Assembly (NCBI GenBank): GCA_002716585.1
Contig: PBBL01000081.1
Span: 62,001 to 126,000, forward strand
Direction: 5' to 3'
Length of the DNA: 64,000 nt
Source of the DNA: Myxococcales bacterium
GTDB taxonomy: Bacteria > Myxococcota_A > Bradymonadia > Bradymonadales > GCA-2716585
Shown: positions 1 to 64,000 of the stretch, piece by piece
Position numbering within the stretch: position 1 is the stretch's first letter
Layout: each line of letters starts with the position of its first letter
The notes under the pieces: generated by a model
Database searches by the model: none
What the model was told of the DNA's origin: nothing
Seen by the model: the letters and a program-made list of their open reading frames with translations, nothing else
Program-made: the position numbers and the translations under genes

Positions 1-1103
1 GCGAGCCTGCGCCGCCCATCCAGGTCGTCTCAGGCTCCGACCTCACGCGGCCCTTCACCGAGGCGTTGGAGCGCCCGGAGCGCTCCAGACGGCCTCCCGT
101 CGGCGCCGAGGACGCCAAGACCCTCGCGGAGTACAACACGCTCCTCGACACCTTCCTGGAGCGCTCGGAAGACGCCTTCGACAAGCCCGAGACCGAGGGC
201 TACCTCCCCGGGCTGGAGCGCTTCTTCGTGGCCACCGGGCGCACCTTCGAGATGCTGGACCTCTACCGAACGGTCTACGACCAGAACGGCCCGCGCCACT
301 ACGTCGCCCCCCGGCTCGCCTGGGCCTATGTCTCCGTGGGTCGCATGGACGAGGCTCAGAAGATCTCCGACGCGAGCCTCACCCACCGCCCAAACGACCC
401 CATGAGCCACTTCGTGGATGGCTACCTGGCGAGCCGCGCCGGGGAGCCGAGCGTCCCGCTGATCCGCAAGGTCCGCGCGGCGTGGTCGAAAGCGCTGGAG
501 CTGGATCCGAACTTCAAGGGTCCGGGCAGCATCACCGCGCGGATGCTCAAGGTACGGATCCAGGAGATGGATCGGGTCCTGAAGCAGTCCGGTGAGTCGC
601 CCACGAAGGCCCCGACGCCGCCTCCGACGCCCCCGGCTCCCGAAGCCCGGTTGGACAGGGACGCCGAGCCGGAGGCGCCTGGTCCCTCCGACGAGGAGCC
701 CGCCGAGGCGCCTGAGCAGGACACACCCACCGAGCAACCCGTCAAGGCCAACCCCAAGCTGGTCGAAGCCGAGACCAAGCTCGCGTTCAGCGATTTTTCG
801 GGCGCGGCGGGCTTGTTTCGGGAGGTCTTGACGCAGGAGCCCAACAACCTGCGGGCGGAGTATGGGTTGGCGCTCGCGGTGTGGAAGGCGCCGGGGCAGG
901 GGGATCGCGCTGAAGCGCTGAAGCTCCTCGGCGAGGTCTCGGGTCGGGACGATCTGACCGCTCGGCAGTTGTACGAGCTGGGCACCATCTACGCCCGCAC
1001 CGCCCAGGACCTCTCCAAGGCCGTGCCCCTCTGGGAGCGGGCTCGTAAGCTCGATCCGCAGTTCGCCAGCTCGGTCGGCATCGACAAGCTGCTCAACCCC
1101 TGA
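1..1103 (+). CDS. TPR-repeat protein, 3' part (5' end outside window)
   Basis: The frame is open to the left edge with no stop, so the true start lies upstream; the first internal start-like codon (TTG at 66) is not convincing. About 365 codons are visible. The protein has helical TPR-like units near the N-terminal side (a run with YVAPRLAWAYVSVGRMDEAQ) and again at the end (FSGAAGLFREVLTQEPNNL, then a unit ending in ARKLDPQF). Between them is a Pro/Glu-rich low-complexity linker around 590-750. TPR arrays usually mediate protein-protein contacts. No catalytic motif is visible and no specific function can be given. It converges on recD2, with a parS site between the two stops. Confidence 0.8.
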   Translation, partial: EPAPPIQVVSGSDLTRPFTEALERPERSRRPPVGAEDAKTLAEYNTLLDTFLERSEDAFDKPETEGYLPGLERFFVATGRTFEMLDLYRTVYDQNGPRHYVAPRLAWAYVSVGRMDEAQKISDASLTHRPNDPMSHFVDGYLASRAGEPSVPLIRKVRAAWSKALELDPNFKGPGSITARMLKVRIQEMDRVLKQSGESPTKAPTPPPTPPAPEARLDRDAEPEAPGPSDEEPAEAPEQDTPTEQPVKANPKLVEAETKLAFSDFSGAAGLFREVLTQEPNNLRAEYGLALAVWKAPGQGDRAEALKLLGEVSGRDDLTARQLYELGTIYARTAQDLSKAVPLWERARKLDPQFASSVGIDKLLNP

Positions 1104-1114
1104 GTCGTGTGGAG

Positions 1115-1130
1115 CGTTTCACGTGAAACA
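1115..1130. other. parS: parS site 1 (ParB-binding palindrome)
   Basis: CGTTTCACGTGAAACA contains the complete 14-bp palindrome GTTTCACGTGAAAC. This is the core of the parS consensus TGTTTCACGTGAAACA bound by ParB/Spo0J. It lies between two convergent genes, 12 bp past the first stop. Five more copies occur in the window. Confidence 0.88.
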
Positions 1131-1153
1131 CCGCCCCTCAACACCCGTGGGCA

Positions 1154-3406
1154 TCACAACCGCCACGCCAGCCTCGTGTAGCGCACCCGCGCCGAGACAT
1201 TCTTGACGGCGCGGTTGAGCGCCTTCTCCATCGTGACGATCACCGCCAGCCTGCGGGCTCGGGTGAGGGCCGTGTAGAGCAGGTTGCGCTCCAGCATGAC
1301 GTAGTGCGCGGTCGCCAGCGCGATGACCACGACGGGGTACTCCGAGCCCTGGCTCTTGTGCGCCGTGATGGCGTAGGCGAGCTGAAGCTCGTCCAGCTCG
1401 TCCAGCTCGTAGCGGATCTCGTTGTCGTCCACCTCCACGATGAGGCCGGGCTCGTCATCGGCGCCCGCGGTGATGTCGATGACGTGGCCGATGTCCCCAT
1501 TGAAGACGTTCTTGTCGTAGTTGTTGCGGATCTGCATGACCCGGTCCCCGACCTTGAAGACCCGCTGCCCGCGCTGGATCATCGCGTCCTCCGACGGGTT
1601 GAGGAGCGACTGCAGCTCATGGTTGAGGCGCTCACACCCCACCACCCCCCGCCGCATGGGTGAGATCACCTGCACGTCGGTGGCCGGATCAAACCCGAAC
1701 GCGGCCTCGACGCGCTCCGTGACGATCTTCAGGGTCTTGGCGAGCACGTCGTCCGGCGACCGCGCGGGCACCAGGAAGAAGTCTGTGCTGGTGATGTCTT
1801 TGGGGACCTGGGTGTCCGGGTAGCGGCCTTTGTTGATGGCGTGGGCGTTGCGCACGATGGCGGACATCGCCGCCTGACGGAACACCTCGGTCAACCGACA
1901 CACCGGGACCGCCCCCGACCGGATGAGGTCGGCCAGCACGTTGCCTGGCCCGACCGACGGGAGCTGATCCACGTCCCCGACGAGCACCAGCTTGCTCCCC
2001 GAAGGGACCGAGCGCAGCAGCGCGCGCATCAGGTGGATGTCGATCATGGACGCCTCATCGACGATGATGACGTCGCCCGCGAGCGGGTTCTCCCGGTTGC
2101 GTTGGAAACCCCCCGCCTGAAATGAGAACTCCAGGAGGCGGTGCAGGGTCTGCGCCTGCCGCCCGGTCGTCTCCGTCAGGCGACGGGCGGCGCGGCCCGT
2201 GGGCGCCGACAGGTTGACGCTCCACTCCTGCTCGTCGCAGATGGAGCAGATCGCCTGCACGATGGTCGTCTTCCCCGTACCTGGCCCCCCCGTGATGACC
2301 AACACCCGGTGCTGCGCCGCCCCGGCGATGGCGTCGCGTTGCTGGGGGGCCAGCTCCAGCTTCAGCTCCTCCTCGGTCTCGTCGATCAGCTCCTCGATGA
2401 CGTCCTGCTCCAGGGCGCGATCCTGAATCAGCTCCGGCTCCAACAGCCGCTTGAGCTCCTGCGCGCAGGTCATCTCCGCGTCCCACGACGAGCGCGCGTA
2501 GACCGCCAGGTGACCCTCGCCGCGCGGATCCTCCTCCGCCGTCACCGGCTCGTGGAGCACGTCCTCGTCCTGGACGAGCGACTCAAGCGCCGACACGATG
2601 TGATCCCGGTTGACGCGCAGGTAGGCGCTGGCCCGCTCGATGAGCGCCTCCATGGGGAGGTAGAGGTGGCCCTCGCTCTGGGCCTCCATCAGCACGTGCT
2701 GGATGCCCGCCCGGACGCGCCGCGGGTCGTTGCCCTTGATGCCCATGTGCTCAGCGACCCGGTCGGCCAGCTTGAAGCCCATCCCGTAGACGTCCCGAGC
2801 CAGCCCGTAGGGGTTGCTCTGCACACGCACGATCGCGTCGTCTCCGTACGTCTTGTAGATCTTCGTCGCGTAGGCTGGTGTCACCCCGTGGCTTTGCAGG
2901 AACAGCATGATGTCGCGGACGAGCCCCTGCCTCTTCCACGCTGCGGCGATCCGCTCGATGCGCACCTGACCGATGCCCTCCACCTCCGAGAGGCGCTCAG
3001 GCTCGTTGTCGATGACGTCCAGGGTCTTGTCGCCGAACTTCTCCACGAGGCGGCTGGCGAGCTTCGGGCCGATCCCCTGAACCAGACCGCTGCCCAGGTA
3101 GATCTCGATCCCCTTGGCGCTGACCGGGACGTCGGTCTTGACCGTCCGTACGTCGAACTGGAGCCCGAAGCTCGGGTGCCGCTTCCAGCTCCCCCACAGC
3201 TTGAGCTGCTCACCGGGGCGGGCGCCCAGCAGGTTGCCGACGACCGTCACCAGGGTCGGGCGCTTGAAGAGCGTCTCTCCCGAGGTCTCCTCGCGGAGCT
3301 GCGCCACGCACCAGCTCCCTTCGTCGTTGGAGTACTTGATCCTCTCCAGCGTGCCCTCGATCCACTCCAGCTCCTCAGCGTCCTGTGCCATGCCGTTCAC
3401 CTCCAT
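1154..3406 (-). CDS. recD2: RecD2-type ATP-dependent DNA helicase
   Basis: This is a 750-residue SF1B 5'-3' helicase of the RecD2 (RecD-like, RecBC-independent) family. It has an OB-like N-terminal region, a helix-hairpin-helix segment (GIGPKLASRLVEKFGD), then the ATPase core. Walker A is GGPGTGKTT with Lys near residue 379, the DEAS box is VDEASMID, and the C-terminal motif is ITAHKSQGSEYPVVVI followed by LYTALTRARRLAV. The length is normal for RecD2. No recB or recC neighbour is present, which fits RecD2 rather than RecD of RecBCD. The likely role is replication-fork or DNA repair. It is co-directional with the upstream type III secretion genes but separated from them by about 100 bp. Confidence 0.93.
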   Translation of the reverse strand: MEVNGMAQDAEELEWIEGTLERIKYSNDEGSWCVAQLREETSGETLFKRPTLVTVVGNLLGARPGEQLKLWGSWKRHPSFGLQFDVRTVKTDVPVSAKGIEIYLGSGLVQGIGPKLASRLVEKFGDKTLDVIDNEPERLSEVEGIGQVRIERIAAAWKRQGLVRDIMLFLQSHGVTPAYATKIYKTYGDDAIVRVQSNPYGLARDVYGMGFKLADRVAEHMGIKGNDPRRVRAGIQHVLMEAQSEGHLYLPMEALIERASAYLRVNRDHIVSALESLVQDEDVLHEPVTAEEDPRGEGHLAVYARSSWDAEMTCAQELKRLLEPELIQDRALEQDVIEELIDETEEELKLELAPQQRDAIAGAAQHRVLVITGGPGTGKTTIVQAICSICDEQEWSVNLSAPTGRAARRLTETTGRQAQTLHRLLEFSFQAGGFQRNRENPLAGDVIIVDEASMIDIHLMRALLRSVPSGSKLVLVGDVDQLPSVGPGNVLADLIRSGAVPVCRLTEVFRQAAMSAIVRNAHAINKGRYPDTQVPKDITSTDFFLVPARSPDDVLAKTLKIVTERVEAAFGFDPATDVQVISPMRRGVVGCERLNHELQSLLNPSEDAMIQRGQRVFKVGDRVMQIRNNYDKNVFNGDIGHVIDITAGADDEPGLIVEVDDNEIRYELDELDELQLAYAITAHKSQGSEYPVVVIALATAHYVMLERNLLYTALTRARRLAVIVTMEKALNRAVKNVSARVRYTRLAWRL

Positions 3407-3507
3407 GTGACGGGTGTAGGTGTATCACTGACAGGATGATCAGGGCAACCCCCACGCGGCCAGCGCGGCGCACCGCCTGCAGCCCGGCGCGGTCCTCAAG
3501 AGGCGCT

Positions 3508-3984
3508 TCAGTCGTCTCGCCGCAGCCGCGCATGCGTGAGCAGGTCGTTCAACTCATCTTCACGCGCGCGCTGTCGCCTTCGGCGCTGGCGCTCCTCCTG
3601 GGCCTTCAGCTCCTCCTGGAGCGCTTCGAGCGCCGCTCTGGTCTGGTTGTAGGTCTCCTCAAGGCGCCGCGCCTCTGCGCGGACCTTACGCAGCCTGAGC
3701 CGCGCCTCGTCGCGGGCGGTTTGAGACGCGTCCAGCGTGTGTTGAAGGCTGTCGCGGCTCTGGAGGTGGTGCCGGATGTCACGCACCGTGAAGGAGCCCG
3801 CCCGCTCGCGGTCAAGGCGGTGAAGGAACGCGTCAAGCGCCGCGTCGTGTTGGGCGACCTCCTCGTCCAACGCCGCGACCTCCTCCTGGAGTTGATCGCA
3901 GCGCCGCGCCGCCTCCACCCACGTCACGCGAGCGCGCTCCTCTTCCTCAGCGCTCAGCTCCAGGAGCGCGCGCAGGTCACTCAT
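3508..3984 (-). CDS. sctO: Type III secretion stalk protein, SctO/FliJ-like
   Basis: This 158-residue protein is almost entirely charged heptad-like coiled coil, rich in Glu, Arg, Gln and Leu. Its position directly after the SctN ATPase gene is that of sctO (YscO; flagellar FliJ). SctO/FliJ is the central stalk that inserts into the ATPase hexamer and links it to the export gate. I chose the ATG at 3984 because a GAGGA ribosome-binding site sits about 8 bp upstream and overlaps the sctN stop (TGAGGA). A TTG start at 4002 is possible but lacks this support. The family is too divergent for motif proof, so the call rests on size, coiled coil and gene order. Confidence 0.7.
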   Translation of the reverse strand: MSDLRALLELSAEEEERARVTWVEAARRCDQLQEEVAALDEEVAQHDAALDAFLHRLDRERAGSFTVRDIRHHLQSRDSLQHTLDASQTARDEARLRLRKVRAEARRLEETYNQTRAALEALQEELKAQEERQRRRRQRAREDELNDLLTHARLRRDD

Positions 3985-3994
3985 GGTGTGGTCC

Positions 3995-5317
3995 TCAGCC
4001 AAACAGATCGAGCAACAGCTCGACCGTCTCGGTCATCGGGCATCGCGCATCGGCCCGTTGCTGGAGGAACTCCTCGACCTCGAAGATGATGTCCATCGCC
4101 TCGTCGACCTCGGGATCCGAACCTCTCCGATAGGCGCCGAGGCTGATCAAGGTCCGCTTGGACTCGTAGGCGGCCAGCGACCTCCGAAACGCGTTGGCCG
4201 CCTCCAGGTGCTCCGCGTCAACCACCCGGCGCATGACCCGGCTGATGGACGAGTTGATGTGGATCGCGGGCCATCGGGCGCGCTCGGCGATGGAGCGATC
4301 GAGCACGATGTGCCCATCCAGGATCGCCCGCGCCTCGTCCGCGATGGGCTCATCCAGGTCGTCGCCCTCGACCAGGACCGTGTAGAGGGCCGTGATGGAG
4401 CCGCGGTCGCTGTTGCCCGCGCGCTCAAGGAGGCGGGGCAGGGCGCGGAACACGCTGGGTGGGTAGCCCCGTCGCACAGGCGGCTCCCCGGCCGCCAGCC
4501 CGATCTCGCGCTGCGCCCGGGCGAAGCGGGTCAGCGAGTCCATCATCAACAGCACCCGCTGGCCCTGCTCACGGAAGTATTCGGCGACAGCGGTCGCGAC
4601 CTGCGCGGCGTTGCTGCGCATGAGGCTTGGCTCGTCGCTGGTCGCGCAGACCACCACCGCGCGTTCAAGCCCCGCGGGGCCAAGGCTCTCGTCGATGAAC
4701 TCCCGCAGCTCCCGCCCTCGCTCGCCGACCAGGCCAATGACCACCACGTCGGCTTCGGCGGAGCGCGCGATCTGGCCCATGAGGGTCGACTTGCCCACCC
4801 CGCTCCCCGCGAACAGCCCGACCCGCTGGCCCTGACCCATGGTGAGCAACCCATCCACGGCGCGGACGCCTGTCTCAAAGGGCTCCTCAATGCGCCGTCG
4901 GGCCATGGCGAGCGGCGCCGCTCGCTCCACCCTCCAGGGGTGCAGCTCTCCATCGAGCGGGCCACGGTCATCCATGGGCCGCCCCAACCCATCCAGCACC
5001 CGCCCGAGCAGCCCAGGGCCGCACCGCATCATCAACGGGCGACCGGTCGCCTTGACCGTGCTGTCTGGGCCGATGCCCTCGATCTCGCCGAAGGGCATCA
5101 GCACGACCCGCTCATCCCGAAAGCCGACGACCTGGGCGAGGACCGGGGTGGGTGGGCCGCTCAACTCCACCAGCTCTCCGACCGAGACCCCGGGCACCGT
5201 GGCCTGAATCACCAGCCCCGTGACCTCACGCACGCGGCCCAGCACCCGAGCGGGGACAGCGCTCTCCAGCTTCGTCAGGTAGGCGCTGAGGTTGATCCCT
5301 GGCTTCGCTTCATCCAT
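3995..5317 (-). CDS. sctN: Type III secretion ATPase SctN
   Basis: A 440-residue F1-beta-like ATPase that powers type III secretion and strips chaperones from substrates at the cytoplasmic face. It has Walker A GLFAGSGVGKST (Lys about residue 176), Walker B LLMMDSLTRFARAQREIG, and the signature GYPPSVFRALPRLLERAG typical of the FliI/YscN family. The N-terminal beta-barrel is present and the length is full. Its start overlaps the end of sctL by 8 bp. It could in principle be flagellar FliI, but no flagellar genes are nearby and the gene upstream is an SctJ-type lipoprotein rather than FliF, so SctN is preferred. Confidence 0.93.
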   Translation of the reverse strand: MDEAKPGINLSAYLTKLESAVPARVLGRVREVTGLVIQATVPGVSVGELVELSGPPTPVLAQVVGFRDERVVLMPFGEIEGIGPDSTVKATGRPLMMRCGPGLLGRVLDGLGRPMDDRGPLDGELHPWRVERAAPLAMARRRIEEPFETGVRAVDGLLTMGQGQRVGLFAGSGVGKSTLMGQIARSAEADVVVIGLVGERGRELREFIDESLGPAGLERAVVVCATSDEPSLMRSNAAQVATAVAEYFREQGQRVLLMMDSLTRFARAQREIGLAAGEPPVRRGYPPSVFRALPRLLERAGNSDRGSITALYTVLVEGDDLDEPIADEARAILDGHIVLDRSIAERARWPAIHINSSISRVMRRVVDAEHLEAANAFRRSLAAYESKRTLISLGAYRRGSDPEVDEAMDIIFEVEEFLQQRADARCPMTETVELLLDLFG

Positions 5318-5984
5318 CTCGGGTGGCTCCCCTCACCGCCCACCGCTCCACGCCGAGGTGTTGAGCGAGCAGATCGAGCTGGGTCTCCAGATCCGCCTCG
5401 ATGATCCCTGCCTCCGTCTCGATGCGGCAGCCGTGACGGGGGACCTGGGGATCTTCAAGGATGAACAGGGTGGGGGTGCCCGCGCTCTCGCGCAGCGCGT
5501 CGGCGTGTCTGTGCAGCAGCGGCGCGTCCTCCGGGTGCACCCGAACCTCGATCCGGCGATGGTTTCGGGCGAGCTTGAGCGTCTGCGCGGTGAGCTTGAC
5601 CACCACCTTCGGGTCCAGCTCCAGGCTGTGGCCGATCAGCGATCGGGCCAGCTCCATGGCGAGGCTGACCAGATCGCCCTCCGATCGCTTGAGCAAGGCG
5701 TCGTATTCGGCGCGGGCCAGGAGCAGCGCCTCGGTCGCATCGTTCAGGCCCGCCTCATAGCCCTCCGCCTGCGCTTGTTGCCGGATCGCCTCCGCCTGAT
5801 CGCGCGCCTCTTGAACAACAGCGCGCGCCTCCTTCAAGAGATCCCCGACGGCGAGGAGCTGTCGGGCCTCGTCGGGTGTCAGGAGCGAGCCGGAGAGGGC
5901 GCCGAAGGCGCGCTGCACCGGAAGGCTCGCCGCTTCTTCGGGCGGCACGACACGAGCGTGGGTTGGGGCAGCTGGGTCGCTCAT
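5310..5984 (-). CDS. sctL: Type III secretion stator protein SctL (FliH-like)
   Basis: This 224-residue protein has a charged helical N-terminal half and a C-terminal FliH/SctL domain. The diagnostic stretch near the C-terminus is RHGCRIETEAGIIEADLETQ, which corresponds to the conserved GG(C)xIETxxGxIDAxLxxQ pattern of the family. SctL forms the spokes that tether the ATPase to the sorting platform and inhibits it when dimeric. The gene overlaps the upstream sctK-like gene by 4 bp (ATGA) and the downstream sctN by 8 bp, so the module is translationally coupled. Confidence 0.87.
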   Translation of the reverse strand: MSDPAAPTHARVVPPEEAASLPVQRAFGALSGSLLTPDEARQLLAVGDLLKEARAVVQEARDQAEAIRQQAQAEGYEAGLNDATEALLLARAEYDALLKRSEGDLVSLAMELARSLIGHSLELDPKVVVKLTAQTLKLARNHRRIEVRVHPEDAPLLHRHADALRESAGTPTLFILEDPQVPRHGCRIETEAGIIEADLETQLDLLAQHLGVERWAVRGATRDG

Positions 5985-7030
5985 GTTTTCGCTCCGATCG
6001 GGTCAAGCACGAGGTTGCGTTCATGGTACGAGCCGACGGTCTGCCCAAGGGCGCTGAGGTGCATCAGGCTCTCCATGCTCCAGCGGAGCAACGGCTCGTG
6101 GATCTGCTGAGCGAGTTGATCCGTGACGATGTTGGAGCGGTTGACGAGCATGGCCTCACCGAACCGATGGGGCAGGGCGTGGGCGACCCCATCGAAGTAC
6201 ACAGCGTCGCGGAAGGCGAGGGCGCAGGCGACGATGAACAGGCCAACGCGCTCGATGCGGCTGAGGAGATCCGTGTTGGGGCGGCTCAACGCGCGCCGCG
6301 AGCCAAAGCGAGTGACCGCGAGGCGTGAGCTGCCTTCGGGGACCGGCGGGCCTGAATGAAGCGCGTCCGCCATCCGACGTCCGAAGTGGACGCCCAGCTT
6401 ACGCGCCATCGCGGCCTTGTAGTTCGGGCCAGCGGCGTTGCAGATGGAGCCGATCATCGCCAACCCGATGCGCTGTATCCACGTCGCCAGGTCCTCCTTG
6501 GGAGCGAGTCGCAGCATGTCCGGCTCAAGCACCTCGCCGCGCCGCCACTCATGCAGGTGGCGGGGATCGAACAGCCCACACTGAGACGCGCTGTGATCTC
6601 GAAGCCACCGCTCAGCCGGAGAGACGTCGGGCCGCTCAGCGAAGCCCAGGACCGTCGCGGCGACCTTCGCCCGCTCCGTGCGGTGAAGTCGCTCCACCCA
6701 CTCGGTGTGGAGCAGCGCGATGCTCAGGTGCCGGGAGCGGTTGAGTCGATCGAGGATGGCGCGGCCCAGCTCCTGACGCGTTTGCTGAGGGTGGTCATCG
6801 AGCTGTTGGAGCGCGCGTTGGACCAGGTGACCGCTCAAGCCCCGGAGGTGCACCGCTCCAGACCGCGGCGCGAGCTGGAGGAGCCCCGCGAAGCAGGCGG
6901 TCTCGGTGTAGCTCAGACCTCGACACGCCCGCATGGACAAGGGAGGGAGACGCTTCGTCTCCTCAAGCGCGCTGATCAGGGCTGGGTGCTCCATGTTGAC
7001 CCTCACGACGGTTCTGGGGGGGCTGTTCAT
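5981..7030 (-). CDS. SctK-like type III secretion protein (by position)
   Basis: A 349-residue protein with no signal peptide or membrane segment. It lies exactly between sctJ and sctL, the usual place of sctK (YscK/MxiK/OrgA), the sorting-platform adaptor that connects the cytoplasmic pods to the inner-membrane ring. SctK proteins are poorly conserved and I see no diagnostic motif, so the assignment is mainly from synteny. The ATG at 7030 gives a 68-bp overlap with sctJ. An internal ATG at 6994 (MEHPALIS) would cut this to 32 bp and is a reasonable alternative. The 3' end overlaps sctL by 4 bp. Confidence 0.55.
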   Translation of the reverse strand: MNSPPRTVVRVNMEHPALISALEETKRLPPLSMRACRGLSYTETACFAGLLQLAPRSGAVHLRGLSGHLVQRALQQLDDHPQQTRQELGRAILDRLNRSRHLSIALLHTEWVERLHRTERAKVAATVLGFAERPDVSPAERWLRDHSASQCGLFDPRHLHEWRRGEVLEPDMLRLAPKEDLATWIQRIGLAMIGSICNAAGPNYKAAMARKLGVHFGRRMADALHSGPPVPEGSSRLAVTRFGSRRALSRPNTDLLSRIERVGLFIVACALAFRDAVYFDGVAHALPHRFGEAMLVNRSNIVTDQLAQQIHEPLLRWSMESLMHLSALGQTVGSYHERNLVLDPIGAKT

Positions 7031-7760
7031 CCGAACTCCGAATTTTGAACTGGTACACCACGAGACCTACCAGGAGCAGGAACCACAAGCAGACGAGGAG
7101 TTGCAATGACAGACGGAGAGACTGCACCGATTCGGTCGCGACCAACCAGGGTCCGTATTGGCTGAGCGCGACCACCTCACGCTTCGGGGTCAGGGGCGAG
7201 GTGATGACGTGGACCTGTTCTGGGGAGAGTCCGGGCACCGCCCCGGCGATGAACGCGGCGAGCTGCTCGGGCGTGAGCGTCACCTCCGGCTCGTGCTTGA
7301 TGAGGGCCGAAGCCTTGGCCTCGACCGGGGCGTCAGGGCGCGTTCGGGGAGGGGAGGGGAGGACCAGGTGAACGCGCGCGTCGAGGACCCCGTCGATGGT
7401 CAACAGCGATCGCTCCACCCGAGCCGAGAGCCGCAGCAGGTGCGCCTCCTGCTGCTCGCTTGGGGTGGGAATGAGCCCCATGAGGCCTTCTTGAGGCGGC
7501 TCCTGGGATCGTCGAGGCAGCCCACGCTCCTCAAGGGCCTCAAGGGCCCGGATGCGGTGTGGGCTGGCGACCTCGACGATCCATTGACCGCTCTGGGATC
7601 CAGCGCGCTTGCCGGTCGGGATGCCCTGCGACTCAAGGAGCAGGGCGATGGTGTTGGCTTCGGCCTCCGACAGTCCGTGGTGCAGCTCAACCTGCTGTGA
7701 GCACCCGATCAGGCACAGCGTGATCAGGAGCGTGGGTGCGATGTGTCGGTTGGAGGTCAT
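6963..7760 (-). CDS. sctJ: Type III secretion inner-ring lipoprotein SctJ
   Basis: This 265-residue YscJ/FliF-family protein has a lipoprotein signal peptide with lipobox LIGC. The periplasmic ring-building domain follows (ANTIALLLESQGIPTGK; ERSLLTIDGVLDARVHLVLP), then a second segment (AAFIAGAVPGLSPEQVHVI), a C-terminal transmembrane helix (LQLLVCLWFLLLVGLVVYQF) and a short charged tail. SctJ forms the inner ring of the inner-membrane basal body. The open frame extends upstream to 7871, but I start at the ATG at 7760 because it immediately precedes the signal peptide and has GAGGCG upstream. The upstream extension would overlap a parS site. It is the first gene of the five-gene module. Confidence 0.92.
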   Translation of the reverse strand: MTSNRHIAPTLLITLCLIGCSQQVELHHGLSEAEANTIALLLESQGIPTGKRAGSQSGQWIVEVASPHRIRALEALEERGLPRRSQEPPQEGLMGLIPTPSEQQEAHLLRLSARVERSLLTIDGVLDARVHLVLPSPPRTRPDAPVEAKASALIKHEPEVTLTPEQLAAFIAGAVPGLSPEQVHVITSPLTPKREVVALSQYGPWLVATESVQSLRLSLQLLVCLWFLLLVGLVVYQFKIRSSDEQPPQNRREGQHGAPSPDQRA

Positions 7761-7815
7761 GTTCGCCTCATGCCGCGGAGGTGTCCAGGCGGCAGTGTGC
7801 CTTGTTGGCGGCGAT

Positions 7816-7860
7816 AAAAAAAGGCGTGGGGGGAGGTCGTGGGTTGGCTCGTGTCCAACC
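7816..7860 (-). terminator. Possible terminator for the deacetylase operon
   Basis: Reading the minus strand past the deacetylase stop, there is a 6-bp stem (GGTTGG/CCAACC, 7842-7860, 7-base loop). A run of seven T's follows about 20 bases later (7816-7822). The gap between stem and T-run is longer than in a classical intrinsic terminator. Confidence 0.3.
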
Positions 7861-7863
7861 GGA

Positions 7864-7879
7864 TGTTTCACGTGAAACG
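7864..7879. other. parS: parS site 2
   Basis: TGTTTCACGTGAAACG contains the intact 14-bp core. It abuts the deacetylase stop codon and lies upstream of sctJ. Confidence 0.88.
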
Positions 7880-8836
7880 TTAGCGGGAGCGATCGAGGAG
7901 GAGGACCGCGTCGCGCAACGTGCGGAAGGTGTACCGCTCACGGAGCGCAGTGAAGACCTCGCGGTAGGTGTTGAGCTTCTGCTCAAGGGGGACGCCGAGG
8001 TCGGGTTGGTGGGCTCCGAGCTGGGTCGGGACCCCCTCGTCCGTCGTGTCGAGGAGGTCGATCCCGTGAAACTCCAGGTTGAACAGCGACCGATGGCGCC
8101 AGGCCAGCGTGGGCATGAGCGCCCGAAATCGGTGGCCACCCAGCAGGTGGAGGCTGGTCCCGATGATGGGGAAGCGCACGCCCGGCACCACGCACATGGG
8201 GATCTCCCACAGCCCACCCCCGGCTGCGGGCCGCCAGGGCCTGTCGGGATCGGCGACGTAGGGCTCCAGCGGGCTGAGGAGGGTCTGGGGGAGGTTCATC
8301 TGGGAGCCGCTGCGGCGCCCGGTCAGGCGCATGGAGGCCATGATCAGCCCCTTGGCGGCGTAGTAGGGCGGGCAGGGGAACAGCGATGAGTCGTATAGGT
8401 AGCCCTGGCTGGTCAGCTCACGCGCGATGGGGGCGCTCAGGTTGTAGCCCGGGGTGCGAAACCCCACCACCCGCTCCCCGGAGATTCGGGTCAACAGCGC
8501 GCTGGTGCGCTCGATCTCGTCGCGGATGATCGAGCGCGACTGCGACCGGAGGTTGTAGAGGTGGTTGTAGCTGTGGCTCGCCAGCTCATGCCCGGCCGCC
8601 GCGGCCTGTCGGAACAGCTCGGCGTGGGTCGGGTCCTCCAGGTCACGCCCGATGCAGAAGAACGTCGCCTGGACACCCAGCTCGGCGAACAGAGCGAGGA
8701 ACCGCTCCAGCGCGATCGCGAAGATGGGGTCGGGCGGCGAGTGGGGCGTGGTGGGGTGGGGGATGCCGTGGATGGAGGTGTAGCACCCGATTCCATCCAT
8801 GTCGATGCTGATGCAGGCTGATGGGCTGGTCTGCAT
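7880..8836 (-). CDS. Polysaccharide deacetylase (NodB domain)
   Basis: A 318-residue carbohydrate esterase 4 family protein. Visible motifs are the N-terminal ISIDMDGIG (motif 1 position, Asp ligands), HSYNH (the metal-binding H-x3-H of motif 2) and RTPGYN (motif 3). There is no signal peptide, so it probably acts in the cytoplasm on a lipid-linked or soluble sugar rather than on exported peptidoglycan. It starts 10 bp after the glycosyltransferase stop, and the two are probably co-transcribed. A GT2 plus NodB pair resembles ArnC/ArnD-type handling of polyprenyl-linked sugars, but the substrate cannot be read from the sequence. Confidence 0.85.
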   Translation of the reverse strand: MQTSPSACISIDMDGIGCYTSIHGIPHPTTPHSPPDPIFAIALERFLALFAELGVQATFFCIGRDLEDPTHAELFRQAAAAGHELASHSYNHLYNLRSQSRSIIRDEIERTSALLTRISGERVVGFRTPGYNLSAPIARELTSQGYLYDSSLFPCPPYYAAKGLIMASMRLTGRRSGSQMNLPQTLLSPLEPYVADPDRPWRPAAGGGLWEIPMCVVPGVRFPIIGTSLHLLGGHRFRALMPTLAWRHRSLFNLEFHGIDLLDTTDEGVPTQLGAHQPDLGVPLEQKLNTYREVFTALRERYTFRTLRDAVLLLDRSR

Positions 8837-8846
8837 GGTGAGGTGC

Positions 8847-9578
8847 CTACCGGTTCTTGACGCGGATCACCCAGAAGAGCTTGGCGATCCCCTTGAGGAC
8901 GTTGGGGACCCGGCGGGTCAGCGCGATGCTAGGCGCCCGCTTCTCGATCACCTCGACCGGGACCTCGACGACCCGGAAGCTCATCCGGCCCGCGCGGATG
9001 ACAAACTCGCTCGCGAACAGGTCGCGATCGACCACGCACTTGTTGACGACCGAGAGCAGCCGCTCGCGCTTGAACGCCTTGAGCCCGTGCGTGTCGGTCC
9101 CCTCAAAGCCGAGGAAGACCCACAGGAGGAAGTTGATGACCTGGGTCGCCAGGCGGCGAAACGCCGGGCGCTTGTCGAGGGAGCGATCGAGGGTCTTGGA
9201 GCCCACCACGAGGTCGGCCCCCTTCTCCAGCTCCACCATCGCCTTGTGGTAGAAGTCCACGTCGCACAGATCGATCTCGTCGCAGATCACGATCGGGCTG
9301 TCGGTCTGTAGGATGCCCCGACGCAGCGCTTTGCCGTAGTTGGGCTCATCCGAATGGATGATCGACACCTCCGGGTGCTTGCCGATCAGCTTGGCCGCGA
9401 CCTCCCGGGTGCGATCGGTGCTGCCGTTCTCCGACAGCAGGATCCGCCACGTCCAGGGGAAGTCCTCCAGAGCCTCGGTGAGGCCCGCGATCGAAGCCTG
9501 AAGGATCGCCTCCTCATTGTAGATGGGGATGACGATCGTGATTTTGGGAGGCGAGTCGCTCTCAGTCTCTTCGTGCAT
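8847..9578 (-). CDS. Family 2 glycosyltransferase
   Basis: About 243 residues with a GT-A fold. The N-terminal [13 protein letters not shown] is typical of GT2, followed by SENGSTDRT. Later come [10 protein letters not shown], in the position of the metal-binding DXD region, and VGSKTLDRS. There is no transmembrane tail, unlike ArnC or GtrB. It resembles dolichol-phosphate-mannose-synthase-like enzymes that load a sugar on a polyprenyl phosphate. Two starts are possible: ATG at 9578 (used) and GTG at 9608. Neither has a clear ribosome-binding site. It is co-directional with the deacetylase downstream. Confidence 0.82.
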
Positions 9579-9740
9579 AGGAGGATCCCATGGTGATGGC
9601 GCGTGCACTCGGATCGCGGATCAGCCTGGCCAAGGGCGAGGGCGCCGCTCGGTGAAGGCTCGTCGTATGATGAAGGCGCGTGCATCGGCGGACAGGTCCG
9701 CTGAAGCACCATGTGCGTATACCTGTGAGGCCACTCCGGT

Positions 9741-10334
9741 TCAAGTCCCGTCCGGGCGCTTCGTCAGGAGCGACGGGGAGGTCGCGATGGTCTCCCACTG
9801 TTTCTGCGCCTTCGCGCGGTCCCTCGCCGGCCCGTCAGCGGGGATGCGCTCGGCGTCTGGCCCAACGGCGCCGACCGCGAGCACCGTCTGCCCCCCGTCT
9901 GTGGTCGTGAGCGTGACGATCCGCTCGCTCGCGTCCCGCGCAGGCCAGTAGGTCGGATCCCCGGACTTGAGGTAGGACTGCCCCTCGCCGAGCGCCGTCT
10001 GGAGTATGGCGCGGGTGCGTCGGAAGATCTCCTGGCTCTCGTGCAGCGATGGGCTGGTCGGTGGGTGGGCCTTCAACAGCACCCCCGAGATGGTTCCGTC
10101 CTTGTCCATGACGTACTCGATCTCCGCGAACACGTCATGATCCACCAGGGCACACACCGAGCCACCGCAGCGGGTGAGGATCTCCTGCCCGGGCGCTCCG
10201 ATCCGGTGCTTGTGGTGGTGCTCGAAGCGTTGTTGTTCGGGCGTCGGCGGGGGCTCGCGCTCGCACCCGAGGAGGAGCGAGGCGCCAAGCGCTGCGATGA
10301 GCGCCGCCGCCGGGATGTGCTGAGCCGAGTGCAT
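9741..10334 (-). CDS. Putative lipoprotein, unknown function
   Basis: 197 residues with a clean lipoprotein signal peptide ending in the lipobox LLLGC. A short His/Pro/Gln-rich stretch follows, then a soluble domain with two further cysteines (RCGGSVCALV). I recognise no family. The N-terminal domain resembles small envelope-anchored proteins common in this phylum. It is divergent from the XPB helicase gene, with 88 bp between the starts. Confidence 0.7.
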   Translation of the reverse strand: MHSAQHIPAAALIAALGASLLLGCEREPPPTPEQQRFEHHHKHRIGAPGQEILTRCGGSVCALVDHDVFAEIEYVMDKDGTISGVLLKAHPPTSPSLHESQEIFRRTRAILQTALGEGQSYLKSGDPTYWPARDASERIVTLTTTDGGQTVLAVGAVGPDAERIPADGPARDRAKAQKQWETIATSPSLLTKRPDGT

Positions 10335-10422
10335 TGTTCCAAGCTCTGTGGTACAGGGTCAGTGCCCACCGGGCATGTCCTGACGAGATGTGTGATCAAC
10401 CCGCGGACAAGGCCAACCTGAC

Positions 10423-12099
10423 GTGTATAATCCAGACAATCCGCTTATTGTCCAATCGGACAGGACCGTCCTCCTTGAGACGGCGTCCCCGAACTTCGAG
10501 GCCGCGCGAGACAGGTTGAGCGTCTTCGCCGAGCTTGTCAAAAGCCCAGAGCATATCCACACCTACAGGATCACCCCGCTGAGCCTCTGGAACGCCGCCG
10601 CGCTCCAGGTGCCGTCTGACACGATCAAGGGTCAGCTCGCCGAGTACAGCAAGTACCCGATCCCCGACAACATCCTGACCGACATCGACGAGTACATGCA
10701 GCGCTACGGGCGGCTGAAGCTCGTCAAGGAGGGCGAGCGGCTGTACCTGGTGACCGAGGACTCGATCCTGCTGGACGAGGTCTGCTCCCAGCGCAAGGTG
10801 AGCGAGTACATCGTGGAGCGGACCAGCGCGAGGAAGGCGGAGGTCGCCGCGGATCAGCGCGGGTTCGTCAAGCAGGCGCTCATCAAGGTCGGCTTCCCGG
10901 TGGAGGATCTGGCTGGTTACATCCAGGGCGAGGATCTGGAGGTGGGCCTCCGTGAGGAGATGGTGTCGGGCGGCGACTTCGCGCTCCGACCCTACCAGGA
11001 GGAGGCGGTGGACGCCTTCTACGCGGGCGGCTCCATCCATGGCGGGTCGGGCGTCATCGTGCTCCCGTGCGGCGCGGGTAAGACCGTGGTGGGCATCGGG
11101 GCGATGGAGCGGGTCAAGTCCCACACCCTGGTGTTGACCACCAACACGACCGCGCTGCGGCAGTGGCGCGATGAGATCCTCGACAAGTCGACCCTCTCCG
11201 AGGAGCAGATCGGCGAGTACAGCGGCTTGCGTAAGGACATCCGGGAGGTGACGATCACCACCTACCAGATCATGACCTACCGCAAGAGCAAGAAGGGCCC
11301 CTTCGTGCACTTCAAGCTGTTTGAGGAGGGGAACTGGGGTCTCATCATCTACGATGAGGTCCACCTGCTCCCGGCGCCGGTGTTCCGGGCGGTGGCCAAC
11401 CTCCAGTCCAAGCGCCGCCTGGGGCTGACGGCGACGTTGATCCGCGAAGATCGGAAGGAGGATGAGGTGTTCAGCCTCATCGGCCCGAAGAAGTACGACG
11501 TCCCGTGGCGTGTCCTGGAGAAGCAGGGGTACATCGCGACCGCGCTCTGCACGGAGGTGCGGGTCCCCTTCAAGGACGAGAACCTGCGGTTGGAGTACGC
11601 GCTCGCCGAGCCCAACCGCAAGTTCAAGCTGGCGGCGACCAACCCGGCCAAGCTGAGCGTCCTCAGCGGGCTGCTCAAGGAGCATGAGGCCGATCGGGTG
11701 CTCATCATCGGGCAGTACCTCGATCAGCTGCACGACGTCGCCAAGCTCACCGGCTCACCGATCATCACCGGCCAGACCCCGCAATCGGAGCGGGAGGTGC
11801 TGTTTGAGAGGTTTCGGACCGGCGAGGTGCAGCGCCTGGTGGTGTCGAAGGTGGCCAACTTCGCCGTGGACCTCCCGGACGCCAACGTCGCCATTCAGAT
11901 CAGCGGCACCTTCGGCTCACGCCAGGAGGAGGCCCAACGCCTGGGCCGTATCCTGAGGCCGAAGCAGGGCGGCGAGGAGAACCAGGCCAGGTTCTACTCG
12001 GTGGTGACGCGCGACTCGACCGAGCAGGATTACTCCAGCAAGCGGCAGCTGTTCCTGACCGAGCAGGGCTACCGCTACGAGATCATCACCGACATGTGA
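10423..12099 (+). CDS. XPB/Rad25-type DNA repair helicase
   Basis: A 558-residue SF2 3'-5' helicase of the bacterial XPB (ERCC3) family. An N-terminal XPB domain starts with PLIVQSD. Walker A is LPCGAGKT (about residue 219), the DEVH box is IIYDEVHLLP (about 310), then GLTATLIRED with the RED motif of XPB (about 341), and QRLGRILRPK as motif VI. In eukaryotes and archaea XPB opens DNA for transcription and excision repair; bacterial members occur patchily, for example in mycobacteria. The GTG start is used because the conserved N-terminus begins just after it. No strong ribosome-binding site is seen. rsmG starts 6 bp after its stop. Confidence 0.92.
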   Translation: MYNPDNPLIVQSDRTVLLETASPNFEAARDRLSVFAELVKSPEHIHTYRITPLSLWNAAALQVPSDTIKGQLAEYSKYPIPDNILTDIDEYMQRYGRLKLVKEGERLYLVTEDSILLDEVCSQRKVSEYIVERTSARKAEVAADQRGFVKQALIKVGFPVEDLAGYIQGEDLEVGLREEMVSGGDFALRPYQEEAVDAFYAGGSIHGGSGVIVLPCGAGKTVVGIGAMERVKSHTLVLTTNTTALRQWRDEILDKSTLSEEQIGEYSGLRKDIREVTITTYQIMTYRKSKKGPFVHFKLFEEGNWGLIIYDEVHLLPAPVFRAVANLQSKRRLGLTATLIREDRKEDEVFSLIGPKKYDVPWRVLEKQGYIATALCTEVRVPFKDENLRLEYALAEPNRKFKLAATNPAKLSVLSGLLKEHEADRVLIIGQYLDQLHDVAKLTGSPIITGQTPQSEREVLFERFRTGEVQRLVVSKVANFAVDLPDANVAIQISGTFGSRQEEAQRLGRILRPKQGGEENQARFYSVVTRDSTEQDYSSKRQLFLTEQGYRYEIITDM

Positions 12100-12105
12100 G
12101 GGCCG

Positions 12106-12732
12106 ATGTCATTGACCGAGCAGGAGCTGGCCGGGTGGTTGGAGGCGACCGTTCACCTGGACGATCCGGAGGGCGCCGCCCATAAGCTTGTGGCCTACGC
12201 CGCGCTGTTGGTCCAACACAACAAGCGGCTGAACCTGGTGGGCCGCTTGAGCCAGGGTGAGGTGCTCCGCGACTTGATCGTCGACGCGCTGCTGCCAGCG
12301 GTGGTGCGGCGCCCCGCGGGGCCGCTGATGGACGTCGGCTCAGGCGCCGGGCTGCCCGGGATCCCGCTGGCGATCGCCTTCCCCGATGTCCCCATGCACC
12401 TGATCGAGCCTCGCAAAAAGCGCGTGACCTTCATGTCCACCGCGCTCCGTCGGTTGGGGCTGGAGCACGTCACGCTCCACGAGGTTCGCCTGGAGGCGTT
12501 CACGGGCCTGCGACGGGGCGAGGCGGGGACGCTGGCCGCGAAGGCGTTCCAGACCCCGGCGCAGTGGCTGGAGACGGCTCAAGGGTGGGTTCGCGAGGGT
12601 GGGGTGATCTACCTCTACGCGTCGGGGGACTCCTGGGGCGCTCAGGCTCGACCGCCGGAGGGGCTTGAGGAGCTTGGGAGGCAGGCGCACCCGACCCGCG
12701 ACGATCGATCGGGTGTGGTCTTCCAGGCTTGA
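12106..12732 (+). CDS. rsmG: 16S rRNA (guanine-N7) methyltransferase RsmG
   Basis: 208 residues. The Rossmann SAM-binding motif is DVGSGAGLPGIPLAI (about residue 76), followed by LIEPRKKRVTFM, both typical of RsmG/GidB, which methylates G527 of 16S rRNA. The length is normal. It is closely spaced after the XPB helicase gene, so the two may share a transcript. RsmG and MnmG (GidA) are often near oriC and parAB; here mnmG lies 6.5 kb downstream and parAB is absent from the window. Confidence 0.93.
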   Translation: MSLTEQELAGWLEATVHLDDPEGAAHKLVAYAALLVQHNKRLNLVGRLSQGEVLRDLIVDALLPAVVRRPAGPLMDVGSGAGLPGIPLAIAFPDVPMHLIEPRKKRVTFMSTALRRLGLEHVTLHEVRLEAFTGLRRGEAGTLAAKAFQTPAQWLETAQGWVREGGVIYLYASGDSWGAQARPPEGLEELGRQAHPTRDDRSGVVFQA

Positions 12733-12760
12733 CATCGCCAGCCTGCGCGTGAAACGTTTC
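12729..12760 (+). promoter_or_regulatory. Possible glpK control region
   Basis: A perfect -35-like TTGACA (12729-12734) overlaps the rsmG stop. It is followed at about the -10 position by the 10-bp palindrome GAAACGTTTC (12751-12760). No good -10 box is seen. The palindrome could be an operator but is not a parS site. Confidence 0.28.
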
Positions 12761-12819
12761 CGCTCCTACACACGTTCCGGGTGCCGAAGACCAACGGACA
12801 GAACAACCAGGAGGGGAGC

Positions 12820-14307
<1,488 letters not shown>

Positions 14308-14323
14308 AGGCAGCCTCGGCGGG

Positions 14324-14339
14324 TGTTTCACGTGAAACA
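14324..14339. other. parS: parS site 3 (perfect 16-mer)
   Basis: TGTTTCACGTGAAACA matches the full 16-bp parS consensus. It lies between the convergent glpK and Kelch-lipoprotein stops. Confidence 0.92.
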
Positions 14340-14344
14340 CCCGC

Positions 14345-15790
14345 TCATGGTTTCGCGCGGGTCGGGGTGAGGTGGGGGATGACCGTCCACCTCTCTGGTT
14401 GACTGGAGCGCTCCCCTCCCAACACGGCCGCGCGTTTGTGGGTCGCCCCTCCCCAGGTGATCAGCTCCCCGGTGGAGAGCAGCGTGGCGGTGTGGTCGTA
14501 GCGCGCGCGGTTGAGCGGCGTCGTCGAGCGCCAGGCGCGCGTCGTCGGATCGTACACCTCGACATGAGCCAACACATTGAACAGGCGATCGGAGGGGCAG
14601 GGGTTGCCGTCGTCGCACGCTTCTCCCTGAATCGGGGCTCTCCCGCCCACGACCCAGACCTGCCCATCGGGTCGCTTCGTCGCGGTGTGGCCCGCGCGGG
14701 CGCTGGTCATCGGCGCGACGCGCGTCCATGACCTCAGCCCGAGGTCGAAGAGGTAGGCGCCTTTGAGGGCGCCCGCTCCATTTCGGCCGCCCGTGACCAG
14801 GACCGAGCCGTCTGTGAGCAGCGTGGCGGTGTGGTCGTAGCTGGGTTCCGGCAGCTCCGGGAGTCGGGTCCAGGTGTCCGTGTCGGGTGCGTAGAGCGCG
14901 GCGCTGCGCAGCGGTCGGGTGCAGTAGAACTCATCGGCGCACACGGCGCCCTGACCACAGTCCATGTCCTCAAGGCAGTCGATGGCGCAGTCCTCCCCGC
15001 AGCCGGTCCCGTGCCGACCACCGAGGACGAGGACGGATCCGTCCTGGAGGAGGGTGGCGGTGTGATCGTAGCGCGGGACGTGGTCTTCGGTCAGCCGGGT
15101 CCATGTGTTGTTGACCGGGTCGTATCGTTCGGGGAGTCGGAGGGACTCCTCGTAGGACGCCGCGCCGCCCAGAACGAGGACGGAGCCGTCGGGGAGGAGG
15201 GTGGCGGTGTGCCGCAAGCGGCCCTTCCATGGGGGGAGCCGCTCTCGCCAGGAGGGGCCTTGTGGGGTCTGGCTCCACAGCTCGGGCGGCGCCTGGCGAA
15301 ACGGAGAGCGCTCCGGGTCGTCCATGGAGCCCCCGACGACGAGGACGGAGCCATCCGGGAGGAGGGTGGCGGTGTGACCCCAGCGCTTGTAGGTCAGCGC
15401 CGCGGTGGGCTCGCTGCGGTCGCTGCGCAGGTTGAGCAGGAGGGTGCTCGCGAGCGCGCCCCGGCGTTGAGCGTCCAGCGTGTAGCCGCCAGTGATGAGC
15501 AGCTTGTCTCCCACGAGCGGGGTCGCCGCGTGGAGGTAACGATCGGGGTAGGGCTTGTCGGAGGGCAGTGAGGTGGGTCCGCATGGACCCTCACCGCAGG
15601 GTTCGAGGGGCGGCTCGGAGGTGGGGTGCGGGTCGTTGGGGTGCGTCGGGCGCGTTGACCTGGGGGGTTCGGGTGGAGAGGTCGCGCACCCTCCACAGCC
15701 GACCGTCGGTGAGAGCGCCAGGATCGTGATGAGCCAGAGCACGGCGCGCTGCGTTCGAGCTTGGATTGTGTGGCAGGTTGTGTGCATCAT
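14345..15790 (-). CDS. Kelch-repeat lipoprotein
   Basis: About 481 residues. After a hydrophobic signal with lipobox-like VGCGG comes a Pro/Thr/Arg-rich linker. Then at least six Kelch-type blades follow, each with a HTATLLxDGSVLVxGG core. Such blades close into a beta-propeller; here the propeller would be displayed on the membrane through the lipid anchor. A Cys-rich insert (GCGEDCAIDCLEDMDCGQG) interrupts the middle of the array. The start was set at tandem ATGs (15790/15787) just before the signal peptide; the frame extends to 15853. Ligand and role are unknown. Confidence 0.82.
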   Translation of the reverse strand: MMHTTCHTIQARTQRAVLWLITILALSPTVGCGGCATSPPEPPRSTRPTHPNDPHPTSEPPLEPCGEGPCGPTSLPSDKPYPDRYLHAATPLVGDKLLITGGYTLDAQRRGALASTLLLNLRSDRSEPTAALTYKRWGHTATLLPDGSVLVVGGSMDDPERSPFRQAPPELWSQTPQGPSWRERLPPWKGRLRHTATLLPDGSVLVLGGAASYEESLRLPERYDPVNNTWTRLTEDHVPRYDHTATLLQDGSVLVLGGRHGTGCGEDCAIDCLEDMDCGQGAVCADEFYCTRPLRSAALYAPDTDTWTRLPELPEPSYDHTATLLTDGSVLVTGGRNGAGALKGAYLFDLGLRSWTRVAPMTSARAGHTATKRPDGQVWVVGGRAPIQGEACDDGNPCPSDRLFNVLAHVEVYDPTTRAWRSTTPLNRARYDHTATLLSTGELITWGGATHKRAAVLGGERSSQPERWTVIPHLTPTRAKP

Positions 15791-15843
15791 ACGCACCCTG
15801 GCTGACATCGCTGTCGGCTGTCTGGTGTGAGGAGGAGGCCTCC

Positions 15844-16224
15844 ATGAGCCCATCGCACGTGGTCGTCGTGCTCGGCGTGTTTGTCTGTGTGGTGCTCGCG
15901 TTCAGCACGCTTCAGCTCGTCGTGGCGCGCTCTCAACGGGAGCGCGCGTCGCTTGAGGATAGAGCATCGCGCGATGAGATGGCGCACTTTCGTGACGAGG
16001 TGATGGTTTTGGTGGACGAGAGCCTGGCGCGGCTTGGCCTGGAGGTGACGCTTCATCCGCTGGAGCCGCTCAGCTTCGAGGTGCTCTCGCCGGGCGATGA
16101 GGGCGGGGTCACGGTGGTGTTGCTCAACCTGTATCAAGGGTGTTCGGAACATCCTGATCGGGCTGCGGAGTTCAAGGCGCACTTCCTTGAGGACCTCGCG
16201 CGCATGGTTCGTGAGAGGTGTTGA
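15844..16224 (+). CDS. Small single-pass membrane protein, unknown
   Basis: 126 residues. An N-terminal transmembrane helix (VVVVLGVFVCVVLAFSTLQL) is followed by a charged, probably coiled-coil segment and a small cytosolic or periplasmic domain ending in VRERC. GGAGGAGG lies just upstream of the ATG, which supports a real gene and fixes the start; the frame extends to 15766. It is divergent from the Kelch gene. No family is recognised. Confidence 0.6.
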   Translation: MSPSHVVVVLGVFVCVVLAFSTLQLVVARSQRERASLEDRASRDEMAHFRDEVMVLVDESLARLGLEVTLHPLEPLSFEVLSPGDEGGVTVVLLNLYQGCSEHPDRAAEFKAHFLEDLARMVRERC

Positions 16225-16316
16225 CGGGGGCAGGGGCTTGAAGTCCTGTGACATCAGCGCTATGAGAAGCGCCACGACACGGGCCAGGGCAGGGCGCCAG
16301 GGCATGAGGCGGATGT

Positions 16317-19226
16317 ATGACAAGCAGTCAGCGTGAACACGACATGGAAGGTTTTGAGATTGGGGAGCCGCCCGAGCCGCGGGGGGCGTTGCGATCGGGC
16401 GGGGATCTCCTGCCTCGGCTGATGGTGCTGATGCGGCGTCACGTCGCGTTCGGGGCGCTCCTGCTGGTGTTGACGGTGACCTTGTGGTCGCTGCTCCGCA
16501 GCGGTGAGCCGATCGGCGCGGTGACCGCCGAGACCACCCCGGAGCAGGCGATGGCCGCCTTCCTCAAGGCGCAGGCCAACCTGGAGGCCCACCCCTCCCA
16601 GATCGTCCTCTTCGCCGATCCGAGGGAGCGGGCGTGGACCGAGGCCCTCGGGTACGTGCCGATGTTCGCGATGGCCCGGGAGGGTGGTCAGGACGAGGGG
16701 GTGGAGGTCGAGGATCTGTATTACTTCGAGGCGAGGGTCTCCTCGGAGGGGATGCCGCTGACGATCCGGAGGCTGTCCAACCTCACCTCGACGCCCTACG
16801 CTCGGGAGCGGCTCGTGGCCCGCTCGGGCTCCAAGGCGCTGCTCGCGGTGGAGGTCTTCGGTCAGATTCAGTCGCTCCTGTTGGTGGACTTCAACGGAGA
16901 CGAGCGGGAGCTGCCCGATTTCGAGGGGCGCGCCGACCGACTCCGTTACCAGATCACGAACCTGCAGGAGACCGGGCGGTTTGATGGCATCGGGCTGCGC
17001 CTCTACAGCCTGGATCCGCCTGCGCGTGAGGTGACCGCCGAGATCACCAGCGACGGGGCGTTTGATATCGCGCTCAAGGGTGGGCCGAAGAAGGGAGACA
17101 CGACGACGAGCCGGGCGCTGCTCCACCCCAACCTGGGCGAGATCGTCGGGGTGACGGGCGGCGTTGAGAAGCGCATCACGTACCAGCCGCGCTTCTTCGC
17201 GGCCAAAGGTCCGGTCCCCTGGTTGGTGGACACGGTGCGGAACCACCCCCTGGTGGGGTACCGCAAGATCGCGCTGTTGGAGCGGTACGTCTTCTACTGG
17301 AAGGATCGGCTTCGCGGGGCCGCCTTCACCGCCGGGCTGCTCTCGGAGGAGGGCGACCTGATGGAGGAGCTGGAGGGCAGCACCGTGGCCAAGGGGCCGG
17401 CGATCTCGGTGACGGGTTCGGGGAGCAAGAGCGGCGAGTGGCCCCCTCCGAAGGTGAAGTCGGCTGTTGAAGACGCCAAGCCCGGCGAGGGCGTCTGGAA
17501 GCCGGTGGAGATCGAGTGGCTCCGCAAACACGAGGGGGCGAGCACGCCGTTCATGAAGACCGCGGTGCGGATGGATCCGAAGCGCCCCTACGATCACCTG
17601 GTGTTGATCGCGGCGGACATGAGGCAGCTCAACCTGAACATGGTCGCGGGGACGGTGTCGCCCGAGTCGAGCTTCGGGACCCCGGGCAAGGGCACGATCC
17701 CGCGAAGGGAGGACACCATCGATCGCTTGGTGGCCGCGTTCAACGGTGGGTTCAAGACGGCGCACGGGGCGTTCGGGATGCAGGTGGACGACGAGGTCAT
17801 CCTGCCGGCGACGCCCTACACGGCGACCGTCGCGGTGCGTGACGATGAGCACGTCCAGCTGGGGACCTGGAACAACACGATGGAGATCCCCAAGGAGTTC
17901 AAGTCGTTGCGCCAGAACCTGCCGCCGCTCGTCGCCGAGGGGAAGCTCAACCCGACCGGTAAGCGCAAGTGGGGTGGGACGGCGAACGAGCTGGACAACA
18001 TCCACACGACGCGCAGCGGGCTCTGCTTCCGCGGCGAGTCGACCCTCATCTACGTCTGGGGCAAGGACACGTCGGCGGACTCAATCGGGGCGGCGATGCT
18101 CGCGGCGGGCTGTGTCTACGGCATGCACCTCGACATGAACCCGACCCACACGGGCTGGGCCTACTACCGGGCGAGCCTGCGTGACGCCGACAACAAGGGT
18201 CGGATCTCGGCGTTCAAGGTGGAGAAGGGCAGCTCGTCGATGGCGTTCCGGGTGGGGCGGTACATCGGTCGGGACTTCAAGGACTTCTTCTACCTGACGC
18301 TGCGCGAGACGTTCGTGGACAAGCTCCCGGCGGCGCCGTCGGGGTTTGGCGCCTGGTCTGGCGCCCACGCGCCCCGGGGAACGGAGGGGTTCATGCCGCT
18401 CGCCGCGGTGGCGTCGGGCGACGCAGGGACCCTGGTCGCGATGAACCTGGAGCTGCTCCGGGCCAAGCTGCGGCGTGGCGATCGGGAGCCCAACCCGACC
18501 AAGGGGCTTGGTCAGAAGGACCGCGACGGGTCGCTGTCGTTGGAGGATCCCGTGGCGTTGTTCGACCTCGGCTTGAGCAGCCTGGAGAACTCCACCGGGC
18601 TCATCGCCGATGGCCGCATCGTCGCCCCGGTCCCCTCCGGGCTGCCCGCGCTCGTCCGAATGAAGGACGGTCGCCTCAGCCTGTTGGAGCCCGACGCCGT
18701 GAAGGAGCTGAAGCCCGGCTCCTACACGGACATGCGCGGGGGGCGCGCCCTCCTGCTCAAGGGAGAGAAGACCGCGACGCGCGAGAGCGGCGAGCGCCTG
18801 ATTCAGGCGGTGGGGGTGGACGGGGCGCAGCGGCTGTATTACATCCAGATGCGCGCTTCGGAGAGCGGCGTCGCGAAGATCCTCAGCGGGCTTGGGGTGT
18901 TGACCGCCATGGAGCTGCCTGGGTCGCCCCGGGACGCCGACAGCCGGGTTCGCTTCATGCGGCTTGAGGACGGGAAGGTGCGCGAGGTGTCGCTCAAGGA
19001 CGGGCAGAGCGGACCGGGCGCCGGTGATCGCGCCGCGACCACCCACCTCTACCTGGAGCGGGTGGCCAGCGGTTCGCGGGTGTCGCTCCTGAAGATGCCG
19101 GACGTGGAGCTGTCCGAGGAGGAGTCGCGGCGTCAGAAGAGGCTCCGCTACCTCATCCGGGCGATGCGTCAGGAGCTGCGTCAGATCGAGAACAACAAGT
19201 ACAAGGAACACGTCGGCGAAGAGTGA
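16317..19226 (+). CDS. Membrane-anchored phosphodiester-glycosidase-like protein
   Basis: 969 residues. There is a cytoplasmic N-terminus, one transmembrane helix at about 41-60 ([19 protein letters not shown]), then a large extracytoplasmic part. Residues from about 470 to 620 resemble the phosphodiester glycosidase (NAGPA) domain: [14 protein letters not shown], then [16 protein letters not shown] and [16 protein letters not shown]. Family members remove GlcNAc from phosphodiesters or act on peptidoglycan and teichoic-acid-like polymers. The C-terminal third is not recognised and ends in a basic helix. The protein is unusually large for this family. mnmG starts 16 bp after its stop. The domain call is moderate. 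Confidence 0.62.
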
Positions 19227-19242
19227 CCGACGGGGCAGGGCG

Positions 19243-21207
19243 ATGGACCACAACACGACGATGGATGACGCGCTGGTGCACCCCCAAAGCTACGACGCGA
19301 TCGTCATTGGTGGGGGACACGCGGGCTGCGAGGCGGCCCACGCGTTGGCGCGCATGGGCCAGAAGACGCTCCTGCTGACGATGAACATCGACACCATCGG
19401 CCACATGAGCTGCAACCCCGCGATCGGGGGCCTGGCCAAGGGGCACCTGGTCAAGGAGATCGACGCGATGGGAGGGCTGATGGGTCGGGTCGCGGACGCC
19501 TCCGCCATCCAGTACCGTCGCCTGAACACCCGAAAAGGCCCCGCGGTGCGCGGGAGTCGCACCCAGGCGGACATGCGGGTCTACCGCAGCCGCATGGCGC
19601 AGCTCCTGATGCAGACGCCCAACCTGTCCATCAAGCAGGGGGCGGTGGAGGATCTGCTGATCCAGGACGCCGTGGGGTCCGTGGGGCCTCGCTACGTGAT
19701 CCAGGGGGTCAAGACGCGCCTCGGGGTGACCTACCGGGCCTCTCGGGTGATCGTGACCACCGGGACCTTCCTGCGTGGCCTGTGCCACGTCGGCCAGCGC
19801 AACTTCAAGGGGGGCCGCGCGGGCTCCGGGGCGGCCTACGGGCTCTCCAGCCGCCTCGCCGAGCTGGATCTCGACATGTGTCGCCTCAAGACCGGGACCA
19901 CCCCTCGCCTGGACGGGAACACCATCGATTGGGAGGGGCTGGAGGTGCAGCCCGGGGACGATCCGCCGCGCCGGTTCTCGTTCTACTGGGACGAGCCGAT
20001 GCTGCGCCAGGTCCCGTGTCACATCACCTACACGAACGCCGAGACCCACGCGATCATCGCCTCGGCCTTCGACCGCTCCCCGATGTTCACGGGGGTGATC
20101 GAAGGGATCGGCCCGCGCTACTGCCCGTCGATCGAAGACAAGGTGGCGCGGTTCGCGGACAAGGATCGGCACCAGATCTTCCTGGAGCCTCAGGGGCTGG
20201 ACACCGTGGAGGTCTACCCCAACGGGGTCTCGACGAGCCTGCCGCTGGACGTCCAGTACCGCTTCCTGAGGACGATCCCCGGGTTGGAGCGGGTGGAGAT
20301 CATGCGCCCTGGCTACGCGGTGGAGTACGACGCGGTCAACCCCGTGCAGCTCGCGCCCACGCTGGAGCTTCGCAAGGTCGCCGGGCTTCACCTGGCGGGT
20401 CAGATCAACGGCACCAGCGGTTACGAGGAGGCGGCGGCTCAAGGGCTCATGGCGGGCATCAACGCGGCGCGCTCGCTCCGCGGGGAGGCGCCCGTGGTGC
20501 TGGGTCGCGACGAGGCGTACATCGGCGTCCTGATCGACGATCTGGTGACCTGTGGGGTGGATGAGCCCTATCGGATGTTCACGAGCCGCGCCGAGTTCCG
20601 GCTGCTGCTGCGCGAGGACAACGCCGATCTGAGGCTCTCGGGGCTGGGTCACGCGCTCGGGCTGCTGCCGGATGAGGCCTACGCGAGGTTCCGCCACAAG
20701 GAGGCGAACATCGAGCATGCGCGGGAGCTGCTGGCGTCGGTGCGGATCGGCGCGAGCGACTCCAACCTCAAGCGCGCTCTCGATCTCGGGGTGGGGAACA
20801 TCAAGAGCCACGCGACCCTGGAGGAGCTGCTCAGGCGACCGAACGTGTCGCTCCCCGAGGTGTGCGCGCTGGCCGATCATGCCGGGCACGGCGAGGCGGC
20901 GAGGCGGCTCTCCGCGCTGAACGACGCCGAGGCGGAGCAGGTCGAGATCCAGATCCAGTACTCGGGGTACATCACCCGGCAGGCGGAGCAGGCGGAGCGG
21001 TTCCGCGAGAACGAGGGCGTCGCGCTCCCGCCCGATCTCGACTACACGACCATCCACGGCCTCTCCCACGAGGCGACCGAGCGTCTGAAGGCGGCCTCCC
21101 CGGTGTCCATCGGCCAGGCGTCTCGCATCCCGGGCGTGACCCCGGCGGCGATCGGGGCGCTCCTGATTCACCTGCGCCAGAACGGACTGGAGCAGCGCCT
21201 GGCCTGA
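19243..21207 (+). CDS. mnmG: tRNA U34 modification enzyme MnmG (GidA)
   Basis: 654 residues. The N-terminal FAD-binding motif is [12 protein letters not shown] (about 21-32), followed by the family signature [20 protein letters not shown] and ALGGLMG-like residues. The C-terminal GidA-associated domain ends with [16 protein letters not shown]. With MnmE it installs the carboxymethylaminomethyl group at the wobble uridine of certain tRNAs. The length is normal. A putative tRNA-queuosine glycosyltransferase follows after 6 bp, so both genes may serve anticodon position 34. Confidence 0.96.
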
Positions 21208-21213
21208 GCGACG

Positions 21214-22323
21214 ATGCGCATTCTCTACATCGAGCCTTTTCACGGCGGATCCCATCAATCGTTCGGCGACGCGCTGATGTCGGGCGTGGACGCCGAGTGG
21301 ACCGCGTTGACTCTGCCCAGCCGCCACTGGAAGTGGCGGATGCGGGGCTCGGCGGCCTGGTTCGCGATGGAGCATGCCGCCGCGCTGGCCGCGGAGCATG
21401 ATCTGGTGTTCGCCAGCTCCTACCTGCCGCTGGCCGAGTTGGTCGGGCTGTGCCCGGCGCTCGGGCGGATCCCCCGGGTGCTCTACTTTCATGAGAACCA
21501 GCTCGCCTACCCGGTGAGGGACGCGTGGTCGGGCGAGCGCGACACCCACTTCGGCTTCACTCAGCTCGTCTCAACGCTCTCGGCGACGCGGTGCGTGTTC
21601 AACAGCCGCTTCAACCTGGAGAGCTTCCTCGGGGCCGCTGAGACGCTCCTGGGGCGGTTGCCGGACGCGGTCCCGGGGGGTTGGGTGGAGGGGGTGCGCG
21701 CGAAGAGTGAGGTGCTGGGGGTGCCGCTCGACCTCCCTGAAGACCCAGGAGGGTTGGAGGAGCGCGGCGGCGATCGCAGCCAGGGTCCGACCATCGTGTG
21801 GAACCACCGCTGGGAGTTCGACAAGAACCCGGATGGGTTCTTCGAGGCGCTGGGGCGTTTGAAGGCGCGAGGGGTGCCGTTTCGCCTGGTTGTGTGCGGT
21901 GAGCGGTTTCGGAAGGCGCCCGCGACGTTCGCTCAGGCGAGGGAGCGGCTGAAGGACCACATCGATCACTGGGGGTACGCGGCGGATCGGTCCCGGTACG
22001 AGGGGCTGCTGTCGAGCGCGGACATTGCCGTGTCGACGGCGCACCACGAGTTCTTCGGGGTGGCGATGTTGGAGGCGTGCCACTTCGGGGCGCGCCCGCT
22101 GGTGCCGGACCGGCTGGCCTACCGGGAGATCTTCCCGGACGCGCTGCGCTATGGGAGCGATGAGGCGTTGGCGGACGAGCTGGAGAGGCTGTGCCGGGGA
22201 TGGGTGGAGGGTCGGGAGGTGCTGAGGGCGGATCGACGCGCGATCACCAGACCCCACCTGACCGGGTCGCTGCTGCCGAGGTACGCGGCGTTGTTTCAGC
22301 GGGTGGTGGGGGCAGGGGTCTGA
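21214..22323 (+). CDS. Bacterial tRNA-queuosine mannosyltransferase homologue (QTMAN/GTDC1)
   Basis: A 369-residue GT4-type glycosyltransferase. The N-terminus ILYIEPFHGGSHQSF, then TLPSRHWKWRMR and VLYFHENQLAYPV, match the DUF3524 domain of eukaryotic GTDC1/QTMAN, which adds mannose to queuosine in tRNA-Asp. The C-terminal half has HHEFFGVAMLEA, the E-x7-E-type nucleotide-sugar motif of GT4 enzymes, and SADIAVSTA. It starts 6 bp after mnmG. The activity in bacteria (which sugar, and whether Q-tRNA is the acceptor) is inferred from homology. Confidence 0.84.
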   Translation: MRILYIEPFHGGSHQSFGDALMSGVDAEWTALTLPSRHWKWRMRGSAAWFAMEHAAALAAEHDLVFASSYLPLAELVGLCPALGRIPRVLYFHENQLAYPVRDAWSGERDTHFGFTQLVSTLSATRCVFNSRFNLESFLGAAETLLGRLPDAVPGGWVEGVRAKSEVLGVPLDLPEDPGGLEERGGDRSQGPTIVWNHRWEFDKNPDGFFEALGRLKARGVPFRLVVCGERFRKAPATFAQARERLKDHIDHWGYAADRSRYEGLLSSADIAVSTAHHEFFGVAMLEACHFGARPLVPDRLAYREIFPDALRYGSDEALADELERLCRGWVEGREVLRADRRAITRPHLTGSLLPRYAALFQRVVGAGV

Positions 22324-22338
22324 GTTTCACGTGAAACA
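22323..22338. other. parS: parS site 4
   Basis: AGTTTCACGTGAAACA carries the intact 14-bp core. Its first base overlaps the TGA stop of the mannosyltransferase gene, and it lies between convergent stops. Confidence 0.88.
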
Positions 22339-22347
22339 CAGGTGGTT

Positions 22348-23718
22348 TCAGGCGGAAGGGGCGATCTCGTCGAGGAAGAGCGCCGCGGCGAGGATCCCGC
22401 CGAAGTATTGGGCGAGGTCGAACTTCTCGTTGGGTGAGTGGAGGCGGTCGTCGGGGAGACCAAACCCCATGAGGACGCTGTCCACGCCGAGGATGCGCTT
22501 GAAGTCGGCGACCACGGGGATGGAGCCTCCGCCGCGGATCATGACCGTCTCGCCGCCGAACGCCTCGGTGAGGGCGCGGCCCGCCGCCTGGATGGCGTCG
22601 CTCTCGGTGCTGACGATGACCGGCTGCCCACCGTGCATGCGGGTGAGCTTGAAGCGCACGGAGTCGGGGATGATCCGGGCGAGGTGGGCCTCGACCTTGT
22701 CTTCGATGTCACGGGGGTCCTGATCGGGGACCAGGCGGCAGGAGAACTTGGCGCGGGCGACGCTGGGGAGGACGGTCTTGGCGCCCTCGCCGGTGAAGCC
22801 ACCGACGACGCCGTTGCAGTCGAGCGTGGGGCGCGCCCAGAGCCGCTCCAGGGTCGTGAAGCCCGCTTCCCCGGTGAGCTGCTCGGAGCCCGCTTCGGCG
22901 CGGAAGCCCTCCTCGTCGAAGGGGAGGGTCGCCCAGGCGGCGCGCTCCTCGTCGGTGAGGTCGCGGACGTCGTCGTAGAAGCCCTCGATCTGGATGCGCC
23001 CGCTGTCGTCCTTGAGCCTGGCGATCACGTCGCAGAGGACGTTGATCGGGTTGGCGACGCCGCCGCCGTAGAGGCCGGAGTGGAGGTCGTGGTCGGGGCC
23101 TTCGATCTCCAGCTCGAAGTAGGTCAGGCCGCGGAGGCCGTAGGTGATGGACGGGACCCCGGGGGCGAACATGTGGGTGTCGGAGATGACCACGACGTCT
23201 GAGGCGAGCGCCTCCTTGTGAGCTTCGAGGTAGGGCGCGAGGTTCTTGCTGCCGATCTCCTCCTCGCCTTCGATGAGCACCTTGACGTTGACGGGCAGCT
23301 CGCCGCGGACCGCCATGTGCGCCTCAAGCGCCTTGATGTGGGTGAGGAACTGGCCCTTGTCGTCCGCGGCGCCGCGGGCGACGATCTTCCCGTCGCGGAT
23401 GGTGGGCTCAAAGGGGCCGCTGTCCCAAAGCTCCAGCGGGTCGGGGGGCTGAACGTCGTAGTGGCCGTAGATCAGGATGGTGGGCGCGTCAGCCCCGGCG
23501 TTGAGCCGCTCGCCGTAGACGATGGGGTGCCCGGGCGTGTCGTCGATCCGAGCGGTCAGCCCCGCGGCCTCCATCGCCTCCTTCACCCATTGGGCGGCGC
23601 GGCGGACGTCGTCGCGCCGCTCCGGGTCCGTGGAGACGCTGGGGATGCTCAGGAGATCCTTGAGCTGGTCCAGGTGGGTGTCTTTGTGCTCTTCGAGGTA
23701 GGTCTTGAGTTCGTTCAT
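22348..23718 (-). CDS. M20-family dipeptidase
   Basis: A 456-residue zinc metallopeptidase with the M20 metal and catalytic signatures in order: IYGHYDVQPPDPLELW, GAADDKGQ, EGEEEIGS and a later SDTHMF. A dimerisation domain sits in the middle and HGGQPVI near the C-terminus. No signal peptide is seen. The closest described relatives are cytosolic non-specific dipeptidases and DapE/ArgE-like hydrolases; the exact substrate is not readable. The start is the ATG that opens MNELKTYLEEHK. The gene lies 41 bp downstream of the TPR protein stop. Confidence 0.9.
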   Translation of the reverse strand: MNELKTYLEEHKDTHLDQLKDLLSIPSVSTDPERRDDVRRAAQWVKEAMEAAGLTARIDDTPGHPIVYGERLNAGADAPTILIYGHYDVQPPDPLELWDSGPFEPTIRDGKIVARGAADDKGQFLTHIKALEAHMAVRGELPVNVKVLIEGEEEIGSKNLAPYLEAHKEALASDVVVISDTHMFAPGVPSITYGLRGLTYFELEIEGPDHDLHSGLYGGGVANPINVLCDVIARLKDDSGRIQIEGFYDDVRDLTDEERAAWATLPFDEEGFRAEAGSEQLTGEAGFTTLERLWARPTLDCNGVVGGFTGEGAKTVLPSVARAKFSCRLVPDQDPRDIEDKVEAHLARIIPDSVRFKLTRMHGGQPVIVSTESDAIQAAGRALTEAFGGETVMIRGGGSIPVVADFKRILGVDSVLMGFGLPDDRLHSPNEKFDLAQYFGGILAAALFLDEIAPSA

Positions 23719-23759
23719 GGGATCGAGGGGGTTGGCCAGGGTCGCGCCTGGGGTGTGGA

Positions 23760-26162
23760 TCAGGGCCTCGCGAGCGACTCGATGAGGCTCGCCTCCAGCT
23801 GCGTGAGACGCTCCATGTGGGGATCGTCCAGCGTGCGGGCGGCGGTGACGAAGCGGCCCAACAGCTGTTGGGCCTGGGCTCTTTCCCCGAGGATGTACAT
23901 GACCCGACCCGCCGTGCGCAAGTAGAGCACCTGCTCGAACGGGCCGCCGACGGTGCTCACCATCTGGCGCGCGACGTTGGAGGCGTGGACCGCCTCCGAG
24001 GCGCGCTGCTCGTAGGCGAGCACCTCGGCGAGGTAGCAGACGGAGGTGACGGCGCTGGAGGGCATGGTGCTCTGCGACAGCTCAAGGGCGTCCTCGAAGG
24101 TGCGGCGAGCCTCCTCCGTGTCCCCATGAAAGAGGTGAATGCGACCCGTTGAGGTGAGGTACAGCGGGCTCTGGTGGGCGAGCGCGCCGTCGAGCAGCGC
24201 GCGCGCTTCGCTGAGGCTGCGCTCTGCGTTGGAGAGCGCCTGACGCAGGGTCTCGCTCGCCAGCAGGGCCTCGCCGCGGGCTTCTAGCAGGAACGCCCTG
24301 TCGGGCTGGTTGAGGAGCTGTTCGACGAAGGCCAGTTCAGCGCGATCCAGCTCCAGGTCGGCGATCTGGATCAGGGTCTGCCCGACCTGTGTGGGGACGT
24401 TGCCGCGTCGGTAGGCGGCGAGCACCTCGTTGAGATCTGAGCGGGCGGCGTCGAGGTGGCCACCCTGGCGCCTGAGTTCGGCGCGACCCTGGTAGACGCT
24501 GATGGGGTTGAGCTTCAGCTCGAGGGCGTGGGCCAGCGCCTGCTCAAAGGTCGCCTCGGCCTGGTCATGCTGGTGGAGGACGGTCTCGCATCGACCCGCG
24601 CCGCAGCTCGCCTCGATGGTGCGGGTGTGGGCCTGGGTCAGCTCGGCGTAGGTGATCACGCGCTTGAAGGCGCGCCGAGCCAATTCAAAGCGCCCGTGGC
24701 GCTCCAACCACTGCGCCGTCAGGAACACCTGATCGGCGAGCTGGGTCAGGAGCGGCAGGGCGTCGGGATCCAGCTGGGTGGGTTGAAGCGCGTCGATGAG
24801 CGACAGCTTGGCGAGCAGCGCCTCCAGCTGATCCAGGGCGCCGAGGCGCTGCACGATGGGGAGCAGGCAGGTCATCAGCTCGACCTGGGTGCGCCAGCCG
24901 TTGGCGGCAGAGAGCGAGCGGCGAGCGCGATCGATGGTGGGCTGGAGCCTGTCCATCGCGACGTGGTGGTTGCGCCCGATCATCAGGAGCCGAAGCAGGA
25001 GCGCGTGCCCGAGCTGCGGATCGGAGTGGTTGTCGGCGTAGGGCAGGGCGCGGAGCGCCTGCTCCCAGGCGTCATCGGGGCGCCCCTGCTCCTCGGCGAG
25101 GTGGGACAGCTGGAGGCTGAGGTCGATGACGTGGCGGATGTCGTTGTTCTGTCGAGCCAGCTTGAGGGCGGCGTCGAGGTGAACCTCAGCGCCGAGCTGA
25201 TCGCTGTCTTCGGTGAGGAGGTCGCTGAGGCTCTCGTGGGCTCGGGCGAGGAGGTTGGTCGCGGAGCTGGAGCGGAGGGTGGAGATCGCCCGCTGCCAGG
25301 TGTCGCGCGCGTCGCCGCGTTGGCCGAGCTGGTGGGTGATCTCGGCGCGCTCCAGGAGCAGGGCGCCGCGGACGGCGCTGGGGGCGTCGCGCCCCTCATC
25401 GAGGGAGACGTCGCACTGGTCGAGGGCTTCTTCCAGGCGCTCATCGAGCACGAGGAGTCGGGTGATGCCGAGCCCGGCGCGGGCGCGCCAGAGGGCGCTC
25501 CGAGGCGCGGACGTGTCCGAGGCGTCGGCGCCGCGGTAGGCGTCGAGCCCCTGGGAGAGCCAGGTGTGCGCCGTCTTGTGGTAGCTCCCTCCGTCCATCA
25601 TCAGCTCGGCGCCGCGTATGGTGCATCGGGCGACGCCCAGCTCATCGCCCCGCTTGCGGTAGCGCGACATGACGTTCTGGACCAGCTCCAGGGCGCGGCG
25701 GTTGTCGCCCGCCTCGATCGCCTCGTCCGCCAGCAGCTCCAGATCGCGGAGGGCGTCGAGGTCGTGATCGGCGTTGTCGAGGATCGCCTTGAGGTAGGTG
25801 TGGGAGCTGTTTCGGGCGTTGATCCCTTCAAGCTCCAGGTCGAGGTCCACGAGGTTGTCCGGCCCGGCGTGGGAGTCGCGGGCGCGGTCCACGGCGCCAT
25901 GGAGGGCGCGGTAGACGAGGGCGCCGAGGGTCTGGAGGGTTTCGGGGGAGGGGTGGCCCGAGGAGGCGCTGTTCCAGATGAGCTTGAGGCCACGCTTGAG
26001 GTCACCGCGCACCTGCTCCCAGGGGAGGGTCGTCCACGATTCGTCTTGCTGCGAGCCGCTGAAGCAGAGATCGACGCCGTCGGCGTGTGTGCGGAGGGTG
26101 ATCTTCAGCTCACTGTTGTGCGTCGCGTCCGAGGGGTCGCGCGGGTCCCGGGTTGGGCTCAT
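23760..26162 (-). CDS. Large TPR-repeat protein
   Basis: 800 residues, soluble, without a signal peptide. After an N-terminal region of about 140 residues of unknown fold, the rest is a long array of TPR-like helix pairs (for example QAEATFEQALAHALELKLNP and EEARRTFEDALELSQSTM). The start was set at the ATG at 26162 because GGAGGT lies 7 bp upstream; the frame extends to 26198. It probably acts as a scaffold. The opening region, with residues such as ADGVDLCFSGSQQDESW, does not resemble a family I know. Confidence 0.78.
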   Translation of the reverse strand: MSPTRDPRDPSDATHNSELKITLRTHADGVDLCFSGSQQDESWTTLPWEQVRGDLKRGLKLIWNSASSGHPSPETLQTLGALVYRALHGAVDRARDSHAGPDNLVDLDLELEGINARNSSHTYLKAILDNADHDLDALRDLELLADEAIEAGDNRRALELVQNVMSRYRKRGDELGVARCTIRGAELMMDGGSYHKTAHTWLSQGLDAYRGADASDTSAPRSALWRARAGLGITRLLVLDERLEEALDQCDVSLDEGRDAPSAVRGALLLERAEITHQLGQRGDARDTWQRAISTLRSSSATNLLARAHESLSDLLTEDSDQLGAEVHLDAALKLARQNNDIRHVIDLSLQLSHLAEEQGRPDDAWEQALRALPYADNHSDPQLGHALLLRLLMIGRNHHVAMDRLQPTIDRARRSLSAANGWRTQVELMTCLLPIVQRLGALDQLEALLAKLSLIDALQPTQLDPDALPLLTQLADQVFLTAQWLERHGRFELARRAFKRVITYAELTQAHTRTIEASCGAGRCETVLHQHDQAEATFEQALAHALELKLNPISVYQGRAELRRQGGHLDAARSDLNEVLAAYRRGNVPTQVGQTLIQIADLELDRAELAFVEQLLNQPDRAFLLEARGEALLASETLRQALSNAERSLSEARALLDGALAHQSPLYLTSTGRIHLFHGDTEEARRTFEDALELSQSTMPSSAVTSVCYLAEVLAYEQRASEAVHASNVARQMVSTVGGPFEQVLYLRTAGRVMYILGERAQAQQLLGRFVTAARTLDDPHMERLTQLEASLIESLARP

Positions 26163-26235
26163 TCGAACCTCCGTGGGTCGGGGTTGGCGCTCTATCATGC
26201 CAGATGTTGGGGAGGGGAGTCACCTCCAGGGACGC

Positions 26236-27156
26236 TCACCAGGTCGCGACGACGCCGACGCCGCCAGGGGCAGGGATGAGCTGGAGCGACGTGTTGGGCT
26301 CCGCGGGCGCCGCGTCGTCGGGCGTATCGATGAGGATCATGACGAGGCCGCCGACCACGAGGAGCCCACCGGCACCGAAGAGGAGGCTCGCGGCGAGCTG
26401 ATCGTCCTCGATCTCGTCGGCGAGGGCGTTGACCTCATTGGCTTGCGCGATGGCGGCGGCCGCCTTATCAGGATCCCGCTGGGCGATCGCCTCCTGGCCG
26501 AGCGTCTGGTAGGAGGCGATCAAGGCGTCCTGTTCATCCAGCTTGTCGCCGATGTTGAGGTCCACGAGGAGCCCGGCTCCCAGCGCGATGAGGCCGACCG
26601 AGGAGGTGCCGACGCCGATCCAGGTCAGCGCGGTGCGGCCTGGGGGATCCACCGGAGGCGGTGGGGAGGTGATCATCTCCGCCTTGTTGCGGGCGTCGGT
26701 CTGGGCGACGTAGAAGCTCCGATCGACGCGGAGCGCGGCCTCGGCGACCGCCTTTCGACGTGTCTTGATCGCCTCGATGCGCGGCGCGAGCTGCTCGATG
26801 CGGCTGACGGCCTCAATCTTCGCGGCCTCAGGCAAGCCTTCGAGCTTGAGCGAGCGGTCGTAGTACCGCACGGCCTCTTCAAGCTCTCCCAGCTCCTCGT
26901 AACAGCGACCGATGTTGAAGATCACGAACGGGTTGGGGTCCAGCTCAAAGACCCGGCGGAACACGTCGCGGGCCTCGCGGAACTTCCTGGCGTTGAACAG
27001 CTCGACGCCCTGCTCAAAGAGGGCGATCGCGTCCTGCTCCTGGGCTGCGGGTGATGACGGGGCGGGGAGGTGCGCGCTGACAACCAGGCCCATGGTGACG
27101 AGTCCGATGATTCCGCCGCGGAGGCGAGCGAGACGTCGTGGTGGGTGGGTCTTCAT
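26236..27156 (-). CDS. TPR protein with C-terminal membrane helices
   Basis: 306 residues. An N-terminal signal or anchor helix is followed by TPR units (ALFEQGVELFNARKFREA; FVIFNIGRCYEELGELEEA). Then comes a basic helical stretch, a Pro-rich spacer and two hydrophobic segments (WIGVGTSSVGLIALGAGLL; LLFGAGGLLVVGGLVMILI) flanking a coiled insert. This layout is common in myxococcal envelope proteins. It starts 5 bp after the kinase stop, so it is almost certainly co-transcribed with the kinase and may be its partner or target. Confidence 0.78.
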   Translation of the reverse strand: MKTHPPRRLARLRGGIIGLVTMGLVVSAHLPAPSSPAAQEQDAIALFEQGVELFNARKFREARDVFRRVFELDPNPFVIFNIGRCYEELGELEEAVRYYDRSLKLEGLPEAAKIEAVSRIEQLAPRIEAIKTRRKAVAEAALRVDRSFYVAQTDARNKAEMITSPPPPVDPPGRTALTWIGVGTSSVGLIALGAGLLVDLNIGDKLDEQDALIASYQTLGQEAIAQRDPDKAAAAIAQANEVNALADEIEDDQLAASLLFGAGGLLVVGGLVMILIDTPDDAAPAEPNTSLQLIPAPGGVGVVATW

Positions 27157-27161
27157 GGGCC

Positions 27162-28910
<1,749 letters not shown>

Positions 28911-29122
28911 GCTGTGGGCTCTCATTCACCGGCGGTCCCGCGTTTGCCTGCCTTGTCTATTACACGGGCTACGCCAGGGATAGTATGGAGGGGTGTGTGG
29001 TGACGTCAAGGTGTCGCGCGGGTGAAGTGCGGCACAATCCGCTCTACATCGCGTCTCAGGGCTGCCACGGGGGCGGCTCGGGGTCGGGGTGGCACTCGCC
29101 GCTCCAGAAGCGTGGGGGTGGC

Positions 29123-29151
29123 TTTTCAGTGCTGCGGGCATCGGCTATGCT
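29123..29151 (+). promoter_or_regulatory. Candidate sigma-70-like promoter for the Cys-rich lipoprotein
   Basis: TTTTCA (29123-29128) and TATGCT (29146-29151) are separated by exactly 17 bp. Transcription would begin near 29158, about 24 bases before the ATG at 29182. The rest of the 28911-29181 intergenic stretch shows no other feature. Confidence 0.4.
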
Positions 29152-29181
29152 GGGCAACGGTCGTGTCCGTGCTGGAGAGCG

Positions 29182-30345
29182 ATGGGTGAGCGCGTGGAAC
29201 AACTCAGCATCAGGTCAGCCTCAAATCGACTCCTGGTTGTGGTGATCGTCGTCGCGTCAGGGTGCAACTTCTCTGAGCCGGCTCAGCGGGTTGAGGTGGA
29301 TCCCAGGCTCTCCGATGTGGTCGGCGACGCGGGCGGCGGGGACGCCGTGAGCGTGGACACCGGGGCCGCTTCGGACGCGACCGGTGACTCAACCGGGGCG
29401 TTGGTCCGCTCTGTGTTCACCTGCGAGCCCACCTGTGCCTCGGATCGCTACTGTGGCCCGGACGGCGTCTGCTACGCGCTGAGCGGCTCCTGCGTGAGCC
29501 CTGGTGAGGTCTGTGACCCGAGGGTGACGGAGCGGACGCCGGAGTTTGTCTGTGAGCCGGTGTTTGGCGCGGACGCAGGCGTGTGCCGCCGCATCTGCAC
29601 CTCGGAGAACGCCCAGAGCGTCTGCGGGGGCGGTGAGTCCTGTGTCCGGCTGGTGGAGGACAACGCGCTCACGATCTGCCGCTTGAGTTGCGAAGAGCAG
29701 GGCGCCTGCCACCCGCTGGAGGTGTGCTCGGGTGGGTTCTCGCTGAGCTCCTACTGCCGGAGCGGCTGCGTGCCGTTCCTGGGGAACCAGTGCTCCGCGG
29801 GGCGGTGGTGCGTCCCTGAGTCTCAGGAGGTCGGGTTCTGCTCGGCCTTTGGTGACACGCCCGAGTTTGGCACGTGCACCGGAGGTCAGCGGTGTGGCGA
29901 CGGGATGTCGTGCATCGACTTCGGGGCGGGGCAACCCGACTGCTACACCGTCTGCCTGGCGCAGGCGGCGCAGGGGAGCCCCGGCTCGTGTGACGAGGGG
30001 AGGCTGTGTCGGCAGCTCACACCTGAGGGGGTGGGAATCTGCTTGAGCCCCTGTGACATGTTTGATGCAGCGCAGGGTTGCCCGGAGGGGCAGGGCTGTA
30101 CACCGCTGAGCGGCGCTCGCCCCGGGTACTGCGCGCCGCGCGGCGACGGAGCGGAGGGTGAGCCGTGCACGACGACGGTCGCCTGCGAAGGCGATCTGCA
30201 GTGTGTCCCGGTCGAGATGGGGGCGCGCGCATGCAGCCGCCCCTGCCTGCCCGACGCCGCCGTCGGCGAGGAGGGGGCGTGTCTGGATGGCGAGTCGTGC
30301 GAGCCGCTGCCCACAGGAGAGCTGGGGGCCTGCCGCGAGCAGTGA
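29182..30345 (+). CDS. Cysteine-rich lipoprotein
   Basis: 387 residues with a lipoprotein signal ending in VASGC. After an Asp/Gly-rich linker come about 300 residues with evenly spaced cysteines in short modules such as CEPTCASDRYCGPDGVCY and CGGGESC. These resemble the disulfide-rich repeats of myxococcal surface lipoproteins. GGAGAG just before the ATG fixes the start; the frame extends to 29089. It is probably exported and lipid-anchored, with its fold held by disulfides. No ligand is known. Confidence 0.8.
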   Translation: MGERVEQLSIRSASNRLLVVVIVVASGCNFSEPAQRVEVDPRLSDVVGDAGGGDAVSVDTGAASDATGDSTGALVRSVFTCEPTCASDRYCGPDGVCYALSGSCVSPGEVCDPRVTERTPEFVCEPVFGADAGVCRRICTSENAQSVCGGGESCVRLVEDNALTICRLSCEEQGACHPLEVCSGGFSLSSYCRSGCVPFLGNQCSAGRWCVPESQEVGFCSAFGDTPEFGTCTGGQRCGDGMSCIDFGAGQPDCYTVCLAQAAQGSPGSCDEGRLCRQLTPEGVGICLSPCDMFDAAQGCPEGQGCTPLSGARPGYCAPRGDGAEGEPCTTTVACEGDLQCVPVEMGARACSRPCLPDAAVGEEGACLDGESCEPLPTGELGACREQ

Positions 30346-30451
30346 GATCAACCCGCGTTGATGTGTCGCGCGATGAACTCCGTTTATCAGCGCATCGCCG
30401 GTTCTGTGAGCAGGCGACCTCTCAACGTGGGTGTGTGTGAGCGAGGAACGG

Positions 30452-31285
30452 ATGGTGTTGGGAGCGCGACGTGAGATCTGGGGGGTGTTGACGGGGTTGT
30501 TGGGGATCAACCTCTGGCTGACCCTCTGTCTGCTCCCGCTCCAGATCGAGCTGTCCTCTCCCGACATGAGCACCGCCGTGTTGCTGGCCTACCTCTCCCC
30601 GGTGGCGCTGCTGTCGGTGGGGATGTTGCTGAGGTGGCCCTCGTTTCTGCTCTTCTTGTTCCCGTCGTCCTACCTGATGGTCTACTTCGTCCTGCCCAAG
30701 CTGGACAGGATCCCCTACGAGCAGTTCAGCGGCTGGTTGCCGCTGGGGCTGTCGTTGCTGTTCTACACGCTCTCCGCGTCGATCTGGACCGCCCAGCGCC
30801 CTCCCCAGGAGACCACCCGGGTCGGGTGGTCGATGCGACCGCTGACCATCGACCGGATCCGGGACGGGCGCGATCTGGAGGCGGAGCACCACCCGACCGC
30901 GCGGAGGTGGGCGCGGATCTGGTGGCCCTACAAGCACTACTTCGTCCCGAAGAACCTGGCGTTGGTGTTGCTGCTCCTGGTCCCGTTCTATGGGCTCAAC
31001 TTCTCGGACGGGGTCGCGGAGCGGTACGCGGAGGCGTTCCAGAGCCAGGCGGAGCAGGCCCGGGTGATGGCCAACCTGCTGTTTCTGTTCCTCTGGGTCG
31101 TCGTCGCCTACCTGTTCTTCTTGTCGCCGGGGCTCAACCTGGAGCTTGAGCAGCGCGAGCTGGACGAGGTGATGGCCCGGTACGAGGAGAAGGCGCTCAA
31201 GCGCCCGGTGGCCTGGGTGTTCATCGTCGCGACGGTCAGCGCGGTTGCGCTGATGGGCGCCCTGGTGGCGCTCCGGTTGTTTTGA
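30452..31285 (+). CDS. Polytopic membrane protein, unknown
   Basis: About 277 residues with five or six hydrophobic helices, including one near the start (GVLTGLLGINLWLTLCLLP) and two at the end (LLFLFLWVVVAYLFFL; VFIVATVSAVALMGALVAL). A cytosolic-looking basic loop (TIDRIRDGRDLEAEHHPTAR) separates the two membrane halves. The ATG at 30452 has AGGAA upstream; a GTG at 30431 is possible. The small membrane gene follows after 22 bp, so the two are probably in one operon with the PpiC-type foldase. No family is recognised. Confidence 0.65.
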   Translation: MVLGARREIWGVLTGLLGINLWLTLCLLPLQIELSSPDMSTAVLLAYLSPVALLSVGMLLRWPSFLLFLFPSSYLMVYFVLPKLDRIPYEQFSGWLPLGLSLLFYTLSASIWTAQRPPQETTRVGWSMRPLTIDRIRDGRDLEAEHHPTARRWARIWWPYKHYFVPKNLALVLLLLVPFYGLNFSDGVAERYAEAFQSQAEQARVMANLLFLFLWVVVAYLFFLSPGLNLELEQRELDEVMARYEEKALKRPVAWVFIVATVSAVALMGALVALRLF

Positions 31286-31307
31286 TTTGGTGTTGGAGAT
31301 CCTGCAG

Positions 31308-31529
31308 ATGAACAGTCGCAGCTACCTTTACGACGTCTTGAGCCTCATGTTGGTGCTCGGGAGCTTGTTCTTCTTCTACCAATCCACCCAGTTCTTGATC
31401 GGGAAGGACTACGTCGCCGCGGGGCTGACGACGCTCATCGGGATCCTCGTGATCAAGATCGGCGTGGAGCTGGGCAAACTGGCGCTCCTGACGCGGCGCC
31501 ACGAACGCGACGCCGAACACAAGCGATGA
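31308..31529 (+). CDS. Small two-helix membrane protein
   Basis: 73 residues with two hydrophobic helices (VLSLMLVLGSLFFFYQSTQF; AAGLTTLIGILVIKIGVELG) and a basic tail. The ATG at 31308 is preceded by GGAGATCCTGCAG; an upstream GTG at 31287 is in frame. The stop overlaps the PPIase start by 4 bp (ATGA), which implies translational coupling. The function is unknown. Confidence 0.62.
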   Translation: MNSRSYLYDVLSLMLVLGSLFFFYQSTQFLIGKDYVAAGLTTLIGILVIKIGVELGKLALLTRRHERDAEHKR

Positions 31530-32566
31530 ACCTCACCATCAAGACAGCCTGTATCGGCCTGCTGAGCGCCCTCTGTCTGAGCGGGTGCGCGGATCTCAAC
31601 GAGGAGAAGCGCGAAGCGCAGCGCGAGCACTTCAAGGCGATGCTCGACGCCTCGGCTCCCCCCAAGCGGGTCGTCGCGACGGTCAACGGGCGGCCCATCA
31701 GCGCGTCGGCGCTTGAGGAGCTGGCCCGACTCCGCGTGGGCGCGACCACCCGCGAGCTGCTCGACGAGCTGATCGACGCCGAGCTGCGTTACCAGGAGGG
31801 GCTGGAGGCGGGCTACGGGGACGACGCCGCGATGCGGGAGCTTCACGCGCGGTTGATGGTCCAGCAGATGCTCAAGGAGCGCGCGCTTGACGAGGTCGGT
31901 GAGGAGGACATCGACCCGGAGCGGGTCGAGATGTTCTACAAGAAGCGGGAGGGGTGGTACTACGCCCCGGTGACGCGGGTCGTCGATCACATCCTGATCA
32001 TGCCCTCATCGGGGAAGTGGAACCTCCGCAAAGAGGCCGACACGATCCCGAGGGAGGTGTACGCCAAGGCCAACGCCATCGCCCAGAAGTTGAGGAAGCG
32101 CCTCGGCGACGCGAAGGCGTCGGAGTACGACAGGGACACGATCCAGAAGCTGGCTGAGGAGCTGGCCGAGTCGGCGCCCGAGGAGCTGGAGGTCAAGGCC
32201 GAGTTTGTTCTGAAGACCCCCCGGCGCAGCGTGGGGCTGCCAGGAACCCGGGGCTACAAGCCGGGGATGGTCGAGCCCTTCACGGAAGGGGTCTTCGGTA
32301 CGCCGCTCGGTGAGATCTCCTCGCCGGTGCGCACCATCTTCGGCTCACACGTCGTGTTTGTGCGCTTTGAGCGCCCCGAGCGGCGGAGGCCGCTGTCGGA
32401 GTTTGAGGACAGCTTCCGCGGGATCCTGGTGGGCAGGGACAGGCGGAGGCTGGGGGAGCAGATCATCCCCGCGGCGAGCCGCGACGCGGAGATCAAGGTC
32501 AACTACGATCCGCTCTCACAGCTCAACCGCGCGCCCGGCGGTGGCGGAGGCGACGCGCCTCAGTGA
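31526..32566 (+). CDS. PpiC-type (parvulin-like) peptidyl-prolyl isomerase lipoprotein
   Basis: 346 residues. A lipoprotein signal ends in LSGC. A SurA/PrsA-like N-terminal helical region follows (VVATVNGRPISASALEELAR; RELLDELIDAELRYQEGLEA), then a parvulin-type region with VDHILIMPSS and IFGSHVVFVRFER. A Gly-rich tail closes it. Such proteins fold or chaperone exported proteins. It has no ribosome-binding site of its own and overlaps the preceding gene by 4 bp. It converges on the PDZ lipoprotein, with a 7-bp overlap of the ends. Confidence 0.82.
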   Translation: MNLTIKTACIGLLSALCLSGCADLNEEKREAQREHFKAMLDASAPPKRVVATVNGRPISASALEELARLRVGATTRELLDELIDAELRYQEGLEAGYGDDAAMRELHARLMVQQMLKERALDEVGEEDIDPERVEMFYKKREGWYYAPVTRVVDHILIMPSSGKWNLRKEADTIPREVYAKANAIAQKLRKRLGDAKASEYDRDTIQKLAEELAESAPEELEVKAEFVLKTPRRSVGLPGTRGYKPGMVEPFTEGVFGTPLGEISSPVRTIFGSHVVFVRFERPERRRPLSEFEDSFRGILVGRDRRRLGEQIIPAASRDAEIKVNYDPLSQLNRAPGGGGGDAPQ

Positions 32567-33177
32567 GCCCCGGCGACGGCCCACGACATGGACACGGGCT
32601 CGCCCTTGCGCAGGACGTTGATCTGGACCTTGTCGCAGGTCTTGAGGCTCTCCCAGGCGGCCATGTAGTCCTCGGGGCGGACGATGGCGCGCTCGTTGAC
32701 CGCGACCACGATGTCCCCCTGCTCAAGGATCCCCTTGAGGTGCCTGCCCGTGGGCGAGAACCCGACCACCTTGTAGCCGATGAAGCGGCTCCCCTCGAAG
32801 GCCGGCTGCACGTTGACGAGCTTGAGCGCGTAGCGCGGCCCGTTCTTGATGAAGCGGTCGAGGGTCTTGCGGTGTATGGAGGTCGCGTCCGCCTTCTCCT
32901 GGACGGGCTCGACGGGCAGATCCTTCACGGCGCCCGGCGCCGCGGCGGGGCGGTAGCCTTCAACGAGCTTGGGGCCCTTCGGCAGGGGCTTGTCCTCGAA
33001 GAACATCTCCCCTTCGGCAGGTGGGCGGTTGAGCGGCTTCTCGGCCTGCTCGTTGTCCTGCCCTTGGGGCGAGACGTGAGAGGTCGCGCAGGCGCTGAGG
33101 GCGAAGGCCCCCGCCAGCAGGAAGCCCGTGATGAGGCGAGCGATCTGGTATTTTCTTTGAGGAATCAGAGATCTCAT
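32560..33177 (-). CDS. PDZ-domain lipoprotein
   Basis: 205 residues. The signal peptide has lipobox LSAC. A Pro/Lys-rich linker leads to a C-terminal PDZ-like domain (YKVVGFSPTGRHLKGILEQG; then DIVVAVNERAIVRPEDYMAA) similar to the PDZ of type II secretion GspC or of HtrA-like proteins, but with no protease part. It may bind C-termini of periplasmic proteins. The start at 33177 has GGAG upstream; the frame extends to 33393, across a candidate promoter, so the longer version is unlikely. Confidence 0.75.
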   Translation of the reverse strand: MRSLIPQRKYQIARLITGFLLAGAFALSACATSHVSPQGQDNEQAEKPLNRPPAEGEMFFEDKPLPKGPKLVEGYRPAAAPGAVKDLPVEPVQEKADATSIHRKTLDRFIKNGPRYALKLVNVQPAFEGSRFIGYKVVGFSPTGRHLKGILEQGDIVVAVNERAIVRPEDYMAAWESLKTCDKVQINVLRKGEPVSMSWAVAGAH

Positions 33178-33232
33178 GCGAAGCTCCGTCTTGGAATGTT
33201 CGCCGCCTTCCCTGGATGGCACGGCTGGGCGT

Positions 33233-33260
33233 AGTATCGAGCGGATGCTCGCCGGGTCAA
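33233..33260 (-). promoter_or_regulatory. Candidate promoter of the PDZ lipoprotein
   Basis: On the minus strand, TTGACC (33260-33255) and GATACT (33238-33233) are 16 bp apart. Transcription would begin near 33226, about 50 bases before the start codon. Confidence 0.38.
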
Positions 33261-33309
33261 GAAAAGGGTTGAGTCTGCGGCGGATCGATGAGAACACTGG
33301 ATGACAGAC

Positions 33310-33338
33310 TTGGAGTGACATGACGGGTCTGATATGAG
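33310..33338 (+). promoter_or_regulatory. Candidate promoter of the periplasmic TPR gene
   Basis: TTGGAG (33310-33315) and TATGAG (33333-33338) have a 17-bp spacer. The predicted start (about 33345) coincides with the first base of a hairpin. Confidence 0.38.
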
Positions 33339-33344
33339 ACTCAG

Positions 33345-33365
33345 GGCGCCTGAACACCAGGCGCC
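33345..33365 (+). promoter_or_regulatory. 5' leader hairpin
   Basis: GGCGCCTG and CAGGCGCC form an 8-bp perfect stem with loop AACAC. The hairpin would be the extreme 5' end of the mRNA if the promoter call is right. It ends 10 bp before GGAGG, the ribosome-binding site of the following gene. Confidence 0.45.
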
Positions 33366-33381
33366 TCACTTCGGAGGGACC

Positions 33382-34605
33382 ATGTCGAAGCAACTACTCA
33401 CTTTCCCACGACCAATGAGGTCGATCCTGGCCACGACGGCCGCTGTGGGACTGGCCGTTGGGCTCTGGAGCTCCGATGTTGCCGCCCAGGAGGTCAATCA
33501 GTGGGAGCGCTACAAGGGCGACTGCGAGTTTGTCCTCAAGGCGCCGGACCGCTACCCGCTCAACTCCATTCAGGAGTGCGTCATGCTCTGGGAGCAGTAC
33601 AAGGACGTCGCTCCCCTCTCTCCCGATGAGCGGTCGATCTTCGCGCGCGGCCCGAGCTGGCTGTTCATCTACGGCGACAAGAACCAGAAGTTCATCGCCC
33701 AGAACGCCCTCAACCGCCTCGACAAGCCCAAGGCGCTCGTCTTCGACCCGGAGATCGGCTGGCGAGATCCCAACCTCGGGCAGTCCCTCGAAGACTTCAT
33801 CGAGCCCGGCGGCAAGTACCTCGAAGAGCTGGACCCGATCCACACACGCAAGTACAGCCGCCGCACCATGACCCGGGCCAACCGGGCCAACACCGCCGGC
33901 TACCGCTTCTACAAAGACAAGCGCTACCTGGCCGCCATCGAGAAGTTCCGCGAGTCCCTCGACATCTACCCCTGGCACGTCAAGGCGAAGTTCAACCTCG
34001 CCTGCAACCTCGCCATCGTGGGTGACGCCGACGGCGCCCTCCGCCACCTCCAGGAGCTGCGGGCCTGGGAAGGGCTCGAAGCCCGCGAGGCCTTCGAGCG
34101 GGCGCGCTTCGACAAGGACTTCGAGCGCCTCCATGATGACAAGCGCTTCCGCAGGCTCGTCGGGCTCGTCCGCCTCCAGATCCTCGACGGCACGTCCGGC
34201 GGAGGCACGGAGCAGGTCAACCGGATCTACGCGACCTTCCGCAAGCGGCTGATGCCCATCTCCCAGTTTGGCGTGGACCGGCACATCCGCAGCCGCCCCT
34301 TCATCTACTACCGTGAGGGGTACGAGGCGCAGGCCGAGATGGCTCGCCTCATCGTCGCCAACATCCGCACCGCCAAGAAAAAGATCACCTGGGACTCCCC
34401 GTTCGACCTGATCGTCGTCTGGGGCGACCCCACCGCTGCCGAGAAGGCTGAGGTGAGCGGGCCCCTCGTCCAGGGTGAGCCTCAGGAGGAGGACGCCCTC
34501 AGCGCCGAGGATCTGGCTGGCAAGGCCGAAGAGGCCAAGGGCAAGGCCGAGGAGAGCAGCGAGAAGCTCACCGAGGAGACCGCCCCCCCCGGCGAGGGCG
34601 AGTGA
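33382..34605 (+). CDS. Exported TPR-containing protein
   Basis: 407 residues. A Sec signal peptide (SILATTAAVGLAVGLWSS, cleavage near DVAAQ) is followed by a region of unknown fold. TPR units come next (NTAGYRFYKDKRYLAAIEKF and WHVKAKFNLACNLAIVGDAD), then a C-terminal Glu/Lys/Ala-rich tail. GGAGG six bases before the ATG fixes the start. Third codon positions lean to C (CTC, GCC, ATC, GAC) more than in neighbouring genes, which may reflect high expression. It is flanked on both sides by hairpins sharing a 14-base sequence. Confidence 0.8.
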   Translation: MSKQLLTFPRPMRSILATTAAVGLAVGLWSSDVAAQEVNQWERYKGDCEFVLKAPDRYPLNSIQECVMLWEQYKDVAPLSPDERSIFARGPSWLFIYGDKNQKFIAQNALNRLDKPKALVFDPEIGWRDPNLGQSLEDFIEPGGKYLEELDPIHTRKYSRRTMTRANRANTAGYRFYKDKRYLAAIEKFRESLDIYPWHVKAKFNLACNLAIVGDADGALRHLQELRAWEGLEAREAFERARFDKDFERLHDDKRFRRLVGLVRLQILDGTSGGGTEQVNRIYATFRKRLMPISQFGVDRHIRSRPFIYYREGYEAQAEMARLIVANIRTAKKKITWDSPFDLIVVWGDPTAAEKAEVSGPLVQGEPQEEDALSAEDLAGKAEEAKGKAEESSEKLTEETAPPGEGE

Positions 34606-34677
34606 CGCCCCCACCCTCCTCGCCTCCCGCTCCCTCCCCCCTCTCGCTCGCATCCTCACCCCACACCATCTGAACGC

Positions 34678-34712
34678 ACCAGGCGCCTCAACTTTCCCAC
34701 GAGGCGTCTGGT
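34678..34712 (+). terminator. Hairpin after the exported TPR gene
   Basis: ACCAGGCGCCTC and GAGGCGTCTGGT pair over 12 bp with one G-U pair and an 11-base loop. No T-run follows, so it may be a Rho-assisted or stabilising 3' hairpin. The rest of 34606-34789 carries no gene. Confidence 0.5.
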
Positions 34713-34789
34713 AACGTGACAGCACCAATAAAATCGCCCATGATGGGCTGGTCCCATGTCGGACACTCGGGTGTGAACACGGAGCAGGT

Positions 34790-36310
34790 ATGATTGGTGG
34801 ACTGACCTACGTCCCGCTGAGCGACATCGGCGTACAGCGTGAAGAGAACCAGGACTATCAGGGACATGACCTGACCCCTCAGGGGTTCCTGTTTATCGTC
34901 GCGGATGGGATGGGGGGGCATGCAGGTGGAGCGACCGCCAGTCAGATGGCGGTCAACCACACCCGCAGAGCCTTCAGCGTGATGGAGCCGGATAAGCCGG
35001 TCGGGGCGCTCAAGGACTCGATCCAGATCGCGAACCGGGCCGTCTGGAGCATGGCCGCGCAGCGGCCCGAGCTTCACGGCATGGGGAGCACCATCGTCGC
35101 CCTGCTCGTCCAGGAGCGCTGCGCCTACATCGCCCACGTGGGCGACAGCCGCATCTACCTGCTCCGCGACCACAAGCTGCATCAGCTGACGAAGGACCAC
35201 ACCATGGTCCAACGCCTCGTGGACGAAGGGGTCATCGCGCCCGAGCAGGCCGAGCATCACCAGAAGTCGCACATCCTGAATCGCTCGCTCGGGGGCAAGA
35301 ACTGGGTGGAGGTGGACGCCCGTGAGGAGCCCATCGAGCTACAGGAGGGCGACATCTTCCTCCTCTGCTCCGATGGGCTGACCGGGCTCGTGGATGACGA
35401 CGAGATCGGTCGGATCCTGGTTCACACCGAGCTTCACCAGGCGGCTCGGATCCTGGTGGATGAGGCCAACGCCCGCGGCGGCTTCGACAACACGACCATC
35501 GCGCTTGTGCGCATCGACTCCCTGCCGCTCGATGTTCGGGTCAGGTCGTCCTACCCACCTCCTGAGATGTTCGAGCCGCCGGTCAAGCCGACCCCGAAGG
35601 CCGAGGAGCCCGAAGCGCTGGACGGCTCCGAACCCGAGCCCGAGCCCGATGAAGCGACCTCGGAAGTTGAGGAGGCCGAGGAGGGCGCCGCCGAGCCGAG
35701 CGATGACGCGGCCGACGTCTCCGAGGAGGACGCTTCTGAGGAGGACGCCGCGGACGACAGCGAAGCCTCCAAGGAAGATCCACGGGGCTGGTTTCAGGGC
35801 GATGAGCCCGTAGCTGGTGAGGGTGACGAGGAGGCGTCGAGCGATGCGGCGCCTGATGAGGCCAGCGAGGAGGCCGAGGACGCCAAGCAGTCGGACGAGG
35901 GTGGGTCGGTGCCTGATGAGGGCGTCGAGGCGCCTGAGGAGGGCGCTGAGGCGCTTGAAGGGGATGAGGCGGCCGCCGCCGACGAGGCTGACGTCTCGGA
36001 GGATCCCTCAGATTCAGGTGATGGTGAGGAGGAGCTCGATGAGTCGCCCCTCGTGGGCCGCCTGCCCCCGCAGGTGTCCAGCGAGCCGATCGACGATGAT
36101 GGGGTCGGGTCGTACCGCGTCACGAAGCTCCGTGAGGGGATGCCAGCGCTGCTCTACACCCGCCCCTCCTTCCCCAGACTCACAGAGCCCGAGCCGCCAC
36201 CGGCCATGTCGACCGGGACGATGCTCCTGATCCTCGTCATGGGGTTGAGCGCGGGGTTGCTGTTGGGCTTTGTCCTGGCGCAGACGTTGAATAAAGCCCC
36301 GATGCCCTGA
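34790..36310 (+). CDS. PP2C-type Ser/Thr phosphatase with acidic linker and C-terminal membrane anchor
   Basis: 506 residues. The N-terminal 245 residues form a PP2C (PPM) phosphatase domain: VQREENQD, VADGMGGHAGG, YIAHVGDSRIYL, LCSDGLTGLVDDDE and GGFDNTTIAL, with the metal-binding Asp residues present. About 200 residues dominated by Glu, Asp, Ala and Ser follow. A terminal transmembrane helix is at about 472-497 (LLILVMGLSAGLLLGFVLAQ). The catalytic domain thus faces the cytoplasm at the end of a long flexible acidic tether. It is the natural antagonist of the Ser/Thr kinases encoded here. Confidence 0.93.
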   Translation: MIGGLTYVPLSDIGVQREENQDYQGHDLTPQGFLFIVADGMGGHAGGATASQMAVNHTRRAFSVMEPDKPVGALKDSIQIANRAVWSMAAQRPELHGMGSTIVALLVQERCAYIAHVGDSRIYLLRDHKLHQLTKDHTMVQRLVDEGVIAPEQAEHHQKSHILNRSLGGKNWVEVDAREEPIELQEGDIFLLCSDGLTGLVDDDEIGRILVHTELHQAARILVDEANARGGFDNTTIALVRIDSLPLDVRVRSSYPPPEMFEPPVKPTPKAEEPEALDGSEPEPEPDEATSEVEEAEEGAAEPSDDAADVSEEDASEEDAADDSEASKEDPRGWFQGDEPVAGEGDEEASSDAAPDEASEEAEDAKQSDEGGSVPDEGVEAPEEGAEALEGDEAAAADEADVSEDPSDSGDGEEELDESPLVGRLPPQVSSEPIDDDGVGSYRVTKLREGMPALLYTRPSFPRLTEPEPPPAMSTGTMLLILVMGLSAGLLLGFVLAQTLNKAPMP

Positions 36311-36349
36311 GGTGCAGGGCGGTGAGCCGAGCTGCCCACGCGGGCGGCG

Positions 36350-36363
36350 GTTCACATGTGAAC
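36350..36363. promoter_or_regulatory. Palindrome upstream of the sigma factor gene
   Basis: GTTCACATGTGAAC is a perfect 14-bp palindrome 51 bp before the ATG. Its spacing suits an operator. Its right end supplies a GAAC, which is also the -35 core of many ECF promoters. It differs from parS. Confidence 0.4.
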
Positions 36364-36414
36364 AATCGCCTGTAAGCTGGCCTCGCGCGGCGCGTTGAGC
36401 CATACGGGAGACCG

Positions 36415-37038
36415 ATGACGGGAGACGCAGGTCGAACACTCTCGCTCGAAGAAGAGCGGGCGTTGGTGGAGCGTTTGAAGAGCGGGGACACGTCCGCGCT
36501 CAACGGCCTCTGGCATGCCTACGCCCGAGTGATCTACGCGTCGATCGTCTTCCCGCGGCTCCCGAACCGGGACATGGCCGAAGAGGTGGTGCAGAACACC
36601 TTCCTCAAGGCGGTGGAGCGCATTGAGAGCTACCAGTGGCAGGAGCACGGGATCCTGCCCTGGCTCAAGACGATCGCGCGGAACCTGAGCATGGACGTGC
36701 ACCGTCGCCACAAGCGCGCGGAGCGGTTCAGCAAGGGGTACACGCAGCACATGGAGGTCGCCGAGTCGGAGCAGCTCGCGACGCAGCGCCCCGATCGGGC
36801 GTTGATGGAGCAGGAGCGGCTCCAGCAGACACGCGAGCGGGTTCGCGCCGTCCTGGATGGCGGGAAGCTCAACGCGCGTTACCATAAGGCGATTGAGCTG
36901 CGCCTGTTTCAGGAGCTTGAGCGGGAGCAGTGCGCGGAGATCATGGGGGTCAAGGTCGGCACCTTCGATGTGCTCTTTCACCGAGCGGTGAAGCGGTTCG
37001 AGGCCCTGTACACGAAGACCTACGGCGCTCCAGAGTGA
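36415..37038 (+). CDS. ECF-type RNA polymerase sigma factor
   Basis: 207 residues. Region 2 is recognisable in LVERLKSGDTSALNGLWHAY and AEEVVQNTFLKAVE, with WLKTIARNLSMDVHRR as 2.4-like. Region 4 is near the C-terminus (AIELRLFQELEREQCAEIMG; TFDVLFHRAVKRFEAL). GGGAGA precedes the ATG. The next gene, 16 bp on, encodes a single-pass membrane protein in the usual anti-sigma position. The signal sensed is unknown. Confidence 0.9.
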   Translation: MTGDAGRTLSLEEERALVERLKSGDTSALNGLWHAYARVIYASIVFPRLPNRDMAEEVVQNTFLKAVERIESYQWQEHGILPWLKTIARNLSMDVHRRHKRAERFSKGYTQHMEVAESEQLATQRPDRALMEQERLQQTRERVRAVLDGGKLNARYHKAIELRLFQELEREQCAEIMGVKVGTFDVLFHRAVKRFEALYTKTYGAPE

Positions 37039-37054
37039 CGCCAGGGAGCTTCTG

Positions 37055-37972
37055 ATGAGTGAGCGACGATCAAAACCTGAACAGGACGAGCTGGACGCCA
37101 TCCAGGCGGAGCTGGAGGCGCTCGGAGAGGATCTGTCCGACGATCTGATGGACGAGCTGGCGCTCGCGGAGCGTCTGGCGTCGGAGGTGGATGAGGTCCC
37201 CGATGAGCGTCTTTACGGTGAAGCTCCCCCGGAGCGCCTCGATGGGTTGACCGCGCTGCGCCTTCACGGCCCGGCGTCACAGCTCACGGACGACCGCTCG
37301 GAGGCCCTGCTTCAAGGGATCCACGCGGCGCTGTCCGGTGACGGCGTCGCCCTGGAGCTCAACGAACAGGGCGAAGGCCCTGCGTCACCCGAGGAGCGCC
37401 GCGACGCGCAGCTCCTCGGTCAGGTGCTGGACGCGTGGCGACAAGGCCCGCAGGCGGTCGCCGATCTCCCCGAGTCGCCTCCCGAGCAGCTTGAGCGGCT
37501 GGAAGGGCCGATGCTCGGGATGCACCTCATCCGCGGGGTGGGGCCTGAGGCGGCGTGGTCCGCCGAGCGGTCCGAAGCGCTTTGGGAGAAGACCCGAGGC
37601 GAGCTGCCTGGCTCCTCGAAGGGCGGGGAGGTGATCGATCTGTCGGCGCGCTTCAGGCGCAACGCCATGTTCGCGACCTTGTTCGCGGCTGCGGCGGCGG
37701 TGCTCCTGGTCTGCGCCAGCGGGGTGATCTTCCAGATGGGCGCCGAGCTGGAGCCGACCTCCTCACCGACCGCCTCTCGGAGCGTCGCCCAGGTCGAACT
37801 CCTCGACGCGGAGGAGGAGCTGGCGCGTGTCGAAGCCGACGCCCTCAAGACGCTCCTCGCGGCCCGTGAGCTGAAGAGCGGCCCGGAGGGTGACCATTAC
37901 CTTCGCGCGGTGAGGATGGCCCGACACCGGGCGATCCAGGCGCGAACGCAGGCGCGTGAGCGGAGGCTCTGA
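37055..37972 (+). CDS. Candidate transmembrane anti-sigma factor
   Basis: 305 residues. A long acidic cytoplasmic N-terminus rich in Glu, Leu and Asp precedes one transmembrane helix at about 208-228 (FATLFAAAAAVLLVCASGVI) and a short extracytoplasmic helical tail. No ZAS (HxxxCxxC) motif is present, so it would be an atypical anti-sigma; the assignment rests on position and topology. AGGGAG lies before the ATG. Confidence 0.55.
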   Translation: MSERRSKPEQDELDAIQAELEALGEDLSDDLMDELALAERLASEVDEVPDERLYGEAPPERLDGLTALRLHGPASQLTDDRSEALLQGIHAALSGDGVALELNEQGEGPASPEERRDAQLLGQVLDAWRQGPQAVADLPESPPEQLERLEGPMLGMHLIRGVGPEAAWSAERSEALWEKTRGELPGSSKGGEVIDLSARFRRNAMFATLFAAAAAVLLVCASGVIFQMGAELEPTSSPTASRSVAQVELLDAEEELARVEADALKTLLAARELKSGPEGDHYLRAVRMARHRAIQARTQARERRL

Positions 37973-37976
37973 GATC

Positions 37977-38576
37977 ATGATCGGCGTCCAAGCACAACAA
38001 CCCAGGCTGTCCCTCTGGCGAGCCCGCGCGGCGGTGGCGCTCCTCGCGCTCACGCTGGCGTTCTCAGGGTGGGCGGGTTGTGCCTCGGAGGCGCCTCGCC
38101 CGCTCCCGGAGTCGCCAGGCTACAGCGATCAGGAGCGGACGGCGGCGCTGATGTCGATGTCGGTCGGGTTCCACAAGCGGGCTGACCTCGCGCTCGCCGA
38201 AGGGAAGCGCGACGAGGCCAAGGCCGAGATCGCGCGCCTGCTGGAGCACTGCGTCGAGTACAACGTGCGAACCCCGGATGGGTACGACGTCTTGTTTGAC
38301 GCGGCGACGCGGCTGTCTCGCATGCACGTCGAGGACAACGAACTCGCGGAGGCGGAGAAGGCCGCGCAGCGGGCGCTGGCGCGCGGAGAGGGCGCCCCCC
38401 CGAGCCTGTTCCTGGGCTACCTGCACCAGGCGCTGGCCGATGTCCTTGAGAAGAAGGGCGACGCGCGCGGGGCCGTGGATCAGCATGGGGCCGCGATCAC
38501 GATCTTCAAGGCGATCCTGGACGAGCGCCCCCCCGCGCCGCGAGAGACGCCTGACACCGGCGGAGCCCAGCCATGA
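37977..38576 (+). CDS. Lipoprotein with TPR-like helices
   Basis: 199 residues. The signal ends in WAGCAS. The mature part has TPR-like helices (GYDVLFDAATRLSRMHVEDN and AEKAAQRALARGEGA) and a Pro-rich end. It starts 4 bases after the anti-sigma stop and overlaps the next lipoprotein start by 4 bp, so all four genes form one operon. It may transmit an envelope signal to the anti-sigma, or be a target of the regulon. Confidence 0.7.
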   Translation: MIGVQAQQPRLSLWRARAAVALLALTLAFSGWAGCASEAPRPLPESPGYSDQERTAALMSMSVGFHKRADLALAEGKRDEAKAEIARLLEHCVEYNVRTPDGYDVLFDAATRLSRMHVEDNELAEAEKAAQRALARGEGAPPSLFLGYLHQALADVLEKKGDARGAVDQHGAAITIFKAILDERPPAPRETPDTGGAQP

Positions 38577-39076
38577 ACCGAAAGACGATGTGGGTGGCGA
38601 CGCTGGTGTGCGCGCTCTCGGTGGGGTGTGGTGGCGCGATGAAGGCCAACCGCGCCGAGGAGAAGGTTGAGGAGGCCAGGGAGAAGAAGCGCGAGTCCTC
38701 CGGGCCTGAAGAGACGGGCAGCGCTCCGTCGATCAAGGCGCGTCCGTCCCAGGCGGAGGCGATCGACGTGGAGAGCAGCGGCTTCGAGGGCGACACCTTC
38801 GATGAGGACGAAGACGAGGTCCGCGAGGAGGTTGATGGGCTCGTCGCGGAGCTTGAGCAGCTGCTTGAGCATGAGGCGCTCCAGGGCCCGAAGGGGAAGG
38901 CCCCACGGGGCTGTCAGGAGGTGTGCGAGGTGAGCGAGGCGATCTGCGAGTCGTCCGGCAGGATCTGCGACATCTCTGAAGCGAACCCCTCCGACGCCTA
39001 CATCCACGACCGGTGCCGCTGGTCGGAGAGAGAGTGCCGCGACGCCAACTCGCGCTGCTCGGTGTGTGAGCCATAA
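38573..39076 (+). CDS. Small lipoprotein with Cys-rich C-terminus
   Basis: 167 residues. The signal ends in LSVGC. A charged Glu/Lys/Arg coiled segment and an acidic stretch follow. The C-terminal 60 residues hold eight cysteines (CQEVCEVSEAICESSGRIC and later), suggesting a compact disulfide domain. The ATGA overlap with the preceding gene implies coupling. It is the last gene of the sigma operon. No family is recognised. Confidence 0.7.
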   Translation: MNRKTMWVATLVCALSVGCGGAMKANRAEEKVEEAREKKRESSGPEETGSAPSIKARPSQAEAIDVESSGFEGDTFDEDEDEVREEVDGLVAELEQLLEHEALQGPKGKAPRGCQEVCEVSEAICESSGRICDISEANPSDAYIHDRCRWSERECRDANSRCSVCEP

Positions 39077-39090
39077 CCGCCGCGGTTATG
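39072..39090 (+). terminator. Hairpin overlapping the operon's last stop
   Basis: CATAACCGC and GCGGTTATG form a 9-bp stem around one base. It covers the TAA stop at 39074 and runs directly into parS site 5. No T-run is present. Confidence 0.35.
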
Positions 39091-39104
39091 TTTCACGTGA
39101 AACG
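39089..39104. other. parS: parS site 5
   Basis: TGTTTCACGTGAAACG carries the intact core. It lies in the 187-bp gap between the sigma operon and the kinase-ATPase gene. Confidence 0.88.
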
Positions 39105-39227
39105 AAATTCAACCAACAGATGACAGCGAGCGACCCCCTTTTTCCGGTTCATGGAAGCGAGGGGAGGGGTGTGTTCGCTCGGAGACGTTTCGTTTTGTCA
39201 CGGTGGGACCATCGTCAGGTGGCGTGG

Positions 39228-39249
39228 TATAGTCTGTCGAGTACGACAG
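39228..39249 (+). promoter_or_regulatory. -10-like box with adjacent inverted repeat
   Basis: TATAGT (39228-39233) is followed at once by CTGTCG-AGTA-CGACAG (39234-39249), a 6-bp inverted repeat. The repeat would fall over the transcription start and could be an operator. The -35 position (GGGACC, 17-bp spacer) is weak. Confidence 0.32.
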
Positions 39250-39263
39250 CGTGAGGTGGTTCC

Positions 39264-42200
39264 ATGTTCTCTATCCCTTTGGGTCCATTCGACCTTCAGA
39301 CCCCCATCGGCAAGGGTGGGATGGGAGAGGTCTGGCGGGGTGTTCACCGGGTTCAGCAGGTCCCGGTGGCGGTCAAGGTGATGACGGGGGCTCGGGCGCG
39401 TCAGCGGCGCTACCGCGAGGCGTTCCTGAATGAGGTGAGGGCGGTCGCGACCCTGAACCACCCGGGCGTGGTCATGATCTTCGACTACGGGACGGTGACC
39501 GCCGAGGCGGAGGAGCGCTCGGCGAGGCGGTTGGTGGCGCGGAGCCCCTACCTGGTGATGGAGCTGGCCAGCCGCGGCTCTCTGGATCAGATCCGGGGGA
39601 TCATCCCGTGGTCGGACTTGAAGCGCTTCCTGATCTCGTTGCTGGACGCGTTGGCGCATGCGCATGCGCGAGGGGTGATCCACCGCGATCTGAAGCCGGG
39701 GAACGTGCTGGTGTGCGCCGACACGGACCTCAGGCCCGGGCTGAAGCTGACCGACTTTGGCCTGGCCCACGCGCAGGACGAGACGGGGCCGGGGTTGACC
39801 CAGCACCGGGCGGGGACGCCGCGCTACATGGCGCCGGAGCTGTTTGAGGGGAACTGGCGAGACTATGGCCCCTGGACGGATCTGTACGCGCTGGGGTGCA
39901 TGGCGTACGAGATGTGCTCGAACCGGCCGATGTTCGACGGTCAGGACTTCCAGTCGCTCAAGCGTCAGCACCTGTATGAGCCGCCGCCTGCGCTGAAGGC
40001 GAGGCAGCCGGTGCCGGACGAGTTCGAGAGCTGGTTGATACGCCTGGTGCAGAAGAAGCCACACGAGCGCTACCAGTGCGCGGCGGACGCGGCGTGGGCG
40101 TTGATGCGGATGGATCTGGAGGCGGGCTCGGGCAACTTCAACTGGAGCATGGATCTGCCAGCGATGGGAGACAGCACGAACCTGATGTCCAACATGTCGG
40201 GGTTGGGTGAGGTGTCGACCTTCTTCTTCCCGGAGCTGCCGTGGAGCATGACCGCGTCGACGATGATGCAGCCGGACGACGACATCCACCGGGCGGCCAC
40301 GCACATGTTTCAGGATCGGCCGGTTCAGGACGCGTCGACCTATCTGTTCCCGGATTACGATCTGGCGCAGTCGCCGACCTACCTCTACTCCGGGGGGCTG
40401 CCGCGGGCCCAGCGTCAACGCCGCCCGACCTACGGTGAGCCGATCGAGGAGAGCGCGAGCGATCCGATGGCGGTGGCGCCCGCGCCGATGCCTCCGACGT
40501 GGAAGCACGCGGAGGCGGGGCCGCCGTCGATGCAACTGGTCGGGGTCGGCCTGCGCCTGTTCGAGCTGCGGACGGTTCGGATGGTGGGGCGCGAGAAGGA
40601 GCGGGACACCATCTGGAAGCAGCTCAAGGAGGTGAAGCAGAGCGGGCAGGCGCGGCTGGTGCTGCTGCACGGCCCGGCGGGTGTCGGCAAGAGCCGGATG
40701 GCGCAGCGGATCAGCGAGCGGGCGCTGGAGGTGGGCGCGGCGACCGTGCTGCGGGCGACCCACGATCCGATGTCCGCCTCGTCCGAGGGGTTGAGCCGGA
40801 TGGTGGCGCGTCACCTGGGGGCGTTGGGGATGCGGCGCCCCGAGATCCGGCGTCGGACGCGCAAGCTGCTTCAGGAGCAGGGGGTGACCGACCCCTACGA
40901 GTGGGACGCGTTGACGGAGATGCTGTCGTCGAGCCTGGACACGACGGTGATGGTGCGAGCCAAGCCGATCCAGTTCGCGGGGCCGGTGGAGCGGTACGTC
41001 CTGGTGCGGCGCCTGCTGGAGCGCGAGGGTCGGGAGCGGCCCGTGATCGTCTGGTTGGACGATGTGCAGTGGGGGAGCGACTCCATCGCCTTCGCGGAGT
41101 ACCTGATGAAGGGGCAGGCGGTGGCGCCCAGCCCGGTGTTGGTGCTGCTGACCGTGCGCGACGAGACGCTGGCTGAGCGCCCGATCGAGCGCGAGATGTT
41201 GGAGGGGTTGATGCGGCTGGAGGACACCCACGACATCCCGCTGGAGCCGCTCAACGTGGAGGAGATGAGGGCGCTGGTCGAGGAGCTGTTGGGGCTGTCG
41301 CCGGATCTGGCGCGCCTGGTGGAGAAGCGGACCCAGGGGAACCCGCTGTTCGCGGCTCAGCTGGTGGGGGACTGGGTGTCCCGCGGGGCGCTGGAGGTGA
41401 CCGAGGCGGGCTTCGTGCTCAAGGAGGGGGAGCGCGCCGATCTGCCGGACGACATCCACCAGGTGTGGTCGAGCCGGGTGGCGAGGCTGCTGGACGACGA
41501 AGACGACAGCGCGATGCTGGCGTTGGAGATCGCGGCGGTGCTCGGGTTGGAGGTGGACGCGCTGGAGTGGGAGTCGGCGTGCAAGGAGGCGGGGCTGCGG
41601 CTGTCGTTCCACCTGCTGTACAAGCTGATCTCGGCGCGGCTGGCGCAGCCCGCGGACAACGTGTGGACCTTCGCCCACAGCATGTTGCGGGAGAGCCTGG
41701 AGCGGAACGCGCGGGACGTCGGCAGGTGGCAGGCGCACAACCGCGCCTGCGCGGACATGCTCAAGAAGCGCTACCCGGGGAGGCCGCCCGGCGTCTCGGA
41801 GCGGCTGGGGCGCCACCTGATGGCCGCGGAGGACTTCGCGGCGGCGCTCGCGCCGCTGCTTCAAGGGGCGCGCGAGCACCTGGAGGACAACGAATACCGC
41901 GGGGCGCGCAACCTGCTGGGGATGCGCACCGAGGCGCTGATGGCGCTCGACGTGCCCGAGGAGGACGCCAACCATGGGCAGGGGTGGGTGATCGAGAGCG
42001 AGATCTCCAGGCGAGAGGGGCACCTCGATGAGGCGCTCCAGCTCGCGGTGAAGGCGGTTCGGTACGCGAAGAATCACGGTTGGGAGACCGTCAAGCCCAG
42101 CGCGCTGGAGTCGCTCGGGCACGTGTATCGGCTGATGGGGAACCTGGAGCGGGCGAGGACGGCCTACATCCAGGCGCGCAAGCTGTATGGGCGAGAGGAC

Positions 42201-43127
42201 GACTTTGCGGGGATCGTGAACTGTCAGCGGGGGCTGGGGCAGGTGGCGCACTACCGGGGTGAGCTGAGTCGGGCGACGGAGCTGCTGCACCACGCGCTGT
42301 CGACGAGCAAGCTGCTCAAGGACAAGCGGCGGGTCGCGGAGTGTTTGCAGGCGACCTGCCCGGTGGTGTTGCAGCGGGGCGACTTGCAGCTCGCCGCCGA
42401 CCTGAACCGACGCGCGATGCAGCTGCATGAGAAGGAGGGCAACACCCACGGGGTCGCGGAGTGTCGGCGCGAGGAGGCGCGCATCGCGGTGCTCCAGGGG
42501 GATCTGGATCGGGGCGCGAGCCTGTACGAGGACGCGCTTCAGCAGTTCGAGCGGTTGGGCGCGATCCACGGGATCACGACCTGCTTGAGGGGGTTGGCCG
42601 AGATCGCCCTGCTGAGGGGGTGGTTCGACACAGCGCGCGATGGGTACGAGCGGGTGCTGTTTCTGCACGAGGCGAGCGGGCTGGGCGACCTGATCCTCCC
42701 GCGGATCGAGCTGGGCTGGGTGTTGTTCAAGGAGGGCAAGCACCTCGCCGCGCGTGAGACGTTCGCGGAGTGCCTGGATATGGCCCGAGCGGAGGAGTTG
42801 AAGACGGTCGTGGCGGTGGCGCTGTCCTATCTGGTGGCGAGCGCGAGCCAGGCGCGCGACTGGATGTTCTGGTGGGAGAGCTTTCACGAGCTGGAGAGCC
42901 TGCTGGAGAGCATCCAGATCGTGGACGCGCACGTGGCGCTGGCGCTCCAGGAGGCGGGCGGGGTGTCCGCCGAGGCGACCCAGTTCTCGGCGGCGAAGGC
43001 GGCCTACACCGCCTCCAGGCGGCAATGGGAGGTGCTGGGGAGGCAGGACCGGCTCGCCGAGATCGACGGGGCGTTGCTGCGCATCCCGCTGGACGAGGTG
43101 GCCGAGGTGGAGCCGGTGGGCTCATGA
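39264..43127 (+). CDS. Ser/Thr kinase fused to ATPase and TPR domains
   Basis: 1287 residues. The N-terminal kinase domain has GKGGMGEVW, VAVKVM, HRDLKPGNVL (about 139-148) and LTDFGLAHA. A linker of about 150 residues leads to an AAA/STAND-type ATPase with HGPAGVGKSRMA (about 469-480) and VIVWLDDVQWG. The rest is TPR repeats (for example ALESLGHVYRLMGNLERART). This is the well-known myxobacterial PknB-ATPase-TPR architecture, usually a cytoplasmic signalling hub. The start is an ATG preceded by GAGGTGG. Its stop overlaps the following minus-strand ORF by 6 bp. Confidence 0.93.
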   Translation: MFSIPLGPFDLQTPIGKGGMGEVWRGVHRVQQVPVAVKVMTGARARQRRYREAFLNEVRAVATLNHPGVVMIFDYGTVTAEAEERSARRLVARSPYLVMELASRGSLDQIRGIIPWSDLKRFLISLLDALAHAHARGVIHRDLKPGNVLVCADTDLRPGLKLTDFGLAHAQDETGPGLTQHRAGTPRYMAPELFEGNWRDYGPWTDLYALGCMAYEMCSNRPMFDGQDFQSLKRQHLYEPPPALKARQPVPDEFESWLIRLVQKKPHERYQCAADAAWALMRMDLEAGSGNFNWSMDLPAMGDSTNLMSNMSGLGEVSTFFFPELPWSMTASTMMQPDDDIHRAATHMFQDRPVQDASTYLFPDYDLAQSPTYLYSGGLPRAQRQRRPTYGEPIEESASDPMAVAPAPMPPTWKHAEAGPPSMQLVGVGLRLFELRTVRMVGREKERDTIWKQLKEVKQSGQARLVLLHGPAGVGKSRMAQRISERALEVGAATVLRATHDPMSASSEGLSRMVARHLGALGMRRPEIRRRTRKLLQEQGVTDPYEWDALTEMLSSSLDTTVMVRAKPIQFAGPVERYVLVRRLLEREGRERPVIVWLDDVQWGSDSIAFAEYLMKGQAVAPSPVLVLLTVRDETLAERPIEREMLEGLMRLEDTHDIPLEPLNVEEMRALVEELLGLSPDLARLVEKRTQGNPLFAAQLVGDWVSRGALEVTEAGFVLKEGERADLPDDIHQVWSSRVARLLDDEDDSAMLALEIAAVLGLEVDALEWESACKEAGLRLSFHLLYKLISARLAQPADNVWTFAHSMLRESLERNARDVGRWQAHNRACADMLKKRYPGRPPGVSERLGRHLMAAEDFAAALAPLLQGAREHLEDNEYRGARNLLGMRTEALMALDVPEEDANHGQGWVIESEISRREGHLDEALQLAVKAVRYAKNHGWETVKPSALESLGHVYRLMGNLERARTAYIQARKLYGREDDFAGIVNCQRGLGQVAHYRGELSRATELLHHALSTSKLLKDKRRVAECLQATCPVVLQRGDLQLAADLNRRAMQLHEKEGNTHGVAECRREEARIAVLQGDLDRGASLYEDALQQFERLGAIHGITTCLRGLAEIALLRGWFDTARDGYERVLFLHEASGLGDLILPRIELGWVLFKEGKHLAARETFAECLDMARAEELKTVVAVALSYLVASASQARDWMFWWESFHELESLLESIQIVDAHVALALQEAGGVSAEATQFSAAKAAYTASRRQWEVLGRQDRLAEIDGALLRIPLDEVAEVEPVGS

Positions 43128-43475
43128 GCCCGGGTGCGGCCCGTAGAGGAGGTGGCGAGCGAGCTGGTCGGCCTCGCGGGTGAGGATGTCGGCGAGGCCT
43201 CGGTTGAGCTGCTCTCGGGCGCGGCCGCGGAGATCGGCGATGTGGGCATGCTCCTCGGGGTGACGCCCCTCGACGGGGCAGATCGGCTCCTCGCCGTCGT
43301 GCTGGCACGGGGCGCGACACACCGGGCAGAGCCACGACAGCTCCAGGGAGGCGGCGGGCTCGGTGTGGTGCTCCTGAACGCGTTGTTGAGGTGGGTTCTG
43401 AGGCGGCGCGTGACGCGAGGTCAGCGGGACGATCCGCGCCGGGCTCCCGATCCGATGTTTCCTGCCGATCGTCAT
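43122..43475 (-). CDS. Small zinc-ribbon-like protein
   Basis: 117 residues. A CPVCRAPC motif followed by ICPVEGRH looks like a zinc-binding ribbon, then a basic helix (ADLRGRAREQLNRGLADILT). The start is uncertain: the ATG at 43475 is used, and the frame extends to 43514. Its end overlaps the kinase gene tail by 6 bp. The opposite-strand frame is longer but shows no family feature. I favour the minus-strand reading because of the paired cysteines. Confidence 0.48.
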   Translation of the reverse strand: MTIGRKHRIGSPARIVPLTSRHAPPQNPPQQRVQEHHTEPAASLELSWLCPVCRAPCQHDGEEPICPVEGRHPEEHAHIADLRGRAREQLNRGLADILTREADQLARHLLYGPHPGS

Positions 43476-43575
43476 ATGCTTCGCTGCTCCATCCGACGCA
43501 CGAGCGGGCCACACACGGCCTCGCCCAACAAAGGTCTCCCTGGAGGTATCGGCGGATGGGCAGGAGAGGTTGAAA

Positions 43576-43962
43576 TCAGGGCTCTTTCTGGAGCGAGCGG
43601 ACCAGCTTGACGAGCTCGGCGACGGTCTGGGGGTCGGACTCCAGGTCGGGGTTGGGCGACATGACGTGGGAGAGCCCGACGGAGGGGCCGCCCTCGACGA
43701 TGACCTTGCGGATCCGCTCGTCGCTGACGCTCTTGTGCCACATCGGGTGGGTCAGATCCCGGGGTTGGGCTCGCAGCCCCGGGACGGCTTGACCGTCACC
43801 GCGCCCCTCCGCGCCGTGGCAGGCGGCGCATCGGTTCTCCCACAGGAGCTTCGCCTTGAGCTGTGGGTCGTCGACCCGCGTCGCGCCGCCGCTCCCGTCG
43901 CAGGCGGCGGTCAGGAGGAGGAGGAGCAGGACCAGCGGGGTGTGGTGGAGGTCAGTCATCAT
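43576..43962 (-). CDS. Cytochrome c lipoprotein
   Basis: 128 residues. The signal is rich in Leu with lipobox TAAC. The mature protein has one haem-binding CAACH motif after ENR, and a distal Met in SHVMSPNPDL that fits the axial ligand. It is a class I-type mono-haem c cytochrome on the outer face of the membrane, an electron carrier of unknown partner. GAGGGG lies upstream of the tandem ATGs at 43962/43959. Confidence 0.85.
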   Translation of the reverse strand: MMTDLHHTPLVLLLLLLTAACDGSGGATRVDDPQLKAKLLWENRCAACHGAEGRGDGQAVPGLRAQPRDLTHPMWHKSVSDERIRKVIVEGGPSVGLSHVMSPNPDLESDPQTVAELVKLVRSLQKEP

Positions 43963-44210
43963 AAGGCCCCTCGACATCCTGGGCGGGTCGCGTTGGTGGG
44001 ATCATGGCCTCTGTCGAGGCATCCTGGCGTGTTCGCTCTACCATTGAAACTTCTTCTCGTTCAACGCTCGGCGCCTGGAACTTCTTGACATGGACTGAAC
44101 GGCGAGTTAGGGCTGAACTAACGTCACGGTTCGGGGCGGGATGGGTTCGACGTCTCGCTTCGGCTATCATGGGCAGCCGACGGTCGGTCTGCGAGCAGGA
44201 CAAGCGACGC

Positions 44211-47200
44211 ATGGACGTCATCATCAAAGAGAGCTTTACGGCGAGCATTCAGGTGCTGGAGCCCGGTCAGCAGGGCGCGGTCAAGCATCTGGCGTTCGAC
44301 CTCCAGCTCGAGTCCGACGCTCAGCGCGCCGCGCGCCTGGTCCCGTTGTTGGAGGAGCGGGGTTACTGGAAGATCAAGGCGACCCCTCGAACCTGGGTGG
44401 TGGTCCACCTGTCCGAGGAGACGTTCGCGTTGTGTTACGCGGCAGCGGAGGAGGATATTCTCCCCTGGCTCAAGTTGGAGGTGTTGTCGCACAGGCCGTC
44501 GGAGTACCAGGCGGCGTTGGACGTCGCGGTTCACGCGGCGCGTGAGGCGGGCAGGCGGCTGCGGCAGGAGTTCCACCGTCCAGGCGGGCCACGCGGCGAC
44601 GGGCACAAGGAGCCCATCGATCGGGAGGTGGAGACCCTCATCCGGGCCCAGATCGATCGCGCCTTTCCTCGCCATGGGATCGTCAGCGAGGAGTCTCCCG
44701 AGGAGAACCGCGCCCCCGAGGATCCCGAGGGGCACACCTGGCTGATCGATCCCAACGACGGGACGAGCGGGTTTCATCAGGGTTATCGGGGGGCCTCGGT
44801 GTCCATCGCGCTGTTGCGGGACGGGGTGCCGGTGTTGGGGGTGATCTACGCGTACGCGGCGCCGGACGGTGAGGGGGATCTGCTGGCCTGGGCCGAGGGG
44901 TGCGGGCCGATGACCCGGAACGGTGAGGTGGTGCGGAGGAGGCCGTGGGCGGCGACCCTGAATGAAGGCTCGGTCGTGATGGTGTCGCACCTGGCGGACA
45001 CGCGGGCGCTCGCGAACGCCCGCTGCGTCCACCCCGCCCGTTACCGGACGATCCCGGGGATCGCCTACCGGCTGGCGCTCGTGGCGGCGGGCGAGGGCGA
45101 GGTGGGGGTGTCGATCGCGGGGTCGCGCCCCTTCGATGTGGCGGCCGGGCATGCGCTGCTGCGATCGCAAGGTGGGGAGTTGGTGGGCGTCGGTGGGGCG
45201 CCGATCACGTACACGCGGGATGGCGGCGGTGAGGTGGGCGCGTGCGCGGGAGGCTCGCCGGAGCTGGCCGCGTGGTTGCTGGAGAGGCCGTGGAGCGTGG
45301 TGTTGAACGCCGCGGACTGTGTCACGGAGCCGTTGGATCTGACGCCGCCGCTGCAAGGATCGCCCGCGTACGACGACGGGATGCTGGATCGGGCGGTTGG
45401 GGCGCTCTGTGGGGCGGTGACGGGGGACGCGCTGGGGAGCCTGGTGTCGTTTCAGACCCCCGCCAGCATCTTGAGGCGCTTCCCGAGCGGCCTCCACGAG
45501 CTGCACCCGAACACGACCTGGGGGACGCTGGCCGGTCAACCGACCGACACCACGGAGTCGCTGTTGGCGTTGGCGAGGGCGCTCGTGGCGGAGGGTGGGT
45601 TTGACGAGGAGGCGATCGCGCGGGCGTACGTCTGGTGGTATCGGACGCGACCTTTTGACATGGATCGGGTGACCGAGCGGGTGCTGGAGGCGCTGTCGGA
45701 GGTTGGGGTCGAGGAGCGCGGCCTGGCCGCGTTGGCCCGTCAGGAGGCGGGTCACCAGGCCGACAAGCAGGGGAACGGGGCGTTGATTCGGCTCGCGCCG
45801 CTGGCGGTCGCCGGGCATCGGGTCGGGCCACAGGTCGTCGCGTCGTGGGCGGTGGCGGACACGTCGCTGACGCATGCCCACCCGGTCTGCCGGGACGCGA
45901 GCGTCGTGCTCGCCGTCGCGATGGCGCATGCGATCGCGACCGGGCGAGGCCCGGCGGACGTGTACGCGTACGCGAAGCACAAGGCGCAGGAGCTGAGCCT
46001 GCACCGCAACGTGGTGAGGACGCTGGAGAACGCGGGGACACGGGCGCCGCGCGACTACACCCACCGGGCGAACTGGGTGCTGGTCGCGTTGCAGAACGCG
46101 TTTCACCAGCTGGTGTTTGCGCCGGATGTGGAGCAGGGGGTGATCGACACGGTCATGCGAGGCGGTGACGCGGACGCCAACGCCGCGGTGACCGGGGCGC
46201 TGTTGGGGTCGGTGTACGGTCACAAGGGGTTGCCCGAGCGGTGGCGGCGCCTGGTGCTGACGTGCCGCCCGCTGGAGGGGTTGGACGGGGTGTCGCGGCC
46301 TCGCCCGAGGGCGTTCTGGCCGGTCGATCTGACGGTGCTGGCCGAGCGGCTGCTGGCGTTGGGGGAGGACGGGCAGCGGGGCGACGGTCAGGAGGTGCAG
46401 CCAGGGACGCGGATCCGGTCATCGCGGCGGCTCAAGCGCTCGGTGGTGCCGAGGCGACCCGACGCGCCGTTTCGCACGAGCCCGTCGGCGGTGGCGAGGT
46501 ACTTCTTTCTGGATTGCGCGCGCTTCTTCCGGTTCAAGTCGACGCGCGAGGCCGATCGGGTCAAGCAGGGGCTACCGGGGAAGCGCTTTGATCGCGGTCC
46601 GCTGATGCGGGAGCTGGTGTCGGACGGGTATCGGTGGGAGGAGGCGGTGCTGGAGCGCTACCTCAAGGGTCGGGTGGCGATCCCGGCGGGGTCGGGGCCG
46701 ATCCACACGCGCAACTTCACGATCCGGGACACGCTGGGGTTGCTGCACACCGAGCCCGCGGGGCGCTTCATCTACCAGGGGATGTTGAGGCCGCCGCCGG
46801 AGTTCTACAAGGCGTATGAGCTGGATCCGACGCTGTTGGAGTTCAGCGACAACTACCCGGACTTGATCGCGGTGATGGAGGATCCAAAGCGGCCTGGAGG
46901 GCGGCTGTTTCGGATCCTGGACGTCAAGCGGGGGATCTCGCTGCGGTCGACCTACACGGTGCAGATCCTGCTGTACGCCATGATCCTGGATCAGATCATC
47001 CGCGCGGAGGGGATCGAGGACGCGCGCGTGGACATGGAGCACGGCGGCGTGTGGCTGGGGATGTCGGAGGAGCCGGAGCCGTGCGATCTGACCAGTATTC
47101 GCCCTCACGTGCTGCGTTTTTTGAGAAAAGACATGCCTGGAATACTCCAGGCCGAGGTGGGCGAGGTGCCGTGGCACGTCTACTTCCGGTGCGAGTGGTG

Positions 47201-50200
47201 CGACTACTTCAAGCACTGTCGGCAGGAGATGCGCGAGGGCGACGACGTGTCGCGGGTGAGCCACCTGACGTCGTTCGCGAAGCGCTTCTTGGTGGAGCAG
47301 GCGGACGTGCGCACGGTGGGCGAGCTGAAGGGCTTTCTGGAGGGGGACGAGGCGGTCGAGGTGTTGTCGCAGTGCGCGTCGCTGTCGGGGCAGCGGCATC
47401 ACCTGAGGAGTCGGGTGGAGGCGCTGCACGGCGGCGAGGTGATGTTGTACGGGACGTCGTCGTCGGCGTTGGCGCGCCCGACGCAGCGGGACGTGTACAT
47501 CTACCTGACGCTTCAGAACGAGCCGCTGCACCGGACGACCTACATGGCGGGGATGATGATCAACGCCAACACGGGGGTCCCGCCCGCGGTGCTCGGTTCG
47601 GAGGAGGAGGCGACGCGCCCGGCGGTGTTCGTGGCGCGGACCCCGGAGGACGCGGACGCGGTGCGGCGCGAGTTCGTGAGGCGCCTGTATGAGGCGCTGA
47701 GGCGAGTCCATGATTACAACGCGGTGCGCAGCGAGCGCGATCAGTTGAGCCTGCAGCTGTTCGTGCACACGTGGTCGGAGCGGGATCTGTTGGTGAAGGC
47801 GCTGTTGGAGTCGCTGGATGAGCCGGAGCTGGCGCAGGCGGCGATGGCGCTGCTGCTCCACATCCAGGGTCCGGAGCTGATGGAGGCGGACGATCACCCG
47901 GAGGAGCCGGTGTCGCACCCGGTGGTGACGCTCCTGGGGGCGGTGGCGAGGTTGATGGCGCTGCCGGTGGAGGTGAGCTACACGTTGCCCGAGGTGATGG
48001 AGGCGCTGGGGTGTCGGTACACCTACCACCGAAGCAGCGAGTTTCACTTCCCGCTGGGTCACGGGCTCCGCGCCGATCCGATCATCTCGGCCTGGCTTCA
48101 CGGGAAGGCGGAGAACGTGGAGCGGGTCAGGAAGCAGGGGGAGAGCCTGCTGTTCGCGATCCGGTCGTTGATGTGGACGCTGCGCGACAAGGCGATGGAT
48201 CACCTGTTCGCCTGGCCGCCGCGGTTTGTCTTCCCGACCGTCGAGCAGATCAAGGATCCGCTGCTGTCGAGGCTGGCGTTCTTCGCGCGCTACGAGAGCT
48301 ACATGAGGTGTTTGCAGGTGCGCGGTCCGCGGCTGGAGTCGCTGGTGGCGCAGCGTCAGAACGGCACCGTGATTGAGCTGGAGGCGTTGGACGATCAGGT
48401 GATGCGGGTGATCGCCCCGGCGGTGGAGCTGTCGGCGAACGACTTCTCGAACTGGATCCTGGTGCCGGACACGCCGGAGGGGCATCAGGCGCAGCTGACG
48501 TTCGACGATTACCGCTATCGGCGCACGGCGTGGCGGTGGGCGCCGCATGAGTCGCGGGCGGTGGTGGGGCTGGTGAGCGTGCTCAGCGACGAGCTTGGGT
48601 TCACCAGCCACGTGCGGCTGTTGTTCTACTCGGAGTTCCGGGGACAGCCGCCGAAGCGTGGCGAGCGCTACCTGCTGTACCCGCGGTTTCAGGACTTCAA
48701 CACCGATCGGGTGGTGAATTTCCTCAAGAAGCTCGATCGGATCGGTCCGGGGTTGTTCCTGGAGCTGTTGAGGGATCCGGTGGCGGCGTCCTCCGAGCGG
48801 CTGCTGCCAGCGGAGATCGAGGAGACGGCGCAGGCGCAGGAGGAGGCGCTGAAGCTGACCCCGAGCAAGATCGAGGCGTACCGCGCGATCCGAGAGCGAC
48901 GGATGATGGCGGTCTGGGGGCCGCCGGGGACGGGCAAGACGCACTTCCTGGCGTCGGTGATCCTGGGGCTGGCGTCGGCCTACGCGCGCCACGGGCGGCC
49001 CTTTCGGGTGTTGGTGACGGCCTTCACCCACGCGGCGATCGAGAACCTGCTGGCGCGGATCACGGAGCTTGAGCAGAAGCGGCCCGAGCTGTCGTGCGGC
49101 TTGCGGTTGGGGAAGGCGGCGAGCTGGTATGGGACCGAGCACGGCGAGCAGGTGGCGGTCAAGGAGATGTCGGGCTGGCTGGATCAGGGCGGGTGTCTGG
49201 TGCTGGGGGCGACGGTCTACGCCTGCCTCAAGGTGTACGACGAGATCCCGGACTTTGATCTCGTGGTGATCGACGAGGCGTCCCAGGTGAGGGTGCCCGA
49301 GGCGTCGATCCCGGCGAGCAAGGTGGCGCCGGATGGGCGACTGGTGTTGGCGGGGGATCACTTTCAGCTGGCGCCGATCGTGGTGGGCAGCTACCCGGAG
49401 CCGGACGAGGGGCAGCCGGTGCTGCACCGCTCGGTGTTTGAGGCGGTCCAGTCGATGGCGGTGGGCGACGACGGGTTGGTGCGTCAGCTGCTTGAGAACT
49501 TCAGGATGAACAGCACGTTGACCAACACCGCGGCGCGGCTGCTGTACCCCGACTACACCTGCATCGATGAGGACACGGCCAATCAGCGGATCGCCATCGA
49601 CATGCCGGAGGATCTCGATCCGCTGCTTGAGGCCTGCCTCGACCCCGAGCACCCGTTGGTCCTGGTGGTCCTGCGGGGCGTGGTGGCGGCGCGCGAGAAC
49701 CCGATCGAGGCCAGCCTGGTGGCGGATCTGGTGTTGACGCTGCGCGAAGGGCTGCACGCAGGCGACGGCCACCCATATGGGGACGACGCATCATTTTTTC
49801 GGGACGGCGTGTTCGTGGTCAGCCCCCACCACAGCCAGATCCGCCTGATTCGCCGCGAGCTGGCGGCGCGGCGGGTCTGGAGCGCCGCGCCGTTCGTGGA
49901 CACGGTGGACAAGATGCAGGGTCAGGAGGCGGAGGCGGTGATCGTCAGCTATGGGGTCTCCGACGCTGAGTTTGCGATGATGGAGGCCGACTTCATCTAC
50001 GGGCTCAACCGGTTGAACGTCTCGATCACCCGGGCGCGCGCCAAGACGATTGTGTGCTTGCCGCAGCCGCTGCTGGACGCGTCACCGCAGGTGCTGGAGA
50101 CGCGGGAGGCGGCGCAGGGGTTGGCGTTCATGCGGCGCCTCTCGGAGCTGGTGGAGGAGCACGGCGATCGCCTTGAGTTTTCGTTGGGCGATGGGGTGGA

Positions 50201-50240
50201 GGTGGACGTCTACCGGCTCTCCTACCTGGATCAGGCGTGA
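44211..50240 (+). CDS. Giant fusion: IMPase-like + ADP-ribosylglycohydrolase + Fe-S nuclease + SF1 helicase
   Basis: 2009 residues in one frame. (1) An N-terminal region of about 80 residues is unassigned. (2) Inositol-monophosphatase-fold domain, about 95-360: metal ligands EE at 160-161, DPNDGT (D180, D183) and PFDVAAG (D309). (3) ADP-ribosylglycohydrolase (DraG) domain, about 390-730: GAVTGDALG (D406), PTDTTES (D446), NGALIRLAPLAV, GGDADANAAVTGALLG (D653, D655). (4) Cas4/Dna2/AddB-like PD-(D/E)XK nuclease, about 755-1010: D884, then DVKRG (D904, K906), with cysteines at 769, 994, 997 and 1003 spaced like a 4Fe-4S cluster. (5) UPF1/Dna2-type SF1 helicase: GPPGTGKT (K1576), VIDEAS (D1688, E1689), LNVSITRARAK. 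The start was chosen at the ATG before MDVIIKESF; the frame extends to 44004 over promoter-like sequence. The C-terminal half resembles Dna2. It converges on mcrBC, which suggests defence or repair. Confidence 0.85.
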   Translation: MDVIIKESFTASIQVLEPGQQGAVKHLAFDLQLESDAQRAARLVPLLEERGYWKIKATPRTWVVVHLSEETFALCYAAAEEDILPWLKLEVLSHRPSEYQAALDVAVHAAREAGRRLRQEFHRPGGPRGDGHKEPIDREVETLIRAQIDRAFPRHGIVSEESPEENRAPEDPEGHTWLIDPNDGTSGFHQGYRGASVSIALLRDGVPVLGVIYAYAAPDGEGDLLAWAEGCGPMTRNGEVVRRRPWAATLNEGSVVMVSHLADTRALANARCVHPARYRTIPGIAYRLALVAAGEGEVGVSIAGSRPFDVAAGHALLRSQGGELVGVGGAPITYTRDGGGEVGACAGGSPELAAWLLERPWSVVLNAADCVTEPLDLTPPLQGSPAYDDGMLDRAVGALCGAVTGDALGSLVSFQTPASILRRFPSGLHELHPNTTWGTLAGQPTDTTESLLALARALVAEGGFDEEAIARAYVWWYRTRPFDMDRVTERVLEALSEVGVEERGLAALARQEAGHQADKQGNGALIRLAPLAVAGHRVGPQVVASWAVADTSLTHAHPVCRDASVVLAVAMAHAIATGRGPADVYAYAKHKAQELSLHRNVVRTLENAGTRAPRDYTHRANWVLVALQNAFHQLVFAPDVEQGVIDTVMRGGDADANAAVTGALLGSVYGHKGLPERWRRLVLTCRPLEGLDGVSRPRPRAFWPVDLTVLAERLLALGEDGQRGDGQEVQPGTRIRSSRRLKRSVVPRRPDAPFRTSPSAVARYFFLDCARFFRFKSTREADRVKQGLPGKRFDRGPLMRELVSDGYRWEEAVLERYLKGRVAIPAGSGPIHTRNFTIRDTLGLLHTEPAGRFIYQGMLRPPPEFYKAYELDPTLLEFSDNYPDLIAVMEDPKRPGGRLFRILDVKRGISLRSTYTVQILLYAMILDQIIRAEGIEDARVDMEHGGVWLGMSEEPEPCDLTSIRPHVLRFLRKDMPGILQAEVGEVPWHVYFRCEWCDYFKHCRQEMREGDDVSRVSHLTSFAKRFLVEQADVRTVGELKGFLEGDEAVEVLSQCASLSGQRHHLRSRVEALHGGEVMLYGTSSSALARPTQRDVYIYLTLQNEPLHRTTYMAGMMINANTGVPPAVLGSEEEATRPAVFVARTPEDADAVRREFVRRLYEALRRVHDYNAVRSERDQLSLQLFVHTWSERDLLVKALLESLDEPELAQAAMALLLHIQGPELMEADDHPEEPVSHPVVTLLGAVARLMALPVEVSYTLPEVMEALGCRYTYHRSSEFHFPLGHGLRADPIISAWLHGKAENVERVRKQGESLLFAIRSLMWTLRDKAMDHLFAWPPRFVFPTVEQIKDPLLSRLAFFARYESYMRCLQVRGPRLESLVAQRQNGTVIELEALDDQVMRVIAPAVELSANDFSNWILVPDTPEGHQAQLTFDDYRYRRTAWRWAPHESRAVVGLVSVLSDELGFTSHVRLLFYSEFRGQPPKRGERYLLYPRFQDFNTDRVVNFLKKLDRIGPGLFLELLRDPVAASSERLLPAEIEETAQAQEEALKLTPSKIEAYRAIRERRMMAVWGPPGTGKTHFLASVILGLASAYARHGRPFRVLVTAFTHAAIENLLARITELEQKRPELSCGLRLGKAASWYGTEHGEQVAVKEMSGWLDQGGCLVLGATVYACLKVYDEIPDFDLVVIDEASQVRVPEASIPASKVAPDGRLVLAGDHFQLAPIVVGSYPEPDEGQPVLHRSVFEAVQSMAVGDDGLVRQLLENFRMNSTLTNTAARLLYPDYTCIDEDTANQRIAIDMPEDLDPLLEACLDPEHPLVLVVLRGVVAARENPIEASLVADLVLTLREGLHAGDGHPYGDDASFFRDGVFVVSPHHSQIRLIRRELAARRVWSAAPFVDTVDKMQGQEAEAVIVSYGVSDAEFAMMEADFIYGLNRLNVSITRARAKTIVCLPQPLLDASPQVLETREAAQGLAFMRRLSELVEEHGDRLEFSLGDGVEVDVYRLSYLDQA

Positions 50241-50262
50241 AGATCCGAATGTCTCTTTTTTC
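50229..50262 (+). terminator. Weak intrinsic terminator after the fusion gene
   Basis: GGATC/GATCC (50229-50233 with 50243-50247) is followed by six T's at 50257-50262. The stem is short and partly inside the coding end. The rest of the gap to mcrC (50263-50369) is AT-rich with a 9-mer repeat. Confidence 0.3.
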
Positions 50263-50369
50263 CTATTGAAGCCTTTGTACACACCAGTTGATGCATGAAC
50301 CATCAGGTCAATGGGATAAGATGATGTCTTGACTGGAGCGTGCGCGTTATTCACGCTTCATGCATGAAT

Positions 50370-51593
50370 TCACATGGACTCAAGCAGTGAAGCGAGCATG
50401 CGGTGACCGTTGTGGTCGAGGTCACCGCTGAGGGGAAACGCGAGGCGTTGGATGCGCACGTCTCCGACGTGGATGTCGAAGGGCTGTTCAAACGCGAGAG
50501 GGTAGATCAGGAAGGCGCGGCGGCAGGAGAGGCTCTGGGCGTAGGCGACGAGCTGGGCGAGGTCTTCGGAGGAGGGGCGCTCGGCGTCTTTGTACTTGGT
50601 GTCGAGGACGCCGAGGACCTGACCGGTGCCGAGGTCGTAGAGGACGAGGTCGATATTGAAGTAGACGTGGGTGCGTCGGTCGACGTCGACGCGCTGCTGG
50701 GCGCGGATCGCGAGGTGTTCGGGGAGGTGTGTGGAAAACCAGGCGGCGACGAACTGCTCAAAGAGCCGGTCCATGTGGACGAGGAAGGGCAGGGTGGGGT
50801 GGTCGCCGCGCTCGTGCTGCGGGCCGCTGTGGGCGAGGAAGAAGCGACAGAGGGCGTGGAGCGGGGCGTAATCCTGGTTCATGCGGTGGTAGCTTCGTTG
50901 CACGCAGTCGGCGGGGGAGAAGGGCTTGAGGGTGACGGCGTTTCGGAGGGTGCGCCACGCGCGCCCAACGACGGTGTGGCTGCGGGGGCCGCAGAGCCCG
51001 CTGTGGGCGATGGTGTAGAGGGTCCAGGCGAGTATCTGGTTGTCTTCGACGTCGACGGTGCTGCGCTGGATCTGGCAGCGGGGCGGGACGGCCCAGGGGC
51101 GGCGGGCGAGGTCGTTGAGTTCAATGCGGCCGCGAACGCAGTGGCCGTCGCTGCGTTGAGAGACGAAGGCGCGGTGAAACCCCTTACGGCTGCGTTCGAG
51201 GACCTTGCGGGCGAGTATGAGCGCGAGCTGCTCGTAGACCTCGGGGAGATCTTCGCAGTGGATCAGGTCGTCCAGGAAGCGAACGCTGCGAAGGTGGTAG
51301 GCGTATTCGAGCATCCGAAACAGGTTGCTGATCTCGACCTTGGGGGCGATGTGAAGCATCAAGCCCGATGGCAGCGGGATCGTCCCAACCCAGCCGAGGG
51401 CGCGCAGCTCCCAGCCGCCCTGCGTCTTGGGTGAGGGGAACTCCACGGCGACCTGGGCGCTGTAATGGCGCCAGAGGTGTTCGCCGACTTCGGCGGGCAG
51501 GTGTTTCACGTGAAACCATGCCGGAGAGCGTTCCGTGAGCCTCAGCGTCCTGGTGTTCAGGCGATGAGGATCTGTGAGGCGACGCTCTCCCAC
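50370..51593 (-). CDS. mcrC: McrC-type nuclease subunit
   Basis: 407 residues. The McrC family N-terminal region (LRLTER, then GGWELRALGWVGTIPL) precedes a C-terminal PD-(D/E)XK nuclease domain with VLDTKYKD (D331, K333) and an upstream Asp in NIDLVLYD. With McrB it would cut DNA, classically at modified cytosines. The start is GTG at 51593, supported by GAGAGG upstream, and lies inside the end of mcrB (37-bp overlap). A full parS core is embedded in frame near the start, encoding part of WFHVKH. Confidence 0.88.
   Translation of the reverse strand: MGERRLTDPHRLNTRTLRLTERSPAWFHVKHLPAEVGEHLWRHYSAQVAVEFPSPKTQGGWELRALGWVGTIPLPSGLMLHIAPKVEISNLFRMLEYAYHLRSVRFLDDLIHCEDLPEVYEQLALILARKVLERSRKGFHRAFVSQRSDGHCVRGRIELNDLARRPWAVPPRCQIQRSTVDVEDNQILAWTLYTIAHSGLCGPRSHTVVGRAWRTLRNAVTLKPFSPADCVQRSYHRMNQDYAPLHALCRFFLAHSGPQHERGDHPTLPFLVHMDRLFEQFVAAWFSTHLPEHLAIRAQQRVDVDRRTHVYFNIDLVLYDLGTGQVLGVLDTKYKDAERPSSEDLAQLVAYAQSLSCRRAFLIYPLAFEQPFDIHVGDVRIQRLAFPLSGDLDHNGHRMLASLLESM
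51502..51517. other. parS: parS site 6, inside mcrC
   Basis: TGTTTCACGTGAAACC carries the intact core. It falls within the N-terminal coding region of mcrC. On the minus strand it reads as codons for part of Trp-Phe-His-Val-Lys-His. Confidence 0.82.
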
Positions 51594-54298
51594 CGAAACC
51601 TCTCAAGCTTATCGGGTTGATCAAAGAAGAACTCTTCGAGGTAGGGCTCGATCTCCATGCGCCAGACGTCCTCCAGCTCGTCTTGAAGCCGCTGGCGGAG
51701 GAAGAAGGAGATCCCGACCTCGTAGTGGCGGTCGCCGATCGCCTGGTTGAGGGCCTTGAGGGTCGCGATCAGCCCCCCCACGAAGAACCCGGTGTTGGCG
51801 TGGTATCGGCGCAGGACCTCGTAGTTGGGTCGGAGGTTCAGAAACACAAAGCGGCGTCGCAGCGCGTAATCCACCAGGGCGATGGAGCGATCGGCGGTGT
51901 TCATGGTCCCAATCAGGCGCACGTTGCCCGGAATCCGAAATGGACCACCTCCCGCGAGGGGGATCTCGCGGTCGCGGTACTCCAGGAGGTACATCAGCTC
52001 GCCGAACACGCGGGAGAGGTCGGCCCGGTTGATCTCATCAATGATCAGGACACACCGTCCGTCTCGGGCCGCGGCCTTTTCACAGAACCTCAGGAGGCGA
52101 CCCGGGACCATCGCGTACTTCAGGACGCCGTCGGTGCCCACGCTGGGCCGGATCCCCTGGATGAAGTCCTCGTAGCTGTACGCCGGGTGGAACTGCACCA
52201 GCTCCGCGAACCCGGAGCCCCCATCGACGAGCTGCTGGGCCAACAGCTCGGCGAGGTAGGTCTTCCCCGTCCCGGGCGGCCCGTAGATGATCGCCTGCCC
52301 TTTGCGCTCGATCGCGTCCACCCAGCGGGAGAGCTGCTCGGCGCTCAAGCCGGTGATGTGGGCGATCTCGCTCAGCGGCTTGCGGGGCTCGGCTTCCTCC
52401 TCCGCCTCCTCGGTGAGGGTCGCTTCGCCCAGGTGTTCGCTGATCGCGAGCAGCGGGTCGTCGTCCACGGCCAACAAGACCAGCACAAACAGGCGCTCAT
52501 ACAGATCCAGGATCGCCCGTATCATCGGGTCGGTCCCCAACCGAACCGCCTCGCCGCGCGGGATCTCGACAGCGACGCGGACCCCGTGCTGTTCGGGGTC
52601 TGCGAGCCACTCGTGCCAGGTCGGTCGGGAGTCGCCTGACCCCTCAGGCGCCGTCCGCGCGCCCCAGGTGAGCTGTTTGTCGTGGAACACGCCCTCCAAC
52701 AGCTGCCCCAGGAGCGCCTGGTGCCGTTGGCAGTTGTCCACAAAGCGCGCCTGGATCGACTCGGCGTACTCGCCGATGTCAAAGCCGAACTCCAACGCCT
52801 CGTGATCGATCCGCATGTACAGCTGGGCGGACGCGATCCGCTTGCTCCCCCGCGGATAGAAGGCGCCCCAATAATGATCCCAGGCGCCCCCTCGCCCGAA
52901 GTCGTTCTTGAGGATCCGGCCAAACAGCCCCTCCGTGGTCTCCATCACCTCCTGAATCGGGACGGGCAGCAGCTCGCCGATCTTGAGGAAGACCTGTTGG
53001 AAGGGCCACTCGATGTGGCGGCGGAACGACTCCTTGTGCGCGAGGTAGATCTGCTTGGTGGGCTCGTCGTGCAGGGCGTCGAGCAGATCAAAGCTGTGTT
53101 CGGTGAAGGGGAACTCGAGGTGCCTGCCGCTGCCGGGCTGGGTGTCGGGGAGGGCGGCGGGCTCGGCGCTCTGGATGCGCTCGAACCGAGGCTGCGTCAG
53201 ACGCGCCAGGGGCTGCTTCCAGCTCTTGCCCGGGATCGAGCGGGCGGTCAGATCATCCCAGCGGACCGGGATCCGATGCCCCCAGGTCGTGTCGGGCCTA
53301 TAATAATAGTTACCCACCACCGTCCCGATCCCCAGGATGTTGGCGTCTCCGTAGTTGGCGACGACGCGGTCGCCCTCGTGGATCTGGGAGCGAAACCTCC
53401 AGACCTGCTCCAGCTCCTTCTGGCGACTCGCGGTCGTGACGTCCTCCAGCAGGTCGGTCCGGCGCGCGACGAACTCGTCATGATCAAGGAGGCTCAGGTC
53501 GCCCAGCTCCTCCCAACCCATCGCGACGAACCCCTCATCGCGCCACGCGTCCCACCCGCGCGGATCCTCGCCCAGCGCGATCCGCCAGGCGCGGGGAGAT
53601 TGCAGCGGCTCGCCGCGCAGCTCGACCCGCCACCAGCAGAACATCCCAAAGAGATCGTCAGGGCGGACGTCGCTCAACTGCTCCGGCGCGAGGACGTCGC
53701 CCAGCGAGGCCAGCGCTTCGCGGTGCGCGGCCTGGACCTCGGGGTAGGCGCGGAGCGTGTTTCGAAGGCGATCGTTGAGCAGGTGACCGACGACGTCTCG
53801 CGTGGACGCGTTGATGATCGGGAACGCGTCGGGCGAGAGCGCGTTGAGGATCGGAGAGAGCAGATCGGAGGTGAGGCAGCGGGCGATGGGGGAGGCGGCG
53901 AGGGAGCGGCAAGAGGACTCAAAGCGCTCGGGCTGTGTGACGCAGCGCTCGATGAAGTCGATGAGCAGGGTGGTCAGCTCATCCCAGTCGAGCGCGTCGC
54001 TTCGGGCGTTGTTCTGAAGCGCGGTCCGAGCCTCACCGCGGAGCGTGGGTTGTACATGAACCCAGGCGCCCTGCTCCAGGTTGCGGGTCGAGTCGGGGTG
54101 AGGGAACAGCTTGAGCAGCGCGAGGTCGACGGCGGCAGGGGTGCCGCGTGCTTCAAGCGTGCGCTCCCAGCCCTGGCGGCCGCTGGCGCGGGTCCTGGGG
54201 AGGAGATCGGCGTGACGCCGCCCCGGGGGTGAGGAGGCGAACTCCTTGAGGAAGCTCTTGAAGTGACTTGTGAACTCGTCTTTTTTACGCGTGTCCAT
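51557..54298 (-). CDS. mcrB: McrB-type AAA+ restriction subunit
   Basis: 913 residues. The N-terminal half carries a helical region (IINASTRDVVGHLL). An EVE/PUA-like segment follows (WDAWRDEGFVAMGWEELGDL; GDRVVANYGDANILGIGTVV), then a DUF2461-like region (LKNDFGRGGAWDHYWGAFYP). The AAA+ domain has IIYGPPGTGKTY (K679), VLIIDEINRADLSR and the McrB hallmark IGTMNTADRSIALVDYALRR. EVE-like modules in such proteins read modified bases, so the target is probably modified or foreign DNA. The ATG at 54298 begins MDTRKKDEF; the frame extends to 54340. mcrC overlaps its 3' end. Confidence 0.88.
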   Translation of the reverse strand: MDTRKKDEFTSHFKSFLKEFASSPPGRRHADLLPRTRASGRQGWERTLEARGTPAAVDLALLKLFPHPDSTRNLEQGAWVHVQPTLRGEARTALQNNARSDALDWDELTTLLIDFIERCVTQPERFESSCRSLAASPIARCLTSDLLSPILNALSPDAFPIINASTRDVVGHLLNDRLRNTLRAYPEVQAAHREALASLGDVLAPEQLSDVRPDDLFGMFCWWRVELRGEPLQSPRAWRIALGEDPRGWDAWRDEGFVAMGWEELGDLSLLDHDEFVARRTDLLEDVTTASRQKELEQVWRFRSQIHEGDRVVANYGDANILGIGTVVGNYYYRPDTTWGHRIPVRWDDLTARSIPGKSWKQPLARLTQPRFERIQSAEPAALPDTQPGSGRHLEFPFTEHSFDLLDALHDEPTKQIYLAHKESFRRHIEWPFQQVFLKIGELLPVPIQEVMETTEGLFGRILKNDFGRGGAWDHYWGAFYPRGSKRIASAQLYMRIDHEALEFGFDIGEYAESIQARFVDNCQRHQALLGQLLEGVFHDKQLTWGARTAPEGSGDSRPTWHEWLADPEQHGVRVAVEIPRGEAVRLGTDPMIRAILDLYERLFVLVLLAVDDDPLLAISEHLGEATLTEEAEEEAEPRKPLSEIAHITGLSAEQLSRWVDAIERKGQAIIYGPPGTGKTYLAELLAQQLVDGGSGFAELVQFHPAYSYEDFIQGIRPSVGTDGVLKYAMVPGRLLRFCEKAAARDGRCVLIIDEINRADLSRVFGELMYLLEYRDREIPLAGGGPFRIPGNVRLIGTMNTADRSIALVDYALRRRFVFLNLRPNYEVLRRYHANTGFFVGGLIATLKALNQAIGDRHYEVGISFFLRQRLQDELEDVWRMEIEPYLEEFFFDQPDKLERFRWESVASQILIA

Positions 54299-54644
54299 GT
54301 CCCGTGCCTGGCGCGCTGGCCCTTCATCGCAGGCCGCCACATCCTACCACGCGGCAGATCGCGGTAACAGAGCGGCGAGTGCGATGGTCGCGACCTTCGC
54401 AGCGGAAGGAGGGTGGGGCGACGTGGTGGATCAGGGAGGAACTTGCGGGATGGGCAGGCCGATCTATGCTCGTGCCATGGCAGAGAACAAACGCTCAGCA
54501 GGTTGCGCCTGGTCTTTCCGTCTGGATTGGCTTGTTTAATGGTCGGGTCTTTATGTAAGCCAATTGAGGCGGAGCATGGCGACGCCCTTTCTTTCGGGGG
54601 GCGGCGCGATATGATGTGTCCGGGTCCGAGCCTCTTGAGGTGAG
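54299..54644. other. Divergent intergenic region, no gene
   Basis: 346 bp between mcrB (leftward) and the PBP lipoprotein (rightward), less GC-rich than the coding sequence. TATGAT at 54610-54615 could be the -10 box of the rightward gene, but there is no matching -35. No hairpin or known regulatory RNA is recognised. Confidence 0.4.
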
Positions 54645-55502
54645 ATGGGTTACCGGTGGACAGGTCTGGTGTGTTGGGTGGTCGCGGTGTGGGTGAGCGG
54701 GCTGGCGTGCCAGAACGCGGAGGTCAGCGAGCGTCCACCGAGCGAAGAGGGTGAGTGCCGTCTGGCAATGGAGCGGCCTGCGTCGCTGGTGGTGGCGGGG
54801 TCGGGTTCGAACCTGGCGTTGATGGAGGCGCTGGTTGAGCGCTATCGGGAGGAGAACCCGTGGGAGGAGGTCTGGATCCCGGAGAGCATCGGGACGCGGG
54901 GGGCGGTGAGGGCGGTCAAGGATGGGGCCGTGGACGTGGGCCTCGCGTCGAGGCCGCTCCGTGAGGAGGAGCTGGGCGATGGGGTGTTGGTGGCGATCCC
55001 GCTCGCTCAATCGCCGGTGGTGTTGGCCGCTCACCCGTCGGTGAAGGCGGTGGACGTGAGCCGCTCAGACCTGATCAAGCTCTACCAGGGCGAGGATCCG
55101 CGGTGGTCGGAGAAGCTCCGGGCGATCCCGCTGTTGCGCGAGTCGGGCGACAGCGGGAACCTGGCGATCTCGCGGATCGACCCGGAGCTGTTCAAGGCGA
55201 TGGAGCGAGCGCGGAGCCTGCGCCTGGGCGCGGTGCTGCACACCGATCAGGAGATGCGCGACACGCTGCTGAAGCTCCCCGGGGCGTGTGGGTTCATCGA
55301 TGAGGGGATCCTCAAACTTGAGCGGCTGCCGCTGGTGGTGTTGCCGATCCGAGACGGGCGCGGCGAGGTGAGCAAGCAGCTGTTGATGCTGGCGCGGCGC
55401 GATCGGTCGGACAACGTGCAGAACTTCGTGGAGTTCGTGAACGCCCCGGCGCAGGACGACATCTTTGAGCGGGGAGGGTACCGGCGTGCCGCTCGACCCT
55501 GA
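54645..55502 (+). CDS. PstS-like substrate-binding lipoprotein
   Basis: 285 residues. The signal ends in SGLAC. A periplasmic binding protein fold of the PstS/PBP-like type follows: VVAGSGSNLALMEALVERYR, SIGTRGAVRAVKDGAVDVGL, and the conserved serine-rich ligand loop LRESGDSGNLAISR. No pst transporter genes are nearby. The gene overlaps a histidine kinase by 17 bp, so it probably supplies the sensed ligand (phosphate, an oxyanion or another small molecule) rather than feeding a permease. GAGGTGAG precedes the ATG. Confidence 0.82.
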   Translation: MGYRWTGLVCWVVAVWVSGLACQNAEVSERPPSEEGECRLAMERPASLVVAGSGSNLALMEALVERYREENPWEEVWIPESIGTRGAVRAVKDGAVDVGLASRPLREEELGDGVLVAIPLAQSPVVLAAHPSVKAVDVSRSDLIKLYQGEDPRWSEKLRAIPLLRESGDSGNLAISRIDPELFKAMERARSLRLGAVLHTDQEMRDTLLKLPGACGFIDEGILKLERLPLVVLPIRDGRGEVSKQLLMLARRDRSDNVQNFVEFVNAPAQDDIFERGGYRRAARP

Positions 55503-56787
55503 TGAGATGAGCGCCGATTCGGGGGCCACGCCCTCGGTGTGGGCCGAGGGGCCAGGGCTGGCGGACTCGTTCGCGGCCTGGATGCTGCCGATGGCGGGCT
55601 TCGCGGGGCTGGTCGTGGCGATCCTGCCGCCGCTGCTGTACGGGGTGATGGCCTGGGAGCGGCTGGAGCGGCAGGCGTTGGTGCATGCCGAGCACATGGC
55701 GCAGGCGTTGAGCGACGTCGCGCGGCATCAGCCCTACCTGTGGATGTACAACGCGCACAAGGTGCTTGAGGCGACGGCCAGCCACAAGACGATTCAGGAT
55801 CTGGGCGCGGCGCGGATCGTGAAGTGCGACGGGGAGATGTTGTTCTCAAGCCGGGAGCTTGGGTTGGGGAGCGGCGGGATCGACGGGCCGGTGGGGTGGG
55901 CGCCGATTCGGGGGCCGCGCGCGACGGTCGCCTGGGTGAAGGTGACGATGGACAGTCGTCCTCAGGTGAGGGTGGCGCGGCAGATCGGGTTGGGCTCCTT
56001 GTTGATCGGGGTGTTGTTGGGAGGGGCGTTGTTCATCATCCCGACCCGGGTGGTGCGTCGCCAGGCGCGTCAACTGGAGAAGACCCTGACCCGGCTGGAG
56101 GCGACCGAGGCCGAGCTGGTCAAGAGCAACCGCGTGCTTCAGGAGCGGGTGGAGGAGGCGACCCAGGAGCTGAAGGAGCTGTCGCGCCGCGTCGTGTCGA
56201 TCCAGGAGGAGGAGCGGCGGCGGATCGCGCGCGATCTGCACGACGGCCTGGGGCAGATGCTCACCGCGATGCGGTTTGAGCTGGAGCGCCCGGGGGATGA
56301 GGGTGGCGCGTTGGCGTTGAGCCAGCAGGTGTTGACGGAGCTGCGGCGGATTGTCCGAGACCTCAGGCCGGTCGAGCTGGAGGTGATGCCGTTCGTCGAG
56401 GTGTTGCGGAACTACACCGAGCGCTTTGAAGAGAGGACGGGGACGCTCACGTCGTTTCGCGTTCGAGGGGAGATGCGGTTCTCGGATGAGACGGCGGTGT
56501 GCATCCTCCGGGTGGTCCAGGAGGCGTTGACCAACATCAGCCGCCACGCTCAGGCGAGCGAAGTGGGGATCTCCTTGACGTGCGAGGAGGAGCGCGTGAC
56601 CCTTGAGGTGTTCGACGACGGGGTCGGCTTCGATCTGGAAGCACCCTCGGAGGGTCTGGGGCTGCGAAGTATGAAGGAGCGGTTTCGCTTCCTCGGTGGT
56701 ACACTCACCATCGCCGCGGAGCCTGAGAGCGGAACCCGGATCCGGGGAGTCATCCCACTCGAAGAGCCCGTCGATGATTCAACCTGA
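55486..56787 (+). CDS. NarL-family sensor histidine kinase
   Basis: 433 residues. Two transmembrane helices (about 32-53 and 166-187) enclose a sensor loop of about 110 residues. A coiled linker leads to the HisKA_3 H-box ERRRIARDLHDGLGQ (His about 252). The HATPase has ALTNISRHAQA and FDDGVGFDLE. The GTG at 55486 is chosen for GGGAGGGTACCGGC upstream; it overlaps the PBP gene by 17 bp. The response regulator follows after 16 bp. Confidence 0.92.
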   Translation: MPLDPDEMSADSGATPSVWAEGPGLADSFAAWMLPMAGFAGLVVAILPPLLYGVMAWERLERQALVHAEHMAQALSDVARHQPYLWMYNAHKVLEATASHKTIQDLGAARIVKCDGEMLFSSRELGLGSGGIDGPVGWAPIRGPRATVAWVKVTMDSRPQVRVARQIGLGSLLIGVLLGGALFIIPTRVVRRQARQLEKTLTRLEATEAELVKSNRVLQERVEEATQELKELSRRVVSIQEEERRRIARDLHDGLGQMLTAMRFELERPGDEGGALALSQQVLTELRRIVRDLRPVELEVMPFVEVLRNYTERFEERTGTLTSFRVRGEMRFSDETAVCILRVVQEALTNISRHAQASEVGISLTCEEERVTLEVFDDGVGFDLEAPSEGLGLRSMKERFRFLGGTLTIAAEPESGTRIRGVIPLEEPVDDST

Positions 56788-56803
56788 AGCCTGGGGAACG
56801 CCC

Positions 56804-57445
56804 ATGAGCGCTCGTCCCATCCGTGTCCTGCTCGTGGAAGACCATCAGATGGTCCGCGAGGGGTTGTGCTCGTTGTTGGAGTCCACCAATGACATGACGG
56901 TGCTGGCCGAAGCCCACGACGGCGCGGACGCGATCCGCGTGGCCGAGGAGCGAGGCCCGGACGTGGTCGTGATGGACGTCTCGCTGCCGGGGCTCAACGG
57001 CATCGACGCGACCCTGAGGCTCAACCGCCGCCGCCCGGACATCCCGGTCGTGATGCTCTCGATGCACGACGACGCCGCGACCGTGGATCGGGCGCTGCGG
57101 GCCGGGGCGAGGGGCTATGTGCTCAAGGGGGCCGGGGTGGAGTACCTGTGCGACGCCATCCGAGCCGTGTACCAGGGCGAGGTCTACCTGAGCAGCGGCA
57201 TCTCGGATTACATCCTCCAGGGGTACCTCAACAGCGACGACCCCCACACCGACCCGCTCACCGAGCGGGAGCGTGAGGTCCTCCAGCTGATCGCGGAGGG
57301 GTACACGAGCCGCGAGATCGCCGAGCGCCTCGACCTCAAGACCAAGACGGTCCAGAATCACCGCGCCAACATCATGGACAAGTTGGACATTCGAACGACC
57401 GCGGGTCTGGTGCGGTACGCTTTGAGCAACGGCTTGATCAACTGA
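56804..57445 (+). CDS. NarL/FixJ-family response regulator
   Basis: 213 residues. The receiver domain has LLVEDHQMVREG, phospho-acceptor Asp about 58 in VVVMDVSLPG, and the conserved Lys in GYVLKGAG. The C-terminal LuxR-type helix-turn-helix (LTEREREVLQLIAEGYTSRE; KTVQNHRANIMDKL) binds DNA. The ATG at 56804 is used because a shorter leader fits the domain start; the frame extends to 56696 inside the kinase. It is the cognate of the adjacent histidine kinase. Confidence 0.94.
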   Translation: MSARPIRVLLVEDHQMVREGLCSLLESTNDMTVLAEAHDGADAIRVAEERGPDVVVMDVSLPGLNGIDATLRLNRRRPDIPVVMLSMHDDAATVDRALRAGARGYVLKGAGVEYLCDAIRAVYQGEVYLSSGISDYILQGYLNSDDPHTDPLTEREREVLQLIAEGYTSREIAERLDLKTKTVQNHRANIMDKLDIRTTAGLVRYALSNGLIN

Positions 57446-57765
57446 ACCCTGACCTGCGTTGGACCCTCCCATGACACAAGCCCACGTCAGAAGACCGCGC
57501 GATGAGCTTCGCCTCGCCTCGGCGCCGCGACCTCATCAACCCAGCGACCTCTCGACGTGGCTGGATATAAACGACGCGAGGGTGATCCGCGCTCAAGGCT
57601 TGCGAGCGCCGATGCGACGAACGCCGTAGACCCCCTCAACCCCAACCCGGGAAGATCCCCTACCCCGATCCGGGCAGTTCTACCTATGGATTGTGTCCCT
57701 GCTGTCGCCTAGCCTGTCAGGCAGTAGATGAACTCTCCACAGCCCGGGAGTTTGAGCCCAAGCTG
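57446..57765. other. Intergenic region before the TonB receptor, no gene
   Basis: 320 bp, GC-rich. I looked for a cobalamin or other riboswitch and saw no conserved box. A possible small palindrome GCCTGTCAGGC lies near 57713-57723. The receptor frame extends back to 57691 but without a ribosome-binding site. Confidence 0.35.
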
Positions 57766-60087
57766 ATGGACCGTATCTTCTCCGCGCCGCTGCGAATCCA
57801 GCTTCTGATCAGCCTGCTCCTTTGCGCGATGAGTCCCGCGGCGTCTGCCCAGGACCCCTCACCGCCGGAAGATCCGTCCGAGCCGTTGGAGGGCGAAGAC
57901 GAGGAGGAGGATGACAAGGAAGAAGGTGAGGACGGGGAAGAAGATGAAGATGAGGGCGACGAGGAGACCGAGTTGATCGAGGGCGAGGAGGATTACAGCG
58001 TCGATGTGATCGGTGAGCGGCTCACCAACCCGGGTCGGGCGAAGACCCGGGTGGAGCGCAAGGACATCGAGATCCGCCTCCCGAGGTCGGCCCCGGACGC
58101 GCTGCGCTATGAGCCAGGCGTCTACGTCCAACAGACCGCCCAGAGTCAGGCCTCGCCCTACATCCGAGGCCGCACCGGTCAGCAGACCGTGTTGCTGTTC
58201 GATGAGGTCCGCCTGAACAACAGCCTGTTCCGCAGCGGTCCCAACCAGTACTTCTTCACCATCGACTCACGGACCATCGATCACATCGACGTCATGCGAG
58301 GGAGCGCCTCGACGCGCTACGCGAGCGACGCCATCGCCGGGGTGATCAACGCGGTCCCGATCGAGCCGACCATGGATCCGAAGGAGGACGGGCTCCGGCT
58401 CACCTCCCGAGGGATGTTTCGCTACGCGACGGCGGACAACGAGACCGGGGGTCGGGTGCAGCTCGACGCGCAGTACGGGCCACGCCTCGGGTTCATCGGC
58501 GGGTTCGGGTATCGGTCGATCGGTCGCCTGGAGAGCGGCGGGATCGTCTACAGCCCTCGAGACGGCTCCATCCCCGAGGTGCCCCGGTTCGAAGACGACG
58601 ATCGGACCCAGCTGGGGACGGGCTTCGATGAGATCACCTCGGATGGGCGGTTCGTGTATCGGCTCACCCCGAAGCAGCGGCTCGTCCTCGCGGCCTACGA
58701 CTACCGGCAGCGCGACGCGCCGCGGACCGACAAGTGCCCGCCGCCCGAGGCGCCCTTCAACGAGTGCCTCAAGTACGACGAGCAGGACCGCACGGTGGTC
58801 TACGCGCGCGCGGAGGGTGACTTCGGGGAGTGGGCGAAGTGGGGGCGGCTGACGCTCTCATTCCAGCGCCAACACGAGCGGCGCACGTCGGAGCGGCCGT
58901 TGTCGTTCACCATCAACGGGGGCCGCGACGACGTCAACACCTTCGGGGTGGCGCTTCAGTCGGAGACGCGGCGCTTCAAGCTCGCCCCATCGGTGGAGGG
59001 GCTGCTGCGCTACGGAGCGGACGGCTACCACGATCGGGTGAGCTCGCAGGCGTGGCTGATCTTCACCGACCTGGACATCACGCGGATTCGGAGCCGAGGC
59101 CAGTACATTGAAGGCTCGACCTACAGCTGGGGGGGCGCCTTCAGCGAAGGTGAGCTGCTGCTGTGGGAGCAGCTCGTGCTGCGCGCAGGTGGGCGAGCGT
59201 CGGTGATCCGCGCGCAGGCCGATCAGGACGTCGAGTCGGGCACGGAGCGCGTTGATCGGACGTGGTCGGCGCTGGTCGGCAACGCGGGCGTGGAGTGGTG
59301 GGCGACCGATTGGATGACTCTGCTCGGCAACGTGGACCAGGGTTACCGGGCGCCCAACCTCGACGACCTGACCTCGCGCCAACAGACTGGCCCGGGGTTC
59401 CAGTTTGAGAACGCCAACCTGGAGCCCGAGCGGTCGATGACGCTGGAGAGCGGCGTGCAGCTCTTCTCGCGCTACCTTGAGCTGGACGCCTGGGTCTATC
59501 GCTCGACGTTGGATCAGGCGATCGCCCGCGCGCAACGCCGCGCCGAGGAGTGCCCACCGAACACGACGGCGTGCAACAGCTCACGCTCGCTGTTTCAGCT
59601 GGTCAACCTCGACGGCCAGGCTGTGATCTGGGGCGCGGAGGGTGGGGCGAAGCTGGTCCTGCCCCACGGGTTTTCGCTGCGGGCCACCGTCTCCTACGCG
59701 TGGGGCGACGGCCCCAACCCGGGCGATCGGCCTGATGACCCCAACCTCAACTTCGAGGAGCGGGTGCCCTTGTCCCGGATCCCACCCCTGAACGGCACGG
59801 TCGAAGGGCTGTGGCGCAGCGCGTATGGCTATTACGTGGGGTTCGGCTACCGGTGGGCGACGCTCCAGGACCGCCTGGCCATCTCCGACGAGAGCGACGC
59901 GCGCATCCCCTTCGGGGGGACGCCCGGGTTCTCGGTCTTTGATGTGCGGGCGGGCTACCGCTACGACCCGTACTTCCTCGTCTCCGCGGTGTTCGAGAAC
60001 GTCACCGACGAGGCTTATCGCTACCACGGATCCAGCGTCAACGGACCTGCCCGTGGACTCATCCTCAACCTGGAGGTGGGCTACTAG
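57766..60087 (+). CDS. TonB-dependent outer-membrane receptor
   Basis: 773 residues. The signal peptide (LLISLLLCAMSPAASAQ) is followed by an unusual run of about 45 mostly acidic residues. A TonB-box-like segment (DYSVDVIGERL) precedes the plug (APDALRYEPGVYVQQ; YIRGRTGQQTVLLFDEVRLN; MRGSASTRYASDAIAGVINA). The rest is a 22-strand barrel-type region ending in an aromatic strand (GLILNLEVGY), as expected for outer-membrane insertion. Substrate is unknown. The length is normal for the family. The ATG at 57766 begins MDRIFSAPL. The lipoprotein gene follows after 43 bp. Confidence 0.92.
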   Translation: MDRIFSAPLRIQLLISLLLCAMSPAASAQDPSPPEDPSEPLEGEDEEEDDKEEGEDGEEDEDEGDEETELIEGEEDYSVDVIGERLTNPGRAKTRVERKDIEIRLPRSAPDALRYEPGVYVQQTAQSQASPYIRGRTGQQTVLLFDEVRLNNSLFRSGPNQYFFTIDSRTIDHIDVMRGSASTRYASDAIAGVINAVPIEPTMDPKEDGLRLTSRGMFRYATADNETGGRVQLDAQYGPRLGFIGGFGYRSIGRLESGGIVYSPRDGSIPEVPRFEDDDRTQLGTGFDEITSDGRFVYRLTPKQRLVLAAYDYRQRDAPRTDKCPPPEAPFNECLKYDEQDRTVVYARAEGDFGEWAKWGRLTLSFQRQHERRTSERPLSFTINGGRDDVNTFGVALQSETRRFKLAPSVEGLLRYGADGYHDRVSSQAWLIFTDLDITRIRSRGQYIEGSTYSWGGAFSEGELLLWEQLVLRAGGRASVIRAQADQDVESGTERVDRTWSALVGNAGVEWWATDWMTLLGNVDQGYRAPNLDDLTSRQQTGPGFQFENANLEPERSMTLESGVQLFSRYLELDAWVYRSTLDQAIARAQRRAEECPPNTTACNSSRSLFQLVNLDGQAVIWGAEGGAKLVLPHGFSLRATVSYAWGDGPNPGDRPDDPNLNFEERVPLSRIPPLNGTVEGLWRSAYGYYVGFGYRWATLQDRLAISDESDARIPFGGTPGFSVFDVRAGYRYDPYFLVSAVFENVTDEAYRYHGSSVNGPARGLILNLEVGY

Positions 60088-60130
60088 ACCCACGCGCCAG
60101 GGAACCAGCACTTGAATAAGGAGACTCCCC

Positions 60131-61513
60131 ATGAATCGAGCCGCAAACGCAAACCGAAGGCTGCTGAGCGCGCTGCTTGGGCTATGCCTCGTTGGCGCGG
60201 TGGCCTGCGGAGAGGATGACCCCGAGGCGACGGACACCTCGAACAGCACCTCGAACAGCACCTCAAACAGCACCTCGAACAGCACCTCGAACGGGACGTC
60301 GAACAGCACCTCCAACAGCACCACCCCAGACGGGCTGACCTGTGAGAGCGCCTGTGAGATGCTCGCCATGTGCGACCCGATCGGGAACGAGTGCCCTGAC
60401 GTGGTCGCGTCGGGCATTGAGACCGACTGCGCCACCGAGTGCGCGGCCAACCCGGGGATCATCCTCGGCGCGGTCGAGAGCCTCGGCGAGTGCGCCGAGT
60501 ACGCTCCCATCCTCGCCGATCGGTTGGGCGCGGGCGAGATGTGCATGTTTGGCGACTGCATGCCCGCCGCCTCGGACTACTCGCCCGGTGTTGAGGACGA
60601 GTGGCCCGAGTGCATCTCGGACGACGGTCAGTACAACCAGATCGAGATGGTGATCAGCTCCATCGGGCGCGTGGGCGCTTTTGAGGAGATGGCCCCGCTG
60701 CTGTGGGAGAACCCGAACACCCCCACCGCCGACGACTTCCTCGACGCGCGTGAGCTGTACGCCGTCGATGAGGGGCTCGACTCCCGCGTCCAGCGTCGCG
60801 AGGATGAGCACTACCCGAAGGTCAGCGACGGCAACGGCGGCACCCTCAGCTGCCGTGACGCGGGTGTCCCCGAGATGGACCCCAAGCGCTGCGTTGGTCC
60901 GGCGCTGATCCTCCCGGTCATCAACGACGCCTTCCAGAAGGGCGCGATGGGTGAAGATCCCGAGGTCAACGCCGCTCGCCTTGAGGCGGCGCTGCTGTGG
61001 TTCTTCTACGTGTCCTCCTACAAAGAGGCCACGACCTGCACCGGCACCAAGAAGGACTGCGACTCGGCCTGGGCCTACTACACGGGCGGTGAGCCCCGCG
61101 ACAGTGGCTACGGCCTCGCCAAGGAGCTTCAGCGCTCCTCGAAGTGGGCTCATGAGCGGGTCTGGGACGGCATCCTGGCCGTGCGCTGCTGGCGTGACCT
61201 GGACAGCGGCGATGAGGCGATGGACCTGGACACCCGCGACCGCGCGCTGTCGCAGATGGACAAGGCGCTCCTCTACGGCGTCTCGCGGATGATCGAGGAT
61301 CGCCTGCTCGCCATGTCGGTCAGCACCGGCACCGAGCGTGAGGCGTACTGGGCCTGGCTCCAGATCATGGGCCCGGTCCTCGATCGGGAGCTGATGGAGC
61401 GCGACTCGGCGATCGCCACCTCGCTGGCGGCGTTCTTCGCCTCCGACTCGGTGACCGACGAGGACATCACCGCGGCGGTTCAGTCGCTCCGCGGAGTCTT
61501 CACCTGCCCCTGA
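60131..61513 (+). CDS. Lipoprotein with TSNS repeat linker
   Basis: 460 residues. The signal ends in GAVACG. After an acidic stretch, seven 12-base units encode a (Thr-Ser-Asn-Ser)-type linker. The mature domain (about 400 residues) begins at a Cys pair (CESACEMLAMCDPIGNECPD) and continues with conserved Trp/Tyr-rich helices (WFFYVSSYKEATTC; WAYYTGGEPRDSGYG). I recognise the layout as common in this phylum but not the biochemical role. AGGAG precedes the ATG. Its position after the TonB receptor suggests an uptake partner. Confidence 0.75.
   Translation: MNRAANANRRLLSALLGLCLVGAVACGEDDPEATDTSNSTSNSTSNSTSNSTSNGTSNSTSNSTTPDGLTCESACEMLAMCDPIGNECPDVVASGIETDCATECAANPGIILGAVESLGECAEYAPILADRLGAGEMCMFGDCMPAASDYSPGVEDEWPECISDDGQYNQIEMVISSIGRVGAFEEMAPLLWENPNTPTADDFLDARELYAVDEGLDSRVQRREDEHYPKVSDGNGGTLSCRDAGVPEMDPKRCVGPALILPVINDAFQKGAMGEDPEVNAARLEAALLWFFYVSSYKEATTCTGTKKDCDSAWAYYTGGEPRDSGYGLAKELQRSSKWAHERVWDGILAVRCWRDLDSGDEAMDLDTRDRALSQMDKALLYGVSRMIEDRLLAMSVSTGTEREAYWAWLQIMGPVLDRELMERDSAIATSLAAFFASDSVTDEDITAAVQSLRGVFTCP
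60236..60319 (+). repeat. Seven 12-bp tandem repeats coding TSNS linker
   Basis: Units of ACCTCGAACAGC with minor changes, at 60236, 60248, 60260, 60272, 60284, 60296 and 60308. Each unit encodes Thr-Ser-Asn-Ser (one ends in Gly). The Asn-Ser-Thr steps are potential N-glycosylation sequons. Confidence 0.9.
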
Positions 61514-61535
61514 TCGCGACGCCTGCGTCATGAAC

Positions 61536-61569
61536 AAAGGGCCTGGCTCGTCAACGAGCCAGGCCCTTT
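61536..61569. terminator. Bidirectional terminator
   Basis: A 16-bp perfect inverted repeat (AAAGGGCCTGGCTCGT with its complement) around two bases, so a real loop of about four. It begins with A's and ends with T's on either strand, between the two convergent lipoprotein stops. Confidence 0.88.
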
Positions 61570-61588
61570 GTGCTTGGGGGCGAGGGTG

Positions 61589-62263
61589 TCACCCTCCGGT
61601 CATACCGGTCATGCCGCCAGTGGTCCCGTTGTTGGTGCCTCCTGTGGTGCCGCCGGTCGTTCCGCCCGTGGTGCCCCCCGTCGTCCCGGCCGTGGTGCCG
61701 TTGTTGAGGCTCATGCCAGTGGTGCCGCCGGTGGTCCCCCCGGTGGTCCCGTTGTTGGTGCCGCCGGCCGTTCCGCCAGTGGTGCCCCCCGTCGTCCCGT
61801 TGTTGGAGGATGAGCCCCGGAGCGGGAGGGTGATCTCACCAAGGTCACCCGCGCAGCTGCTGACTGGCATGTCGACGCGGACGATCGCCTGGTCGTAGCG
61901 CTGGGGGTTGGGCGGGACGACGTCCTCCCCGAACCGCAGCTCGCCGTTCAGCTCGGAGGAGTCGGCGAAGCCGGTCAGCTCGGTGATGACGAAGGTGCCG
62001 TCGTCGTTGACGGTGCTTTGGATCAGCTCGAAGGATGACGACAGCTCCGCGTCAGGCACCCACTGGATGTCGATCCGTGACGGGATCTCGCCGTCTTCGC
62101 CGACGACCGACCCGGTCAGGTTGCAGGAGACGGGCTCGGTGTTGCCAAAGAGGCCCTGGAGGTCGCCGCACCCGGTGAAGGCGAGCGCGCACGCGGAGGC
62201 GGCGGTCACGGCGGTGAGCAGGTGCATCAGTCGATGAAGTCGTGGGGCCTGGTGTTGTCGCAT
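61589..62263 (-). CDS. Lipoprotein with Gly-Thr-rich C-terminal repeat
   Basis: 224 residues. The signal ends in FTGCGD. The mature domain is about 120 residues of beta-rich sequence (CNLTGSVVGEDGEIPSRIDI; DDGTFVITELTG) and resembles a carboxypeptidase-regulatory-like or transthyretin-like fold. The last 75 residues are Gly-Thr-Asn repeats. GGGAGGG lies upstream of the ATG at 62263. The gene converges on the TSNS lipoprotein. The repeat tail may be a flexible stalk or an attachment region. Confidence 0.75.
   Translation of the reverse strand: MRQHQAPRLHRLMHLLTAVTAASACALAFTGCGDLQGLFGNTEPVSCNLTGSVVGEDGEIPSRIDIQWVPDAELSSSFELIQSTVNDDGTFVITELTGFADSSELNGELRFGEDVVPPNPQRYDQAIVRVDMPVSSCAGDLGEITLPLRGSSSNNGTTGGTTGGTAGGTNNGTTGGTTGGTTGMSLNNGTTAGTTGGTTGGTTGGTTGGTNNGTTGGMTGMTGG
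61608..61808 (-). repeat. Degenerate GGT/GTC repeat coding Gly-Thr tail
   Basis: An imperfect array of 9-12-base units on the minus strand encodes runs of Gly-Gly-Thr-Thr with Asn-Asn-Gly interruptions. It explains the repetitive look of this stretch on the plus strand. Confidence 0.75.
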
Positions 62264-62388
62264 GTCATCCCTCCCGTGGTGGCCATATGCAAACCGACCT
62301 CTTGGACGCTGAACGAGGTGATCTATTCAAGTCGACCATTTATAGGGGGTTCTGAGGCTCAGGACCACTGGACCCTCGCGTCGAGGCT

Positions 62389-63249
62389 TCAGGAGAGCGG
62401 CGAGGCGCCGTGGTGGAGGGTGCTGCGGGTTGCGCGGAGGAGCGCCACGAGCGAGAGGGGGGCGAGCAGCGCGAAGAAGAGGCTGAGGTGAAGCAGCTCG
62501 GGCGTCAGGGCGTCGAGGGGCTGCCCAGCGAGGAGCGCCGCGCGGAGGCCATGGAGCATGGGGGTCAACGGGAGGAGCCCGGCCAGGGCGCCGAGGCCCT
62601 CGGGGAGGTGCTCCAGCGGGTAGAGGACGCCGCTGAGCAGGAGCGAGGAGAGGCCGAGGAGCCAGGCCAGTGGGTCGCCGCGGCGGAGCAGGATGGTGAC
62701 GGAGGCCGACAGGAGGCCGATGGAGAGGAGGACGAGCAGCCCAAGCGCGAACACGGATGACGCGGCGACCCATTGGGCGTTGGTGAGCGCCTCGCCGTTC
62801 AGCAGGGCGATGGCGGTGAGGTAGATGAGGCCTCGGCTGAGGCTGCGGAGGACGTCGCCGAGGGAGGCGAGCGCGAGGACGCGCCACAGCGGGATGTGGG
62901 CCATGAGGATGGCCTCCAGCCTGCCCGAGGACTGGTAGCTGTGGGCGCGGAGGCTGAAGGACGCCAGGGTGGTGGCCATGACGTCCATGCAGGCGAGCCC
63001 GAGCACGCTGAAGGCGAAGTAGTGAGTGGGCGCCGCGATCATGTTGGAGAGGGCGTAGAGGACGATCAGGACGACGGTCATGAGGGTCGCTTGCTGGAGC
63101 TGTCGGTTGGGCGTGCTCCAGTCCTCGATGGCGTCCATGCGGAGGAAGGTCTTGATCTCGGTCCAGGTCGTTCGCCGCGCCGGGGCGCTTTGGGGGAGCG
63201 GGAGGGCGGCGGAGGCGGGTTCGGTGAGGTTGTGTGTGCTGGAGGTCAT
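62389..63249 (-). CDS. ABC-2-type transporter permease
   Basis: 286 residues with about six transmembrane helices: an N-terminal cytoplasmic segment, then LMTVVLIVLYALSNMIAAPT, and near the end LLGLSSLLLSGVLYPLEHLP and LLHLSLFFALLAPLSLVALL. This topology fits the ABC-2 exporters of drugs, polysaccharides or lipids. The ATP-binding gene lies 18 bp upstream on the same strand. Confidence 0.85.
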   Translation of the reverse strand: MTSSTHNLTEPASAALPLPQSAPARRTTWTEIKTFLRMDAIEDWSTPNRQLQQATLMTVVLIVLYALSNMIAAPTHYFAFSVLGLACMDVMATTLASFSLRAHSYQSSGRLEAILMAHIPLWRVLALASLGDVLRSLSRGLIYLTAIALLNGEALTNAQWVAASSVFALGLLVLLSIGLLSASVTILLRRGDPLAWLLGLSSLLLSGVLYPLEHLPEGLGALAGLLPLTPMLHGLRAALLAGQPLDALTPELLHLSLFFALLAPLSLVALLRATRSTLHHGASPLS

Positions 63250-63267
63250 GGTCTCAACCCGGCGCGC

Positions 63268-64000
63268 CTACCAGTCGCTCGTCGAGAACCGGGCCTTGCG
63301 GTACTCGGCGAGGCCCGGATCGACGGAGGCAGGGGGTGGAGGCGCCGGACGCTTGAAGATCGCGCGCGCGGGCCGTTGGACGTCGAAGTAGTTGCCCTGA
63401 GCGACGACCTGCCCGCGATCCATGAGCGCGATGCGCGCGCAGAGGAACTGAGCCTCGTTGAGGTCGTGGGTGGCGTAGAGGACGGTGACGTCGTGCTGCT
63501 CGATGTGATCGAGCAGGAACCCGTAGAAGTCGCTGCGCTCGTCGGGGTCGAGGCCGTTGGTCGGCTCGTCCATGATGAGGACGCTCGGCGATGTGAGCAG
63601 GGCGCGGGCGACGGCGAGCCGCTGTGTCATGCCCGCCGACCAGCTCCGCTGCGGCTGGTTGGCGACCGACTCCAGGCCGAGGTCCCGCAACAGCCCGAGG
63701 ATCAGGTGGTGGCGTGAGGGCTGGGGGATGCCGTGGAGGCCCGCGAAGAAGCGCAGGTTTTCGTAGCCCGACAGGTGCCCGTAGAACGACCTCCCGTTGC
63801 GAATGACGTAGCCGATCTGTCCCAGGAGCGCGCCGCGTTGACTCAAGGGGTCGCGACCGAGCACGCAGACGTCGCCGTCGCTCGGTGAGAGCAGGCCCGC
63901 GACGATCCGCAGGAGGGTGCTCTTGCCCGAGCCGGAGGGTCCGAGGAGGCCAAGGAGCGTGCCGCGCTGAACGCGGAGGTCCACCCCGCGAAGGGCAGCG
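63268..64000 (-). CDS. ABC transporter ATP-binding protein, partial
   Basis: The frame is open to the right edge, so the N-terminus is missing; visible codons just before the edge read ALRGVDL. Walker A is GPSGSGKST, the signature is WSAGMTQRLAVARAL (a variant of LSGGQ), and Walker B is VLIMDEPTNGLDP. The H-loop is in YATHDLNE. About 243 codons are visible. It forms an ABC exporter with the adjacent permease. The substrate is not known. Confidence 0.92.
   Translation of the reverse strand, partial: AALRGVDLRVQRGTLLGLLGPSGSGKSTLLRIVAGLLSPSDGDVCVLGRDPLSQRGALLGQIGYVIRNGRSFYGHLSGYENLRFFAGLHGIPQPSRHHLILGLLRDLGLESVANQPQRSWSAGMTQRLAVARALLTSPSVLIMDEPTNGLDPDERSDFYGFLLDHIEQHDVTVLYATHDLNEAQFLCARIALMDRGQVVAQGNYFDVQRPARAIFKRPAPPPPASVDPGLAEYRKARFSTSDW

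Follow-up and report, generated by a model that had tools for sequence, protein, structure and literature searches.

A five-domain fusion protein is encoded next to mcrBC

The window, the whole 64-kb stretch of DNA analysed here, contains an uninterrupted gene whose product carries, in this order, a RelE-fold domain, an IMPase-fold phosphatase domain, a DraG (ADP-ribosylglycohydrolase) domain, a predicted Dna2-type Fe-S nuclease and an SF1 helicase. The features are as follows:

44211..50240, + strand: whole fusion gene, 2009 aa, stop-free frame
44211..44495, + strand: RelE/HigB/YafQ-fold N-terminal domain, sequence-diverged (aa 1-95; homology, AlphaFold2, Foldseek)
44514..45275, + strand: IMPase-fold phosphatase (aa 102-355; Pfam PF00459 Inositol_P, 1.2e-33)
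45399..46241, + strand: DraG/ADP-ribosylglycohydrolase domain (aa 397-677; Pfam PF03747 ADP_ribosyl_GH, 1.8e-50)
46311..46466, + strand: DraG-nuclease linker (aa 701-752), lacking a convincing internal start
46467..47240, + strand: predicted Cas4/RecB/Dna2-type PD-(D/E)XK Fe-S nuclease (aa 753-1010; C769, D884, D904, K906, C994, C997, C1003)
47490..47825, + strand: tentative degenerate RNase H-like domain (aa ~1094-1205; strand/helix order in the model)
48831..50090, + strand: SF1 UPF1/DNA2-like helicase, Walker A K1576 (aa 1541-1960; Pfam, PDB search, PADLOC)
50370..51509, - strand: McrC, convergent neighbour 129 bp past the fusion gene (Pfam PF10117, 7.5e-39)
51557..54340, - strand: McrB-type AAA_5 ATPase (Pfam PF07728, 8e-21)

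The original prediction for this locus described a single unbroken frame of 2009 residues, with IMPase, DraG, nuclease and helicase domains, beside mcrBC. The frame is borne out, being coding throughout; all four named domains were found (Pfam, TIGR03491, PDB search), a fifth, the RelE-fold domain, having been overlooked, and Pfam confirmed both McrC and McrB. Besides mcrBC, no other clear defence gene was seen among the window proteins scanned; nor did the genes scanned at the locus include a Nudix or WYL gene or an ADP-ribosyltransferase.

Frame +1 had the top coding score in 40 of 40 blocks of 50 codons, GC3 was 0.86-0.91 across every domain, and the 64-kb window contains no N. On the strength of the uniform coding score we reject separate genes joined through a missed stop or a frameshift, an outcome named at the outset as fatal to the prediction, and an internal restart at the nuclease was likewise rejected, as only GTG/TTG codons with poor ribosome-binding spacing are available there. 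The gene comes from a metagenome-assembled genome (66% complete), and no close relative has the same junction, as expected if two genes had been joined in an assembly chimera. However, it lies inside a 194-kb contig, the window has no N, codon bias is even over the junction, and its N-terminal RelE homology agrees with two other Myxococcota proteins whose order is RelE-X-core, making a chimera extremely improbable.

The N-terminus is homologous to the N-termini of RelE-UvrD proteins (E 2e-11), one of which exceeds the Pfam HigB-like_toxin cut-off. The AlphaFold2 model of aa 1-95 (pLDDT 90) has the fold of the RelE/HigB toxin superfamily, with YafQ, YoeB and RelE as the best Foldseek matches; positions conserved among the relatives are altered in the fusion protein, as judged by eye from the alignment. 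The RelE-UvrD proteins share this N-terminal fold, and the RelE-UvrD-nuclease-helicase fusions (L039, L064) share the core as well; in both groups, however, a UvrD helicase occupies the place of IMPase-DraG.

The C-terminal half is a Dna2-like nuclease-helicase core

In the window protein itself the nuclease match is weak (TIGR03491, E 1e-7), and a Planctomycetota homologue exceeds the Pfam PDDEXK_1 cut-off. The nuclease residues D884, D904-x-K906 and Q918 are conserved in relatives, as are the cysteines C769/C994/C997/C1003 (C-x2-C-x5-C), the last three invariant and the first nearly so; the four cysteines of a Cas4/Dna2-type cluster are thus present, as first proposed. The helicase matches Pfam AAA_11/AAA_12 (aa 1557-1948) and PADLOC DpdJ (1.2e-52), and a PDB search returned DNA2, IGHMBP2 and UPF1, the nearest being DNA2/UPF1-type SF1 enzymes. 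With four Cys, a PD-(D/E)XK motif and an SF1 UPF1-like helicase C-terminal to the nuclease, the nuclease is predicted to be of the Fe-S type, Dna2/Cas4 class, and the earlier description of the core as Dna2-like is supported by the nuclease motifs and by the helicase type. For aa ~1094-1205, between the two domains, the Foldseek matches were weak (E 0.07 and above) and were to RNase T and exonuclease domains; a Pfam search found no RNase H-like domain there, and a fold search with the nuclease and middle region gave no significant match.

Dna2/TM0106-type nuclease-helicases, like the fusion, have an Fe-S PD-(D/E)XK nuclease ahead of an SF1 UPF1-like helicase and the C-x2-C-x5-C arrangement; unlike them, the fusion adds a long N-terminal RelE-IMPase-DraG half, and its middle region escapes Pfam. 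The core also shows homology to two components of Dpd (7-deazaguanine DNA modification) loci, the nuclease and DpdJ; there, DpdJ is matched by the fusion helicase and the gene before it by the nuclease and middle part; the Dpd system, however, encodes nuclease and DpdJ as two genes, whereas the fusion is one chain. The dpdA, dpdB and preQ0/queuosine-pathway genes that would mark a Dpd system were not found among the window neighbours scanned, a subset of the window genes.

The phosphatase site is complete but the DraG site is not

The original prediction had intact residues in all four domains, which holds for the complete IMPase, nuclease and helicase motifs but not for DraG. The IMPase domain keeps D137, E160, E161, D180, D183, G184, T185 and D309, and with them the metal motif of the superfamily (E, DPxDGT, distal D; E160/E161, D180, D183-G184-T185, D309). 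Among CysQ, HisN and SuhB its best NCBIfam subfamily is CysQ, at 79 bits against a cut-off of 229.

The DraG domain belongs to the DraG/ARH family by fold and sequence, its nearest PDB structures being DraG 2woc/3g9d, and it retains D446, D483, H555, D655 and D653, the last named in the original prediction. Its binuclear metal site and Glu flap are, however, incomplete. The Glu-flap position is S413 (E in 35 of the 36 relatives with a residue there, D in one), T447 stands in place of the second Asp in TDD (D in 34/36) and A656 in place of the DxDT Thr (T in 31/34); all 11 aligned standalone relatives retain the conserved E, D and T. Because these three residues are replaced, the DraG domain is probably not a working hydrolase, being either inactive or impaired. 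In Rhodospirillum rubrum DraG, changing Glu28 matters little and Asp97 is crucial (PMC7050489), a residue with its counterpart here in D483; the case for a loss of activity is therefore based chiefly on T447 and A656.

Given these losses, the earlier idea that the protein removes ADP-ribose is not supported. If it were an active eraser, its phosphatase and DraG domains would strip phosphorylated ADP-ribosyl groups from DNA or protein before resection; both sites are kept in standalone IMPase-DraG proteins, and a NUDIX gene directly follows IMPase-DraG in two DNA records, but in the fusion protein DraG lacks a conserved Asp and a conserved Thr of the metal site, together with the Glu of the Glu flap, and we regard an eraser as very unlikely. 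The same three losses, in residues that standalone relatives retain, could instead reflect a recent, largely neutral gene fusion with independent halves and a decaying DraG half, consistent with the single instance and the diverged RelE-fold end. Against this, the frame is open and evenly coding across 2009 codons, similarity to relatives is almost as high for the DraG half as for the IMPase half, and no motif of the IMPase, nuclease or helicase is incomplete; we consider a neutral fusion unlikely, if less so than an eraser.

The modules occur separately and in several contexts

The full five-domain order was found in one genome only: no second RelE-IMPase-DraG-core fusion was detected in the genome-contig scan, in 379 sampled genomes of the phylum or in 294 of Planctomycetota, in a search that used few patterns and scored, on its first pass, only a handful of candidates from each genome, such that absence is not proof. 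The search for the same four-domain order elsewhere, proposed with the original prediction, likewise yielded no homologue with all four domains. Phosphatase and DraG do occur together in homologues, contrary to what would have counted against the prediction, and form a standing two-domain family: IMPase-DraG is a separate protein of ~620 aa, annotated as an inositol monophosphatase family protein, in about 30/379 sampled genomes of the phylum. It has the same two-domain order and 38-52% identity to the fusion, but no RelE-fold domain, no nuclease-helicase and a complete DraG site. Elsewhere the nuclease-helicase is a separate protein of ~1270 aa or lies behind RelE-UvrD (in two Myxococcota). 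Thus, the module after the RelE fold is swapped while the core is constant, as RelE-UvrD-core (L039/L065, L064), RelE-IMPase-DraG-core (window) or bare core (Planctomycetota).

In viral contigs the fusion protein had no match, and the core alignment gave one short match, in the helicase only. IMPase-DraG was absent from an alphaproteobacterial sample (0/337, run without a positive control). A TM0106-type nuclease lies by IMPase-DraG on two plasmids (L035, L036); as proof of linkage this was downgraded, since plasmids often carry that nuclease (62 records, against four with IMPase-DraG over most of its length). Nor is an obligate partnership of IMPase-DraG with the core supported: two Planctomycetota genomes have both, and in each the two lie on different contigs.

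The argument from the mcrBC neighbourhood gains from its recurrence, DraG or IMPase-DraG lying beside McrBC on several viral contigs. McrB-McrC-DraG are on one strand at three loci (L181, L187, L188), DraG and McrBC are divergent at another (L184), and at a fifth IMPase-DraG and NUDIX are followed by convergent McrC-McrB (L178). Near the IMPase-DraG genes of the phylum McrC was found at 0/37 loci, and most of these genes have ordinary, unconserved surroundings. In another Myxococcota genome (L109) a partial methylase gene is followed by a distantly related nuclease-helicase and then DraG, the last two genes overlapping by 26 bp; on two plasmids a gene for a nuclease-helicase of this type and a DNA methyltransferase gene converge. 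Standalone RelE-UvrD genes on plasmids adjoin restriction-modification or BREX genes.

Other contexts would suit a DNA-repair enzyme, carrying out Dna2/RecB-like end resection in chromosomal maintenance, with its handling of ADP-ribose or phosphonucleotides tied to DNA damage. The bare core genes of Planctomycetota stand alone in unrelated neighbourhoods, with no defence neighbours recognisable by eye around the closest core homologues, and in four genomes, all of one family, WYL/PafC-like regulator genes overlap IMPase-DraG, these PafB/PafC-like WYL regulators apparently being co-transcribed with it; PafBC is a DNA-damage activator (PMC11804915). However, the occurrence of the core is patchy for a repair enzyme (9/379 genomes of the phylum sample, that of the window included, and 7/294 of the Planctomycetota sample), and parts of the fusion are found in methylase, Dpd and McrBC contexts; we consider a repair role possible but rather unlikely.

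A putative one-chain conflict system

The original prediction knew of no described system of this kind. Conflict systems centred on an ADP-ribosylglycohydrolase (ARG) with a phosphatase, and with restriction-endonuclease domains and helicases nearby, have in fact been predicted (PMC9503650 section 3.8), but the claim stands in so far as IMPase is absent from their phosphatases. Just over 55% of neighbourhoods couple a phosphatase to ARG (PMC9503650), and the fusion has one in the same chain, its IMPase. Nudix or a WYL transcription factor occurs in over 42% of ARG systems (PMC9503650) and is therefore not strictly required; such partners were found around relatives of the fusion and none beside the window gene. 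Like the ARG-centred systems the fusion combines an ARG domain with a phosphatase, a restriction-type nuclease and a helicase; unlike them, its phosphatase is an IMPase, its DraG domain is probably inactive and its nuclease-helicase is in the same chain. The fusion is best read as a one-chain, collapsed variant of these predicted systems.

That the parts are separate elsewhere, some beside anti-virus genes, suggests a one-piece defence or DNA-repair system. Dna2-type enzymes load on a DNA end, unwind and degrade. We tentatively favour a Dna2-like, restriction-like defence nuclease-helicase whose N-terminal ADP-ribose/phosphonucleotide module would act as reader or gate, a one-chain composite of modules encoded separately elsewhere; we infer that its substrate is DNA, that its role is defence and that a ligand gates it. 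By analogy, the core would load on a DNA end, unwind and degrade it, in restriction-like defence beside McrBC. Of the parts of the N-terminal half, the DraG domain, with residues of its metal site gone, may bind an ADP-ribosyl or ADP-ribose-like ligand and leave it uncleaved, the IMPase domain, its site complete, may take a phosphate off a 2'(3')-phosphoadenosine-type ligand, and the RelE-fold domain may serve as a docking or nucleic-acid-binding part. More specifically, though improbably, the protein could be a restriction enzyme licensed by ADP-ribosylation, in which a catalytically dead DraG domain recognises ADP-ribose marks and activates the nuclease-helicase of the same chain, the IMPase setting or resetting the signal. 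Such marks might, for example, come from an ADP-ribosyltransferase of phage or host that acts on DNA or on a protein bound to it.

In the fusion, a DNA-degrading module is physically linked to the ADP-ribose module seen in predicted anti-virus systems; this core can bear a UvrD helicase in place of the ADP-ribose module. With the DraG site likely inactive, the proposed eraser becomes a proposed reader, which is directly testable. The open-access literature searched returned no paper pairing inositol monophosphatase with ADP-ribosylglycohydrolase, or on the IMPase-DraG protein, to which the fusion points attention.

Domain composition of the fusion protein

The frame at 44211-50240 (+) is uninterrupted over its 2009 residues, as in the original prediction. 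Frame +1 has the top coding score in all 50-codon blocks, domain junctions included, and GC3 is even along the gene, which is located within a 194-kb contig of a 4.25-Mb assembly (66% complete). An alternative ATG lies upstream, at 44004, but the N-termini of homologues align at 44211, which is the probable start.

Pfam and NCBIfam gave strong matches for IMPase, DraG and SF1 helicase, but only a weak one for a RecB-like nuclease. The nuclease assignment is nevertheless secured, because relatives conserve D884, D904-x-K906 and Q918 as well as the cysteines C769, C994, C997 and C1003, and a Planctomycetota homologue has a PDDEXK_1 match above the Pfam cut-off. Against the PDB, a profile of the core (the Fe-S nuclease with the SF1 helicase) matched DNA2, IGHMBP2 and UPF1, by way of its helicase part. 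All four domains first proposed were found; residues 1-95, then left unassigned, share homology with the N-terminal ends of two further Myxococcota proteins, a plasmid relative exceeds the Pfam cut-off for HigB-like toxins, and an AlphaFold2 model of these residues (pLDDT 90) has the toxins YafQ, YoeB and RelE as Foldseek matches. Residues 1094-1205, tentatively, may adopt an RNase H fold, the modelled strand-helix order being as in that fold and the structural matches weak.

Active sites of the IMPase and DraG domains

Intact catalytic residues had also been proposed. In an alignment across the IMPase-DraG family this held for the IMPase domain, with its full set of metal residues, but not for DraG, in which S413 replaces a Glu (found in 35 of the 36 relatives having a residue there), T447 an Asp (34/36) and A656 a Thr (31/34); the Glu, Asp and Thr are all present in 11/11 standalone proteins of alignment A3. 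In Rhodospirillum rubrum DraG the Glu-flap Glu is of little weight and Asp97 is crucial, and in human ARH1 the D56N substitution has an effect on metal binding and leaves the enzyme inactive (PMC7050489). S413 is at the Glu-flap position, as alignment to DraG 2woc shows. D483, the counterpart of Asp97, is kept. T447 presumably, by motif, occupies the position of ARH1 D56. Loss of ADP-ribosyl hydrolysis is therefore likely, but not certain.

Modularity

RelE, IMPase, DraG and core were found in one chain only in this protein; with a single instance, a neutral fusion carrying a decaying DraG domain is possible. IMPase-DraG as a separate protein has about 600-640 residues; its profile matches 40 of the 379 sampled genomes of the phylum (about 30 full-length), and a few family members retain a single half. 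The core as a separate protein (about 1240-1340 residues) occurs in Planctomycetota, Myxococcota and elsewhere. It is also C-terminal to RelE-UvrD in L039/L065, from the family of the window genome, and in the record L064, in proteins of 1951-1980 residues, each chain with two different SF1 helicases:

L039:13982-19924, (-), RelE-UvrD-nuclease-helicase protein, core as in the window protein
L064:190-6045, (+), RelE-UvrD-nuclease-helicase protein, core as in the window protein

Relatives of at least part of standalone RelE-UvrD are on over 2000 plasmid records; on three plasmids (L090, L091, L093) its gene adjoins those for the BPTD_3080 restriction endonuclease and a DNA methyltransferase.

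Gene neighbourhoods and proposed role

McrC and McrB lie 3' of the fusion gene, in convergent orientation. A viral-contig scan with the IMPase-DraG profile gave 33 loci, at five of which McrC adjoins DraG (L181, L187, L188, L184 and L178); the first three, near-identical in arrangement, were counted as one case. The layout most like that of the window is L178, with IMPase-DraG, NUDIX and convergent McrC-McrB. McrC was beside IMPase-DraG or DraG at 0/37 genome and 0/4 plasmid loci, and the link is therefore limited to part of the family. L181 also encodes a second, distinct DraG-like protein (2042-3823), a few genes 5' of McrB-McrC-DraG.

Elsewhere, an SF1 helicase gene is immediately 5' of DraG (L180), and at L109:287-6512 (+) there is an operon-like run, cut by the contig end, in which a partial gene for a DNA methylase is followed by one for a distant nuclease-helicase (1429 residues) and by DraG. 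This looks like a restriction-type system; on two rhizobial plasmids, a nuclease-helicase gene of this type and a methyltransferase gene are in convergent orientation. WYL, PafC-like WYL and IMPase-DraG form, in this order, an apparent operon in four genomes belonging to a single family (L150, L154, L158, L160), the last two genes overlapping by 4 bp. Both on the Rhodobacter plasmid L035 (11252-15060) and in L178 (251-7516), IMPase-DraG and NUDIX are accompanied by a recombinase-like gene in divergent orientation, a set that forms a mobile cassette.

Host systems have been predicted that would counter viral ADP-ribosylation by means of an ADP-ribosylglycohydrolase together with a phosphatase, accompanied by nucleases, helicases and regulators of the WYL or Nudix type (PMC9503650). 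The parts and contexts described here fit these systems, with IMPase as an additional phosphatase; the window protein differs in joining the parts in a single chain and, probably, in not cleaving ADP-ribose. Because it is probably unable to do so, judging from S413, T447 and A656, the removal of ADP-ribose originally envisaged was not borne out, and we favour a model in which the protein would read ADP-ribose and degrade DNA over one in which it would erase ADP-ribose. The evidence does not separate a defence role from one in repair. Defence is favoured by how patchily the core is distributed and by the contexts with methylase, Dpd and McrBC genes; the core genes of Planctomycetota, which stand bare and isolated, and the PafC-like regulators beside IMPase-DraG are in keeping with repair.

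Upstream of the fusion gene are:

39264-43127, (+), Ser/Thr kinase, AAA_16 and TPR protein of 1287 residues
43576-43962, (-), small cytochrome c gene, between the kinase and fusion genes

The strand opposite the kinase gene holds an open shadow frame of 1275 codons.
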